A DNA stretch of 64,000 nt from Mesodorylaimus sp. YZB2_4 (lineage: Eukaryota > Nematoda > Enoplea > Dorylaimida > Dorylaimidae), in contig JASANH010000183.1 in NCBI GenBank assembly GCA_030248295.1, forward strand, positions 310,001 through 374,000, read 5' to 3'. A model generated the notes under the pieces. It was not told where the DNA came from. It saw only the letters and a list, made by a program, of their open reading frames with translations, and searched no databases. Position numbers and translations under genes: made by a program. Shown one piece after another: positions 1 through 64,000 of the stretch (the stretch's first letter is position 1; every line of letters starts with the position of its first letter).

Positions 1-1732
1 TGCTCTAAATTCGTGGGGAGCCACCCTTCCTTTTTGTCCAAGCCATTTGGCAGACCTGCGGTGCGGGCCAAGCGCCAGCCAGAAACTTCGATTAGCATAC
101 TCTCACGGGGTGTCTGCGGTCGTCGTTCTCTTTGGTTCATACTAGAAGAGTCCAGGAGTTGACTCCAGGGCAGACTTTTCTGCGTATTTGTCTGTGGGTA
201 AGATCTAGGACTGGTGAGACATCGTCACGAATTGCTGTGCTCACAAAGGATCCTCCGGTGTTAACTTCGGTCTTTCTACCCTGCCTGTCGACAGTGGAAC
301 TGTTCGCCAACGTTGGCGTCTTAGGTTTGGGTGCGACCGATCCGCGGCCAGGTTAGTGTATGATCGCACAAAGCAGTTGTAAGTACCCAGAGGCGTGGCA
401 AACAAGGCTGAGGGGGTTGAAGGAATTTGGGTCGTGGCGATCAATACTCTGCAGGAATAAGCCTTTTTACCAGGCTTGGGCTAGAAAATACAAACGCATA
501 TGGACTAGACTCAGGTGCCAAGAGGGTGCAAATGCAAATGCCAGGAAAAATTTCAAGGAATTATGCTGTAGGTTCTGGCTGTACTGTAAGATGAACCTTT
601 AGACGAGTTCTGGTAAATGCTGAGGTATCCCCATCTCCATGAGACTTATCCATGACTCACGTGTTAGAACACAGCATGATACCCTTTTTCACCAATGGTA
701 CTCGTATTCCTGGTCTGCAGGAAGCAATATCGGTAGATAAAAGCTGCCTTTGTAAAAAAAACCAAAAAACTTTTGTGGATAAGAATATTTTCTCTTTGCT
801 AAGTGGGCATGCAAGAAAATAGCTCGAGTCGAAATATTTTTATGTAGTCTGCTCAATTACATAGCTTTAATAAACCAGGAAAGAAATAGAAAAAAGCAAT
901 TGATTCCATCCATCTATCCCAATACCTTGCCTTATCTTATCTTTAGTCCGTCGTACCGCCACTAGCGATAAGGTCGGTATACCCTGTTCACTGTAGGAGT
1001 CCTGGTTACTTTCCAGCAAATAAACGCCAGAATCACCCTGTCCGCACAGTGCGACTATGCTAGAACTGGCAAGAAATATCAGTTATCTTGGGATATGCAG
1101 TATTTTAAATCAGGTCTGAGAAACCTGAGGCTCTTCTGTCCTACAGCTTGAAAGCAGAAATATGGAGTGCATTAGCCTTTCAGCAAATTTAGTGCAGTTG
1201 TGCAAGCCAGACTGTTCAAAAACAAAATGCCAAAAAGATCAACATGCAAAAAGAGTTTTCTATTTTACTCCTAAAAAAGATTTTTCGATCAACACCACTT
1301 CCCTTTTTGACAATACTTGCACGTGGGCAGTTTCATTAGGATGCTTAATGGATTTAGTCAATAGCCAATTCACAGTTGCTCCTGGTCATTGAATCAACAA
1401 ACGAGAATAGTAACAGGGCCGTGAAGAATATGAGGAGGCGAGTCGTGGACCAGTTCTTGGCGATTTGTACTTGTATGTGCATTATGCCATTGTCGCAAAC
1501 TTGGCCTCTTCTTTGAGTTGGTGGAACATCGCGGCAAAGGCAAAGCGCGGTGAACGTGAGTTGTTCGAAAGAAGTGATTGGAGTGGTGAGGGTTGACAAA
1601 ATGGGTGGCAGTTTGAGGATCATGTATTGCATAGTCCTGCTTGGGGGTAAGTGTTTGATGCTACTTATTTGCATGATAACCAGATTAATCAACCCAACCC
1701 TCATGCAGTCCTTTGTTGGATGAAGTCATATA
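1..1732. other. No gene recognised
   Basis: The open frames here are short, lack recognisable motifs and do not join across plausible splice sites. I see no RNA gene or repeat in this stretch. It ends at the TA target site of the mariner element. Confidence 0.5.
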
Positions 1733-3011
1733 CGAGGGGAGTTCAAAAAGTTCGTAGCCTGACCACATGTTAATTGAAATTGTACGAGGTAATGCTTATT
1801 TATTTTCGACATAACATCCCCTGAGACCAATGCGCTTGTGTAAACTTTGGTGCACCGCGTGCATACCCGTAAAAAAAAATATTACTCGCACCCCTCAAAA
1901 AACGCTTCAGTCGCTGGTTTCACTTCCTCATCACTCGAAAATCTCTTGCCACGTAAACTTTTTTTGAGTTTTCCGAGTAGGTAATAATCGCTGGGTGCCA
2001 GGTCTGCACTGTGCGGTGGATGAGCGATTTGTTCGAATCCGCATTCATCGATGGCAGCCTGAGCAACGCGCGCTTTGTGGACGGGCGCATTGTCAATCAG
2101 GAGCAGCACCTTCTTTTTCAAGATCCCGCGCCGTTTCGCTTTGATCTCTCCACGCAATCGGCTGACAACATCAGCAAAATATTGCCCAGTGATTGTGGTC
2201 TTGACTGGCATATAATCAATCACTAACATTCCACTGCAATCCCAAAAAGTTGTTGCCGTGACCTCGCCCAATGACTGCTGAACGCGAAATTTTTTGGCGG
2301 ATGTGCACCCTTTGGCAGCCACTGTATCGATTTGTGTTTTGACTCAGATCAAAGTGGTGAGTCCTGGCTTGATCATCCATAACCGTTCTTTCATAAAAAT
2401 CATCTGGATCAGCCGCGATCCTTGTCAAAAGCTCCTTTGAAGTTTGAACTCTTCTCACGTTTGCCAGGTCTTTTGGCACACATCGCGCAGGCCTTGGATA
2501 AATTCAATTTCTCTGTAAAATTGTTTCAACGCTACCCACTGAAATGCCCATTTCCTCCGCTATCTAGACAACGTCTGTTCGAAGGTCTTCTTTCCCAATC
2601 TTTGCCTCAACATCGCATTTGTTGGCCGGTGTCGCCTCGGTTGGTCGTCCAGATCTTGGGTCATCTTCAATCGATTCTCCCCCATGTTTGAGCAAAGCAG
2701 ACCACTTTTTCACTGACGGCAATTCAGGTGCATTATTGCCGCACACTAAGACAATCCGATCGCTAATTTCTGTCGGCTTCAAGCCTTCTTTTGTTAAAAA
2801 CTTGATGACAGACTGATGCGCAAAATTTGTCAAATTTGTAATTTCTCTGACCCAATTCCAAATAGATGACCATATCTCAAGAACGCATGGATGAATCAGC
2901 GTGATTTTTTGTAGGGATTCTAGTGGGATGCGCGGCAGTGTAAAGTACAAATTTCACTGCTGCAGCTCATGCGGAAGGTACTCAGGCTACGAACTTTTTG
3001 AACTCCCTCTG
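1733..3011 (-). mobile_element. Mariner-type DNA transposon, inactive
   Basis: The element is bounded by terminal inverted repeats of about 30 bases: the left end reads GGGGAGTTCAAAAAGTTCGT and the right end is its near-perfect reverse complement. TA lies immediately outside both ends (1731-1732 and 3012-3013), the classical Tc1/mariner target duplication. Inside, on the minus strand, is a broken mariner transposase. The 1.28 kb size is normal for mariner. A truncated relative lies at 30485-30642. Confidence 0.93.
1882..2950 (-). pseudogene. Mariner transposase, frame-broken
   Basis: A DNA-cleaving and joining transposase of the mariner family, read on the minus strand in at least three frames. 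The N-terminal helix-turn-helix region (2564-2950) includes the linker DDPRSGRPTEAT. The middle segment (about 2216-2479) carries the first catalytic aspartate region. The C-terminal segment (1882-2322) contains KVLLLIDNAPVHKA and PPHSADLAPSDYY; exactly 34 residues separate the second and third catalytic aspartates, giving the D,D34D signature of mariner. Shifts between segments and an internal stop mean no full protein can be made. The ends are intact, so it could in principle respond to a transposase made elsewhere. Confidence 0.9.
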
Positions 3012-3592
3012 TAGCTTATATTTTAAAATCACTTGCTACTTCGTGCGAAACATGTAAGCTTGTGGCAATAAGTACAACAGGCTGTCCGATATCTTCTCAT
3101 TAGATACTGCAGTCACTAGGTCTGCCAACCAATATTTCATGGGAATATCAGGTATTGTCATCGCGGAGTCGAACGCTTGTAACTTACGATATTATAATAA
3201 GACATCGCCGTCAGATAAATTAGGTTGGTCTGCCAGTGAGCGTGAGCTTCGATCTCTAAATTCTTCTCGTGGTGGATCATTTGACATCATACTCGAAACT
3301 CTCGTTTATCGTGCAATGCCTCTTGCAGCAGTTTTCATCTCATAATGGCATTGCACGTCGCGATGCTCTTTAGGTAAATAGCGATGTTTAGATTTATGGA
3401 CTGTCGTACTTTTCTCTGGTCTCGATGGCATAACAGCCGAATGTACTGACACAAACCCTACTGCGAATACTGTGACGCTATGGGACAGGGAATACTGGGA
3501 ATAAAAACTGCTGCAAGCTGCTCTAGATAAGCCCTAATGATGATGAGCCGCCCTGATTAGTGTAGATGGCACCTACAAACTCTTTCTTTTAG

Positions 3593-5523
3593 TAACCATC
3601 ATAACCTTAAATGGAGATTCCATCCCAGAAACTGATCCAGCGAGTGACTCGTGTGTTGACGAAGCTTACCAGCATTGGCTGAAGATAATGTTAAATCAGT
3701 TTATTCGGTATGCCGATCTAACCGCGGCCATGTCGTCATCTCGACGCCTTTTTGATGCATTTCTCACTTATCGAATGTCGATTTCTACTTTTAAAGACTA
3801 CTGCAAGTAAGTATTGCATCTGTTTTGTAACTTAGAAACAATAAAATTCTATCAGGCAAGCGCTGATAAAAATTAGTGCGCCCAGGATCGGCATTCTATC
3901 TCATCTTTATGAACAGGTCTCTTTCCTCCTCAAAGTTGTCGATCTCTATTGGCCAGTATTACGCGCCCGCATTCGGCTCGGGAGGTGGTGACTCGAATGC
4001 CCGAGAGGCTGTTATGTTTTCATTTTTATATTATCATTTCGAATATTTGATCCTTGAATTCCTAGGGAACATCGATATGCCCGTTCAACTTTTAATCGCT
4101 GCAATAATTCCACCTACAAAAAAATGGTTGTTAGTAATTTTGGTTTGGCTGACTACATTTGTGCGACGCGCGTTGGAGGTAAACAGCGGCTGAATTTTTT
4201 CGTTGGCCTACAGCACATAGTCTTAATTCACACACACATTTATCACATCATTTTCTAGCCGATCTGCTTTTTTGTATAAATGCACTAAATTTTTTGTAGA
4301 TTTTGGCCAAGCTTTATCTTGCCTATACGGAGCCCAGGATTGGGCCACACTCGTTTGCCGCCCAAACTGTTCCCGATTCGAAAAAGATTCTAATGCGTAC
4401 TTGCGTAAAGATTATTATGGTGCTGATCATAGAACTTTAGATATCATGCGACTTATGGCTGGAGATTGCAGGTGGGTTGCTGGAAGTGTTGTACTGGAGA
4501 GCTCGTCTTGCAATCTATTCTCTGCACGGAGCCAATGTCATATGGGATTCCGAACAGGCCTGCGCAGATGTACTTATTATCAGGCCTTCATAAAGACCTA
4601 ATAATAAAACAAGAATGATAAAACATTGTGACACAGGCACTCATATTACACATGACAGCCCACTTCAGTGGATACAGCACTTCAAGGAGTCTGATCTGAG
4701 GTTTATAAGTGAGGGGACGTAGGGGGGGGGGGGGGTGTAAGTGAGTGGGGATAAGTGTGGGATTTTTAATCAATCCCAGCCTCCTCAATTCTTAACGAAT
4801 CTCGGTGTAATGAACACTTTGCATCATCTAAATATTTACCATAAAGGCGAAACTATTGCATAATTCAGGCAGAAGACGCTGCAGTAATTTCGTCTTAAAA
4901 AATGACTCATAGGGGTTTCAAATGACATATTTACAGTATGTGGCAAACTGTAAGTACTTATTATAATCTGGGAAATTCGCATATGCAATATTTTACAAAT
5001 GGTATGCACTGTGTGGCATAGTCTGCTGTAGAGCTCTCTATCTAAAGCTGTAAGTCTTTTCAGCTTCCTTCAATGCATGCACACTTGTCGTCAGCCTTTG
5101 CTCAAGGAAGAATGTGGCAATGGAACAGCGTCACTGATGTCTGACGCCTTGCACGCGACATTTTCTACATCTATGGATTTATACGAACCGCCAGAAGTGC
5201 GTCAAATGATTCGAGGCGGCTTCCAATCTGCCTATCCCAAAGAATGCCGTCAATTGGCCACGAATTCCGCTCAGTCTAGCGCACCCGTGGGATCGAAAAT
5301 GACACGCCATGTTGACAATGATGATAATAACAAAAGCAATTCACGAAAAGTTCGCATGCTGGTTGCTGTGTCGACGGATATTCTAACCAATACGTCATTG
5401 ATGTGCCGATTCGGCGATCGAGTGCAACAGTTTTTCGCATCTTATTGTTCCAATGGTGGTGCGCCGGATCGAGCTGATCGCGAGAGTGGTGACTACATTT
5501 CCTTGGCTATCGCTGTCACATAA
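3593..5523 (+). CDS. Unrecognised cysteine-rich protein, 5' end missing
   Basis: I do not recognise this gene, but five exons join in phase through standard splice sites: 3593-3806, 3856-3984, 4066-4178, 4300-4471 and 5064-5523, ending in TAA. The first modelled exon starts two bases into a codon behind a TTTCTTTTAG acceptor, so at least one upstream exon is not found. The product of about 360 residues has many cysteines (for example VCRPNCSR, CMHTC, KEEC and RQL-flanked C), which suggests a secreted disulphide-bonded protein. The C-terminal part contains a polar stretch DNDDNNKSNSRK. No transmembrane segment is obvious. The consistent phase over four introns is the main reason to believe it. 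It sits just upstream of the receptor-like remnant and is separate from it. Confidence 0.55.
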
Positions 5524-5964
5524 CTCGCTCTGGAGGCGGTGGAAAGTTAGTTTGCTCTTAACGTTATGTAAACTGTGAAGCAAAGATTTAGGTTTATGAT
5601 TGAGTGTGTCCTGTAATATATCGAGTCTGCTGTGCTACAGCTTGGAACTCGTGTTTCTGTACGTTTTTTTGTTGAATATCTTGTTCTCGCATCATATCTC
5701 ATTTCTCATTAACAGGGCGCAGTCAGATTACTTTTTGTGCCTGATAACCTTAGAAGCATGGCAGCGCTAATGAGCGCAAGCCTCTCTGCTGCCATTTGGA
5801 AATCAGGTCGGCGTGGGAAAAATTGGGTACTGTATTCTCTTTGCGCAGTCGCAGGCCTAACTTTCACAATGGCTCTTTGTGTGCTGTAGGCTAGCATATT
5901 ATAAACAACAGCTTTAATTCCTGGCAGATACCGCATTATGTTATTCTAAAAGCATGGTGTGAAG

Positions 5965-7213
5965 ATGCCCAAATCTTATCTAAAAATTGCTTCGATGTCC
6001 TCTCCGCCTTGGGTCATGCCATGCGCCACTGATCCCGATTGTGCGGATCGAGCACTGGCCGTTGAAGCAACCAAATCTGCGTGCGGTTTTCGCCATATTG
6101 ATTGCAGATTTGAGTTTTTCAATGGCTCTGAATTTGAGGACGTCAACGAAACCACTAATCTCGGAACTGGATTAATAGGAGCGATTCAACAGAGTGAATA
6201 CGACATGACACCTAGTACCAAGCTACAGACGATCACTTGCGGTCTTTTTAAGCGATGCATCAGTGTTTGGAGAGACTAGCCGGATCACTAGACTACCAAT
6301 CGATGATCGGATCGATAATGCTGATTGCAATTGGATAATGGCATTTCAATGGCAGATTTGTTTTAACTTTTTTCTTTTGCATCTGCTCATTATCACTCAC
6401 ATTAAGTCTGCTCGTTACCAGAACAAGCTCATGTTGCAAGAGCAGACTTTACGCAAATTATTTTACATTTATTTCCAGTTTATTAAAAAATGATTTTGAA
6501 CACAAAGAGATAATTGTTCGTTTGCAAAAACATTTTCGTGTACGCCTGATTTTAATTTTTTGGGTTTCCCCAGTCTTAATTTTTACAAGCGCCTATACGA
6601 GCGGTTTATTTCAACAAAAATTAACTCATAGTACAGGATTAATATTCAAAGATATGGACAGTTTTTTTGCATGTTTGGAAGATGGTCGATGCGAAATGAT
6701 TAGCCCTAATGTAAGAAATATTTTTTTACAAGATTTAACTGCGCCAATTACTGACTTTGGTACAAGAATGGAATCAAATTTTGAGAAACGATCACCTCGA
6801 TTGGTAGCAATCGACCATATTCCACAAAAGATACTTTAAGAAAAAGACAAGTATTTAGTGCTAGCTTGGTCTAAAGAAGGGTTTTATTCACAATCGGTGA
6901 CAAGTCGGTCACAATTAGATTAGCTTTGGCTTATTCGTCAGCATTTTCAAAAAAGTCAGAATATTTGTCGAAGTTTAATCAGGTGGCTTCAATATTTAAA
7001 GAAAATCGGTTATCTGGGCATTTAATCAGAACGTATAATTTTTTCCCATCATGCCGAATAGACAATTTATCGAGAAAAAATTATAAATTATCCAGTGGAG
7101 CAACGTTGGAACAAAGGGTCACATTAGTCACGATGAAGTTGATATTTGTGGGCTATTTGTTAGTCCTGATTTTGGCATTGGCGGTATGGATTGCGGAGAT
7201 CAGATTTCTATAA
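5965..7213 (+). pseudogene. Ionotropic glutamate/IR-like receptor, decayed
   Basis: The sequence resembles the ligand-binding and channel part of an ionotropic glutamate receptor or IR. It opens with MPKSYLKIASMSSPPWVM, like the start of the S1 half of the ligand-binding domain, followed by a GTGLIGAIQQSEYD region. A hydrophobic segment follows at about 6337-6400 (QWQICFNFFLLHLLIITHI). At 6545-6620 the segment FWVSPVLIFTSAYTSGLFQQ matches the third membrane helix with the SYTANL-type motif. A final hydrophobic helix (LIFVGYLLVLILALAVWI) ends at a stop at 7211-7213. Frames shift near 6205-6215 and again near 6900, and an in-frame TAA sits at 6837. A 46-base intron (6434-6479) reconciles one further shift. 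No amino-terminal domain is seen. Confidence 0.6.
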
Positions 7214-8080
7214 TTTCTTTTGAAAATTAGGATTATAAAAAGCAACAAAGTCCAAACAAAATCTTCAGACTGTAATTTATTGAGGATTGCCAAAGCGTGT
7301 CAATTCAATTATGTACTTACACTTAGGTAGTCTCAGCATTGACTCTGACACCTGTGAGACGGCATCACCAGGCTGATTCTTGACGTGGTTACGGGTATTT
7401 TGTAACAACTGAAATACAAGCCTTAAGGAAGTCTTATGCGGCTACAAGGGGCCAATAAATATGTTTATATGACCCTGATGATGATAAGTGCACTGCCTCG
7501 GGCCACTGTGCTGGCAGTCAGATAAATGCTAATGGTGGCCGGGCAGAAGAGTATATTGCTAATGCAAAGCAGCCCGTCTGTGAGCTCATCGCACAAATAT
7601 TTTGTTGGATTAATTTTGATGTTAATCTCCGTTGCCTCTACAGGATGCAGAACAGAAATGTCACACTCGACGTTTCAGCTCTCAAAGCACTGCAGAAATA
7701 TCAAATTTTTTGCGCCCATGTGTCCTCCCGTTCTCTTTTGTCCCAACAGTTTTCAACATCTAAATGTATGCTTCCCATATTTCTTTCCTCCAATTTGTTT
7801 CATTTGGATTTTCTAGCGTAGGATGTCGCGCCATGCTTTGTAGGTATGGAGGCGCATTCACTCACTGGCCGCCGTTCTGGTGCCGCTGAACTCTTATAAA
7901 TCCTGACCTCAAGACTATTTTAGTCTTCCCCAGAAAGATGCATTGTTAATTTACCGACGCACCATATGCACACTGCATTATCTCAACAAACGAATCATCT
8001 AAGCTTACGATTAGTCATAAATTCCATCAATTTTAATCACAGATCTTATCATGTACTCGATTCTTTTATCACTGGCCATC
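7214..8080. other. No gene recognised
   Basis: The open frames are short and unsupported. The first bases form the tail of the receptor remnant; the last part is the 3' flank of the neuropeptide gene that reads in from the right. Confidence 0.45.
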
Positions 8081-8404
8081 TTATTCCTCGTCGTGCAACT
8101 GCTCATCGGCGATCGGCAGATAACGACGACAATCGCGTTTCCCAAATCGTAATGGTTCGCGATATCGACGTTCAACACGAATCGGCTGATGGTCACCCAG
8201 AATGGCCTTCTCAACGGCATCACCATCCAACCCTTGACTCAGAAGACGATAGATTTCGGCCGTTTGCTGGTTCGATGCTTGCTGACCATGGCGCAATATA
8301 TTTTGATCGCGACGTATTGGACTTCGAAAACTGACCCCGATCGAAGGTTTCATAAGCACTGTTGCGAACATAAGGGGTAGGACTACGAAAGCGAGGGAGC
8401 GCAT
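8081..8404 (-). CDS. Neuropeptide precursor, single REPLRFamide
   Basis: A single-exon 107-residue precursor. Residues 1 to about 23 are a signal peptide (MRSLAFVVLPLMFATVLMKP). The predicted mature N-terminus is VSFRSPIRRDQ, the box shared by all family members here. Near residue 80 comes VERRYREPLRFGKR: cleavage after RR and at KR with glycine-directed amidation would give YREPLRF-amide. Only one copy is present, followed by a short acidic tail. REP[IL]RFG resembles the FLP-2 peptides of Caenorhabditis. A TATAAA lies on the minus strand at 8598-8603, about 195 bases before the ATG. The peptide would be secreted from neurons and act through G-protein-coupled receptors; receptor and cell are unknown. 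Confidence 0.85.
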   Translation of the reverse strand: MRSLAFVVLPLMFATVLMKPSIGVSFRSPIRRDQNILRHGQQASNQQTAEIYRLLSQGLDGDAVEKAILGDHQPIRVERRYREPLRFGKRDCRRYLPIADEQLHDEE

Positions 8405-9797
8405 TGTGAGCGAGGAGTTTCAACAATGATGGAATGGGTGCAAGGAGTCGAACTCGCGCACTATGAACCTTGTCAACTTTATTAAAAGCTGATCGCAAGT
8501 TATTTCTGGTCTCAACACATGCAACAAGGCATAAAATGTTATGTTGACGTTTTGGGCTTGGTTGAATGAGAGTGATGTAATGGTAACTACCAGGCTCTTT
8601 ATAGTATAATGACATTTATTCTGAAGTAGACACGCCTGGCCTCCCATCCGACTTTTAACACAATTGGTGGCTCAGTAGGATGCTTATACGATCGCAAAGA
8701 CACAGATCAGAGCTGCTTCCATAACCAAACTTATGCGCTCACGTTGATGGTTGCAAAGTTCATATAGTCCGCGTTAATGTACATATAAAACGCAAGCATC
8801 CTATTATTGGCTGAACATTTAGACTGTATACCCGTATGTAGATGTGTGTGGTCTTGGTGGACATGTATGTAAACGTGTGCGCAGCTAAGATGGTCAGCAG
8901 GAGAATACTGTATAATGAGGTGAATTACACTTTTGCACGCACAATACTCACCAATGCATGTATGTACAGTATGCCGCATTCATTGTGTATACTGTTCATT
9001 ATTTAGACTACATGCTTGGTACCGTACTTTGTTTGGAATAGAAAACTAAGACAAACTCTGGTTTCATTAACCGAGGTTATTTTTGCCACAGGACAAGCAA
9101 AGCAGTTACAGTGTATTACTTCGAGTGACTGTTGTCTACCCGTAAGAAGCAGGAGAACAAAGAGACTATTGTATATTTCACCAGCTCACTTTTCATCCTA
9201 TGGTGCCTTACCAGATGGTCTTTTTACTTTGTCTTGATCGCGATGAAAAATTCTTCGTATAAGATCAGGCGGAACTCACCTGCATAAACCTTGTCATGTC
9301 ATGTCATACTTTATACCCACAGCCAAGCACTCGAGGGCAGCATAGCAATGGAAAATTTTTAGACACTGAATATGCACCAAAGTGATAATCTATGTAGAGT
9401 TTGAACGATATACGCCTTCACAAAAAGTGGCCCGCTTTCGACTTTATTGATGCTTTGCGGACACAAAGACTACGAAGACATTGACTGATATGCTTCACAA
9501 GAATCCTGTGTTAACCCACGGTTTATCGGGTCATACTGCGAATGGGAGCAAATTATTGATCTCCTCTGGCTGGCTGGGAAACGTCATCTTCTCGGGGTTG
9601 ATGTTTCAGCCGCAAGTAGGTATAGTGCGTATAGCCGAGAGACTTACCTTGACCGAGTGTGAGTGTTTGTCCCAAACCCGCCCGCCCAGGTTGCTCCAGC
9701 ATTGCACAACTATTTATTCATACTCTTACCACAAAGCAGCACGCGGTGCGACATAACCGACATATGTATCAGCCACTCCTGCGCCAGCCATTGCACA
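8405..9797. other. Spacer with putative promoter
   Basis: The spacer contains a minus-strand TATAAA at 8598-8603 that probably serves the neuropeptide gene ending at 8081. The rest has no frame I can support. Confidence 0.4.
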
Positions 9798-10094
9798 CTA
9801 AGGTCTTATCAAAGTCAATGGCAATGGTAATGGCTGATACTTACGATAAAACATACCAATCCTTTTACCAAATCTTAACCTTTCCTTATGTCTTTGATCA
9901 AGATTTATCGGCATCACTTCGTCACCCCCGTCTTCGTCGCTCGACACGGCATCGTTGTGGGCCAAGTCGTACACCATTGCTCGTTGTTCGCGACGAATCG
10001 GACTTCGAAAACTTGCTGATTGCGAACATTGAACTTGGAAGTGGATTAGTAGCAGGGTCAAAGTAATAGCTATCATCCCATGCAAGGTGGTCAT
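9798..10094 (-). CDS. Neuropeptide precursor, single KERLRFamide
   Basis: A 98-residue precursor in one exon. The signal peptide is about residues 1-25 (MTTLHGMIAITLTLLLIHFQ). The mature part starts with the family box SASFRSPIRREQ. Near residue 70 comes DQRHKERLRFGKR, giving an amidated peptide ending ERLRF. An acidic stretch (SSDEDGGDE) lies between box and peptide. After the peptide the gene reads IGMFYRKYQ; the codons for RKY form a good donor (GTAAGTAT at 9837-9844 on the minus strand), so the last 15 residues could instead be replaced by a further exon. It has the same orientation as the paralogues on either side and probably arose by tandem duplication. Confidence 0.83.
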   Translation of the reverse strand: MTTLHGMIAITLTLLLIHFQVQCSQSASFRSPIRREQRAMVYDLAHNDAVSSDEDGGDEVMPINLDQRHKERLRFGKRIGMFYRKYQPLPLPLTLIRP

Positions 10095-11339
10095 GACTGG
10101 TTGTTGTTGAGACTGGACTAATGAACGTGCCGAGAAGAGAACAGGTCAACACAGCTTACGTGGAGGAGAATGAAGCCTTTACCCCGAGGCCAGTGGACTT
10201 ACGGAAGTGAGTCTTTTTCTCTGGTCTAGGTGGATGTTTTGTGCTAATTCCATAAATGGGAGGGATCACTAAACTGGTTAATGCGATATAGCGGTCTAGT
10301 GCACTAAGCTTGAGCACTGTGCAATGTTAGGCGAGGAGGAAAGGACAGTATGTTAAGGACGGCCAGTTATTCCCCGCGGCATTCCCTTCCTTTTCCGCCT
10401 CTTTGCTCAGGCTCTCGCCCCCATTCTGACTGCCTGCGCAGTCCCGAGAGTATTTTAGGAATTAATGAGAAGTGATCATGTTGAGTGAGGGGGAGCCCTT
10501 AAAATTTTCTGATGGATCTCATTAGTGCGCCATTGTGTCATGTGGTAGAGTCCAGCCTACTTTGGGGAAGAATTTGATAAGCTTCGTTGGGTCGAACACT
10601 TTGGCTGATTTAAGCCAAAGGAGAAGGAAGGAAGGCCAAAAGGAAATGCCAACACATTGGCTTGAACGAAGATGTATAAAGACTCATGTCACACAGAATA
10701 TTTTGTGGTGCTACTTCGCTTGCAGCTCCATCATTCTGCTGCAACAATTCTACTGTACTTTGCCATATCACATACAAACCGTATATGGTACACGTGGCGT
10801 GGGAAGAAACGTGGCGGGGCGAAATTACTCAATAATAAAACTATATGACACAAAAATTAAGCTTTACAACACATTTCAGCATCGAACACGTCCCAAATAA
10901 CTGATGGTTTCACTACAAAAATCAGTTCAAACACCTTTGCAGCATGTACATGGGACTCACTCAATGAAAGTACTATCTTCTTATCTGCCCGCTCTTTCGC
11001 CATAAACATTATTGCAGCGTGACCGTGGGTCGGTCAGCATACTGCTTTCTGTCGGAGTACACACGAGGGGAGTATGTACAGTACTGTCAGTGGCACACCC
11101 CTGGCTGAAATTACTTGAGGGGTAAACTAAATGTGTATTCAGAATACCTAGTTCCGCTTGACCCAAGGTGGGATTTCAAGATCTGGGAGCATGGGCAAAG
11201 CAAAGCTTGTTTTTTTACTTCCACATCCTCAATCTTTACGTAGATATTACCAAACACACAAGTCAATTATTGTAGCCAATACGGAATTTTTCTTCTCAAT
11301 TCTCTTAGGTCTTGTTTTCGAATGTTCTTCTGCTTAAGT
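10095..11339. other. No gene recognised
   Basis: I see no supported gene. The right-hand end (11267-11339) could be 3' coding or untranslated sequence of the next paralogue if that gene is spliced. Confidence 0.4.
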
Positions 11340-11660
11340 TTATTGATCAAACGTAAACGTTGCCGACTGCGTTGCTGTGTTGGAGAGTCTGAAATAGAAG
11401 CGCATGGAGGACATCATACTCCACACCTTCTCGTTCGATATCCGCAGCCCTGAGGACGAGGAGGTCTGACCTAGTGAGTGCATGACGTGAGATTTGTTAA
11501 CAGTCATCTGTGTTTTACCTCCAACAGGTGGGAAACCAGTAATCTTTTTAACCATAATCGCCTGGTGGCGTCGAATAGGATTTCGGAAACTGGCTCCATG
11601 AGCTAAAATGGCTGCATTGATCAGCAGCAGACACAGCAAAAGACCAATGAAATACTTCAT
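11340..11660 (-). pseudogene. Neuropeptide-family paralogue lacking RFG
   Basis: The start is clearly that of the family: MKYFIGLLLCLLLINAAILA signal peptide, then HGASFRNPIRRHQ. No RFGKR follows. Read without splicing, the frame runs to a stop at 11340 with no dibasic-flanked amide. If GTAAAA at 11516-11521 is a donor and TTTCAG at 11386-11391 the acceptor, the second exon reads RSRQRLRLINKLKQ in the place where the 9798 gene has RHKERLRFGKR. In that model Phe, Gly, Lys and Arg are all changed and the frame closes at 11267. A TATATATA lies about 85 bases upstream of the ATG. It is either a pseudogene or a precursor keeping only the N-terminal box. Confidence 0.65.
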
Positions 11661-13223
11661 AATCACAGTCTCCTTGTGTTGAGGTGGCACTGATTAAGAA
11701 ACTTTCTGTGCCTCACTTGCGTCTCTGTTTCATTCTCTGCTGTATATATACTTACAAGTGAGCAAACGTTTTAGTAATTACAGCGTAAGCGTAGGTTGAA
11801 TGCTTGTGCGATTTGACTAATCACGGAGTGACAAAGTTAATTTCTGTATTGCGCAGGATGATGGTGGGTAGGTTACACTGTATAACGAAAGCGAGGCGTG
11901 GGTTTATTACTTATTTTATACGTCTGAGTTTGTGCTTAAAATAAAAGAAAGTCACTCGAAAGTGAGCCATTAAAAGCTTGCAAATATCAAATCAGTCACT
12001 CCTGCCACCCCTGCATCGGGACAAGGTCTGGATCTCGCTCTATTTTAGAAACTTTTAAATTACGTGCCCAGTCGGGACGAATCGGGATGACTGAAAATAC
12101 AAGTTCAATGACCAGTACTGAAGATAGCGCTAACATACGATCAGCCAGCAGCCAATTTCCCTGCCCTTCAGTAGCTGCGCTTGTGTCCGTCTTTTTTTCA
12201 TAAGTAGATTTCATAATTATTACTTGTGAGGATGGGGTAGGCGTGGACTAGTCTCTCGGCACCTACCAGTGCACTGGTTCAGGGGCCTGTCCCTCCATCC
12301 TGAGTCGAGAGTGAGAAGAATGGAACCTAGAGTAGACGTTGAGTGAAATCTACTAGTAGACCTATCAGTATGTTCACGTGCCGAGGTGGGGGTGGGGTGG
12401 TGAAGAGAGATGCTAGCCGGCTAATTCTAGGCGCCAGACGGCTTGAGTTTTAACGAGTCCACAACTTAAAGCAGGAGCACAGGGGACCTATTTCCAGTGA
12501 ACGCCTTATCCATATGCAGTACGTTGACGGATACCTCAACATTCACAAATATTGGAATGGTCCCATGGATCCTGAGGAAACTTTTGATTTCAGAGACGGT
12601 CAGCAGCCAAAGCTCCCACGCCGTGGGAGGACTCGCCACTGACAAGTATGGGGCCAGCCCGCGCACACATTGCGCGCTGGCTCGGTGTCTCGAAAGAGAA
12701 ACCAAAACAAGGCCAAAACCACTGCACCACTGACCGCTAGGACAAAATGATTTGGTAAGTGTCCACCCAAATCGCCCTCCTATCACAAGTCCGGTGTTGC
12801 ATCTCATGAAACCTACAGTAAATTTTTGCAGATATGCCTGGGTAAATTATCTCCGCAGCTCATTGGCCTGTAATCACAATCATAAATCAAAAAACATGTT
12901 TCCCCAAGATAGGTATGAAGAAATATGTCGAATGCAGGTATAATGTGCTGTTCAGTCTCACATACAGTACAATACATATCATAGCTAAATATCCATAAAA
13001 ATAGACTGTCCAGTTAATTACACATCACAGCAAACTTACATGTTAACTAAAATACATTACCTTATGTAATAACACAGTGGTAAAAAGATCATATTCGTAG
13101 GCAGTTGCAAAAGGTCTTCAATATATCCGTAGTGTACTCACCATCAGCTCGCTCCTACAAGATACCCTTACCTGCACAGTATTATTCTAAGCCGCAAGCT
13201 ACATCAGCCCGCCCTTGTCCGTG
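11661..13223. other. Spacer with a TGA-broken frame
   Basis: Apart from an unidentified plus-strand frame at 12481-12750, described separately, I see no gene. The left end holds the TATA-like promoter of the neuropeptide paralogue (about 11743-11750, minus strand). Confidence 0.4.
12481..12750 (+). pseudogene. Unidentified frame interrupted by one TGA
   Basis: One plus-strand frame is open for about 90 codons except for a single in-frame TGA at about 12640. Its composition is protein-like (NIHKYWNGPMDPEETFDF before the stop; WGQPAHTLRAGSVSRKRN after it). I do not recognise the family, and neither a start nor splice borders are clear. It may be a retro-copied or decayed gene fragment. Confidence 0.3.
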
Positions 13224-15285
13224 TCAACGTTTCTCACCATTCCACCATCGAATCCGCGCGTATCGCAGTACATAAATCAGTCCTTGCACGATGCCCACCA
13301 TAGAAACACCCAGATACAATACCAAGACATTTCCTAAGCTGCAAAAGGTTACATAGAGGGTGTGCGCTAAAGATTCCCTGTGCTGACGATAGGCGAAGTT
13401 GGAGTAGTATACGTGCACTCTACTGCACATGGCTGCATTGGCAGTCTTGGGCATGGATGGGTCCAAATCGATGAAACTAGCTTGCGTCGAGTATTCCCAA
13501 TATATTGGCAGTGTTTGAGGCAAAGAGGCGTTGAGTTGAAGATGGCCCTGTGCTCATGTTCGATCTCATGAATGATTACTTGAGCCTAAAATGGAACCGC
13601 AGTTGGCTAATTGGCAGTAAAGAAAGGGTGATCAGGTCTACAACAGGTGTAAAATATGATTTTAGCTGCGGTATTCTTATGATTGCAATACCCTTGGTGG
13701 AAGCCCTTTTTATTGTGTGCAGTGAGCAAGCCCCCTTGCAGTGTCACCACAGTGCAAAAGATGAACTGCCAGACACCACTTACACCCATACCCTTCGTAT
13801 TTACTGCCAGCCACCACCTACACCCATACCCTATGTATTTGTGTTTTCCTGTTCGCCGCGCCTTTTATTGTTTCGAATTTTTCTCTACTAAGGATGAGTG
13901 GTACTTTGCCGTGGTTAAACTCGAAATGTCATCAAGTTATTGACTCGTGATAACACACTAACTCTGATTGACTCTAGATTACGCTGGAATCCTTCGCATT
14001 GGCACGGCTAACAGAAAAACTAGCAATGCAGGGTAACGAATAAGAGTTATGGAGAGTGTCTGCCCACTTCCAAGTACGCATTCGCAAGTAAAGTGACTAT
14101 TTAACTGTGACTAATCGTACGTCGGATACATCGGATAAATTACTCACCTCCTTTCTCTGATAAGTCTTCTGCACGTCGTACGTGAATAAGGAAAAGAAAA
14201 AGTACAGCATGTGAGGTGTGCACGTTTGGTTTCTATTCGGCCGATAATGAAAAAAGGGCATTGAGCAATCGAAGTACTTATACGCCCATTGCTGGTGCTT
14301 ATCAGCCAAGCACGTGTACCCGTACGGAACATAGAATGCATTTTCCATCAGGGGTGGTGGTCGATCTAAGGCCACGCATTTCCTTCTAGTGACTAGGCGC
14401 TCGCTGGCGGTCACTTTGATAAAAGTCTGTGTCCGACCCGAGGCTGGCATGGGTAACATGAACGGCTGTATAGATGACGGGTGCACATAGATCTTAAATC
14501 CGTCAGCGACCGCCTCCTCTTCCAACCAGGCGGCGTCATGGAGATTCATAGAAACGTCGAGTGATAAGCCGCCGTCAGGGCCAGGCCTTGTCTGAGTAAG
14601 CGTTCGAGGAGATTTGTGCGATCCAAAGTCGTAGTTCATCTGAAAACTTGAATTTCTGCTTTCGTCTGCATCTACACGCCTATTTCTGGGAGGAGCTATG
14701 TTGTAAAACTGTCAATCATACAACTTTATTGATTGTACACATTAGAGCACTAAAAAGAGGCACTGGTATAAAAGCTGAACTTACAGCCATCTTGAAGCAA
14801 ATAGCGTCATCATCGATCAATTCTTCAAGTTTTTGACAGCACTGGAATATTTCTTTGCCCAGCTGACATTTTTTAAAAAAATTTTCACATTTCGGCAAAA
14901 TAGAACGCAAGAAAGTCACATAATTCTCTATTTGTTGATATGATTCGTACAAAAGTCTGAATATTACCCTGATCAAATTTTTCTCCACAAAACGCGATCT
15001 TGTAGTTAATGATAAGAAAATCATGAACCGATGCATTAAACTTTCTTTGTCACATCCTAATTTTGTAGCTTCTTGTTCAGCTTTTTCATAAATCTTTATG
15101 CTCTCTCTTATGGCGGATTGGTTAAACTGAACTGGAATGCACACAGTCACATTGGACACTGGCGCTTGCTCCAAGCTGGCCATATCGTGGATATCGTCCA
15201 CGTATCCTCTTACGAGCCAGGCTCTTAATGTATAATAGCAAAATATATAGTATATTGAGCAAAATATAAGAAAAAGTAGTGCAAG
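13224..15285 (-). CDS. DEG/ENaC channel, frame-disrupted
   Basis: A degenerin/epithelial sodium channel subunit: a plasma-membrane cation channel with two membrane helices and a large cysteine-rich outer loop. Exon 14785-15285 carries TM1 (LALLFLIFCSIYYIFCYYTL) followed by PVSNVTVCIPV, the usual post-TM1 motif. Exon 14148-14639 carries the ectodomain (GLSLDVSMNLHD, DGFKIYVHPSS). Exon 13224-13585 carries CLKHCQY, then VHVYYSNFAY and TM2 with the GxS selectivity motif (LYLGVSMV), ending at a stop at 13224. Two problems: near 13498 the frame must shift by one base between CLKHCQY and WEYSTQ, and the TM1 frame is closed upstream by TAA at 15286-15288 with no AG acceptor. An ATG at 15323 opens the neighbouring frame. 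It is a pseudogene or there are assembly indels. Confidence 0.75.
13768..13842. repeat. Two-copy tandem repeat in an intron
   Basis: A unit of about 37 bases beginning GCCAGACACCACTTACACCC occurs twice in a row with few differences. It lies in the last intron of the disrupted DEG/ENaC gene. Confidence 0.7.
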
Positions 15286-15323
15286 TTAAAAGTGAGGCGG
15301 ATGAGGGGGATGAGTTCTTCCAT

Positions 15324-16186
15324 CGATTCTCTCAGACCCGCCACACCCACCCGCTCGGCTATGTCTTTGCGAGCTTTCTACAACTTGCTTAATGTAGGTG
15401 TCAGATGTGGTTGATTGGAGTCAACCGAAGCTGACGGTGGAATGAAAGCAGTGACTTTGGACGTCGTTTTTTGAAGGCGTCGAAGTTTTGGTCGTCTGTT
15501 TTTCGATTGCTGGTTCATAGTCGGTGGTTCCAGCGCTATTTTGTTCAGTGAACCAATATAGGACTCTGATCGGGCTGGTTGGATGATAGCAGGAACGCAC
15601 AATCTTGCGTGTACTGTACGTTAGCTTGCTGGCACCAGCTTGCTGTTGTCCAGGATAATAGACCAAGGTCAGCTCCGATCCACAAGCTCATATCTATCGA
15701 AAGCGTCATGGAGACAGTGATCGCTGGCTAACGCAGCGATCACCACTCAAATTAGAGATCTCACATGCTCAGACAATATGCTAGCTTTACACTCTGCTAC
15801 GATAGAATGTGCCCTTAGAAAGGTCTTATCAGGAGAAGCCTTGGGCAACGATGGGAACAGAGCCAGTTAGGTCAGCTCGTCACATCAAGATCGGGTAAGG
15901 TGACATGTCACTTTGTTATCACGGTTCACTTATAATGCTGATAACGCACTGATCGAGGCCGTTTCCATATGCCCCCTTCTGTATGTGTCCATCATATCAG
16001 TGGGCTGATCTGACTGCTGATCACCTCTCACAATATGAAGTTCTTTCTCTCACCACGCTTTACAATGAGCGCATTTTCTCGCCTTTGGCATTCTAACTTC
16101 TTTGTGTGATACTAAAAACCTCAAAAAAGTAAGAGCATTTTATCACTGATATTTTATCATTTCTTATCAGATCATCTGATATATTA
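15324..16186. other. Possible 5' region of the DEG/ENaC gene
   Basis: The cytoplasmic N-terminus of the channel should lie here. A minus-strand frame at 15378-15602 (KNRRPKLRRLQKTTSK) has a suitable basic composition, but I cannot join it to the TM1 exon. Confidence 0.3.
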
Positions 16187-16453
16187 CTAATCGATGTACA
16201 ACATGTTGCTCCGTTTACCAAACCGAATGGCTTGTCTTTGATCCTTCCTCGGTTTTGTTAACCGCTTCTCGGCGTACTGAAAGGCGGCTGGCTGTTCATC
16301 CATGAACAACGATTCGCTGGCATCGAATGCTGGTAGTTCGATCATTGATGGATCGCTACGTCGAAGCGGGTTTCGAAAACCAGCCGATTCGCTTATGCAA
16401 ACCAATTGAACGAGGACACACGCCACCATAGTCACTGCCAATAGAGTATTCAT
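16187..16453 (-). CDS. Neuropeptide precursor, single QAIRFamide
   Basis: An 88-residue precursor in one exon. I chose the ATG at 16453 because it directly begins a good signal peptide (MNTLLAVTMVACVLVQLVCI); the frame is open further upstream but without signal character. The mature N-terminus SAGFRNPLRRSD is the family box. The single amidated peptide is near the C-terminus (KDQRQAIRFGKR) and would be QAIRF-amide; its N-terminal glutamine could cyclise. An additional KR at YAEKRL could release a spacer peptide. A TATAATTATAAG tract on the minus strand at about 16599-16610 lies 146 bases upstream of the ATG. It is the only member with Ala-Ile before RFG. Confidence 0.85.
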   Translation of the reverse strand: MNTLLAVTMVACVLVQLVCISESAGFRNPLRRSDPSMIELPAFDASESLFMDEQPAAFQYAEKRLTKPRKDQRQAIRFGKRSNMLYID

Positions 16454-18771
16454 GACGAGCACTTCGTTTCTTTCGGCGACTTCAGTCAAATGCGGCTGAC
16501 ACCAGCAGTTTAGGGCGTGTGAGGCGACCTGCTCTTTCGGGGAACGAAATGAGAGCGAATGAAGGAAAATGTGAAGACACATCTCGATTTTGTAGTCTTA
16601 TAATTATAAGTGGGCGAGTCTGGGAGAAAAACAACTTAAGCCTGGTCTTGACGTCAAGAACACAAATTCGTAATTAAAGTATTCCAAGTGAAAATTAAGT
16701 ATATTTTTGTTCCTCATGCTCTAACCTTTTCTGGTATTTGTATAGGATATTTCCCATAACACGCATACCTGCACACATTTCACTTTCTAATATATTCGAG
16801 TGACAAGAGCATTTTTCCAGTTAAGCTGGTTAGGTCTTAATCTTGCTTTGCTGGGTCACGTGCGGCCTCGCGACTCCCATTTTCGGATGTGCTGGCGGGA
16901 CTCAAGGTTGAGCCTCGCTAGCCAGAGGGACGTTAGAGACCGCTACGCTTACTCGTGCTAAACAGAAAAGCAATGCCAACATAGTGTCAGTTATTAAAAT
17001 ACGGAATTTAGGACTTTTATGATAATCCGTACAGTATGTAACAAGTAAGTTGATGGTTCGGATTACGACCAGTACTAGAATTCGGCGCGGGGATCCACGT
17101 GGTTCTTTGGGAAATAAAATCCTGAAAAAATAATGAACATTTTTGCGCACTTCGAGGATACAATATGTCTAGAGGATGAATGTATGCAGAGTATAGATCA
17201 ATTCGAACTGTCACTTCTGGCTGGCAGCAAGTTTATCGATATTTGATCTTGGTTTCTCCATCACACAAGCTGTGTCATACTGTGGACTAGGTCCTGCCCA
17301 CTGTTGAGAGATACTCACTGTCTGTCGCCCTGTTCATCATGTATGGAGGTAACATGTAGCCTCTGATACGGCAAGGTACACTCCTCGTAGCCCGCTTCCT
17401 CTGTTTTCTATAGCGCTAGCAATGAGTTTGACGCTGCCTACCTCACCTCGACCCGTCCTCAAATCTTCTGAAGGCGGAGTTTCTTTTATCAGTGTCAAGG
17501 CCTGAAGGAAACAGGCTCACCTCTTACCAACGCCACGTGCGACTGGGCCCTCACCATGCGTAATAGAGCCCAGACGAGCACTTCTTCCAAAGGTGGTCAG
17601 AGCAAAAAAATTATGTTGCCGATTACTTTTTGAAACTCGCATTTTGTGCTCCTTTGATTTGTGTAGTACCACATTGATACTGTACAGAAAAGTATGGGGT
17701 TGATGGAACTGACATCCCGAACAGGAAATTAATAATTATAAATCTCTCAAATAATTGACCAACTGTTTTTTAATTTCTATACAGATAACTGTGTACAAGA
17801 AATCAAGCCGTGTGAACCAATCGGATCAACTGCAGGTGCATATCGCGTGACGCAAGAGGAAGTACTGCCCTGATCAGACTCAGATTACGTCATACACAGC
17901 CCATGCAAGTGACGGGCGACGTCACTCGTTGGTACTCATTCTATACCATATCCTGATGATGGTGCCTGGCACTTGCAAACACTGGAATTCATCCAGAAGA
18001 AACCAAAGATTTGAGCGAGGGGATCGAACCATAACATTTAGGCATCGGAATCTAACCAAGAAGCTGGTGTTTGTTCATGTTCCTGATTTACGATCACGCA
18101 CGGGAAGGTGGATATTACGCACAAAATGAATAGCCGTTTTGGTAGTTTGTATCCCAAAGTCCGCTCGGCCCCTTTTCACATGAAATTCATGCCATGAGAA
18201 CATTCTGTTCCCTTAACCCCTCTTCCATCTGAACATCATGGCTGGCTGGCGGGCGGACATTCATGTGGGAGAACTGGGTCGAAAAGTTGTCTCGCACATG
18301 CAAAGTGGTTAGCACGGCAGAAACATGCAAGCAACTTTCACCCTTCGTACAGCCACAGCAACAAACAAAGTGTAAAAGCTTGGCAGGAATTGGCACAAAG
18401 CTATGCACCATCACGCAAGCCTAGGACCTTCGCCGAGTTTTAGACCCTCGTCTTTGCATTGTTTCTGTCGCACAATTCATGACACATGGCCAAAGTGAAG
18501 AAGAGACTCCAACAGAGAAGGCCCATAGCCACCAGGGAGACCGACAATGAGCCCCGAGCAAAGTTTTGTGCTATTGCTTCCATGCTTATATGGGCAAGTC
18601 TGGATATGCTGTCATTCTGCGTCAAGCAGACCTAAGGGCAACATTACCCCAACTTCGCGTGATCAGGCTAAAGTACAGCATAGATTGCTTCCTTATCATT
18701 CCCCTCTGCCACATACTCACTTCGTATACTGCCATTTCATTGGGTGCCATCCACAAGACTCATCACCCTCA
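16454..18771. other. Long spacer without a recognised gene
   Basis: Apart from the promoter of the preceding gene I see nothing supported. I searched it for a hidden RFG-coding exon for the 18772-19029 gene and found none; the nearest match (17520-17540, minus strand) encodes GVGKR, not RFGKR. Confidence 0.4.
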
Positions 18772-19029
18772 TCACGTATAATACACGTATCTCACTTCTC
18801 GGACAGGGGCATACAACAGCTGATAGTCGTCAGTGCCATCCTCGTCCATCGGTCTGACCACATCTTGGTACGTCTTCTCCATCGGGTCGTTTCTTCCCGA
18901 TCGATCGTAATGATGTCGATGAAGACTGTTTCGAAACGAGGCGGCATGCACCCCGCTCTGACTGATAATATGCGTGATCAGGATCACAGAAATGATAGCA
19001 ATCATTGCATTTCCCATCCTCGGGCACAT
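18772..19029 (-). CDS. Neuropeptide-family paralogue without visible RFG
   Basis: About 85 residues in one open frame. The signal peptide is near MIAIISVILITHIISQ; ATGs at 19029, 19017 and 19005 are all possible starts. It is followed by HAASFRNSLHRHH, a diverged family box (PIRR replaced by SLHR). The frame ends in APVREVRYVYYT with no RFG. The codons after APVRE form a reasonable donor (GTGAGA), so an exon starting P-I/L-R-F-G would restore a REP-RFG peptide, but no such exon is visible for 1.7 kb downstream. It may have lost its amide peptide, or be a pseudogene. Confidence 0.6.
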   Translation of the reverse strand: MCPRMGNAMIAIISVILITHIISQSGVHAASFRNSLHRHHYDRSGRNDPMEKTYQDVVRPMDEDGTDDYQLLYAPVREVRYVYYT

Positions 19030-19632
19030 TTCAAAAGATCCTTGACTCTCTGCCTTGCTTGGCTCACGCTTCACTCTTCTCTGAACTAGCCCCATACTGA
19101 ACTACTGTCTTTATGGCAATGCTTTTGACTCCATTAGAGGCTATCAACCACAATATGAAATATACATCATTTGTGTTCTTGATTTTAGAGCACACACAAA
19201 CCTGCAAAAATGTATTTTGAACCTCAAAGCCTCGAAGCTACTAGTATTTCATTAGCAAAAAGCCCATTCCCAGTCTTGACATCCCTAACGTTCCCCCTCC
19301 AGCCGCAAGTCATCTGTCTGCTTTTACTTTGATGCCCAACCACTCCAAAAGCCTTAAAAATTCTGCACCCGCTATATCACATAGAGAAAGGGGATACATG
19401 GGCAAAAACAATACAATCGATAAGGCGAGCTGAAAGTCACGCACAAAAGGCCCAAAATACTATCAGCCCACAAGAGAACTACCAACAAAAAAGGCATCCG
19501 CATCCCCTCCCATTTTCAAATCTTATTCGTCAACCCAAATCTTCTTCAACAGCACGAAAAAGTGACCATAATAATGATGTGAAAGTATAAGAGAGTACAA
19601 CCAGTACCGCCCTACCCCTCGATGCACTGCGG
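19030..19632. other. 3' flank of Argonaute copy 1
   Basis: No gene. The block at about 19260-19490 is clearly related to 33860-34060, the flank of the second Argonaute copy (both contain CACGCACAAAAGGCCCAAAA), so the duplicated unit extends some 350 bases past the stop codon. Confidence 0.65.
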
Positions 19633-22600
19633 CTAAGTGAAATACATACTCAGCTTTATCGCATCGTGCACTGTCGATGAGCGAATCAACTCGTCCTCCG
19701 TAATTGGCGTATCCGTATCTCCTCCACTTACCATCGTTGCGCTGCCGAACTCCGCCCTGAAACGAGTAGGTCATAAGCATAGCAAAACGCTGTCACAAGC
19801 TCACCAACAAGTTTGGACTACATCTTCTATCCTCGAACCTTATTTAATGGTATTCAGGAGCCGCAATGGTGTTGGTAACATAAAGGAGTCACACTTCGCT
19901 TGGCAGAGCTGGAAAGGCCGAGTTCAACTCTGACAGTCTGACAGAGTGGTGAAGTTCTCTCTGCGCCTGACACGCTTGGTGGGGAGGGGTGACTCTCCTT
20001 CATCCCTAGGGTCGATAAACGAGGAAGCCTTATGTGGCGGGAGCTTCTCGAATCTGGGTCCCCTCACAGGGTACAAGCTGGGTATTTATTCCACGGGATA
20101 ACTGCCAACATCCCGGAGTTAATTACCACGCCCTCATGATTGACATCCATCCCGATTGGACCCTAGTCGACGGCAAGAAAGAGTAAACTACAAGCGTCTA
20201 ACTTACACTTTATCGAAAATGTGGGCACGAGCCCGACGGCAGGCCAGATCAGCGTAATAGACTGGCGCCGGCAAGCTGACGGCGCGCGTGCATCGAGCGT
20301 ACGTGTGGCACAAATAGAATGCCATCGATTGCACGTGATCAGCTGAGAAGTTGCTATCGTCGTGAATGACGTGATAGCGAATAGGTCGGCTTGTGCCCTT
20401 CAGAAAAGGATAATAGTGTAACTAAGGGGCAAAAACGAGGACATCTGCCACACTGTAATTTCCAAGCAACAAAACACACGACTCACTTGAATGCCGAAAT
20501 GCGAGCATAGGTAAAATTCTAACAACTCTGGGTGCGTGATTTCTCTGTCTACAACCGTGCCCGGGCGAATGTTCGCGGCTTCCCCAGATGTCGGTCCTTG
20601 CGGGCCCGGGAAAAGACGCGTATGATGACGTTTCTGGGCAATGATCAGCGTGACCTTGGGACGAAACGTGGCATCCAGATCTCGGCATGCTTGTCGAATG
20701 CCACCCAGCTCCTCTCGCAGAACCTAAAACAAATCATTGGAACAATAGCCAGACCCCAACACGCCAACACTTACCTCCTGAAATTGGCCTTCAGCCACTC
20801 CATCGCGGAAGACAATTATGCGGCTTGGGCGAGTTGGCTTCGACGTGTTGTTTTTCTTGTTCAGGTCGGACATGAATTTGTGATACTCCATCAAACGCTC
20901 CTTGACCTGTTGGTCCAAATGTCCGGCCACGATCGACTCGCGACGACGCTTCTGGACCCGAATCGAAGCCGCATACCGCATGAACGAGTCGTCCATATTC
21001 CCAACCACCTGACACGAAAATCGGAGATTACTACCTACCGTGTGCCCCTCACTTCCTTATCAGGAACTACCTAATCTCTACCCGCTATCCCCCACATATT
21101 CAGCTCTGTAGATTTTCTGCGTTTGTCCAAGGATCCTCAAATACCCCCACCCACACACGTACATGTATATGTGTATATATGTATACAGTATATACGTACG
21201 TACGGACGATTCACCAGTACTAACTATAACTCCAGGGGGACGGGGCCTGGCACGATAATCTGCCCTCTCCCACTCCCGCCCACTTACAGACGAGATGGAG
21301 GGCGTTTTTCTCTCAGTCGCAGCCGGATGAGTAACATCGATTCCCAACACCAACGTCGGTTGTTCCAATAGCACCGCTTTCGACCTAGAACCACAAAAAC
21401 CAGCATTAACTACACTAATTACGGTACACCAGGGTCTTGCACGGGTATGAAAATCGTACCCTACCCGCACCCGGCGTACCTTACCCATACCCATACCCGC
21501 ACCCGTAATTTTTCAAAAAATGTACCCAAACCCATACCTGCACCCGGTTTTTCGATAAATGTTCGAATGGAGTAAAAAACAGAAAAGTAATCAATTCATT
21601 AAAATAATTACAGAAAACCAGAGTTTTCAACAAAACTCGATCAATTTTCATTCAAAAGTTTATTCACTATCGCTAAATAAAAGACTTTCTTAAGCATTAA
21701 TCTGATCGTGAGCCAAATGCTTCAGCGCTAGAAGCCTGAATAATGTCTATTTTGAGTAATGTATTGGTTTTCTAGTTCCTTTGGAAATAGACATCTCAAT
21801 TTAAACTTTGAAGCCTGAAGCTGACAACAACCTGGCAAGCTAAAAGTGTGAATGAAACTGCATTCATGTTGGAGAGAGTAACTAAGTTAAACTTGATAAG
21901 GAGTGCCAAACGTGCTCTACTTTTGAGCGCTAGTATGACTTGTCTCGAGAGGTCAACAACACTTACTGCAGATAAAACAAGCTAGTTTGTGTGCAAGAGC
22001 CAGTTTCGGAATTATATGAGACGTGTCTGATCGTGAGTCGCAGGACATGCATACAAGGAAGTTGTATCCTACATACATCAAAGCGACCTTGTTGTCCTAA
22101 TCTAAGGAGCCGCTGACCTAATCGTAAGACTGAAAGTGACTTGGATCCTGCAAAGGGTCAAGGTTGCTGCACTGGTGCATATCTGTCATATTCAAATACG
22201 GACACTTATTTTCCCTCGGCCCCTCTTAGAAGCTCAGAAATACTCGTTCATCTTTTCTTCTATCTTGTTTCAAAGTTTTCTAACTGAAGATGCTCTGCAC
22301 AGCTGTAGTTTTATCTCCCAGATGAATTTCCACTTGAATCCAGCTATTATAGCATCATTTTACCTTTGTTTTTTATGCTTTTGTCGCTGCTTTGATAGGA
22401 GCTTAGACAGGTAATCAAGAAATCAGTCATTCAGTCGTTTCGTGTCATGTGACACCCACCACTGGGGTCTTGACGTCCTCCACGGATGGCGCCTTAGCGG
22501 CTTTTCGACTCAAACCAGATTCTTTTTTGAGTAAACAACCATTTTCAAATCTCAAAATCGCTAATATCCATATCTGTTTATCAATATCTTGGTTGTTAAA

Positions 22601-25600
22601 AGATATAATATATAAACTGTTTTCTTTGAGGATTACACGCCCTTCACATGCCGCGTGTACATTCCCAAAGAAAACAGACAGATATGGATTTCCCAAAAAG
22701 ATATATAGATTTCAAATATGATATCAAAATATGATATATGAATATGATATATGATATATATATATATAATATGAAATATGATTTCAAAATCGATATGTCA
22801 AATGATATCGATATCGATAAGATATATTGATGCTATCAACTTGTAGTCATACTTGCTGTTATCAACAGTAGTCACAACTAGCCTCAAAATAACGAACATT
22901 AAAACTGTTCCGCTAAAAACAGTCACAAAATGCATAAGATTTAAATTTGCAGCGCTGTTATAAATATTAAAAAATTAAGCAAGAACGAATACCCGTACCC
23001 ATACCCGCCGGGTACGGATGGGTACGAATATGGGTACCCAGTACCCGGCAGGGATCCGCTGTACACTGATAAACATACCCGAGACTAAAACTGAACTTAC
23101 AGAGTATCAGTTTCAGCCAACGAATTGATCCCGCCCATTTTCATGTTCATTTTTAACGCGATGTTGGTCGTGGTCATCCTGTCGTTCTTCTCTATACATT
23201 TCTTGACGTTGGCTTTGACCACACATTGAGTCATCAGTCCCAGAATGATCTCAGCAACGCGCTTCACTTCGCCTGAAACAGGAGAATGTCAGGGAAGCAA
23301 CGAAATCACATAAGCTAGCAGCCCACTGCGAATCAACGAGCCGAACGGGAACGTCAGAGGTGGCAATGAGACCATATCAGTAAGCGAATCAAAGCATCAC
23401 TCTTCGAACACAATAGGAGATAGAACTTACTATGATGGGGCGCGCTTTTTTGAGGCAATGTGACGATCACGAACTCGGCGCCCATGTTCTTTAACTCCGC
23501 CAATGCCTTCTCGATACCAGTCGTATCGCCAGGATTAACATGGCGAATGACGCTCTGATTAATCGAGCGAGGCACCTGCATTCCAAGCTCGGCGCAAGTC
23601 GTCAACAGGAATGAAAAAAATCCCCTGAAAAGCACATTGACTCATGAACTCAAAGCCAACGATAACAAGAAACAGCGGGGACAGGATATGCGAGGACTCT
23701 CACTCCCACTCTTACTTTGCATTCCCTTTTTTGAACTGAGACCACTAGAACCACAAATCCCTTAACGGATGCCCGAGCGCTACTTGTAAAATTGAAGATC
23801 CTTCTATGATAGATATATTCCGCCCTTTCAAAAACCTTTCAGCGGCAAGAAAGATTAAATTTTGAGCTAATATTTGCAAACTTTCGTTCAGAAACTACTT
23901 TCTTTCCCGCCGTGGCTGGAAGACCCTTTTTACGCGTGTGTTATCATCGACCAGACTCTCCGCCGATCTTCGAGGGCAGGCAACTTACGTGTACATATCG
24001 AAGTCCCGATCATCCAGAATCAACGCACCAATTCTTTGACATGTCGCCCCCATGTAAAATTTTTGATTTTGCATGTCCCACACGCCTTCACGTACTTCAA
24101 CGACAGGATTCTAAAAACCAGTCCACTTCTCATCCAACGGGCGTTGACCCCACACCCCCCCCCCCCAAAGTACGTCCACTTTAGCGGACCCTCCCCCGAA
24201 GCAAACATTCACTCGCAAAAAGCATTGCTCCCAGCATCGACCGATCCTCCGAAACGATGGGTGGATAATTGCAGTCTGATCAGACTGCTGCATCTGCCGA
24301 AGTGGCAACTCAAGTTTTTAAGGGCTCTTCCTGCTTGAAAATAATCCTTGGCATGCTATAAATATAAAAAATCCAGCTTTTCTCCCAAATTGGTATTTTA
24401 AGTCCCGCTGTAGTTCTCCTGTGCCCCTTTGTAGTGGTCTGATAGTGACAGCGAGGAAACAGGGCATGTTCGGATGGGCGCATGCCAAAGACGTCATCCC
24501 CATATGTTTGTACTTCATTTCTTGAAGCGGATCGGATCGGTCGATGCTGGAATTGTTTAGCATCTTCTCTGACATCCCAATGATGGAAGAACAATAGACA
24601 CATTTATTGAGCAGCATAAACACTGTCGGCATTAAAATCGCTTTATCTGACTCAGAGAAGGAGAAGCAAAAAGATCAAGAATGTTTTGAAAACCTGAAAT
24701 ATTATCGATCTGAGTCACCCGACGATGCGATTTTGGATCGTCGTTTTTACCTGATCGTAGTTTCATGACTTTTAAATACCGGTAATTTTATATCCAATAT
24801 TGACTACTGGTAATTTTGTGATTTTTCTAAGATCTCCCGCGAATTTTAAAGGTGGATGTCCACTGGGCGCCAGCGTTCCCTTCCACCATGCCCTTTCGTC
24901 CTCTTTCCACTCACCCCACACCCTCCCTCGGGTAGCCTGGACCTCCATTATGGATAGCCCCAAATTGCCTTATCAGCTGATTTAATACATTGAGACCTGT
25001 CTTACCGATTTTCCTCCGTTTTGCGCGTATCGAATCCTCGGCGGTGGCAAGATTCGACCTTCCACCTGTTTCATGTTCGTGTCCACTTTGATACCGAACT
25101 GCTTCAGCCATGGGTCGCCACCGAAATCACTTTGAGAAACCAGTTCCAAGATCTTTTGTCGCCGGTTGGTGGCATTAATAGCGGCAGCCTGAAACAAGAC
25201 TCATGCATTGTCAAGTCCTAAGACCCACATCTTCACAAATTACCTTGATCATCGTCGAGGTTTCAGCTGGAGTCAGTTTCTTGACGCGTTGATTATAAGC
25301 GAGACGGCAATGCTAAAACAGAAAACGCCTTAGACTGAGTACTCTTAGCTTTCTCATTCGCCTGCAGCAACCTTTAGCATTACCTCCATTGGCAAATAGC
25401 ACTTGCGATTTTTAGGCCCAACGTGCAACAAGTTGAGACCAGGATATCGAAGAGGTCCATATCGCTCTTTGAAATATTCAGCCACAGTCACCGTCCGTTC
25501 TGTTCCGTCCTGCTTTCTTTGCGTGAACTCGTAAGTAAGCGCGTTTTCCTCAAGAACGCAGTTGACGGTGTGCTCGTGCTCGTATTCTTGGCCATCGGCG

Positions 25601-28600
25601 CGTCGCGTCCGCGTTATAACTTTCAAACCTAAAATCGCAAAATTATACCAAAACGCCAACACTACTTTTCCAAATGATCACCTCTGATAGCTCGATTAAA
25701 CGTAGGAAACCAAAGTGCATTCGTAATATGGGTCGTCGCAGTAAGATCTTTCACTGCGAACATAGGCGGCTTATTGTAATCACGATGGCCGAAGAACGTG
25801 TTCAAAATCTCGACCATATACTCGATGACCGACTGCGGGCGATAGAATCCCGAGTGGAACACTAAACCAAGGAGCAGTGTTACCCACAGCAACCTTGAAA
25901 TACGGCGCACTTACCGTCAAAATTTACGAACGGCGTGAACGACTGTCCAACTCGAGCAGCGCCAAACAGACCTTGCCAAATCACACGTCCGCAAGTCAAC
26001 GCAGTGCCATTGCCTTCGTGAGGGATACGATAAAATGTTGACGCGAATGAGAACCAAGAACGGCAGGTGCTAAAATGTTAGCATTAGATTGAAGGTTGGT
26101 CAATGCTTCTAAAGAAGATGGGAGCGCACTGAAACTCTTCCCCGTAACAGGTTAACAGGTCCAAGACCCGGGGCACAACGAACCCTTCCCCTTAGGCCTT
26201 ACTCATCATCCAATGGGAACGATCGGCGCTGACGGAAAATAAGGTCCAGCACATGCAGTGATGTCGTGTCCTGATCAGTCGTCATCGCACCAGTCGCGTG
26301 AGCCGAGCCCACATCAACATGAATCAATCCAGCTGGCAAAATTTTAACCGAAAAATCATTCTCGCTGTCCATTTTCAGCAAGCGCACTTTCTGAGTGAAA
26401 ACGCGTCCCTGAAAAATTCAATATTCATAGACTGTGGTCGATAAGAACAACGCCAGAACTTACCACTTCAGCCGCTTCGCCTTGTCCTCCGAAGTTCAAT
26501 CGATCCAACGATATCAAAATATGGTTTCCGTCGTAAGCGAGCCCGTACGCATTCTTAAAAACGTCGCGATTATTTTTCGCACACGTCCAAAAAATCAGCC
26601 TTTTCTCGTCGCTAAAAATGCTCACAGCTAAAATAAATCAAAAGAAAACAGAACGGCAAAGAACCTAAACTCACCGACTAATTTTCATGCGCTTATGTGT
26701 GACATGGACATGGTAGTGCACAACCACCAATTTTTTGTCGAGGGAAAGTTTGAAATGATTCACCAACACATTTACTTTTTGACCACCATCTCCGAAACCA
26801 GGATGCTTGACGAGCTCTTGCTGAAATGTAAGACACACATGAAAAAGAGGACTAAAATAATCTGATATTTCCAGAAAGCCATAGTTTAATTCACTCGGGC
26901 AAAATGTAGAGTCCTGAGAATTAGTAAAAAGTTCGAGGGCTCTACGGTACAAAAACCAAGACCAGGCGATTATCGGTATCCCCTTCTTCCCCTTCTGACA
27001 AATCTCCTCAAAAGTCAGTTCTAATCATTTTTTATCAAGATCGAACAAACGCTATGCCTGGCCCAGACTTGACAGCAATTTCCCAAATACACACTTGCTC
27101 CCTCTTTTTCGCAGATGTCAGGTTTAGAAAGGCAATTCAAGTCAATTCTAGTGACTCTGCAATGTCAGTCAGCATGACAAGCCAGCACGTAGGGCCAAGG
27201 TCTAAATGCTTGAAGAGACGGCTATTCGTAATTAGCAAAGTTTTCTTCTACTTTTAATTCGAGTTCCACTTAAATTTGATCGCTAATGTCGTAAAGATAC
27301 AGCTAGAACATGCGTATGCACGCTTTTGAACCTTGCATGAGACCCAGAACCTTTTTAATATTCATTTTGTGACACCTGAGGCAGCGATAATGAGGAAAAT
27401 ATGCAAAGCAGATTCCTTCACAGCTTTTTGAGGAATGTAAGAAACCCTACTTGAAGTGATTGCCTCTTTGCTCATTCACACTGACCTGACCTGGTTTGCA
27501 TTCTGCCAATGACCTGCTGTTTCTCAGTGTAGCAGGCCATGAAGCAGGCGAATAACAATACAAGGTCAAGTCTTTTCACCTGTCCTAACATCAAAAGTCT
27601 ACTTACGATTTGTAAGCCCTTCATTTTGTCTTGCACAACAGTAGCCGGCGGGCTTCCCTTCAGGCTCCCCTCCACCGATTCTTCTGCTGGTGATTCCGAT
27701 TCCGTTCCGCGACGAGCTACGAAAATTCACGGTACTGTAGGTACATCGAGTCAACGGGATAATATGTTGACAAGTCGAAGACTTACCGGCATCTACTGGA
27801 GTCGGGTATGAGGCCAATGGCAATTGCTGCTCCGCTTGTTGTCCAGGCTCTTGCGGTTGCTGTGGCGGACGACCGGCTCTACAGCCTGAAAAGGAGACAG
27901 CTCCCTAGCACAATCGATCCTAAATCACCACTGATGGTATGTGATAAATCAGAATCGGTGAATCATACTCAGCTAGTCTTGGTCTAACGCCCAGCCGCAG
28001 GGTATCGAGGCCCGCACTTACAAACCCAAGTTGCTAAGTCGTAAACATAGCTTGCTGGGTGTAAGGGCGCCTCCATATATGCTTGGCGTCACAACCCAGT
28101 ATAACAAAAGCTTGCCCTTCGTTGAGTTGTCTTGTACGCTGTGGGGGATGGGAATCTACAATAGCTGTCGCGAAACCGCAAGTCAACATTGACCTTTTGA
28201 CTGCTTTGAGAAAGTTTTCAGTGATTAATCATGCTTTAGTTTACGCTTCACTCTTCTATCGCTAGGTTTCGGCTCTAGGCTTAAGGCTATGTGAATAAAC
28301 GATGAAAGGGTTGGTAATTTAGTGCGAGTAGGTGAGGCAGTACGCTTAAGCATTAGTGGCCGAGCTAGTAGCCTTGCCCCTACCTGAAACTTGGTACTCA
28401 CCATCGCGGCTCACGTGTCCCCTCATACAGCGATACCCTACAGAGGCGGGGTTCTTGTGCTTACATCCCCAACCGATTTCTCCACGCCGCGTTTCCAGCT
28501 ATCCCATAAGCTAGGTTCGACCAAACCAGCTTTTGCAGCGCAACCAGGACCAGACCAGGGTCGAACCAGGATCAAAATAAACCTCAGTTTTCTTGTAGCA

Positions 28601-29075
28601 AAACTTGTTCGATTGCAGTGAAGATCAACAGACAACCACAACAATTCCTAGTTTGTTATTGCCCTTTTACCAGGAGCTATTTCAGTTCATGATTTTTCTT
28701 TTTTTGCACTGCCAGTCAGTGTGAAATGATACAAGGCACGCGGTTTGGTCCTGTTTTGGTCCTGGTTCGGCCGGTTCGGTCTGGTCCGGCTCCAAAACGC
28801 TGGTCCTGGTATAGTTCGGCCAGTTTGGTGGCTCGGTCGAAGCTGTCCCCTAAACCTACCTGAGTGACTACAGTATAAGGACAATGTCACATCTGTACTG
28901 GAAAGATCTGACAGATGAGGCTAGGGAAGCACAAAGATTCTAATGTTCATAAAGTTAGGCCCACTTATGCGAGCTACGTTTGGCACGAAAAGTACTTTGG
29001 ATATTACTTTATTCCACAAACGACTGCACAAGACTCACCAGAAGGTTTCGAGCTATCGCCATCCGTCAAACTCAT
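19633..29075 (-). CDS. Argonaute protein, copy 1 (AGO clade)
   Basis: A small-RNA-guided effector, 990 codons over 19 exons that sum exactly in frame. Exons, 5' to 3': 29039-29075, 27787-27885, 27607-27716, 26675-26820, 26464-26611, 26203-26408, 25915-26069, 25682-25861, 25384-25628, 25244-25312, 25006-25188, 23989-24110, 23431-23624, 23101-23272, 21288-21384, 20775-21008, 20487-20723, 20207-20421, 19633-19756. The N-terminus is Gln/Pro-rich. PAZ is about residues 310-455 ([20 protein letters not shown]). MID/PIWI follows, with slicer residues Asp in GIDVTHPAA (about 705), Glu in QKRRRES (about 745), Asp in FRDGVAEGQ (about 790) and His in RYHVIHDD (about 895). The C-terminus is KLSMYFT. It therefore looks cleavage-competent. 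The subclass (ALG, RDE-1, ERGO-1-like) is unresolved. Two introns are enlarged relative to copy 2. Confidence 0.95.
21419..23061. mobile_element. hAT-like non-autonomous insertion in an Argonaute intron
   Basis: The intron between exons 14 and 15 is about 1.7 kb here but 65 bases in copy 2. The extra DNA begins near CAGGGTCTTGCACGGGTATG (21430) and ends CGGCAGGGATCCGCTG (23061), with inward arrays of GGGTACGGGTACCC-like repeats at both ends and CAG...CTG termini. TACACTAA (21411-21418) and TACACTGA (23062-23069) flank it, and copy 2 has a single TACACTGA at the empty site, so an 8-base target duplication is likely. Both features are typical of hAT elements. No transposase is seen. The interior is AT-rich with an ATATGATATC-type microsatellite (about 22720-22830). 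The left boundary is uncertain by about 11 bases. Confidence 0.7.
24111..25005. other. Enlarged intron of Argonaute copy 1
   Basis: The intron between exons 11 and 12 is 895 bases, against 56 in copy 2. It includes a run of 13 C at about 24160. I see no terminal repeats or coding potential, so the source of the extra sequence is unknown. Confidence 0.7.
28512..28845. mobile_element. Foldback/MITE-like inverted repeat
   Basis: Left arm sequences such as CAACCAGGACCAGACCAGGG recur inverted on the right (GGTCCTGGTTCGGCCGGTTC). The ends pair as TTCGACCAAACC and GGTGGCTCGGTCGAA. The element lies in intron 1 of Argonaute copy 1 and has no coding capacity. The arms are imperfect, so it is old. Confidence 0.55.
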
Positions 29076-30484
29076 CTCGAACTTGGGGAATGCAAATTAT
29101 AAGGGCCACTGCAGGTCTACGCGACTGATTCGACTCGAAAGAACAGCTTCGTCGTGCACATCAAAAAGTGAACAACACTTGGGTCATTTGCGATCTGACT
29201 CGCAAAGCACTTGCCACAATACTGTAGTTGCGACCACGAGAACGTTCTTTGCACTTGAGCAGGTAAGAAGGCCACCACACTGCACAAAAGTGAACTCCTG
29301 CTAGGCTTTGCAACTGACTGAGAAAACCGCCAGCTGAGGAGCGCTTGGAGTGAAAACTGTTGACAGCCGATGGCTGGCTGCATCGCGCAATTCGCGCTCC
29401 AGCTCGCCAACTTCGCTCCGCGCCACGAATCTACGGTACAGTACAGTTCGCTAGTGTACAGGATGGCAAAACCGAGCACAGTCCGCACGCACCACTTGTT
29501 TTCGGCGGACTCGCTATTTTTCTCGACTAATTTCGGTTTTGGTCGATTGTTCAGCAATCATCCAAACGACTCTCGATATGCTATAGATCAATCGAGAGAG
29601 GGTTTATTTATAGCGATGGGATCGAAGGCTTTGGTTTTAAGTCATTAAAGGTGGTAGTTTTTTGAGAAGGAAACAAAATCGGAAGGGAAGATGTGGCTAC
29701 GTAGGGGGGGGGGGGGGGGGCCCGCGAGGGGTAACAGGTTTTCAGTCCTTTGAGGTTGACTCAAAATTTTCTTTTTCTCAGCGTTGGATATTAGACCTAT
29801 GGTGTAGGTTGCCTTTTAAATACAGACTTATAGCTTATAGAATTATGACCTTCGGAAGTAAGGTCGCATTTTTATGCCATAATCGAACGAGTGCCATGAC
29901 GATTCATTGGCGTGTGTAATGCCATTACCTGCCCGGTTTTTCTTAGACAATGAATTTGCATGTACTCCTTTTTTGGGGATAAAATTACACATAGCCCAAT
30001 TGCCCGCTCTTTGACCAGGTGTTTTTGGCATGCACTTGATTAGGATTGTAGTTTAGGTTGTACAGAGTTATTTCAGTAGGACCTGCTTGCTCTAGGCCTG
30101 TGTATTAGGAGTCGGAATCATATAAAGGAGTCACCTCGTTCCTCAATCGCTTTGTTGCGGCATTAATTTTATTATCTCTATCCTATCCACACATTCAAGA
30201 ATCAAAGGATTGCTGCTTCACCAATTGGCCCGACTTGTCTCCCTTGCAACTCATGCTAACGGCACATCAAACGAGCTATCGGCTATATGTCTTAAGTTGC
30301 CGTACCACAGAACACGGACAGTTCCGACAAGTTTAGACTGATGGGGAAAGTCTCAACAAGCATCTCCATCATCGGCCCTCGTTCCATCGCCAATTTAAAA
30401 AGCATGGGTGAAGGCAACATTACACGCACATCGAAGGCTCGGCAGTAGCTTGTTGCCGGCTTTTATCAGTTAAATCAGCGGTGA

Positions 30485-30642
30485 GCCGTTTTTTGGGGGG
30501 TGCGAGTAATCCTTCTTTTCAACGGGTATGCACGCGCTGCACCAAGGTCTCAGGGAAGGTTATGTCGAAAAGGAATAAGTATGAAATCGTGCAGTTTCAA
30601 TTAAAATACGGTCAGGCTGCGAACTTTTTGAGCTCCCCTCGT
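30485..30642. mobile_element. Truncated mariner end
   Basis: The 158 bases match, in reverse orientation and with substitutions and a short deletion, the left 150-170 bases of the element at 1733-3011. They run from the transposase C-terminal codons (GGGGTGCGAGTAAT) to the terminal repeat GCGAACTTTTTGAGCTCCCC followed by TCGTA. The rest of the element is missing. Confidence 0.85.
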
Positions 30643-31674
30643 AGCTACATCATCCAGTCGAAGCAACTAGACGAGCATCATAGAATTGATGTACCCATTA
30701 CAAACGCTCGATGGCATCGATGAGTGTGAAGGGGTTTTCATGGACCCATACGTTAGGGGTGCCAGACATCGCCTAGCCATCCCTCTCCATCCTCCATCCT
30801 CCATCCCCCATCACATAGGTAAAGGAGACCGCTCGGCTCGGTCTAACTAAGGGAAAGCATCACTACCATTTCTCAATCACAGTTCTGGATCACTGCTTTT
30901 TTAATGAGGCAATCTTTCGAATTGGCCACTGATCGATTAGGCGGTCCTGGCAAATCGATCACTGAGCAATATTGATAAGGTGGCCCTATCAGCTACTGAT
31001 CGTGAGCACGATTCGCCCTGCATTCCATCATTTACATCCTGTCCAGCACGAGGATAATGAGCTGTGAAGGACTCGACTTCTGTACAAACTATGACTGATT
31101 TGCAGAATGGTGTTTCGGCGACCCGGAGGCGCCTAAACACAGCTTTGCATTAGAATGTTATGGTTGATCATAATCTGTATGGCGTGGTTCTTGGACTGAT
31201 TCATGTTTAGGCCATTGAATGTGCATGTTTTATGTGGCTGGGCGGCCATCCTGGCGTCCTGGGTAAAGACAGAGGTGGAAAGGCGCTGGACATGTGGCCA
31301 AGAAAAAAGACCTGAGAGACGAGAAGGCTGAAATTCATCAGGGAATGATAAGGAGCTTGGACGGTCGGGTGCGCTTGAGAGAAGCACTATGTGGACACCA
31401 CAGGTTAACCATCTAAGCCACTCGCTCGCAGATGGCCAACCAGGAACTGTTAGTCGCCTCAGGTAGACTTCACGAACCTGTATGGAAGACCATGAAGTTT
31501 CAGTGGTGGTGTCACAAGTGTCAAAAAAGGATATTTATCGCTCTTGCTTTAATTTTTTCAAAACAATTTTTGGTCTCGACAAAAAAATCAGAATGGGGAC
31601 TTTCATTTGCTCTGCAAATGAGGAAGATTAAAACCTTTACGGTTTAAAGTTCTTCGAATCCATTATATGTTTTA

Positions 31675-31828
31675 AACTGAGCAAATAAAGACGAAGCGCA
31701 CTGAAGAATCGATGTCAGAATATTGAAATAAAGCGTGATATTCAGATTCAGCACTCGCGTTAGGTTCGACCCACCCCGACACTGATGACAGCTAACCAGA
31801 CGGGCTAACAGTAAGTCACACACTTTGT
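31675..31828 (+). repeat. Dispersed repeat, copy A
   Basis: About 150 bases shared with 35531-35674 at high identity (for example GAAGAATCGATGTCAGAATA and GACACTGATGACAGCTAACC). It has no coding capacity and no clear terminal repeat. Confidence 0.85.
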
Positions 31829-34263
31829 TCTAACATCCGCTTCGATGGTTGAAACTTTTAATGAAAGGGGGAAGCAATTGTGACTTGAAAAAATATATGC
31901 CGTGCGGAGAGCCTCTCAGAGACGCCAGTTGATTTTCCCATTAGGTGCACAGGGTTGTTCATGGATCCGTGGGTTCGTTGATCGTCCTAGCACAGAACGC
32001 CCTGCACTCGCAACATATACACAGTATACATACAGAGTAACCCATAAAATTTTGCATGGGGGCCATAGGGGGGTCAATCAAAAACGGAATCGAATGAGCT
32101 ATTAGAAGTTGACATCGCGCAAATGGCTGGAACTTACAGTACGACTCTGAGAATTAAAGGATTATTGACCGTCTTGGAACAGCCCTACGTTTGAGAGGAT
32201 AACGGAGGGAGAGGATGATCTCAAAAACCCTCCAGGCAGCCCTCGTAGTCGAAGCCTTCCCAACTGACCAAACTCGCCCATTACACAGCGTGTCCAAATC
32301 TTCCAAGACCACGTCACCGCCGTTTGTCTCCCATCTCATGGCTGCTGTTGGTCGGGCATGGGGAGGGGTATGGGTCGAAATTGTCATCGAAACGTCTTCC
32401 CGTGCATGCACAGCAGAAACATGGTCACACCCTCAGCCTCTTAGCGCTACTGCCTCTTATAATATGGCTGGCTGAGCGGCCGTGGTGCCGCTCAAGCAGA
32501 CCAGAAACTCGAAGGAAACCTCGAGGTGAAAGGAAAATTTTCCTTTAAAGGTGTAGTCCCAGGTTCTTGGGACTGGAACTTTTCTTCGAGCTCGCAGGGA
32601 AAAATCTCTTGGAGATTGACGGATCAAAATCGCAAAGCGAAGTGACTCTATTCCAGAAGCAGTGACCTCAAAGGAAACTTCCAGTGAGCTTGAAGGAATT
32701 AGCTCAGTGGATGTTACGGTTTCAATCAAGCGACAACATGTTCGGGTGGTACGATACGTACATGCACTCACACATGCCTGACTGAAGAAGTGGCCATGCA
32801 CTGTCAAGTCTCATCGCCCAGCCGTCGCCAGCTGATCATTTTGGTTGCCAACGGCGATCACGACGTCGTTCATCTATGTCGGCTTCTTCAACAAATTTGG
32901 GCATGCCTATAGCTGAACCATGAAGCACAGCGCGAGCAGCCATATCCCACATTTTTGTGCTCGACGAGACTTGGAATGAAGTAATCCAAACTGACGTTCC
33001 TTTCACTGGCCAATTATGTTCTCGATTTTCACCCTCGTTTTCTTGTGAGCTGTACTGTGCTGAGCTCACTTATTCTGCTTAGTTTTTTGAACTTCTTCCG
33101 TAAGACGTCTTTGAATGGTGTCATATTGTACGCCATTTTCAGCATGGATAGGCAGAGTCGCCTAAAACGATCCTCGCTGGTTATCCCTCCATGATATCCC
33201 AAGACAGCTTTGTCAAAGAATGTGCGATTTGTGGGATTACCCAGGTCAGCGAGCGACATTTGAGGAATTCTGATGATGATCGCACTGACAGGCTATTTTC
33301 GATTCGACATTGCTCATGGTTTTTCGAAGGCGCCTCAACAGCAAAAACTTCACCGAAACATTGCTCACTTGCTGGCTTGAATATTGCTTAGGAAGGAACT
33401 TGCTTAGGACGCGAAGGAAAGTTTCTGGAATATCATTTTCTGTAAACCCTTTAAGCTCACTGGAAAACTTGACCCGCTGACAGGAAAGCAGTCAACGGGA
33501 TTGTTTGTGCAAAAGGGTTTATTGTGACCTCGAAGGAAACCACCCAGCCGACTGGAAAACCTCACAGGAAAACGCTTCCGGAATATGGCCTCTGGCATCA
33601 AGTTTGCACCAGCCTTCCGAGGCTGTTGATAAGGCGTGGATTGACTCCTCATCCTTCCCACCAGACAGTCATTAGTGTACTTGGAAAATGGTGGGGCTTC
33701 AACCTTTCATGGAACCATGGGCTACATAGACATGGCAAGACCAATGATGGGTCTTGAATAAGAATGACCGACAGTACAGGGTGACTTCCGATAATACATT
33801 ATCCATGATCCCGTACCCTCTGCCCAAATACACCCATAGTTGCCAACAGCTGATAATCACCAACGCAATCGTGCTGCCACACTCAACATATTCAGTCAAC
33901 CCACAAGTCGTCTCTTTTACTTTCACGCCCAAATGCCACCAAAATTCCTCATCCCACATTCTCACATTGAGAAAGGGGAGCAAATGGGCAAAAACCCTAA
34001 TCCAGTCGATAAGGCGGGCTAAACGTCACGCACAAAAGGCCCAAAATACTAGCAGCCCACAAAACAGGTGTCAACAAAAAGTGGCAGTCGCCCCAATTTT
34101 CAAATCTCCCCCTCCAACCAAACTTAAACAAAATCGTCCCCACTTTCTTCTCCCTTAACCAAAAAAAGCTCCCAAATAACAATGCAACGAGCATGAAAAA
34201 TATACAACCAAAATGCAAATTCTCCGCCTTCAAAAACCCCGCCTTATCCCTCGGTGCACTCCT

Positions 34264-37200
34264 TTACGTGAAATACATGCGCAGTTTGATCGCATCGTGC
34301 ACGGTTGACGAGCGAATCAATTCGTCTTCCGAAATCGCAGTCTCGGTATCTCCTCCACTTCCGGAGCGCTGCGATATCGTATCGCTGCCGAAATCCGCCC
34401 TAAAACAAGTAGCTAATAACAAAACGTCGTCACACGCTCACCCAAAACCTCGCGCCGCATCTACTATTACCCCCAGCAACTCTTCGGGACTACACAGCGC
34501 AAGAGGACACAGACGAAAAGAATATCATGAACACCACACACCAGACCCCCCACAATGCCTACCAAACTAAAAAGGGCAAATACCAACCCGGGTCACATCT
34601 AAAACCATCATTCTAACTTACACTTTATCGAAAATGTGGGCACGAGCCCGACGGCAGGCCAGATCAGCGTAATAGACTGGCGCCGGCAAGCTGACGGCGC
34701 GCGTGCATCGAGCGTACGTGTGGCACAAATAGAATGCCATCGATTGCACGTGATCAGCTGAGAAGTTGCTGTCATCGTGAATGACGTGATAGCGAATGGG
34801 TCGGCTTGTGCCCTTAAACAAAGGATAATAGTGTAACTAAGGGGAAAAACGAGGACATCTGCCACACTGTAATTTCCAGGCAACGAAACACACGACTCAC
34901 TTGAATGCCGAAATGCGAGCATAGGTAAAATTCGAACAACTCTGGGTGCGTGATTTCTCTGTCCACAACCGTGCCCGGGCGAATGTTCGCGGCTTTCCCA
35001 GATGTCGGTCCCTGCGGGCCTGGGAAAAGACGCGTATGATGACGTTTCTGTGCAATGATCAGCGTGACCTTTGGACGAAACGTGGCATCCAGATCTCGGC
35101 ATGCTTGTCGAATGCCACCTAACTCCTCTCGCAAAACCTAAACCAAATCATTGGAGCAATAGCCGGACCCCAACACGTCAACACTTACCTCCTGAAATTG
35201 GCCTTCAGCCACTCCATCGCGGAAGACAATTATGCGGCTTGGGCGAGTTGGCTTCGACGTGTTGTTTTTCTTGTTCAGGTCGGACATGAATTTGTGATAC
35301 TCCATCAAACGCTCCTTGACCTGTTGGTCCAAATGTCCGGCCACGATCGACTCGCGACGATGCTTCTGGACCCGAATCGAAGCCGCATACCGCATGAACG
35401 AGTCGTCCATATTCCCAACCACCTGACACGAAAATCGAGAATTCCTGACAAGTCTGACCCTCGTTTTTTCTACCTGCATGAACGACTCCCCAAATTTGCA
35501 AATAGCCCTTTTCGTCTTTATTTGCTCAGCAAACTGAGCATATAAAGACAAAGTGCACTGAAGAATCGATGTCAGAATATTGAAATAGAGCGTGATATAT
35601 AGAGTGTTAGGTTCGTCCCAACCCGACACTGATGACAGCTAACCAGACGGCTAACAGTAAGTCACACACTTTGTTTGCCAAATTTGCTACTAGCCCTCTT
35701 ACATTTTCTGCTTTTATCCAAGAACACTCAAATTCCCCACCCCCCCCCCCCAACGAGACATGGCATGATAAGTTGCCCATTTCATATCACTTACCGAAGA
35801 GATGGAGGGCATTTTTTTTTCAGTAGCCGCCGGATGAGTAACGTCTATCCCCAACACCAACGTCGGTTGTTCTAATAGAACAGCTTTCGCCCTAGAGCCA
35901 CAAAAACCAGCATCTAACTACACTGATCGATAAGTTGACGCCAAAACAAAACTTACAGCGTATCAGTTTCAGCCAACGAATTGATCCCGCCCATTTTCAT
36001 GTTCATTTTGAGCGCGATGTTGGTCGTGGTCATCCTGTCGTTTTTCTCCATACATTTTTTGACGTTGGCTTTGACCACGCATTGAGTCATCAGTCCCAGA
36101 ATGATCTCAGCAACGCGCTTCACTTCGCCTAGAACAGGAGAATGTCATGGAAGCAACAAAAATACATAAGCTAGCAGCCCAATGGGAATCAAGGCCTCCC
36201 GAACACAGCACCTGATAAACTTACTGTAATGGGGCGCGCTTTTTTGAGGCAATGTGACGATCACGAACTCGGCACCCATGTTCTTTAACTCCGCCAATGC
36301 CTTCTCGATACCAGTCGTATCGCCAGGATTAACATTGCGAATGACGCTCTGATTAATCGAGCGAGGCACCTGCATTCCCAACTCGGCGCAAGTCGTCAAC
36401 AGGAATGAAAAAAATCCCCTGAAAAGTTTCAGTCGCCTGAACTTAAAAGTCAACGACACTCGCACAGCAACTACAACAGCACACAATCCCCAGAAGTAAG
36501 ACCCCATCCATAGTGCTAGTCTACGACAAACCCCCGAGACACATACTGCGTGCGTCAATATTCAAGAATATCGTCAACTTACGTGTACATATTGAAGTCA
36601 CGATCATCCAAAATCAAAGCACCAATTCTTTGACATGCGGCGCCCAAATAAAATTTTTGATAGCGCATATCCCACACACCTTCACGCACTTCAACGATAG
36701 GATTCTAAAAGACAAATTGTCAAATCCAAGCGCTAATTCAACCAATAAGACTTGACTTACCGATTTTCCTCCGTTCTGCGCGTATCGAATCCTCGGCGGT
36801 GGCAAGATTCGACCTTCCACCTGTTTCATGTTCGTGTCCACTTTGATACCGAACTGCTTCAGCCATGGGTCGCCACCGAAATCACTTTGAGAAACCAGTT
36901 CCAAGATCTTTTGTCGCCGGTTGGTGGCATTAATAGCGGCAGCCTGAAACAAGAATCAAGCATTGTCAAGTCCTAAGACCCACATCTTCACAAATTACCT
37001 TGATCATCGTCGAGGTTTCAGCTGGAGTCAATTTCTTGACGCGTTGATTATAAGCCAGACGGCAATGCTAAAACAGAAAACGCCTTCGACTGAGTACTCT
37101 TAGCTTTCACATTCGCCTGCAGCAACCTTTCAAATTACCTCCATTGGCAAATAGCACTTGCGATTTTTAGGCCCAACGTGCAACAAGTTGAGACCAGGAT

Positions 37201-40200
37201 ATCGAAGAGGTCCATATCGCTCTTTGAAATAGTCAGCCACGGTGACCGACCTCTCGGTGCCGTCTTGCTTCTTTTGCTTGAAGCTGTGAGACACAGCGTT
37301 TTCTTCGACAACGTTATTGACCGTATACTCATGCTCGTATTCTTGGCCATCGGCACGACGCGTGCGCATTGTTACTTTCAAACCTAAAATAGCAACTTGT
37401 TAAAAAAAACCGAAACAGGTTTTCCAGGTCAAATCACCTCTGATAGCTCGAGTGAAGGTCTGAATCCAATTTCGATCCGTAAGTTCAGTCGTGGAGGTCA
37501 GATCTTTCACCGAGAACATGGGCGGCTTGTTGTAATCACGATGGCCGTGGAACGTGTTCAGAATCTCGACCATATAATCGATAACCGATTGCGGACGATA
37601 GAATCCCGAGTGGGACACTAAATAAAGGAGTGGTGTTAGCCACAGCAACCTTGAAATACAGCGCACTTACCATCAAAATTCACGAACGGCGTGAACGACT
37701 GCCCAACTCGAGCAGCGCCAAACAGACCTTGCCAAATCACACGTCCGCAAGTCAACGCAGTGCCATTTCCTTCGTGAGGGATGCGATACACAGTCGACGC
37801 GAACGAGAACCAAGAACGACGGGTGCTAAAATAGAAAAGCGGCATTAACGAGTGGCCAATGCTTTCAAAGAAGATGAGGGCACTAAAACGAAAGACCGCA
37901 CAGTCCACACTTCCACTTACTTCTCATCCATTGGGAACGATCGGCGCTGGCGGAAAATAAGGTCAAGCACTTGCAACGGCGACGTGTCCCGATCGTCTTT
38001 ATTAGTAGACATCGCGCCAGTCGCACGAGCCGAGCTCACATCAACCTGGATTAATCCAGTTGCCGTAATTTTTACGGAGAACTCGTCCTCGCTCTCCATT
38101 TTCGGCAGGCGCACCTTCTGAGTGAAGGCACGTCCCTAAAAATAAAAAATTTATGGACTGTGGTCTAGAATAACAATGCCAGAGCATACCGCTTCGGCTG
38201 CTTCGCCGTGTCCCCCAAAATTCAACCGATCCAACGATATCAAAATGTGATCTCCATCGTAAGCGAGCCCGTACGCATTCTTGAACACGTCGCGATTATT
38301 TTTCGCACACGTCCAAAAAATCAGCCGCTTTTCGTCGCTAAAAATGGACAAAGCAACAATGAATCGAAGGAAAACAAAACCGAGAAATAACCTGAACTCA
38401 CCGGTTGATCTTCATGCGCTGATGCATGACATCGACATGGTAGTGCACAACTACCAATTTTTTTTCGAGGCGCAGCTCGAAATGGTTGGCTAATACATTC
38501 ACCTTTTGACCAGCCACGCCGAAACCAGGACGCTTGACTAGGTCTTGCTTAAATGTTAAAGACTCACATGAGATGGAGGACCACTACGCAACATTTAAGC
38601 CTCACTCGGGCGAAACTAAATGTGCGAGAACTGCGAAGGCTGGCGCATGAGATAGGGGACAAGAGTCAATACAATGAGCGGAAAATCATCTTTCTGTTTA
38701 AAGCAGACAAAACTCGATGTTTTTCTTCCCTGACTTTTCTCGTAATGTCCCTGCTCTACAAGACTAATCTAACTGACTTACAACCTGAATACGCTTTAAA
38801 AGATCACAGAATCAAAGCTCTTCGTTCATCTTAATTCTGCCTTAAATTGTTATTTAGCTGACACAGATAGCTTCAAGACACTGTCGGATTTTTCTCACGG
38901 GTTAAATACCTTGCATGAATCCTGTCCTGAATGCACAAAAATCGAGTTCTGCTGGCACAATGAATCGACTGAAGGTTTTTGCTTCAACGTCTGGCCAAGT
39001 CTTCTTGCCTACAGTATTCGATGACTGCACCTAGGCATCGAACAGCCACTGCAAGCATTATGCAGAACGCTGTATCAGCCACACATGGTTACGCTGGGCT
39101 TTTGTGTCACGGGCTCCAACTCTAGCTTCGCTATCACTTATAAACCTGAGATTAAGCCAATCAAGTGTATATCCTCAAATGATGGAGGCACTGTCTGCAA
39201 ATCTTTTTGAGGGGATGCAGCTGGTAAGGAGTTTAGACTCTGCCGTCACAGCTCACTAAGAGTAAGGTTTCCCATGACTCAAGAGTTATGGTGGGCACAT
39301 CTCGTCCGAGAATTTCCTATGGTTTGAGACGTCTGCTACTTTCTCCGCATGTAAGTATCTCCTCTAATTCTTAGCTTTGGTAGATCAAAAGTTCACTTAC
39401 AATTTGCAAGGTCTTCATTTTGTCTTCTACACCACTGGCTGGCGGGCTTCCCTTCATGCTCCCATTGGGCGACTCTTCTTCTGGTGACGTCGTTCCGGCT
39501 CCGCTCCGCGCTGCAAAGAATCCATATATTGAGTATGCGGAATTACGTATCAAACAATTCAACCTTACCAGCTTCTCCCGGCGTCGGGTAAGAGGCCAAA
39601 GTCAACGGTGCCGGTTGTTGTCCAGGCGCCTGCGGTTGCTGAGGTGGACGAGCTCGTCCACGTCCGCCGCCTCTACGGCCTAAAGAGTGACAGCTTCCTG
39701 ACAAACTGTCCTGGTCTGGTAGACGCAGGGTAGACTTCGCGACAAAACCTATCTCAACCTTCGTTAATCGGCGTTAGCTTGCCAGCTGTAACTCCCCGTC
39801 CTTCTACACGCTCAAATGCTCCTACGTGAAACTAGGTGCATATATATCATCTGTCACGGCACGGGTGGCTCTTCAGATCCCCTAAAGAGGTGGGGCTCTT
39901 GTGTTATGGTCCTTAACTAATCTCTCCACACTGCTGTCGGCTTTTGGGGATCCTATACTGAAATTCAGAGTGATATTGGGGGGGGGCAACATCACACGCA
40001 CACCGGCAAGCAGACGTACCCACGTAGGTACGTATCCCCCTAGCCCCGGCTGTTGAAGCTACAGCAGCCGGGGCTAGGGGGATACGAACTCCACGATGGA
40101 CGGGACTGGGGACCTGCGCACGAATGTTTTGTCGACCATCGAGTTGGACACATCTACAGCATGCAGAGCTACCCTACTTAGAAAATGTGTGGATCCTTCT

Positions 40201-40273
40201 CTTTCCTTGAACGCACACGACTCCAGTGACACTTACCTGAAGACTTCGCGCTATCGCCGTCCGTCGAACTCAT
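34264..40273 (-). CDS. Argonaute protein, copy 2 (AGO clade)
   Basis: The tandem paralogue of the 19633-29075 gene: 1001 codons over 19 exons in the same layout and phase. Exons, 5' to 3': 40237-40273, 39569-39679, 39401-39510, 38402-38547, 38190-38337, 37921-38135, 37671-37825, 37438-37617, 37139-37383, 36999-37067, 36761-36943, 36583-36704, 36225-36418, 35957-36128, 35795-35891, 35189-35422, 34901-35137, 34622-34836, 34264-34399. The N-terminal exon 2 encodes an RG-rich stretch ([15 protein letters not shown]), less marked in copy 1. PAZ, MID and PIWI are complete with the same Asp-Glu-Asp-His tetrad. Introns are short throughout. Exon 4 is preceded by AAG rather than CAG, a weaker acceptor. 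Long stretches are nearly identical to copy 1 at the DNA level, including some introns. Confidence 0.95.
35531..35674 (+). repeat. Dispersed repeat, copy B, in an Argonaute intron
   Basis: The counterpart of 31675-31828, lying in the intron between exons 15 and 16 of Argonaute copy 2 and absent from the same intron of copy 1. It therefore inserted after the gene duplication or was lost from copy 1. Confidence 0.85.
40031..40086. other. Near-perfect hairpin in Argonaute intron 1
   Basis: The arms 40031-40052 (CGTATCCCCCTAGCCCCGGC plus TG) and 40065-40086 are exact reverse complements over 22 bases. The stem extends three more pairs (one G-T), leaving a 6-base loop AAGCTA. The hairpin lies within intron 1 of Argonaute copy 2 and has no counterpart in copy 1. 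It could be a palindromic insertion, a precursor of small RNA or a structural regulatory element; the perfect pairing and tiny loop favour a palindromic insertion over a classical miRNA. Confidence 0.9.
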
Positions 40274-41551
40274 CTCGAAATTGTAGATTGCAAACGATGT
40301 CTGAACGTACGTGTATTCAGGCTATTGATTCGACCCGAAAGAACGGTTTCGTCGTGTTCAATCTAAAATCGAAACTTGGATGATCAGATGTCTGACTCCA
40401 AAAATGCACTTCGGCACTAGCTATGACCACAAGCAGCGCTGTTCACTCTCGAGCTGTTCACCGCCGTATCGGCTTTGCAACTGACTTCAGAGAGCCATGA
40501 GAGCCGAGGCACGCTTAAAGTATAGCCTAAACTGTTGGCAACTCTGTTGGCACACAAGCCAAGGTCTCTCGCCGCATGGCGCATGGCGCATCCCCATCAA
40601 CTAACAACAACTCGAATCGGGCCGGCGACCTCGTTCGTCGACCAGCTCAAGCGAGGTCGCCGAAGACCGATCACTCTGATATAAGCGGCCCGCAAATTGC
40701 ACGAGCCTGAGCATCACATCGGCGCGCCAATTCAAAATAACATATTTTAACCGCCGAATTTGGGCTTTCGGCAACGATTGACGGTAAATTAATTCAATTA
40801 TCGCATTGTTTACTTCTAGATTTTTTTTTTCAACGTTTTTCTCTGACACTAAACATACTATTAATGCCTTAGAGCTATTGAAACTACAGTATGACTAGAT
40901 TGCGCGATTAGATTGCTGCAGCCAATGCCGGCGCCGCCCTGTCGCCGACCCCGTCTACGTCCATTGTTGTCTGATGAACGTAGTGCCGGCCTCGGGCGCA
41001 GAAAAACACGCGGCAACATTGCTGGCCTACTAGCTGGGTCCAAAGGGCGTCTAGAACTATGTTGTGCTGGCTGGCCGAGATGAGCAGTGTTAATGGAAGC
41101 AAATTGCGCAAATTTCGCGCAAGGCTGTTTCATCAACATGTGGGCAAAGTTGTTTGCCAAGTGGTCCGTTTAAGCTTTTAGCGGAATGAATGCGCGCTGA
41201 CTTTTCCATCATACAAATCCTTTTACTGCAGCCTGGTGACTAACCTGGTTTTCTTTGGCTGGAATGGGTACGAACACGAATTGAATGCAAAACGGGGCGG
41301 CTTGGCTAGCTGGCTCATAGATTACATGAAATGAGATCGGGATAACAAAGATGCGCAGGTTTACTGTAGATTGGGTTTGTCAAGTAGACGAAAGTTGAAT
41401 AGCTAGTGGCCAGTTGGGAAATGTGCAGTGTCAGCCTTGTCACTTCTTACGGTAGTTCCGTTGGTACGGTTTTGAATCCAAAAAAATCATAATGTACGCT
41501 GCAAAGCCTTGACACTAATTCTCCCAAACTTTTTGACTAGTCAAAAAGGAT
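40274..41551. other. Upstream flank of Argonaute copy 2
   Basis: The first 200 bases resemble the flank of copy 1 and probably hold the promoter. A minus-strand frame at 40601-40849 (82 codons, KKNLEVNNAIIELIYRQSLP) and another at 40861-41160 rich in Arg and Gly are open, but I recognise neither; either could be a small gene. Confidence 0.35.
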
Positions 41552-41622
41552 TGCGTTAGCCGGGAATCGAACCCGGGTCGCCCGCGTGGCAGGCGAGCAT
41601 TCTACCACTGAACCACCAACGC
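41552..41622 (-). tRNA. tRNA-Gly (anticodon GCC)
   Basis: A 71-base cloverleaf on the minus strand. The acceptor GCGTTGG pairs with CTAACGC (one G-T) with discriminator A. The A box (TGGTTCAGTGG) and B box (GGTTCGATTCC) match pol III consensus. The anticodon loop CTGCCAC puts GCC at positions 34-36, decoding GGC/GGT. No intron is present and CCA is not encoded, as expected in eukaryotes. A run of T residues follows within the next bases as a pol III terminator (CTTTTTGACTAG region). Confidence 0.97.
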
Positions 41623-44010
41623 GCCAATTGGATGAGAAATCAGCGATTTCGTTGCAGTCCCAAAAAACTGAAGTTGAACCTACGCCTTTGGCATTTTACT
41701 AAGAAACATGGTTTTTATGCATTTCTGTCATAACAATCACAATTCTCTTTCTCTCCTCAAGGAAGAGATCTCAGGGGTAGCTCATTTTGCAGAGTATATT
41801 CTATGCTAAGGGAAAGATGCCATTTTGAAATATTTCATGTGTACAGGATCAGTGAGCACAGTCCGGCCAACCTTAATTTTGAAAATTTTTCTTGACTAGC
41901 AGACACCGTAGGTTCGTGAACTGATCCGAGTTCCCAGCACTTTTCAGGAGCAAGATGTTTCTCAGAGATCCTTGAGCTAGAATTGTGCACGGTCAGTATT
42001 TCCTAACGCGCCTTCGATGGGTCGTTTTTGAGGCCCAAAGAGTGCAATACTGTAGAATTGACCATTCTCACAAACGCTGCCGATGACTGACATGGCAGTG
42101 GATTTGGTGCAGAGAGGATTTCGACACACCGACCAGTCATTTGCATCCAAGCCTATCATGCAAATACGGATACGACAAGTGAAGGGGACTTTATCTGACG
42201 TCTTTGTCAGAAATCGTCGGATGGAATAGTACGAAGACGAAGAGTGTTTTGTCTGTTATTCGTTAGTTTTAAATAGTTGCGGTAGACAAAATTGTAAAAG
42301 TTCATCGCTCCACGACAAACTGGATTTCACGATAGATGAGGTCTGTGGATTAGCGACGGTTGCAATGAAGTCTTGTTCCGTGCATGTAGCTTGAGCTGGA
42401 TCGTCCGAAAACCAAGAGCTAATGCCTGCTCATGCGCCTCAGCTTCACAAAAAGTCATGACGTGACAGCTATCCTCACCCTGTGCGAGAGGAGTTCAAAA
42501 AGTTCCCAAAATGTTTTGATACAGCTAGAACAACTTGAGATATGATATGCTTTTCACTGCGGATCGCCTGCAGTGTGCCAAGGTCCTTCTGCATGGCTGA
42601 GCAATTGCGTGTCGTACTGTACTCGCCAGATTCTCTAACACAAGCTAAAAGCAGCAAGGGTCGCAATCAAATTTTGCCTTTGGGGCCTCCAAGATTGTTG
42701 AGTGCGTTTTGCGCAATCGATGCATTTCTAATCACCATCTCATTTTCGATATCTAACTTGCCAAAAGCACTAATCGTGAGTGCAAAATTTTCAAGCTGAC
42801 ACGAAGGATTAGGTTTTTTTATCAGAGCGACTGCAGTGAGCCTGACTGGACGAGATCTCTGCGAAAGATTTTCGATCAGTCCGCTGGCGTGTTATCCGCC
42901 ACCTGTGATTATTCGGATCAGAGTGCCAATTGTATGAGCTAATGCTTTTTGCCCAATAGTCATTTCCAAGATTCCTAGATGCACTTTGCCATGAATTTTC
43001 TGCCAAAGCGCATTATCTGATCATAACATACAAAACATTTTTCTGTGCAAAAAAGAATATAACCATATTCAATTTGAAAAGCTTTGTTCATCAAGGAAAA
43101 ACTCTAGTAAACCTGGTTATAGCGCGGACTCGGCCCACTCAAACACAACTTTCTGGCTGCCTGAGAGGAACTGTTTTTACATCATTTTAGATCGCGTTTA
43201 CACACAAGAAGAACCGACTATAATGCTTGTTGACCATCTCCTCAAAGCTAATGAACCCCTCACTCCCTCACGCTAAAATCCCTCGCCCCTCCACCCTTTT
43301 TCATATTCGATGATTACGCTTATCAAGCGGATTTCGTCAACTACGTAGGATGATCTCTGGATGACGCTCGAATCCTAATTTATAATTCATAATTTCAAGA
43401 ATCGTAATTTGATCATCCTATGCCTGACACTCGTCGATTGATAGGTATGAAGTGGACCAATTTCTTCAATTTCCCTCGAGGTTATTTTCCAAGAAACCCT
43501 CTTCGAAACTTGATCAATTTCGATGAGCAGGTGATTTAGAAGATTGAAATTATCTAGATAGCTTAGGACGAAAGTGTTCCATAATCGTCGCGAAGAATGT
43601 TGTCAGCCAGTGGTGCCGCCAAGAACTCACGACGATAGGTGCATCGACAGTCTGAAGAAGTGAAGCGAGAAGGTTTCGAGTGACTGCCCTCCATCAACGT
43701 CCTTTATCATTGCCGATTATCCGAAGTTCATGTAAGATATGCGGGGGCTGAAGGGTGCATATTCTGAAAGGTGAGGGTCCGAGAGGTTCATAGTGTCAGT
43801 GTAAGCAGCAAAGCCAAGTGTGAAGTGAGTCAGATCCCTTCACCCATAACCCTTCATCTCATAACCATCACCCCATGACAAAGAAAGGGTTTGGATTGGG
43901 CGGGGTTATAAGATTACTGTGAAAAGATGGCCCAGGCGACGTATACGCATCTGATAGTGAAAGGGTCTTGGATCTTGGTGGTGATCATTACTCCACCAGA
44001 CTGCAGGGTT
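41623..44010. other. No gene recognised
   Basis: A sequence at 42487-42507 (GAGGAGTTCAAAAAGTTC) resembles the mariner terminal repeat, but nothing else of the element is present. No frame in this stretch can be supported. Confidence 0.4.
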
Positions 44011-44016
44011 TATAAA
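44011..44016 (+). promoter_or_regulatory. TATA box of the 44143 neuropeptide gene
   Basis: TATAAA lies 127 bases before the ATG of the plus-strand neuropeptide gene, preceded by GCAGGGTT. The distance would leave a 5' leader of roughly 100 bases. Confidence 0.6.
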
Positions 44017-44142
44017 ATCAAACCTATCTGGTAGGTGTCAGTTCATCGAAAGTTTCATGTGAGCCAGAATCCTGTCTAATGAGATGGTGTGATACTGCCA
44101 AAGTGTGGGCACCTTGGCTTTTATTCTTCTAGTTTCCGAACC

Positions 44143-44427
44143 ATGATCCGAGTTTGCGTCTTGATCACATTGCTGGCATTGATCTGCTTGATCACGAGTA
44201 CTAAGTCGGCAAGCTATCGAGGCATATTGGGTCGATCGCAGGCGAATATGAGACGTGATGCCAAATCCATGAGCGCCTTGGTCGCTGGTGGTACTGGTGC
44301 CGGATCATGGTACCCCGTGGTCGATGGTCCTTCATCAGCCTTTGTGGCGCGTCAAGAGAGGCGAGAACCCATACGATTTGGTAAGCGGTCGATGGAGGCA
44401 GACGATAGTGATGAGGGCTCGGAATAG
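44143..44427 (+). CDS. Neuropeptide precursor, single REPIRFamide
   Basis: The only family member on the plus strand: 94 residues in one exon. I chose the ATG at 44143 because it directly starts the signal peptide (MIRVCVLITLLALICLITS); the frame is open upstream. The family box is diverged: KSASYRGILGRSQ. The amidated peptide is in QERREPIRFGKR, predicted REPIRF-amide or, with cleavage within ERR, EPIRF-amide. REPIRFG is the shared C-terminus of the two C. elegans FLP-2 peptides, so this is the best candidate for an FLP-2-type gene. An acidic tail (MEADDSDEGSE) follows. It lies 25 kb from the minus-strand cluster. Confidence 0.85.
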   Translation: MIRVCVLITLLALICLITSTKSASYRGILGRSQANMRRDAKSMSALVAGGTGAGSWYPVVDGPSSAFVARQERREPIRFGKRSMEADDSDEGSE

Positions 44428-46780
44428 GCATGGTTTATGATAAGAGTTACAAATTTGGAGTCGAAGTTGTGCTCATGTCGAAACGTATTCGTCAGACGAG
44501 CTATGTGCATGGGACTGACAGGTAAATAAAAGGCAAGCGAAGTGGTTTCAAAAGGTCACACACGAACACCTGAGTTTAACGTTTCAAGCCAAGCGAGTTC
44601 AATACTCGGAGTCTCTTGTTTGTCCGTCTAGTTTAGCGACTACAGTATGATCACATCCATGATTGGCATGGTCCCGGAGGGTCTCTCTATCCAATGCCTA
44701 ATCATCCGACATGTTTTATGTTTTTATGTGTAGCACCAAACCTCCCCGTGCGCGCAGCAAAATCAGGATGACTATTGGTACATCACTCACTGACAGGAGC
44801 GGTAATGCGCAAAAAAATAAGTTCGATTCGATTTGTATCTCGTATCCGACAGTGTATGTGTGGCCATCTACCATGATTTGGTAGGCCAGCCTCTGGGACG
44901 ATAATCGAAATTTCAAACCCCACTGGTGGCGCGGCGCTCTATCACTCACGCACACAAGCTAAGTCTTAGGCCTAGACCTATGTAGCTAGGTCTTACCATA
45001 AGCTTGCAGATAAAGGAAGGCTCTAAGGAAAAAGAAATCTAACAACCTAGAAAACCAAGAGCTCAGGATTAGCTACAGTACAGTACGCTCGGCAACAATT
45101 TGCAAATGCTTCCTTCAAGCAAGCAAACTGAATGAAAAAGTGGATGTTGAAAAAAGGTTCTTTGATGATGCGCTATACACCTCCTGTGACCCCCTCAAAT
45201 AAACCCGGGGCAAGAAAATGATGGTGAAATTATTGACATCTGGCTGTGTAATAGGGTTTATATTTTCTGCAGAAATAATTTAAAATACCGATTATTAACA
45301 GGATACTGTACTCAGCCATGATGATAGGCTTTCCAGCATTTCCTATCTAGGTGACTTCTCATCATGTCAGGTCATCTCCTCACCTTTCTTGTAGAATTTT
45401 CTAAATTGCGTTTGTTTCGTACAAAAATCTTGATGACGCGTCTTATCAAGATCGAAAGCAGATCTTACCAAGTGGCCTGCGCATCATGAGTCGATTTTCT
45501 TGTCAAGAGCTTGGTAAAAACCTGCCAATGAGCAGATTTAACCCTTCCCTGGTCAAACTGTTAGTAACATCAAGTAGCTGCTGTACGCTACCTGTGCTAG
45601 AAGATAGTTCTCGCGCTTCTACAAAACTACGGTACTTTACGTTACAAACGAGGTCTATATAGTTCCAGGAAGATTTTTTTGGCGCCATTCGGGCACCGTT
45701 CGACGGATTTTGATAAAATTTGACCCAAGCATGCGGGACATGGCACCCGAGAACCCTACGATAGAATTTCGCGAAATTTTGATCGGTTCGGGAGATATCG
45801 ATCAAAAACGACTTCTGAAGTGTGGAGCCCGTACTGAACAATATGAGTCCGCAAGTTTGACCAGGGACTAGGGAACCGAAACACTTCTCGCAGAACTTCA
45901 TCCAACCTTTTAGTTACTCAGACATGATCAGCTTCAATAAGAATCTCATGTAAGGAAACTAAAATAAAGCGGCGATTCCAGTGGCTCTAAGGAGGACAGA
46001 AGTATCCTCAACAACGCAGAAATAGTTGCCATACGACTTCGTGCCTTTGCTTTACTGATCGGTCATTCCATGGCGCCATTTCACTTGGGTACGCTTACGC
46101 CTTACGTAGTCAACATTTTTCATTTTACCATTTCAATTGAAATTTGCTGATGTTTCCAATGTTATTCAGCATGTGGTAACAACATCACCTAGTGTTTTCT
46201 AAATGACATTAAAATAGCACCTCTAATTGAGCATACTAACGTCAATTGTAAGCAGCGATCTTGCCATGACAGGCTGTTGTCTGGATGAGACTTTTCCAGA
46301 TCCTAGCATACCTTCGCCCGCTTTTACAATCCTCCTATCAAGATCTTAATCGAATCACGGTATATTCGGGGATAGTCCTACCAAGAAACACAAAATTAGG
46401 CAGTCCGATTAAAAAAAAGGTTTTACTAGAGGCTCCATGTTCTGGGCTCATTTTATGTTTGAGCTAGCCAATGATTACGAACAATAAGAGTATGGTTCTG
46501 TAGGTAGGTTCTCTGTCAGTTTCTTGTACAGGGAACTCGACTTTTGGCAGACTCGATTTGTGGTAAGTTTCGCGGAATATGACAAAAACCAGCAACGATT
46601 TGAAATCAGACGAAAATTTGTCCATTTCCTGCCTATATACAGTATTTATCTGGTGGGAATGAACATGCACGTACAGTAAGTATTTTTCAGCGCAGGTCGT
46701 GCAGGGATTTTATGCAGGCAGGACATAATTGTAAGCCCCTTACGAGTCGGCATCTCGTTTCTCTGTTGGCCTTGACCTAC
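44428..46780. other. No gene recognised
   Basis: The longest frame (45503-45901, minus strand, 132 codons) has no signal peptide, domain or splice context that I recognise and is probably chance or an old repeat. Confidence 0.35.
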
Positions 46781-46869
46781 TGTGTACGAACGATGTCGAC
46801 AATACTGTCGTCCCTTTCTATTTCGTCCCATTTTTATCTGTACCAAACTCTTTTTCTCTGCAGACTCAC

Positions 46870-47390
46870 ACACTATGCATCTTATAATCTATCATGACCT
46901 GGGTCGTCTAATCGGCCAATATCGCAAGGCCTCTGTAGAGAATTTTTTGATCAGTACTTGCCCACTTACGGCGATGTGGGCCGCCTCCGATCGGATGAAA
47001 AGAGGTCATCATGTATGTCGTAAACCTTGTACGAAGCATGGTCAACGCTCGGCCGCCTCGTTTATTATGGACAATAATATTTTGGGGGTCGTATCATACC
47101 GTTATCGCGAAGAAAAAGCTACTCCGGGATCTAGCTCGAACACTCACATGTTCTATATCAAAAAACGTGATGATGGTAGCTGATTCTTTAGTTCCAGCAT
47201 TGCACCAGGGATTAATGAAGGACAACGGAATTGCTGGAACAAAACACGCTGTACTAAGGTCAATTACATTCATGACACTGCCGGACACCACTGGTACCAC
47301 AATCTCACCAATGGGGTGATGCAAAGTAATAAGGTGCTTAGTGGCTGCACGCAAAGCCAACACCACATTGCTGACGGTTATACTGTTCAG
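46870..47390 (+). other. Unidentified frame with one in-frame TGA
   Basis: Behind a TTTTCTCTGCAG acceptor a plus-strand frame is open for about 100 codons (HDLGRLIGQYRKASVENFLI; HVCRKPCTKHGQ). It meets TGA at 47181-47183 and continues open for another 70 or more codons with protein-like content (NCWNKTRCTKVNYIHDTAGH). I do not recognise it. It is convergent with, and at its end overlaps, the bestrophin gene. A pseudogene, a missed short exon boundary or an assembly error are all possible. Confidence 0.35.
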
Positions 47391-50300
47391 AGCCTACTGA
47401 TCTCATCGTATTTGATATTAAGGATGTGGGAATTTTCCCTTTCCACTTTCGCCTTTCCACTTTTGTCATCTTCAGTGTCGCCACCTTCGCCTTCGTCGTC
47501 CTCCAAATATCCCAGTTCTTCCTCGTCTTCCACGAATGCTGAATTCGCATGGCCACCCTGCATGCTTATTTCACTCGACGTGCCACTAAATCTTGAACGT
47601 TTTCGTACATTCTTTTCATAAATTGTTTTCAAAGGTGCTTGAAATTTGGACGATGCCCTGGCGCTGATCGATGTTTGTTGTTGTAATGATGGGGGCTGGG
47701 ACTGATCTTGCTGCTCGTACAGATTGTTGATCAGCTCGCTGACGAAACTTGCACCGCCCTCTGATAAGGCCTCTGAAAAATAGGAGCTTGGCAAGAGAGA
47801 ATAAGTTAAACCTTGGAAGCTAGAATCCCCTCATGTTGCGCAATTTGTGCTGGTTTTTATGGCTTTTGCGATTCGTATGTCGCCTATGTAGGCTCACAGT
47901 CTGTCACATGCGAATAGACAGTGCTAAATGACACATCGATTGGCAGTCTTCAAAAGAAACAAAGCACTGAACTAGCATTTTTATGCATAGCGATACATAT
48001 AGGCCGTCTGTATCTACTGAACTACGCATTCAGTGGCAGTCTCTCCTCGAACGTGTTTCCCGCGCCTGAACCTATTCCGAATGGTAAGTCCCCCTAAAGA
48101 GTGTGCACTTGGGGACTTGATTGAATCTTGTTCCTCTTGCTTTACGAATAGTGGCTCAGGTTTCGCTTTGCTATAAATGTCTGAAATCGATTATAAGATT
48201 AGCGGAATTTCGTCTGTGGTCTGCGGAATCTCGAAAAAGCTTTCTGGAAGTGATATTTTGGATTTCGAATCGTGCTTTCCAGTATTTCAAAATTGAGGTC
48301 CCTCAATTACCAATGCTGGCGACGAATCGAAAATTTGTGTCCCTAGGTAGACTTTCTAGTAAACATGAAATATCATTGCGTAACTTTCTGCCCTGAACAT
48401 TTCGCGTACTCTGTCTCACTATGTTTTTTAGGGGAACAAGATTTTGCGCTGAAAGAAGTTTTGCAAGCTCTTTATCTTTTTTTACTGTGTGTGTTCTCAC
48501 TTTATAAGAAGGTGCGCACAGCGTATTTGATCAGTGGTACGAGGCTGGAAGAGAGTACGACTGATAGTGCGTGAGAATATTCCCATTGATTTCCCCTGAT
48601 GCGCAAGCGCAATATTTGGCGGCAGAAGGGAGGATTTCAGAAATACTTGGATCTCTACCTAATACGGGCTGAGAGATCAGCAGGATTCAGCATGGTGGAT
48701 TCATGGCACTTTTGCACTTTGTCCCCTTGATAGGCCAGATAGGCTAAAGGATAGGCCCGATTTAGGCTTAGTCTTAGCCTTAGGCTTAGGCTTCGGCTAG
48801 GAGAGGCTGGATTCAAGAGATTGGGGTACAAATTGCAAAAGCGCAGGATTCATCAGTATGCTGGTGCAAATTATGGCTAAGCAGTCCCTCATTCACGAAA
48901 CGTTTGGAGCAGCTACTGATCTTTGAAAATAGATATTTAACATTTGGAAAATCATAATTCTTACCAGACACTTCAGCGACCGATCGCTGCCTCCGTGCAC
49001 TTTCTGCAAATTCTATCGAATTAGCATGGTCGTCATGCAAACTGGACATAGCTGAGGAGCGTTTCCTGCGGCCAAGCAAAGTTTCGATGGGGCTAGTGAC
49101 AGCAGCTGATAAACGTCTCATTAGATTCGGGTGAGCTGGCACCATGAAATTCGCACCATCGCTTCGATGGTGATGTTGAAATAACTGAGTAGAATCGGCC
49201 TGTGGAATCATTGAGGCCTTTCTGGGCGGGCTAAAATGAAAGATTAGCTCTCATTCAGTCAGGCATTCAAAAAATTGAAGCACTTCAAATTGTAAATTGT
49301 GAAGTTTAATCTAGTCGAGTTACTGCGATATTGTTGTGGCTGTTTTGCATTGGCTGGGCGTCTTTTATTTTTACAGAACTACAGTACATATGTCTGATGC
49401 GACAATGATTCTAAAACTTGGCAAGATGAAAAAATACGAGCACTTGATAAGCTGATATTAATTTTTCTGGTGAAGATTAGTCTATCGACCTATTGTCTCA
49501 CCATCCACCGGCAAGGCCTGACCCGATTTGCATTCCTGCTGTACATTTTCACTAGTTGCCATCTCTACTTCAAGAGTGCTGTACCTCTTGGCATTGAATT
49601 CATATGCTTGGCGTTAGGTCGATTCTGGCAGCCTGTTCAATATTCTCTTTGCTGTTCGGAAGCTTGCGAACTGTGCGCGCACCAGACAAATATCCTCTTT
49701 CAAATTCTATCCATCTTCCCCAAGGCAAAACCTACTGTACATGCATTCGCTTAAGTGCAGAGACAGGATGACTAAAGAATTGACATTGCTAGCACTCACA
49801 GCACATCAGCGGCCGATCCAACAGGCGCCGCGTCGTGATTACCAATCGATGCCAATGTATGCGGCAGAAAAACGTCCCTCTCATTGAAGTGATGATCCTT
49901 GGTCAGTGGCGGCACTGAATCATACTCGACATCAGCGAACACATAGCCCACAGCTGCGTTGCGATCAATGATCCAATTGATTCTAAAAGTCATAACATTT
50001 TGAAATTGTGCGCTCTGTCTACCAAGCTGTCAGCTGTCACATCGTTGCACGAACGCGTAAAATATAATTTCTGATCTGAAATTTCGCCTGGACCGTTTTC
50101 ACAGATGAAAATTATGTCTATAAGTAAGACTCTGGCCCACACTCACTCAAAATGATCGTCCTGCGATCCTAATGGATAAATCAGTGACTCCGCCACTTTC
50201 AGCCAACCCACATAAAATAAGAATTCCAAAATCAAAAATATTGGGACATATAAATCGATTTCATGTCCTGGGTAATTCTTTGATGGATCCAAGTATTGGC

Positions 50301-52162
50301 GCGACATGAGCGAAGGCAGAAAATAGGTATAGACTGCCAAAGTTGCTACCTGAAAATCGAAAGAGTTTTTGAATTTTACAGTCAAATCTGGAATCAAAGA
50401 CTTAGAAAATCGGTCAACTCTTTAGACCATGCCATAGAATTATGATTTTTCAAGGCGCTAGTCTTGATATCATATTCATCAAGGCACCCATCTATAATCT
50501 TTAAAGTGCGGGAAATTCAAGTTTTTATGTTTGCTAAACTATTACACCACACTGGCGTCATTTTCACAGGCTGTAATGTAAATCTCTCAAAACCTACCTG
50601 AGTGTAAACTAGGGGTATGGATATCCAATCGTATACTTTTAATGCCATAAGGTTGTCCCTGTAATCGCATAGCGCCTGAAAAATACGAAGTACTCATCAG
50701 TTTTACGTTCCAAAAAATTTTCAAAACTGCTGCAGCTAATGCTCGATAACAATACCTAGCGCTTGTCGCTCTTACCGATATGATCTGTGTCAATGCCAAA
50801 TCACTCGTGATTCGATTTTCCTTATGGGCTTTTGCAGTCAATGTGCCAAACCATTGCAATGGCAGTAGCCAAACTAAGTCATTCTCCAATCCCCTTGCGT
50901 AACGTTGCCGGACTGGTTTTGATGTGGGAGGCAGTGCGCCAGCGGCTATAGAGTCCTTCTTCACCGGCCTGTCCATATCGCCATCACTGATCACTTTACG
51001 GCTTCGACTGTGCGCTGGTGGCGGTTGCAAGGAATTCCATCGTTTCATAATGGTTTCTTCCTTTTGCGAAATCACTTTTTTCAAATTCGGCGCCTTTTTT
51101 GACTTTTTAACACCATTATCAATAACGGATGATTCTTGATGATCTGTGGACAGGTCCCCTTTATCCATCTGTGCGGAGGACGAGGCTTGTGGGGCTGCCA
51201 AATCAGGAAGACGGGTTTCTGGCAAAGCGAATAGTTTTGCATAATAATCATATTCACTGTCAGTTAGGAAACCAGCTTGTCGGACAGAGTCCAGGGTGAG
51301 GAAACGAAGTTTTACTGGCACACTAACATTGCGTAATGTCAGTACTTGGGCGAGATTGAGCCAACGAACGAGTGTCCGACGGATGAGACGACCACGTTCG
51401 TCGTTGCCATGCACCAGAGTAGCCACGTGGATTGCTAGCCTAGCAAGGGCGGCTGATCAAACATCTGTGATATGATATGAAAGAATATAAGCACAAAATG
51501 TCAGTAGAGCCCAGACTTGTGATCATGAGGTCACCAAGGATCCAGAGAAAACGTTACTTTTTTCTGAGATTGGGAGTGAGCTCGCGTTGGTTCCCTCGTC
51601 AATGATTATCGATAGGTTATCTAGAGCTGCACACAACGCTAAACTACCTACCCATGTGAATCTGCTGGTGGACTGCGGCGTAATTAGCATGCCCAATTTT
51701 TCGTGACCCTTCCTCTGCTTTATCACTCACCTATCAGGCCAATTTATTGCACAAAATACGCTCCACCATCGATTTACTACCCAGCTGACGTAGAACCCCA
51801 AAACGAACGTCAAAGGCACGTAGTCGCTGTACGTACTGCAAAATATTGCCACTTCTTCAAAGGCCCTAAAATGAATTATTGATTCACAGTACACCAGAGC
51901 ACACTTACAGCACAGGCCAAATTAAAAGTTTGAATTCCCGCCAAAAATTTGTAACTTGCTGAGGAAAAGAGCCGTTTCCTTACAATCTCTGATTTTCATT
52001 TAAACCAAATCGATATACGAAGCTGATGCCGCAATAAAGAATCAGGTATATGATCAATTCTCGATACAGAAGTTTGTAAATACTGGCACGCCACCGAAAT
52101 AGTAAAATAGCGAATGTTCCGAGTTTGGAATTGGCGATTTGAGCCGTGTACGAGTAAGTCAT
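47387..52162 (-). CDS. Bestrophin-family anion channel
   Basis: A pentameric calcium-gated chloride channel subunit of the plasma membrane; 697 residues over eight exons that sum in frame: 51984-52162, 51731-51865, 50776-51439, 50598-50675, 50147-50349, 49800-49982, 48965-49230, 47387-47772. The start [13 protein letters not shown] and [13 protein letters not shown] are the family N-terminus. The neck segment is [19 protein letters not shown], keeping the two pore phenylalanines. [28 protein letters not shown] and [18 protein letters not shown] also match. Unusual points: 113 extra residues (180-292) in the cytosolic loop before [11 protein letters not shown], and GSQDDHFE where vertebrate bestrophins have the calcium-clasp GEDDDDFE. 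The C-terminal third is polar and not conserved. The TGA stop is at 47387. Confidence 0.95.
48758..48795. repeat. Short TTAGGC-like telomeric repeat tract
   Basis: Three exact TTAGGC units and several one-base variants (TTAGTC, TTAGCC, TTCGGC) occur in under 40 bases, within a bestrophin intron. TTAGGC is the nematode telomere hexamer. Confidence 0.6.
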
Positions 52163-53914
52163 GATGATACACGATCTTGGATGATTATGCTGTAGAAACT
52201 GAGAAATCCACGATATACTATTTCGGATGATTTCGCGACTGTGAAATCCGCCTTTACACTCGATCAGACGTGATCTAGAATAATGTAGCTTAATTCACAT
52301 CACCTGAGTCATTCTAAAGCATGGCACATCTGCCCTATTGTAAAGGCACACAAATGCAGGTTCACTAGTCTGACCCTCAGTCTAACCGTCAGACAAATTC
52401 CTGTTGCTGCTTTATTTTATGCCGAGTTATGACCTCGAGGCTTCTTCAGCAAATACTTAAAAGCAGACAGAGCTGGCGATCAGACACGGGCGTGTGAACC
52501 TACTGCGTTACCTTGTCTCGACCATAGCCATTTGTTGTTTCAAAATGCTGTACTGATAAGCTTATCATTACGACCAATCGCCCCACAATATACTACAGAT
52601 TACGAGGTAATTGGTCCCATCGCAGTCTTTATGGACACTGCTAGCCAATGTGCCTTGTGACGAGGCTTTTCTCTTTACAAGCCTAATCGTTCTACAAAGA
52701 CGCACCGACAACCGGGCTCACGCTATTCACCACCGAATGTTCATCGTTGTCGGATCTCTTCTACACGCCAGATAAAATCGGTAGTCATAGAAAGAGTCCT
52801 TCCTGCGTGGCAGAACAAGAAAATAGGCACATATAGGCACGAATAGGCACGAACGCGGGTACATGTTTCTAGCAGGAAGATGTGATGATGCGTTTGGTAC
52901 CGTTTTGTGCAGCCTTGCCTCATTGTGCCTGTGCCTGCTTTACATACAAGATGGAGGAAGTCTAGAAAACTAGCTTATCGATGATATCAAAGTCGCCTGA
53001 AAACGTCAACGAAAACTATTAGCACGGGGATAGCATGAAACGATCTGCAAAAGGAAGATGAAGGAATTTGACTCAAATCAACATGCAATTTACTCCAAAA
53101 AAGTGCGCACTCATCCGCCAGCAAAAGGCAAGTGTTTAGTGCATGGCTATAAGGATACTGTATCATTATTCTGGGCGTTCCTCAATTGGCCGTGTATTTT
53201 AGTAGGCTCTTCTAGTTTCCCCAAGTCTATGTGAAATATATTTGGCGTACTAACCCCCTCGCCCAAAGAGTTCCCCTCGGGGGTAGTGTGGGTACATTTG
53301 ATGCTACAGTTTGGTTAGCCCATGCTGTATTTGATGGAGAAGAGAAGATGAGAAGACGCTCACTGAGTGAATTTCGTGTTCTGCAAGGGTGTTTGGGCTG
53401 ATTTTAAATGTAAAATCATGGCTTCTTCAGCAGAATGCATTGCACATTTTCCCCTTCAACACCTCCTTTGACCCATTTGAAACTAATTTTCTCGACGGTA
53501 CATGAAAAACAGAGATCGTGCAACAGGGCGTCGTGATTGGCAGCTGTGACTACAGTCTGATAAAGTGTGGTAGAGGCTCGACTGGCAATCAATACTCTGT
53601 GCAAAGTATCCGTGCAGCAGCCGACAGGGTGATGTTTCGGCCATAAACTAGGTCGAAAGACTTGGTTGGCTGCCCGTGGTTTTGGGCGTGGTGCTAAAGC
53701 TCCACTGGTGGTCCTTCAGTAAGCCAGACCCCGTTGTATTTGAATGTTTATTGTCAAAAGGAAACATCAGACCAACAATAAGGTGTGACAATGTGCTTTT
53801 GGTGGTTCTACTAGCAGTAAAAGAGAAGCTGTGAATAGAAAAAGCAAATAAGGACGGCGAGAGTGATATTCTGAATCGCATTGATCGACGTCGACGGCGC
53901 TGTGATGAGGCAGC
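52163..53914. other. Bestrophin 5' flank and collagen 3' flank
   Basis: No supported gene. A small tandem repeat (ATAGGCACGA, three imperfect units) lies at about 52824-52853. Confidence 0.45.
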
Positions 53915-55040
53915 TTACGCCTTGGCCTTGGCCTTGGCCTTAGCTTTGGCCTTAGCCTTAGCTTTGGCTTTGGCGGCCTTGGTTCGTCGCGGGCAAGAGC
54001 AGTATTGGGCGTCTTTGCCAGGGGGACCCGCTGGTCCAGGTGGACCTGGCTGTCCTTTGGTACCAGGATTGCCTGAAACGAGGATATATTGCTGTCAAAG
54101 GTTGCGACAACGAACCATAAGGGGCGTACCTGCTGGACCAGCGAGGCCTGGTGGCCCTGCAGGACCTGGAGCGCCGTTTCTGCCTGGTGCACCCTTATCG
54201 GCGTTTGGACCAGGTGGACCTGGCTCGCCTTTAGTACCAGCAGGGCCTGGATCTCCCTTTTGTCCGGCGACTGCGCTGGCTCCGGCATCACCGGCTGGGC
54301 CTTGTTTGCCCGAAGCTCCGTCGTTACCCTTGGCGCCTGGCGGGCCGGGTGGTCCTCCGACACCTGGTTTTCCGGGGCTGCCTGGATTGCCTGGAGCGCC
54401 TTTGGGACCCTGAAATAATAACTTTTCCTAGTTCATCCTCGGCGATCTCGCACATAGGAACTCACAGTTGGACCGGCGGGACCAGGTGGGCCTGGCGGGC
54501 CTGGCGGTCCGTATGGGCACCAACGGCAACGTCCATCGCTGGTCAGTGGGACGGCTGGGTAGTTGCCGGGCAGGCCTGGTGCGCCAGGCACACCACCATC
54601 GCCAGGAATACCATCGTAGCCCGGCTCGCCTGCTGGACCTGGTGGACCAGGTGGGCATCGATTGTTGGCATTGCAGTCTGTAAATCGCAGCATTCATTCT
54701 CCGGTCCTACTTATTCTTCAGCAACTTCTTCGACTTACTGCAAGTAGAGCCCGCTTGTCTTGCTTGCCTTGGTTTTGGTGCGGCTGGTGTTCCAGAACTT
54801 TTGATCACCAAAATTTCTTTCCATGCGTCTTCAGCGATCAACTACAAGAAACCCTTTTCTTTTTCAGACCACGATACCATGAGCATGAGCATTACTTACA
54901 TTGAACTCATCCAGGTCATTCTGTACCATGGACTGGATATCGGATACCTTATTCCAGAGCATGGGCACGAAGATCAAGCATCCCAACAATGTGAAGATGC
55001 TGAGCACCGTTGCAACACCAGCTGCGAGTTTGACGGCCAT
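53915..55040 (-). CDS. Cuticle collagen with Lys-Ala tail
   Basis: A secreted cuticle collagen, 297 residues in five coding exons: 54900-55040, 54739-54841, 54466-54677, 54130-54409, 53915-54072. Residues 1-48 hold a membrane/signal segment ([20 protein letters not shown]). A furin-type site RQAR follows near residue 78. A cysteine cluster (CNCNANNRC) leads into three Gly-X-Y blocks: [12 protein letters not shown]...[21 protein letters not shown]; and a long block through [15 protein letters not shown]. Length and layout match nematode cuticle collagens, which are cross-linked into trimers in the extracellular cuticle. The C-terminus is unusual: TKAA followed by nine Lys-Ala pairs to the stop. 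A 5'-untranslated intron (55049-55157) precedes the ATG. Confidence 0.96.
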
Positions 55041-55209
55041 CGTTGTCTCTGAAATAAAACAGTGTCTCTCAATATTCCTATTTGATCCAGCAAGATGAGG
55101 TCCAGCAGCTCTCTTTCCACAAAAGACTACTCAAATCGTTGACTCGGATTCACTTACTTGCTGAATGCACTTCCTCGACGCACTCTGACTTTGTGTTCGC
55201 ACCCGCTCC

Positions 55210-55216
55210 TTATATA
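55210..55216 (-). promoter_or_regulatory. TATA box of the collagen gene
   Basis: TATATAA on the minus strand, about 25-50 bases before the likely untranslated first exon (from 55158 up to about 55185), whose donor GTAAGTG is at 55151-55157. Spacing fits a normal TATA promoter. Confidence 0.65.
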
Positions 55217-57711
55217 GCCACTTCTGTTCAGGATATGCATCATATACTTTACAATCCGATTCCTCTCTGTTCTTATTGAACGATTCATTGACTTTGCAAT
55301 AATGTCCTAGCACGAAATACCCACTCTTTCTTTGATTCTTCAACTCATCTCGTACTGCGTCTAATGTTCTCTGAAACCGCCCGAGGCCATTTCCTGACGT
55401 GGCACATAAGAATGTGCGAAACCATCCGACGAAAACACTGGACACGAATGTTGCTCATGTTTTCATGCTCTGATTTCTAAAACTGTTATTCTCTAGTTTT
55501 GTAAGGCCTATCAAATGTCCAGTTTGTCTTCGCGATTGTGAAAATTGGTTTACGCAAGGGTGAGCGTTTCCTAGATGGATGATCTGTTGTGGGCGTCGGC
55601 GAAATGAACTTGGCCGTGAAGATGAGAGAGTGGAATAGAACATTCGAGAATTGTGATACATGATGACAATCGAGAATGAGTCTCAGTGAAATCGTGTGCA
55701 AAGTGATTTTGTACTTCTGGAATGCGTGTACAAGTGCAGGACGTATCTGACGTATCGTGTCAGTTGCATAATGCTCGCTAACCTAGTAGGCACTAATTGG
55801 CCGCTGAATGTAATACACAACAATAGTTTAGGGATTGTTTGGCCTGAACGAGTCTCCAATTGTTAAGCGTATACTCTGTGCACGATGGAGATGAATGGTG
55901 CATTGGATTAGCTAATGCGATAGCTGTTAACTTAAGAGAGAGCCAGAGTCCAAATGACGTCTTTCTGTCTGCCCGCCGAGACCAAGAGTGACGCAAAACG
56001 TTGGAAGATTAGAGCACTCACAAACACGATCACTAAAAATTGACAAGTAGACTTTGATATAGTGACGCACGTACTGTACATATGGGCGCATGCGTGCGCT
56101 GATGCTGGAAGGGTTGGCTAATAGATATGATCAGAGAGAGGATGCAGATAACAAATATTATTTAGTGGCTGATTGAGTGTGAGTCACCACCCAACGTTGG
56201 AAATGCGGATAAAAGTTTACTCCAGCTTCCCGCAATCAGTCGTCAGAACGATAGGCACGGCCTACATTTGATTAACCTGAGGGAAGCAGATGACGATCTA
56301 TGTACTGTACTTTGTTCGGCAGGTCTAACCATTCGCTGTGCTGTTGCTTGAACCAGCATCAGAGCTCTCTTGATCAGGCTGCATTTATTTCCACCAGTTC
56401 TGAACTCTACCGCCGTCCTGCTGTTGACCCGTGCAACCGGTAACTCTTTTTGACAATCCAGTGTCAGTATCAATTTCGCAACAGCCCTTTCCGTTGAAAA
56501 ATATCGTTTTAATTCCATTCGCCGGTCTCTTTGCCTTGGTTTTTGAATAAGAGCGATCACACTCGGCTACCTACTATGTTCAATCGCCCTCACAGTTAAG
56601 CTGGGTACCATCGTTCTTGACATGACCGCGATATGGGTGCATTCCACTGACGAGCAATCGAGTAAGCCCCCCTCAACATAGACTGTTAATTCTTACCATA
56701 GCTCAGTAGTCTCTTTTAGCATTCCAAAGTAATCTCCCATTTTTTTATCGTACAGTCATCGGAACGGCCATCGATCCACCTAGCCAAATTTTACGGCACA
56801 ATCTTGTCACCTTTTTTTTCACAAGTTCATTTAAACTTTGACCCGGTGCGCACGGACAGGCTTGTGTGGCTTACGAGTAGCTTAGGAGTGAGGACTCATT
56901 TTGGCTGCTTCTGCAGGAATGCCCAGAGTTTGTAATTGTTCAGGGTCTTCGTGTTCGACGGACATGCAATCACTCATTAACCTCGATGTGATACGTGCTC
57001 AAGCCATCCTTAAAATTCCTCTTATCAGACCAGTTTCATCATCTTTCTCAAGCACATGCTGTCTTGGCTTGATATTTTCCGTGAGCACTGTCAGTTTATG
57101 GATAAATATAGTTTGTGGAAAGTCTGATCCCTTTAGAACAGGATGCCCGGGTGAGTTGCACGGTAGAAAGAGTTCGTACGGAAGGACGAAGGTCGCCTTC
57201 CACCCGAACGCGCGAATCATACTAAACTTTTCGTCCTCGCTGAACGTTTCCTCGTTTCATCCTGCCTGGACGTGCTTACAGTATGTGTCTGAATGAGCTC
57301 GCTTGTCGCCTCCCTACTTATGATACTGTAGATACTGTAGATTACGCCGAGCAGACTATAAGTCGTGTATCACTAGCTAGCACAGATGGGCACTCTATGA
57401 CCTAGTATCATCCATATCCCACTGCCTTGGAGTCTGTTGTTATCTCTTAATTTTTATCCTCGGCTAAGCGCATTATCATTGCTCCTGACCGCTGTGCGAA
57501 ATTCCGATTTCACTGCTCTCTGTGATTACTCTACTGTACTTCCGTGATAAGTACCCACCCACCTACAGGATGTGAGCTACGCTTGAGAAAGGTAGGTACC
57601 ATATACTGCCATGAAATGCTTACCAAGGGCATGGTGGTCAGAAAAGCTAGGGTAAAGCCGCGCCTTTATGCTGTACTACTTTGAATGGTAGCACTCACAA
57701 TCAGAAGAGCC
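55217..57711. other. No gene recognised
   Basis: The open frames are short and unsupported. The right end meets the first SINE copy. Confidence 0.45.
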
Positions 57712-57893
57712 GGCTCGTGGCCTTGCGGGTTAAGGCGTCTGCTCTCACGCTGGGTGCGCACTTACAGGGGAGCGATCGACTCCCATCTGGCCAAGTCATA
57801 TCGGCTGTCAATTATGTGCTCCTTAGCCCTCGAGTGCGCTGTATAATGCTGCTATGGATAAAGTATGACATGATGGCATGATATGAGAGCCCA
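57712..57893 (+). mobile_element. tRNA-derived SINE, copy A
   Basis: The head resembles a class II (Leu/Ser-type) tRNA: GTGGCC...GGTTAAGGCGTCTGC as A box with a long variable-arm-like stretch, then GATCGACTCCC as a weakened B box. The tail GTGCTCCTTAGCCCTCGAGT...AAAGTATGACATGATG matches copy B at 59878-60050. Shared head and tail in two places identify a retroposed SINE rather than a tRNA gene. Confidence 0.75.
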
Positions 57894-58407
57894 TCGAGCT
57901 GAACAAGATCTGATGTAGATCGTTCCTCTGACTTCGACCCTGTTGTCCAACATACGTTTTCTATTTTTGTGTTCCATTGAGAGACAACCCGCTCCATAAA
58001 ATCTTCCATCTTCCTCGCTCGAGGCCTTGCTGCGTTGGGACCTCTATATCCGGCCAATTAGAGAATGACACAGAGCTCCAGATGGAATTGTTTTCGAATT
58101 AGACCATCGGAGACAAAGATCGAACCTACCGGCTCAGCTGGGGAATAGACAGTGGGTGGACAAGACGTCAAGCATAGACCTGTTTACAGGACGTCTGCTG
58201 GTACCCAGTCCAGCATTAATAACAGGCACCGTACCCAGTGCACGCGTCCATACGCCCCCCAAAGCCGGGTGTACAGAACCATCTCCTGATGTAGGTACGA
58301 AATACGTAGATGGGTGAACTTGGGGTCTGAATTTGAATCGTTAGACTAGATTAGCTACCACTGAACTCATAAAACCAATCGCAGTACGCTTCTCGCTTCA
58401 GCGATTC
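57894..58407. other. Upstream region of the DEG/ENaC gene
   Basis: Contains no frame I can support. It presumably holds the promoter of the gene starting at 58408; ATAAAACC at about 58370 is a weak TATA candidate. Confidence 0.4.
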
Positions 58408-61400
58408 ATGATGGACTACACGCTGCCTGGCGTATTAATCGATGACCTTCAGTCAAATTCCAGCCACCCATCGCGCTCTTGGATTCATCCCCGATCTAAA
58501 CGCTCAACTGCTACGAAATCTGGCCCCCGAAAAATCAATCATTTCAGTCGAATTACACCTGCGTCGATCAGAAGAAAGACACTGACGGATACCAAAGTGA
58601 CAATGGAAACCATGGTGGAACTGTACGAGGATGCTCCTGTGGATGCGGCTGTTAAACCGATTACTGATAGATCAACAGGTGATAAGTCAAACAGAGACGA
58701 CCACACCTTCGAAGACAACGATGAGGTGAAGAACTTTGATCAGCATAACGATGAGACCGGCCAACAAGGTCACGGGGCTGATTCAGAAAACACTAGACTG
58801 AAACCGAATACTTACGCTTCAACCGAACATACGAGCTCTTATAATTCCTCTAAAAACATGCATACTAGTACTAGTCACCCACGCTATAAGGTTGGAAGCC
58901 CAGAATGTTCCTATCAGCTTAATGAACAAGTCAAAGATCACTATCACTCTTATCAGCCAGTCACATGCGAGCCCGTAATTATTATTGCCAACATTGCCTC
59001 TAAGAATATTTTCAACGCTCTTATCAGTCCAACATGCACACAGGATGCAGTTCTTGCCATTCCGTCTCTTACCTCTGATCAGTCACCAACTGATGACTCG
59101 GTCCTGGTCGACCAAGAAGGCGATGAGGGTGATTCAAAGCAAAAAGCCGAATTGACGAAAACACAGAAAGCCATCCTGCATTTCTTCGAGAACGTGTCCA
59201 TAGCTGGTTTACCAGATACCTACAGGGCAGTGTTCCCACCCGAGCGCATCATGTGGTACTGCGCTTATGCAGTGGCCCTCGTGGCTATGATTTACTCATC
59301 GCTGCACATCGCCAATCAGTTCTGTCGACAAACGGCCGTCTATAACGACCTAGAAATCTTGACCGAGCCATACCCCTTCCCCAACATCAGCATCTGCGCA
59401 CCCGAAGCCATCAGCAAAGAACAAGCATTGGCGCACGTGGTCATACCAGACAAAATCAAAGCATTCATCAGAAACCATTCATTAAATGAGCACGAGATAG
59501 TGGATATGGTCTTAGAGTACTCCACTGTCAATAGTGTCAAGCCCAAAATTAAGAGCCGTGCCGTGCTGTACTCTATGGATAAGATATTGACTGCGACTTT
59601 CCAAGCCATCAAAGGGGGATATCCAAGGTTCATGACATCTTTGTACCCGCCCTGCGAATCGAGCTTGTCCAAATGTGGATTCGACGGAAGACCATTCGAT
59701 TGCTGTAATTCCAGTCACTTCGTACCATTCGATAACGGCATATGTTATCACATGGTGGTAAGTGCACCGGTACACAACCTGTTAGAAGGATGCGGCGGCG
59801 AACTTTTGAGAACAGCTTCCTGTTCTCAAAACTCTGTAGTAAAACTGGGTCCCTATTACTGGAGGGAGTGATGGTAGAGCTCGGGTCGTGGCAGCGGTTA
59901 GCGTCTGCCTCACAGGCTGGGTGCTCACTTACAATGGAGGGCTCGACTCCCGCTTGGGTAAAAAATGATTGTCAAATATGTGTTCCTTAGCCCTCGAGTG
60001 CGTTGTATGGTGCTTGGCTACGGACAAAGTATGACATGACATGAGAGCTTGCACCACGTCAAAACCACATGGCAGCCAACTTCGTCTCCCAACCTACCAG
60101 GGCTGTAATATCATCCTGACGGGTGACGCTCCTGGTTGCCGGCTCCTTGCAGAGAATCGACTGCCAAAGCTTCTACAGCATATCAGCTCAGCAGCTGTGA
60201 CCCCTTTCTTCGATGTCAATAGCCATGGCTGTGCATAACCTACTGTATCTGCGACTGCACTGCACCTAATGTGATTATAGCACTACTTATCATTGCTATG
60301 ATCAGTGCGTACCTCTGACCCACTCCCCCAGATTTATGATTGTCGCATTAGCTCCTAATTTCTACCAGTCGCCGTGAACCTGTGACCCTACGGCATAAGC
60401 AAGCCCATCGACCCGTACTGTATAAAGGTACAAGCCCACCCCCCCCTCCCCGGGTCAAATGCCTTACTCCTAGTATTATTTTATTCAGACGGACCGCTTT
60501 CACAATCATCTTGGATCTGCCCCAACTTTAGGACAACCATATACTCTGCTGATGTACAGCACTGCAGGTTAAGTGCGACTTTGAACGTCCTAATTTAGGA
60601 CATGTCAGTTTTCCTGGGGGTCCTTTCGGACTTGTTCCAACACAAAGAAGCTTCTGAATCAGCTACAGTGTTATATCCGCATTCCGTTCTGACGCTCCTC
60701 AATTCGTGGTGACACAACCAAACATGGCTCATCTGTGACTCGCTGGTCATGACCGGTCATCTGTTAGGAATCACTACCTCAGCCATTGCCTGTTGGTGTC
60801 AGGTTTATCAGGTGCATTTGTATTCTAGGTCCCTCCTTCAATGGCACCCCTCGGCATGAGCGACCATGTTGACTCGAAGGGGCTCACAGTCAACATCAGC
60901 ATAGATCGCGGCAAAACCACATTCATCGAAGAGGTGGCCAGCGATGGATTCCGTATTCACATAGGCCCAATGATCTCGGTGATGTCCACACCTGTCGCCA
61001 TCCCGTCTGGCATGGATGCTATTATCGCATTAGCACCTGCCAGAAAGATGATGGAGAAAACTGGGTGTCGACCGAACGATCATATGCCCCAGCTCTACTA
61101 TTTCGATCACTACGACGCATATGGCACAAACTGCTTCGCCAATTACATCATCGAAATATTCTCTTCTGTCCTCGGATGCGCCATACCTTACTTGACTCTG
61201 CAAACGCGTAACATGACGCCGTGTGGAGCGTCAGCCATGTACATGTTCGCCATGTTCTTGGAAATCGACAACGTACGAATGACTGGCAACAACGCCCAGA
61301 GCAAAGTAGTAAGTACGGGTTGGCCCTACAGTGTACCCGTATGCTGAACATCAACCAGGATGGAAGGCATGTGATAAAATAAGGCGGAAAGGAATGTGGT

Positions 61401-62923
61401 AAGGGAAGATCGCTCGGACGAGAGGGTGCGAGAAGACTAACGATAAGCAAGGTTAATCGTCCAGCGGCCGCGGTTCGATGTTCGTCTGCTCGTACTTCTT
61501 GGTAGCGAGCGGCTGGGCTCGTCCGAGTTCAAATCCCAGTGGCGGAGGTTGGTTTGCAAACCCTTGCCGACCTTGCACGCCAGGCCGTGGGTTACCTACC
61601 CAGTAGTCAAACTTGTAGACAGTCTCGGCTGTCTAACACCGACAGGGTTCAGAGACTACCATCGTCTGAGGACGCCAGTGTCGTGTCTCGGGTGCCCTCG
61701 TGTGGAGATGCTTCAGTGAAGCACGGAGGGAATCTGCTGTCTGTGCTGCCTCCCCGTCCCCCCCCCCCCCCCCCCCCCGTCGGCAGTACCTTTCTTAGAA
61801 GGTTTGACAGCTGGCCGGCTATGGCAAGATGGGTTTGAGCCCCCAAAAAGGTCAAGTTTTTCAGGGACAGAGAAAGATATGGGATTCGAAAATCGACAGT
61901 AAGCTGCATTAGGCTCCTTGCTGTACAGCACCCGTCTAAATGCAAAGCTAAGATTTAGAATTTGCTCTATTAAATAGGGTCAGAAAACATCAGAAACACA
62001 TAACCGGCACTTTTGTCACTGATAACAATAAAAATGCTGTAGAAGGGCAAAATTTGCAGCCCTTGCGCCTGGTTGACCATGGCGAGTTCCCCCTGGCTGA
62101 AAGACGTCGGCCACACTTTCTCCCTTGCGCCTCGTCCTTACAAAATTATCAAAAAATATCGAAAGATGGGTGCGTACTCAAAAAGGATGTCATGTTATAA
62201 TGTTCAGCAGGCACGTCTTTTTACCAAACATTTTACCCCAAGGGATATTAGCGAGGGGCGTGTATCACTGCCCGACCTGGTGTATACTGTACAAGTGAGG
62301 ATCTCTGGTATGCTTTTTAGAGATCCCGTCATAATCTCAACGGAAAGGAGGATAAACGGAGGTTTATGGAACAAAAGGTGCACGCCCTGAATTTGGGAAT
62401 TTGCGCGTCCTTGAAGGCTTAATGTGTTTGAACCTTCGATTTTCTCCAGCCAGGTGTTGGCCCCTCCTTGGAACAATTTCTCCAGACTGAGTATTTGGCA
62501 AAGCTCACCCATTTTACATTTCAGTATGCCTCGAGCAGCAACGCGCGCAAATTCTGTCGACCACTGTGCACACGTTGGGAATACCCCGTCATTTCGGCCA
62601 GTTATGGTCAAGTGCAATTCGCCACCCAAAGTGTTCAGGCACCCGCTATAAAATCAGTCGCATGGAGCCGAGTTAAAATCTTTTTCGCCTCTCCATCGTA
62701 TCGAGTGCACAGAGAAGAACCCTTGACGCAGGTTTATGTGCTAGTATGCAATATTGGGATCACACTGGGCGGTTATGCGGGCATTTCCATGATCACATTT
62801 GCTGAGATCACAGCTTACGGATGCTTGATCATCGGAGTGCTACCTGCCGTCAGTAAGTTCAGGAGAATTATGCGAGAGAAGCTTACCAACTGGCGTAGAA
62901 CTGACAACGACGACGGGCAGTGA
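58408..62923 (+). CDS. DEG/ENaC-family cation channel subunit
   Basis: A plasma-membrane, amiloride-sensitive-type channel of the degenerin/ENaC superfamily, 767 residues in three phase-0 exons: 58408-59757, 60829-61308 and 62450-62923. Donors are GTAAGT at both introns. Residues 1-281 form an unusually long polar cytoplasmic domain. TM1 is about 282-303 (MWYCAYAVALVAMIYSSLHI). The pre-TM1 HG gating motif is replaced by AG (VSIAGLPDTYR). The post-TM1 FPNISICAP is typical. The ectodomain has many cysteines and GLTVNISIDRG. TM2 contains the GxS selectivity motif (GGYAGISMITFAEITAYG). The C-terminus is short and basic. Which agonist or force opens it cannot be told. Intron 1 contains a SINE and intron 2 a long C tract. 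It is intact, unlike the relative at 13224-15285. Confidence 0.93.
59878..60050 (+). mobile_element. tRNA-derived SINE, copy B, in DEG/ENaC intron 1
   Basis: The same family as copy A with a better-kept head: GTGGCAGCGGTTAGCGTCTG and B box GGCTCGACTCCCG, then a tail TGTTCCTTAGCCCTCGAGTG...AAAGTATGACATGACATG. It inserted in sense orientation to the channel gene. Confidence 0.78.
61460..61790 (+). repeat. tRNA-like/SINE-like stretch and C tract in intron 2
   Basis: A B-box-like GAGTTCAAATCCCAG occurs at about 61526, followed by sequence unlike copies A and B, so it may be a second SINE family. A run of about 18 C ends it (61759-61778). Only one copy is in the window, so the assignment is tentative. 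Confidence 0.35.
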
Positions 62924-64000
62924 CGGGCTGAGATTGTACTCACAATCAGTGCACTATATGTGATGTATGACATATACTCGATAATGGTTTGTGGCATTTA
63001 TGTGACACTTGGCGTCATTTTTGTGTGCTCGTTGGGTGGACATTGATCGATATGACTATACTTATCACAATATCTCAGCGGGTGAGAATACGTGTTCTCT
63101 CTGTTTTCTGATTAATAATTCCTTTCTGCCCAAAATTTTGTATTATTACAGAATGATTTTGTCTGCGCAGGAATTATATATATTCTGTTTGGTTCAATAA
63201 AAATTTAAGAGTTAATCCGATGATCTAAGAATACAGGCACACAGCAAAGTAGCATAGCTTAGGACAGAGGAATCATATATTCGAGATGTCCAACCTTGCT
63301 ATGCAGCGGAATGCCCATCATCAGATAATAAACCATAAATTGTCGAATAAGACACTGGGGTTTTTTCATTCAAACCCTGTCCTGGAGAGCTTATTAGAGG
63401 AAATATTTGAAAGGGCTCTTATCGCCACGAGGACCCTTTATTGATACACACCCAATAAAACACTGGGTTGTTTTTAGTTCTCTGCACTTTGACCTATATT
63501 CCTATTCCCATAATATCCTTTAATAATTTCACTGTACCCACATTTTACCCCTAACATTCGCCACAGGGCAAATTACATCGAAAACAGGGCCGCATTTCAT
63601 ACCTCACATAAATACTTATTTCTTCACTCTAGGTATAGGGACTTATTTGAGGGATATACAAATATCAAGCAGCAAAAAAGGTAAAGTATGCTGAATGAGA
63701 CTCATGTGCACATGCGAATTCATGTGCGACTGAAATTCAATACATGAGTTCGCATGTGCGCGGGTAAAGTTATAAGTCGTATATAACTCTGTGCATACGC
63801 TTGACTGATCGTGAGCGGAGCAAAATAAAACTGCAGCGGGCCTTTGGTTCTGTGCCTAATGCCCTTTCTGGTCTGAAACCTGGGTACACGCATACATTAT
63901 ACGACCCAACCCGAGGGGATAGGTTACTTGATGCACCTGGTTTTGTATTCAGTTCATATAGTACTGTACGTAGTCTGTTATTAAGTGACCTCGCCCAGAG
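62924..64000. other. 3' flank, no gene recognised
   Basis: AATAAA at 63198-63203 could be the polyadenylation signal of the DEG/ENaC gene, 275 bases past the stop. Beyond that I see no gene. Confidence 0.45.

Follow-up and report, generated by a model that had tools for sequence, protein, structure and literature searches.

Nematode precursor genes with a conserved N-terminal box and an FLP-2-like RFamide: candidates for two-ligand precursors

Introduction

Does the RFamide account for everything that is conserved in a nematode FLP precursor, or may a second unit of the same precursor also act as a ligand? Nematode FLP genes have been found through RFG motifs with basic residues on either side or through known precursors, and the methods (section 2.2) of one broad survey state that regions between peptides were removed from its alignments (PMC4405611). 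Since searches were based on RFG and inter-peptide regions were taken out, conservation outside the RFamide can readily go unnoticed. The question is raised by a stretch of 64 kb (hereafter the window) from a nematode genome (133 Col_cuticle_N matches), in which six genes encode a short box directly after a hydrophobic leader. Release of the box would mean that a single precursor yields two ligands and that one ligand changed its amide status within a gene family.

Genes and their common plan

The original prediction described five minus-strand genes and one plus-strand gene sharing a leader, an SFRNPIRR-type box, an acidic spacer and one RFGKR peptide (Table 1). A hydrophobic leader with the box directly after it is found in all six frames, but the RFGKR part of the plan fails in C11 and E18; it is present in four of the six (A8, B9, D16 and F44), that is, in three of the five minus-strand genes. 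The box of F44, ASYRGILGR, falls outside the motif as first written, and acidity of the spacer does not hold as a general rule (acidic/basic residues 7/6 in A8, 9/2 in B9, 8/5 in D16 and 3/4 in F44). What the sequence supports is a local family with leader, box and RFamide in a nematode genome. A seventh box gene, the closest relative of F44, was found on another contig, C142, and the five members with RFGKR (A8, B9, D16, F44 and C142) can each be read as one uninterrupted frame.

Table 1. Box genes of the window and their features (positions in the window).
Feature	Position	Strand	Content
Gene A8	8081..8404	-	leader, box VSFRSPIRR, spacer, YREPLRFGKR, tail; 107 aa
A8 box	8309..8335	-	VSFRSPIRR
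A8 RFGKR	8135..8149	-	predicted YREPLRFamide
Gene B9	9798..10094	-	leader, box ASFRSPIRR, acidic spacer, HKERLRFGKR, tail; 98 aa
B9 box	9990..10016	-	ASFRSPIRR
B9 RFGKR	9861..9875	-	
Gene C11	11340..11660	-	leader, box ASFRNPIRR; without RFGKR
C11 box	11568..11594	-	ASFRNPIRR
Gene D16	16187..16453	-	leader, box AGFRNPLRR, spacer, QRQAIRFGKR; 88 aa
D16 box	16358..16384	-	AGFRNPLRR
D16 RFGKR	16211..16225	-	
Gene E18	18772..19017 (alternative start 19029)	-	leader, diverged box ASFRNSLHR; without RFGKR, end REVRYVYYT
E18 box	18916..18942	-	ASFRNSLHR
Gene F44	44143..44427	+	leader, box ASYRGILGR, spacer, RREPIRFGKR, tail; 94 aa
F44 box	44209..44235	+	ASYRGILGR (Gly-Arg end, possible amidation site)
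F44 RFGKR	44374..44388	+	

A leader followed by [AGSV][SG][FY]R[NSG]x[IL]xR occurs six times in the window but nowhere in 150 random sequences of 64 kb each, generated with an order-2 Markov model of the window, the pattern itself having been derived from the six genes. By tblastn, with the window and 28 kb of further sequence as search space, A8 matches B9 (E = 7e-7), and B9 matches D16 (7e-6), F44 (4e-4) and C11 (4e-4); E18 is tied to the other genes through the box alone (best 0.12). A Pfam scan of the seven box proteins (E up to 10) gave nothing over the curated cut-offs, and the weak sub-cut-off matches of three of them include no neuropeptide family. The subfamily may have been expanded by old duplication, to six members in the window and one on C142.

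Genome-wide, FRNPIRR with at most one mismatch was found at 52 places versus 52 in the reversed control. When the frames at all 52 places were read, only the four window genes had leader, box and propeptide; perfect matches number five in the genome, four of them inside the window. A filter for leader plus box, applied to 98 loci, returned seven distinct frames (A8, B9, C11, D16, F44, C142 and L042); E18 lies outside these loci and does not fit the FRNPIRR scan pattern. The L042 frame, of 28 aa and without RFG, was set aside. The exact ASYRGILGR-type box occurs at two places and at none in the control, and a looser box pattern (407 places versus 457 in the control) was dropped as uninformative. 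On the RFamide side, [ILMVF][RS]FGK[RS] matched at 190 places, with 98 matches in the control; roughly the first hundred were listed and not inspected singly. A narrower pattern gave 33 places versus 10. Its 30 loci all went through the leader-plus-box filter: the frames at 19 of them were inspected, the other 11 loci comprise the four genes of the window together with neighbours or repeats of inspected ones, and the remaining three places had no locus. EPxRFG was found at eight places versus two in the control. The canonical SL1 sequence, with up to two mismatches, occurs nowhere in the genome. PF00379 likewise matched nowhere, as did its control, so that this search is uninformative.

Two members lack the RFamide. 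In the genomic frame, C11 has MRFYFR and E18 has VRYVYYT, and R[FYW]G[KR] is not produced in either gene by any GT-AG intron 38-700 bases long whose start lies between the box and the stop. A candidate intron of C11 (11389-11518) would lead to a different C-terminus, in which RFG is still absent. C11 may be either a precursor for the box alone or a copy in decay, and E18 is probably decaying.

Conservation of the box and of the RFamide

Between F44 and C142, the box is identical at 9/9 residues (pN 0, pS 0.95) and the RREPIRFGKR block at 10/10 (pN 0, pS 0.86), whereas identity is 11/27 in the spacer and 7/20 in the leader; Fisher tests against the spacer of this single pair gave 0.002 for the box and 0.001 for the RF block. 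In another single pair, A8 and B9, the box (8/9) also exceeds the spacer (11/28; Fisher 0.012). The expectation that the box evolves more slowly than the spacer is therefore borne out for these best-alignable pairs. Pooled identity is 111/189 for the box and 133/434 for the leader (21 pairs), and 82/288 for the spacer (10 pairs). Whether the box equals or exceeds the amide peptides in conservation, as had been proposed, depends on the comparison: it does when set against the five residues before RFGKR (20/50 in 10 pairs), but not against the whole ten-residue RF block, which reaches 70/100 versus 50/90 for the box in the same 10 pairs, RFGKR being a selection criterion there. The C11 box shows pN of 0.05-0.10 against A8, B9 and D16 despite the missing RFGKR, and that of E18 has diverged (pN 0.30-0.51). 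Because the box and RF block of F44 and C142 are identical despite near-saturated synonymous sites and a drifted spacer, the box and the RFamide appear as two islands, each conserved in its own right.

The RFG motif with basic residues by which FLPs are recognized is found in A8, B9, D16, F44 and C142 and is missing from C11 and E18. Three of these genes carry the EP[I/L]RFa core of FLP-2 and FLP-30, as REPLRF in A8 and RREPIRF in F44 and C142; the REP core is absent from B9 (KERLRF) and D16 (RQAIRF). The idea of a family standing alone is thus not sustained, since the REP[IL]RF core of A8, F44 and C142 is that of FLP-2/FLP-30. FLP-2 now includes the former FLP-30, and its receptor in C. elegans is FRPR-18. 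The published FLP-2 consensus is [L/F/V/S/Q][P/R/M][G/R]EP[I/L]RFa (PMC4058706 Table 1), and an FLP-30 peptide is QMREPLRFG (PMC4405611). Expansion is also seen in numbers: six frames with leader and REP[IL]RFGKR exist in this genome, versus flp-2 as the sole C. elegans entry with REP[IL]RF among the table rows listed (PMC4058706 Table 1).

The box as a possible second ligand

By rule-of-thumb criteria, used in place of a trained predictor, all seven leaders contain hydrophobic 12-mers (mean hydropathy 2.55-3.36), and in each of the seven genes positions -3 and -1 relative to the box carry residues that signal-peptidase rules allow, the start of the box having been picked after this fit had been seen. 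The box ends in RR, HR or GR throughout, with RR in four genes and Gly-Arg in two. In F44 and C142 the Gly-Arg end can be read as an amidation and cleavage signal, giving a predicted ASYRGILamide. The sequence supports a separately conserved box that, as originally suggested, could give rise to a peptide; release itself is inferred. The free-acid forms (SFRNPI-RR) would lack the amide usual in nematode peptides, which counts against a reading with two ligands.

With moderate confidence, these genes can be regarded as an FLP-2-like subfamily of nematode FLP precursors from which an N-terminal heptapeptide and one RFamide would be released. Besides the missing amide, the absence of the REP core from B9 and D16, the lack of FLP-2 synteny, the diverged E18 box and the higher identity of the whole RF block speak against this reading. 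The layout comprises a predicted signal peptide, directly followed by the seven residues [AV][SG][FY]R[NSG][PSI][IL] and a basic end (RR, HR or GR), then a spacer with little conservation and, in five genes out of seven, a single RFamide ending in GKR. Signal peptidase would expose the heptapeptide; a proprotein convertase acting behind RR or GR and a carboxypeptidase removing the basic residues would complete its release, and Gly would be converted to the amide in the ASYRGIL-GR genes. The first ligand would then be (V/A)SFR(S/N)PI, AGFRNPL or ASYRGILamide, with a putative receptor for the box peptide, and the second a peptide of the (R)EP(I/L)RFamide kind or one derived from it. More tentatively, the box could represent an undescribed nematode peptide-hormone family, [AV][SG][FY]R[NSG][PSI][IL], co-encoded with FLP-2-type RFamides, whose C-terminus was switched between amide (ASYRGIL-GR) and free acid (SFRNPI-RR) and which was freed from the RFamide in C11.

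Alternative readings

The box might instead be a sorting or processing signal, for dense-core vesicle routing or as a convertase site, with the RFamide alone being active. Its place at the extreme N-terminus of the propeptide and its basic last residue, in 7/7 genes, fit such a role. However, the other single-REP[IL]RF genes of the genome (C38, C121 and C300) have no box, so that it is dispensable for such precursors; C11 retains it without an RFamide, and the conserved positions extend past the basic residues to F/Y-R-x-x-I/L. We consider this reading rather unlikely.

Somewhat less probable still is that surveys have overlooked an ancient box common to FLP-2 precursors in general, and that the genes are ordinary flp-2 in extra copies. 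The box pair F44/C142 does have the RREPIRF core, and inter-peptide regions were dropped from the alignments of the survey described above. Against this stand the same three boxless REP[IL]RF genes and the genomic context. A position of flp-2 within an intron of glutamate synthase, beside flp-3 and flp-28, is described for C. elegans as well as for four parasitic species (clade 2 excluded). Here, glutamate synthase lies at C117:251674-255340, none of the eight EPxRFG places is on C117 or near this gene, and the sole [ILMVF][RS]FGK[RS] place on C117 among the matches listed is at 86689 (RFGR ends not covered).

That the box is in itself functionless and a remnant of the common ancestry of duplicated leaders is improbable and already disfavoured by the sequences compared here. 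Boxes inside the cluster are more alike than cluster boxes and those of F44/C142, as expected from descent, and E18 looks decayed; but the F44-C142 pair keeps all nine box residues at near-saturated synonymous sites where leader and spacer drifted, and DNA-level similarity among the cluster genes is no longer detectable in a self-comparison.

Least credible, and very improbable, is a ligand-channel locus in which the RFamides gate DEG/ENaC channels encoded beside them: RFamide-gated channels of this kind are known in molluscs and Hydra (PMC9234716, PMC4212090), and C11 and D16 have a DEG/ENaC gene between them, with a further one at 58345-62920, but proximity says little in a genome with at least 114 PF00858 matches (93 of 1085 first-look candidates scored; window copies not among the matches listed), and the frames of the stretch read beside the C142 gene include a rhodopsin-type receptor. 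Two channel frames had no match among PDB sequences at E up to 1.

Comparison with known FLP precursors

The precursors with two putative ligands share the REP[IL]RF-Gly-Lys-Arg core with FLP-2 in A8, F44 and C142. They differ from C. elegans flp-2, which has two RFamides, in having one, in carrying the N-terminal box and in not adjoining glutamate synthase. The box strings themselves, when looked for in the literature, gave no match beyond one unrelated physics paper. One RFamide per precursor is also known from flp-10, flp-12, flp-21, flp-24 and others (PMC4196577), although their C-terminal motifs are unlike those here. In C. elegans, flp genes are made up of two to six exons (PMC4196577 section 4), whereas each of the five RFGKR genes here is one read-through frame. 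A non-FLP peptide is also encoded in the precursors of flp-1, 3, 7, 11, 20, 23, 26, 27 and 34, a list in which flp-2 does not appear (PMC4196577 section 4). These nine offer a parallel to what is proposed here: a second, non-RFamide peptide within an RFamide precursor.

A family of FLP-2-like precursors

The genes described here are a real, old and locally expanded family of FLP-2-like precursors (FLP, nematode FMRFamide-like peptide) with a second conserved unit at the N-terminus. This unit, the box, is a block of nine residues. The original prediction was of six genes in the window with a leader, an SFRNPIRR-type box, an acidic spacer and one RFGKR each. The order of hydrophobic leader and then box is present in all six frames, and the pattern, itself derived from these same genes, appears six times in the window and never in 150 order-2 Markov windows of 64 kb. 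The other elements hold in part. A single RFGKR is found in A8, B9, D16 and F44, and is missing from C11 and E18, where none of the simple introns tested restores it. B9 alone has a strongly acidic spacer and D16 a mildly acidic one, and the box of F44 is ASYRGILGR, not an SFRNPIRR type. In tblastn against the window plus 28 kb of other sequence, A8 is tied to B9 (7e-7), B9 to D16 (7e-6) and to F44 and C11 (4e-4 each), and F44 to a seventh gene on another contig, C142 (1e-11); E18 is tied to the family via its box only (0.12).

Precursor genes and DEG/ENaC genes (window positions unless a contig or locus is named)
Feature	Location	Strand	Remark
A8	8081-8404	minus	hydrophobic leader, then box directly
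B9	9798-10094	minus	hydrophobic leader, then box directly
C11	11340-11660	minus	hydrophobic leader, then box directly
DEG/ENaC (PF00858) gene	13227-15285	minus	inside RFamide cluster
D16	16187-16453	minus	hydrophobic leader, then box directly
E18	18772-19017	minus	hydrophobic leader, then box directly
F44	44143-44427	plus	hydrophobic leader, then box directly
DEG/ENaC (PF00858) gene	58345-62920	plus	
C142 box gene	L063:1437-1706	minus	box exactly as in F44
REP[IL]RFGKR precursor	C38, L060/L078		single frame, without box; PFLRFGRR also present
REP[IL]RFGKR precursor	C121, L062/L083		single frame, without box
REP[IL]RFGKR precursor	C300, L065/L089		single frame, without box

A genome search for EPxRFG gave eight places (two in the control), all of which were inspected. 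By eye, six of them have a leader and REP[IL]RFGKR, namely A8, F44 and the genes on C38, C121, C142 and C300, and three (A8, F44, C142) have the box. Since the three other REP[IL]RF genes are without it, the box marks a subfamily. YRGILGR occurs at two places in the genome, F44 and C142, and nowhere in the control. The C142 box gene has as a neighbour, some 0.4 kb away, a largely uninterrupted frame for a rhodopsin receptor of biogenic-amine type (L098:2575-2799 and L063:3-1052; 7tm_1, 5e-50), whose best solved relative is a beta-1 adrenergic receptor. Arrays of flp-14-like K(N/H)EYLRFGKR repeats are found at L090 and L093 (contig C393) and L075 (C25).

Conservation of the box

F44 and C142 are identical in the box (9/9) and in the ten-residue RF block ending in RFGKR (10/10), against 11/27 in the spacer; as predicted, the box has changed more slowly than the spacer. 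At synonymous sites the pair is close to saturation (pS 0.95 in the box, 0.86 in the RF block), and pN is 0. For this pair alone, Fisher's test gives 0.002 for box versus spacer and 0.001 for RF block versus spacer. No other comparison speaks as strongly for box and RFamide being two separately selected units. Across the 21 pairs of the seven genes, 111/189 box residues are identical against 133/434 in the leader. In the 10 pairs of RFGKR genes, identity is 82/288 in the spacer, 20/50 in the five residues preceding RFGKR, 50/90 in the box and 70/100 in the RF block, where RFGKR, the selection criterion for these pairs, is counted within the identity. By these counts, the box is conserved well above spacer and leader but not above the whole RFamide block, so that the claim of a box at least as conserved as the amide peptides survives only in comparison with the five residues before RFGKR.

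Proposed processing and possible partners

Residues -3/-1 before the box are S/G, S/S, A/G, S/S, V/A, T/S and S/S, which by the -3/-1 rule of thumb suit signal-peptidase cleavage in 7/7 genes, the box start having been chosen after these residues were known. Because of this fit, signal peptidase would cut before the box, and the mature propeptide would start with it. The box ends in RR in A8, B9, C11 and D16, in HR in E18 and in GR in F44 and C142; Gly-Arg is a signal for amidation and monobasic cleavage. In the simplest reading, the box would be released as a heptapeptide, amidated in two genes and a free acid in the others, and would have a receptor. C11 retains the box but has no RFamide, as a box-only precursor would, though a recent loss fits too. 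The idea that the RFamides act on adjoining DEG/ENaC channels draws on two such genes, one within the cluster and the other at 58-63 kb, but it deserves little weight because this family is so large in the genome (at least 114 matches; 93 of 1085 first-look candidates scored).

Genome setting

The assembly has 145.1 Mb in 1,067 contigs, and the window corresponds to C23:310001-374000 in it. The cuticle-collagen N-terminal domain PF01484, which we take to be a nematode marker family, has 133 matches in it and none in 14 prokaryote control genomes, which identifies the genome as that of a nematode. PF00379, a cuticle family of arthropods, has no match in the genome and is silent in the control too, and so is uninformative. 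Canonical SL1 was found nowhere in the whole genome with up to two mismatches allowed; the spliced leader may have diverged or be absent from the assembled contigs. The window also holds, on the minus strand, a cuticle-collagen N-terminal exon (54894-55016; C23:364894-365016), a bestrophin exon (50590-51456) and a Mariner-type transposase fragment (DDE_3, Transposase_1; 1885-2343), to which an inverted piece at 30468-30656 is 76% similar. A block of several kilobases occurs twice in direct order (19345-27872 and 33929-39651), with pieces at 68-97% identity (for example 20197-21023 versus 34612-35437, at 97%), and is probably a repeat or mobile element.

Comparison with known FLPs

Exact box strings, including FRNPIRR, brought up no relevant paper, and a single unrelated one from physics, in a text search to which figures, supplements and most subscription journals were beyond reach. 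In one broad FLP survey, section 2.2 describes the removal of inter-peptide regions from alignments (PMC4405611), which would hide such a box. Nematode NPY/RFamide-like receptors are described as having diversified within nematodes by duplication (PMC11315170), a setting where such a ligand family would arise.

The closest likeness is to FLP-2, listed with the consensus [L/F/V/S/Q][P/R/M][G/R]EP[I/L]RFa (PMC4058706, Table 1), and to the FLP-30 peptide QMREPLRFG, today classed under FLP-2 (PMC4405611): A8, F44 and C142 have the REP[IL]RF core. B9 (KERLRF) and D16 (RQAIRF) differ in lacking this core, and belong to the family by whole-precursor homology. Glutamate synthase lies at C117:251674-255340, and all eight EPxRFG places lie on other contigs, so that the flp-2/flp-3/flp-28 cluster, described within a glutamate synthase intron in other nematodes, seems to be absent or moved here. 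Since the family shares neither this intron position nor the pair of RFamides that the C. elegans gene encodes, it is better named FLP-2-like than flp-2. The C. elegans flp genes are described as having two to six exons (PMC4196577), whereas A8, B9, D16, F44 and C142, read from the genome sequence, are each a single uninterrupted coding frame.
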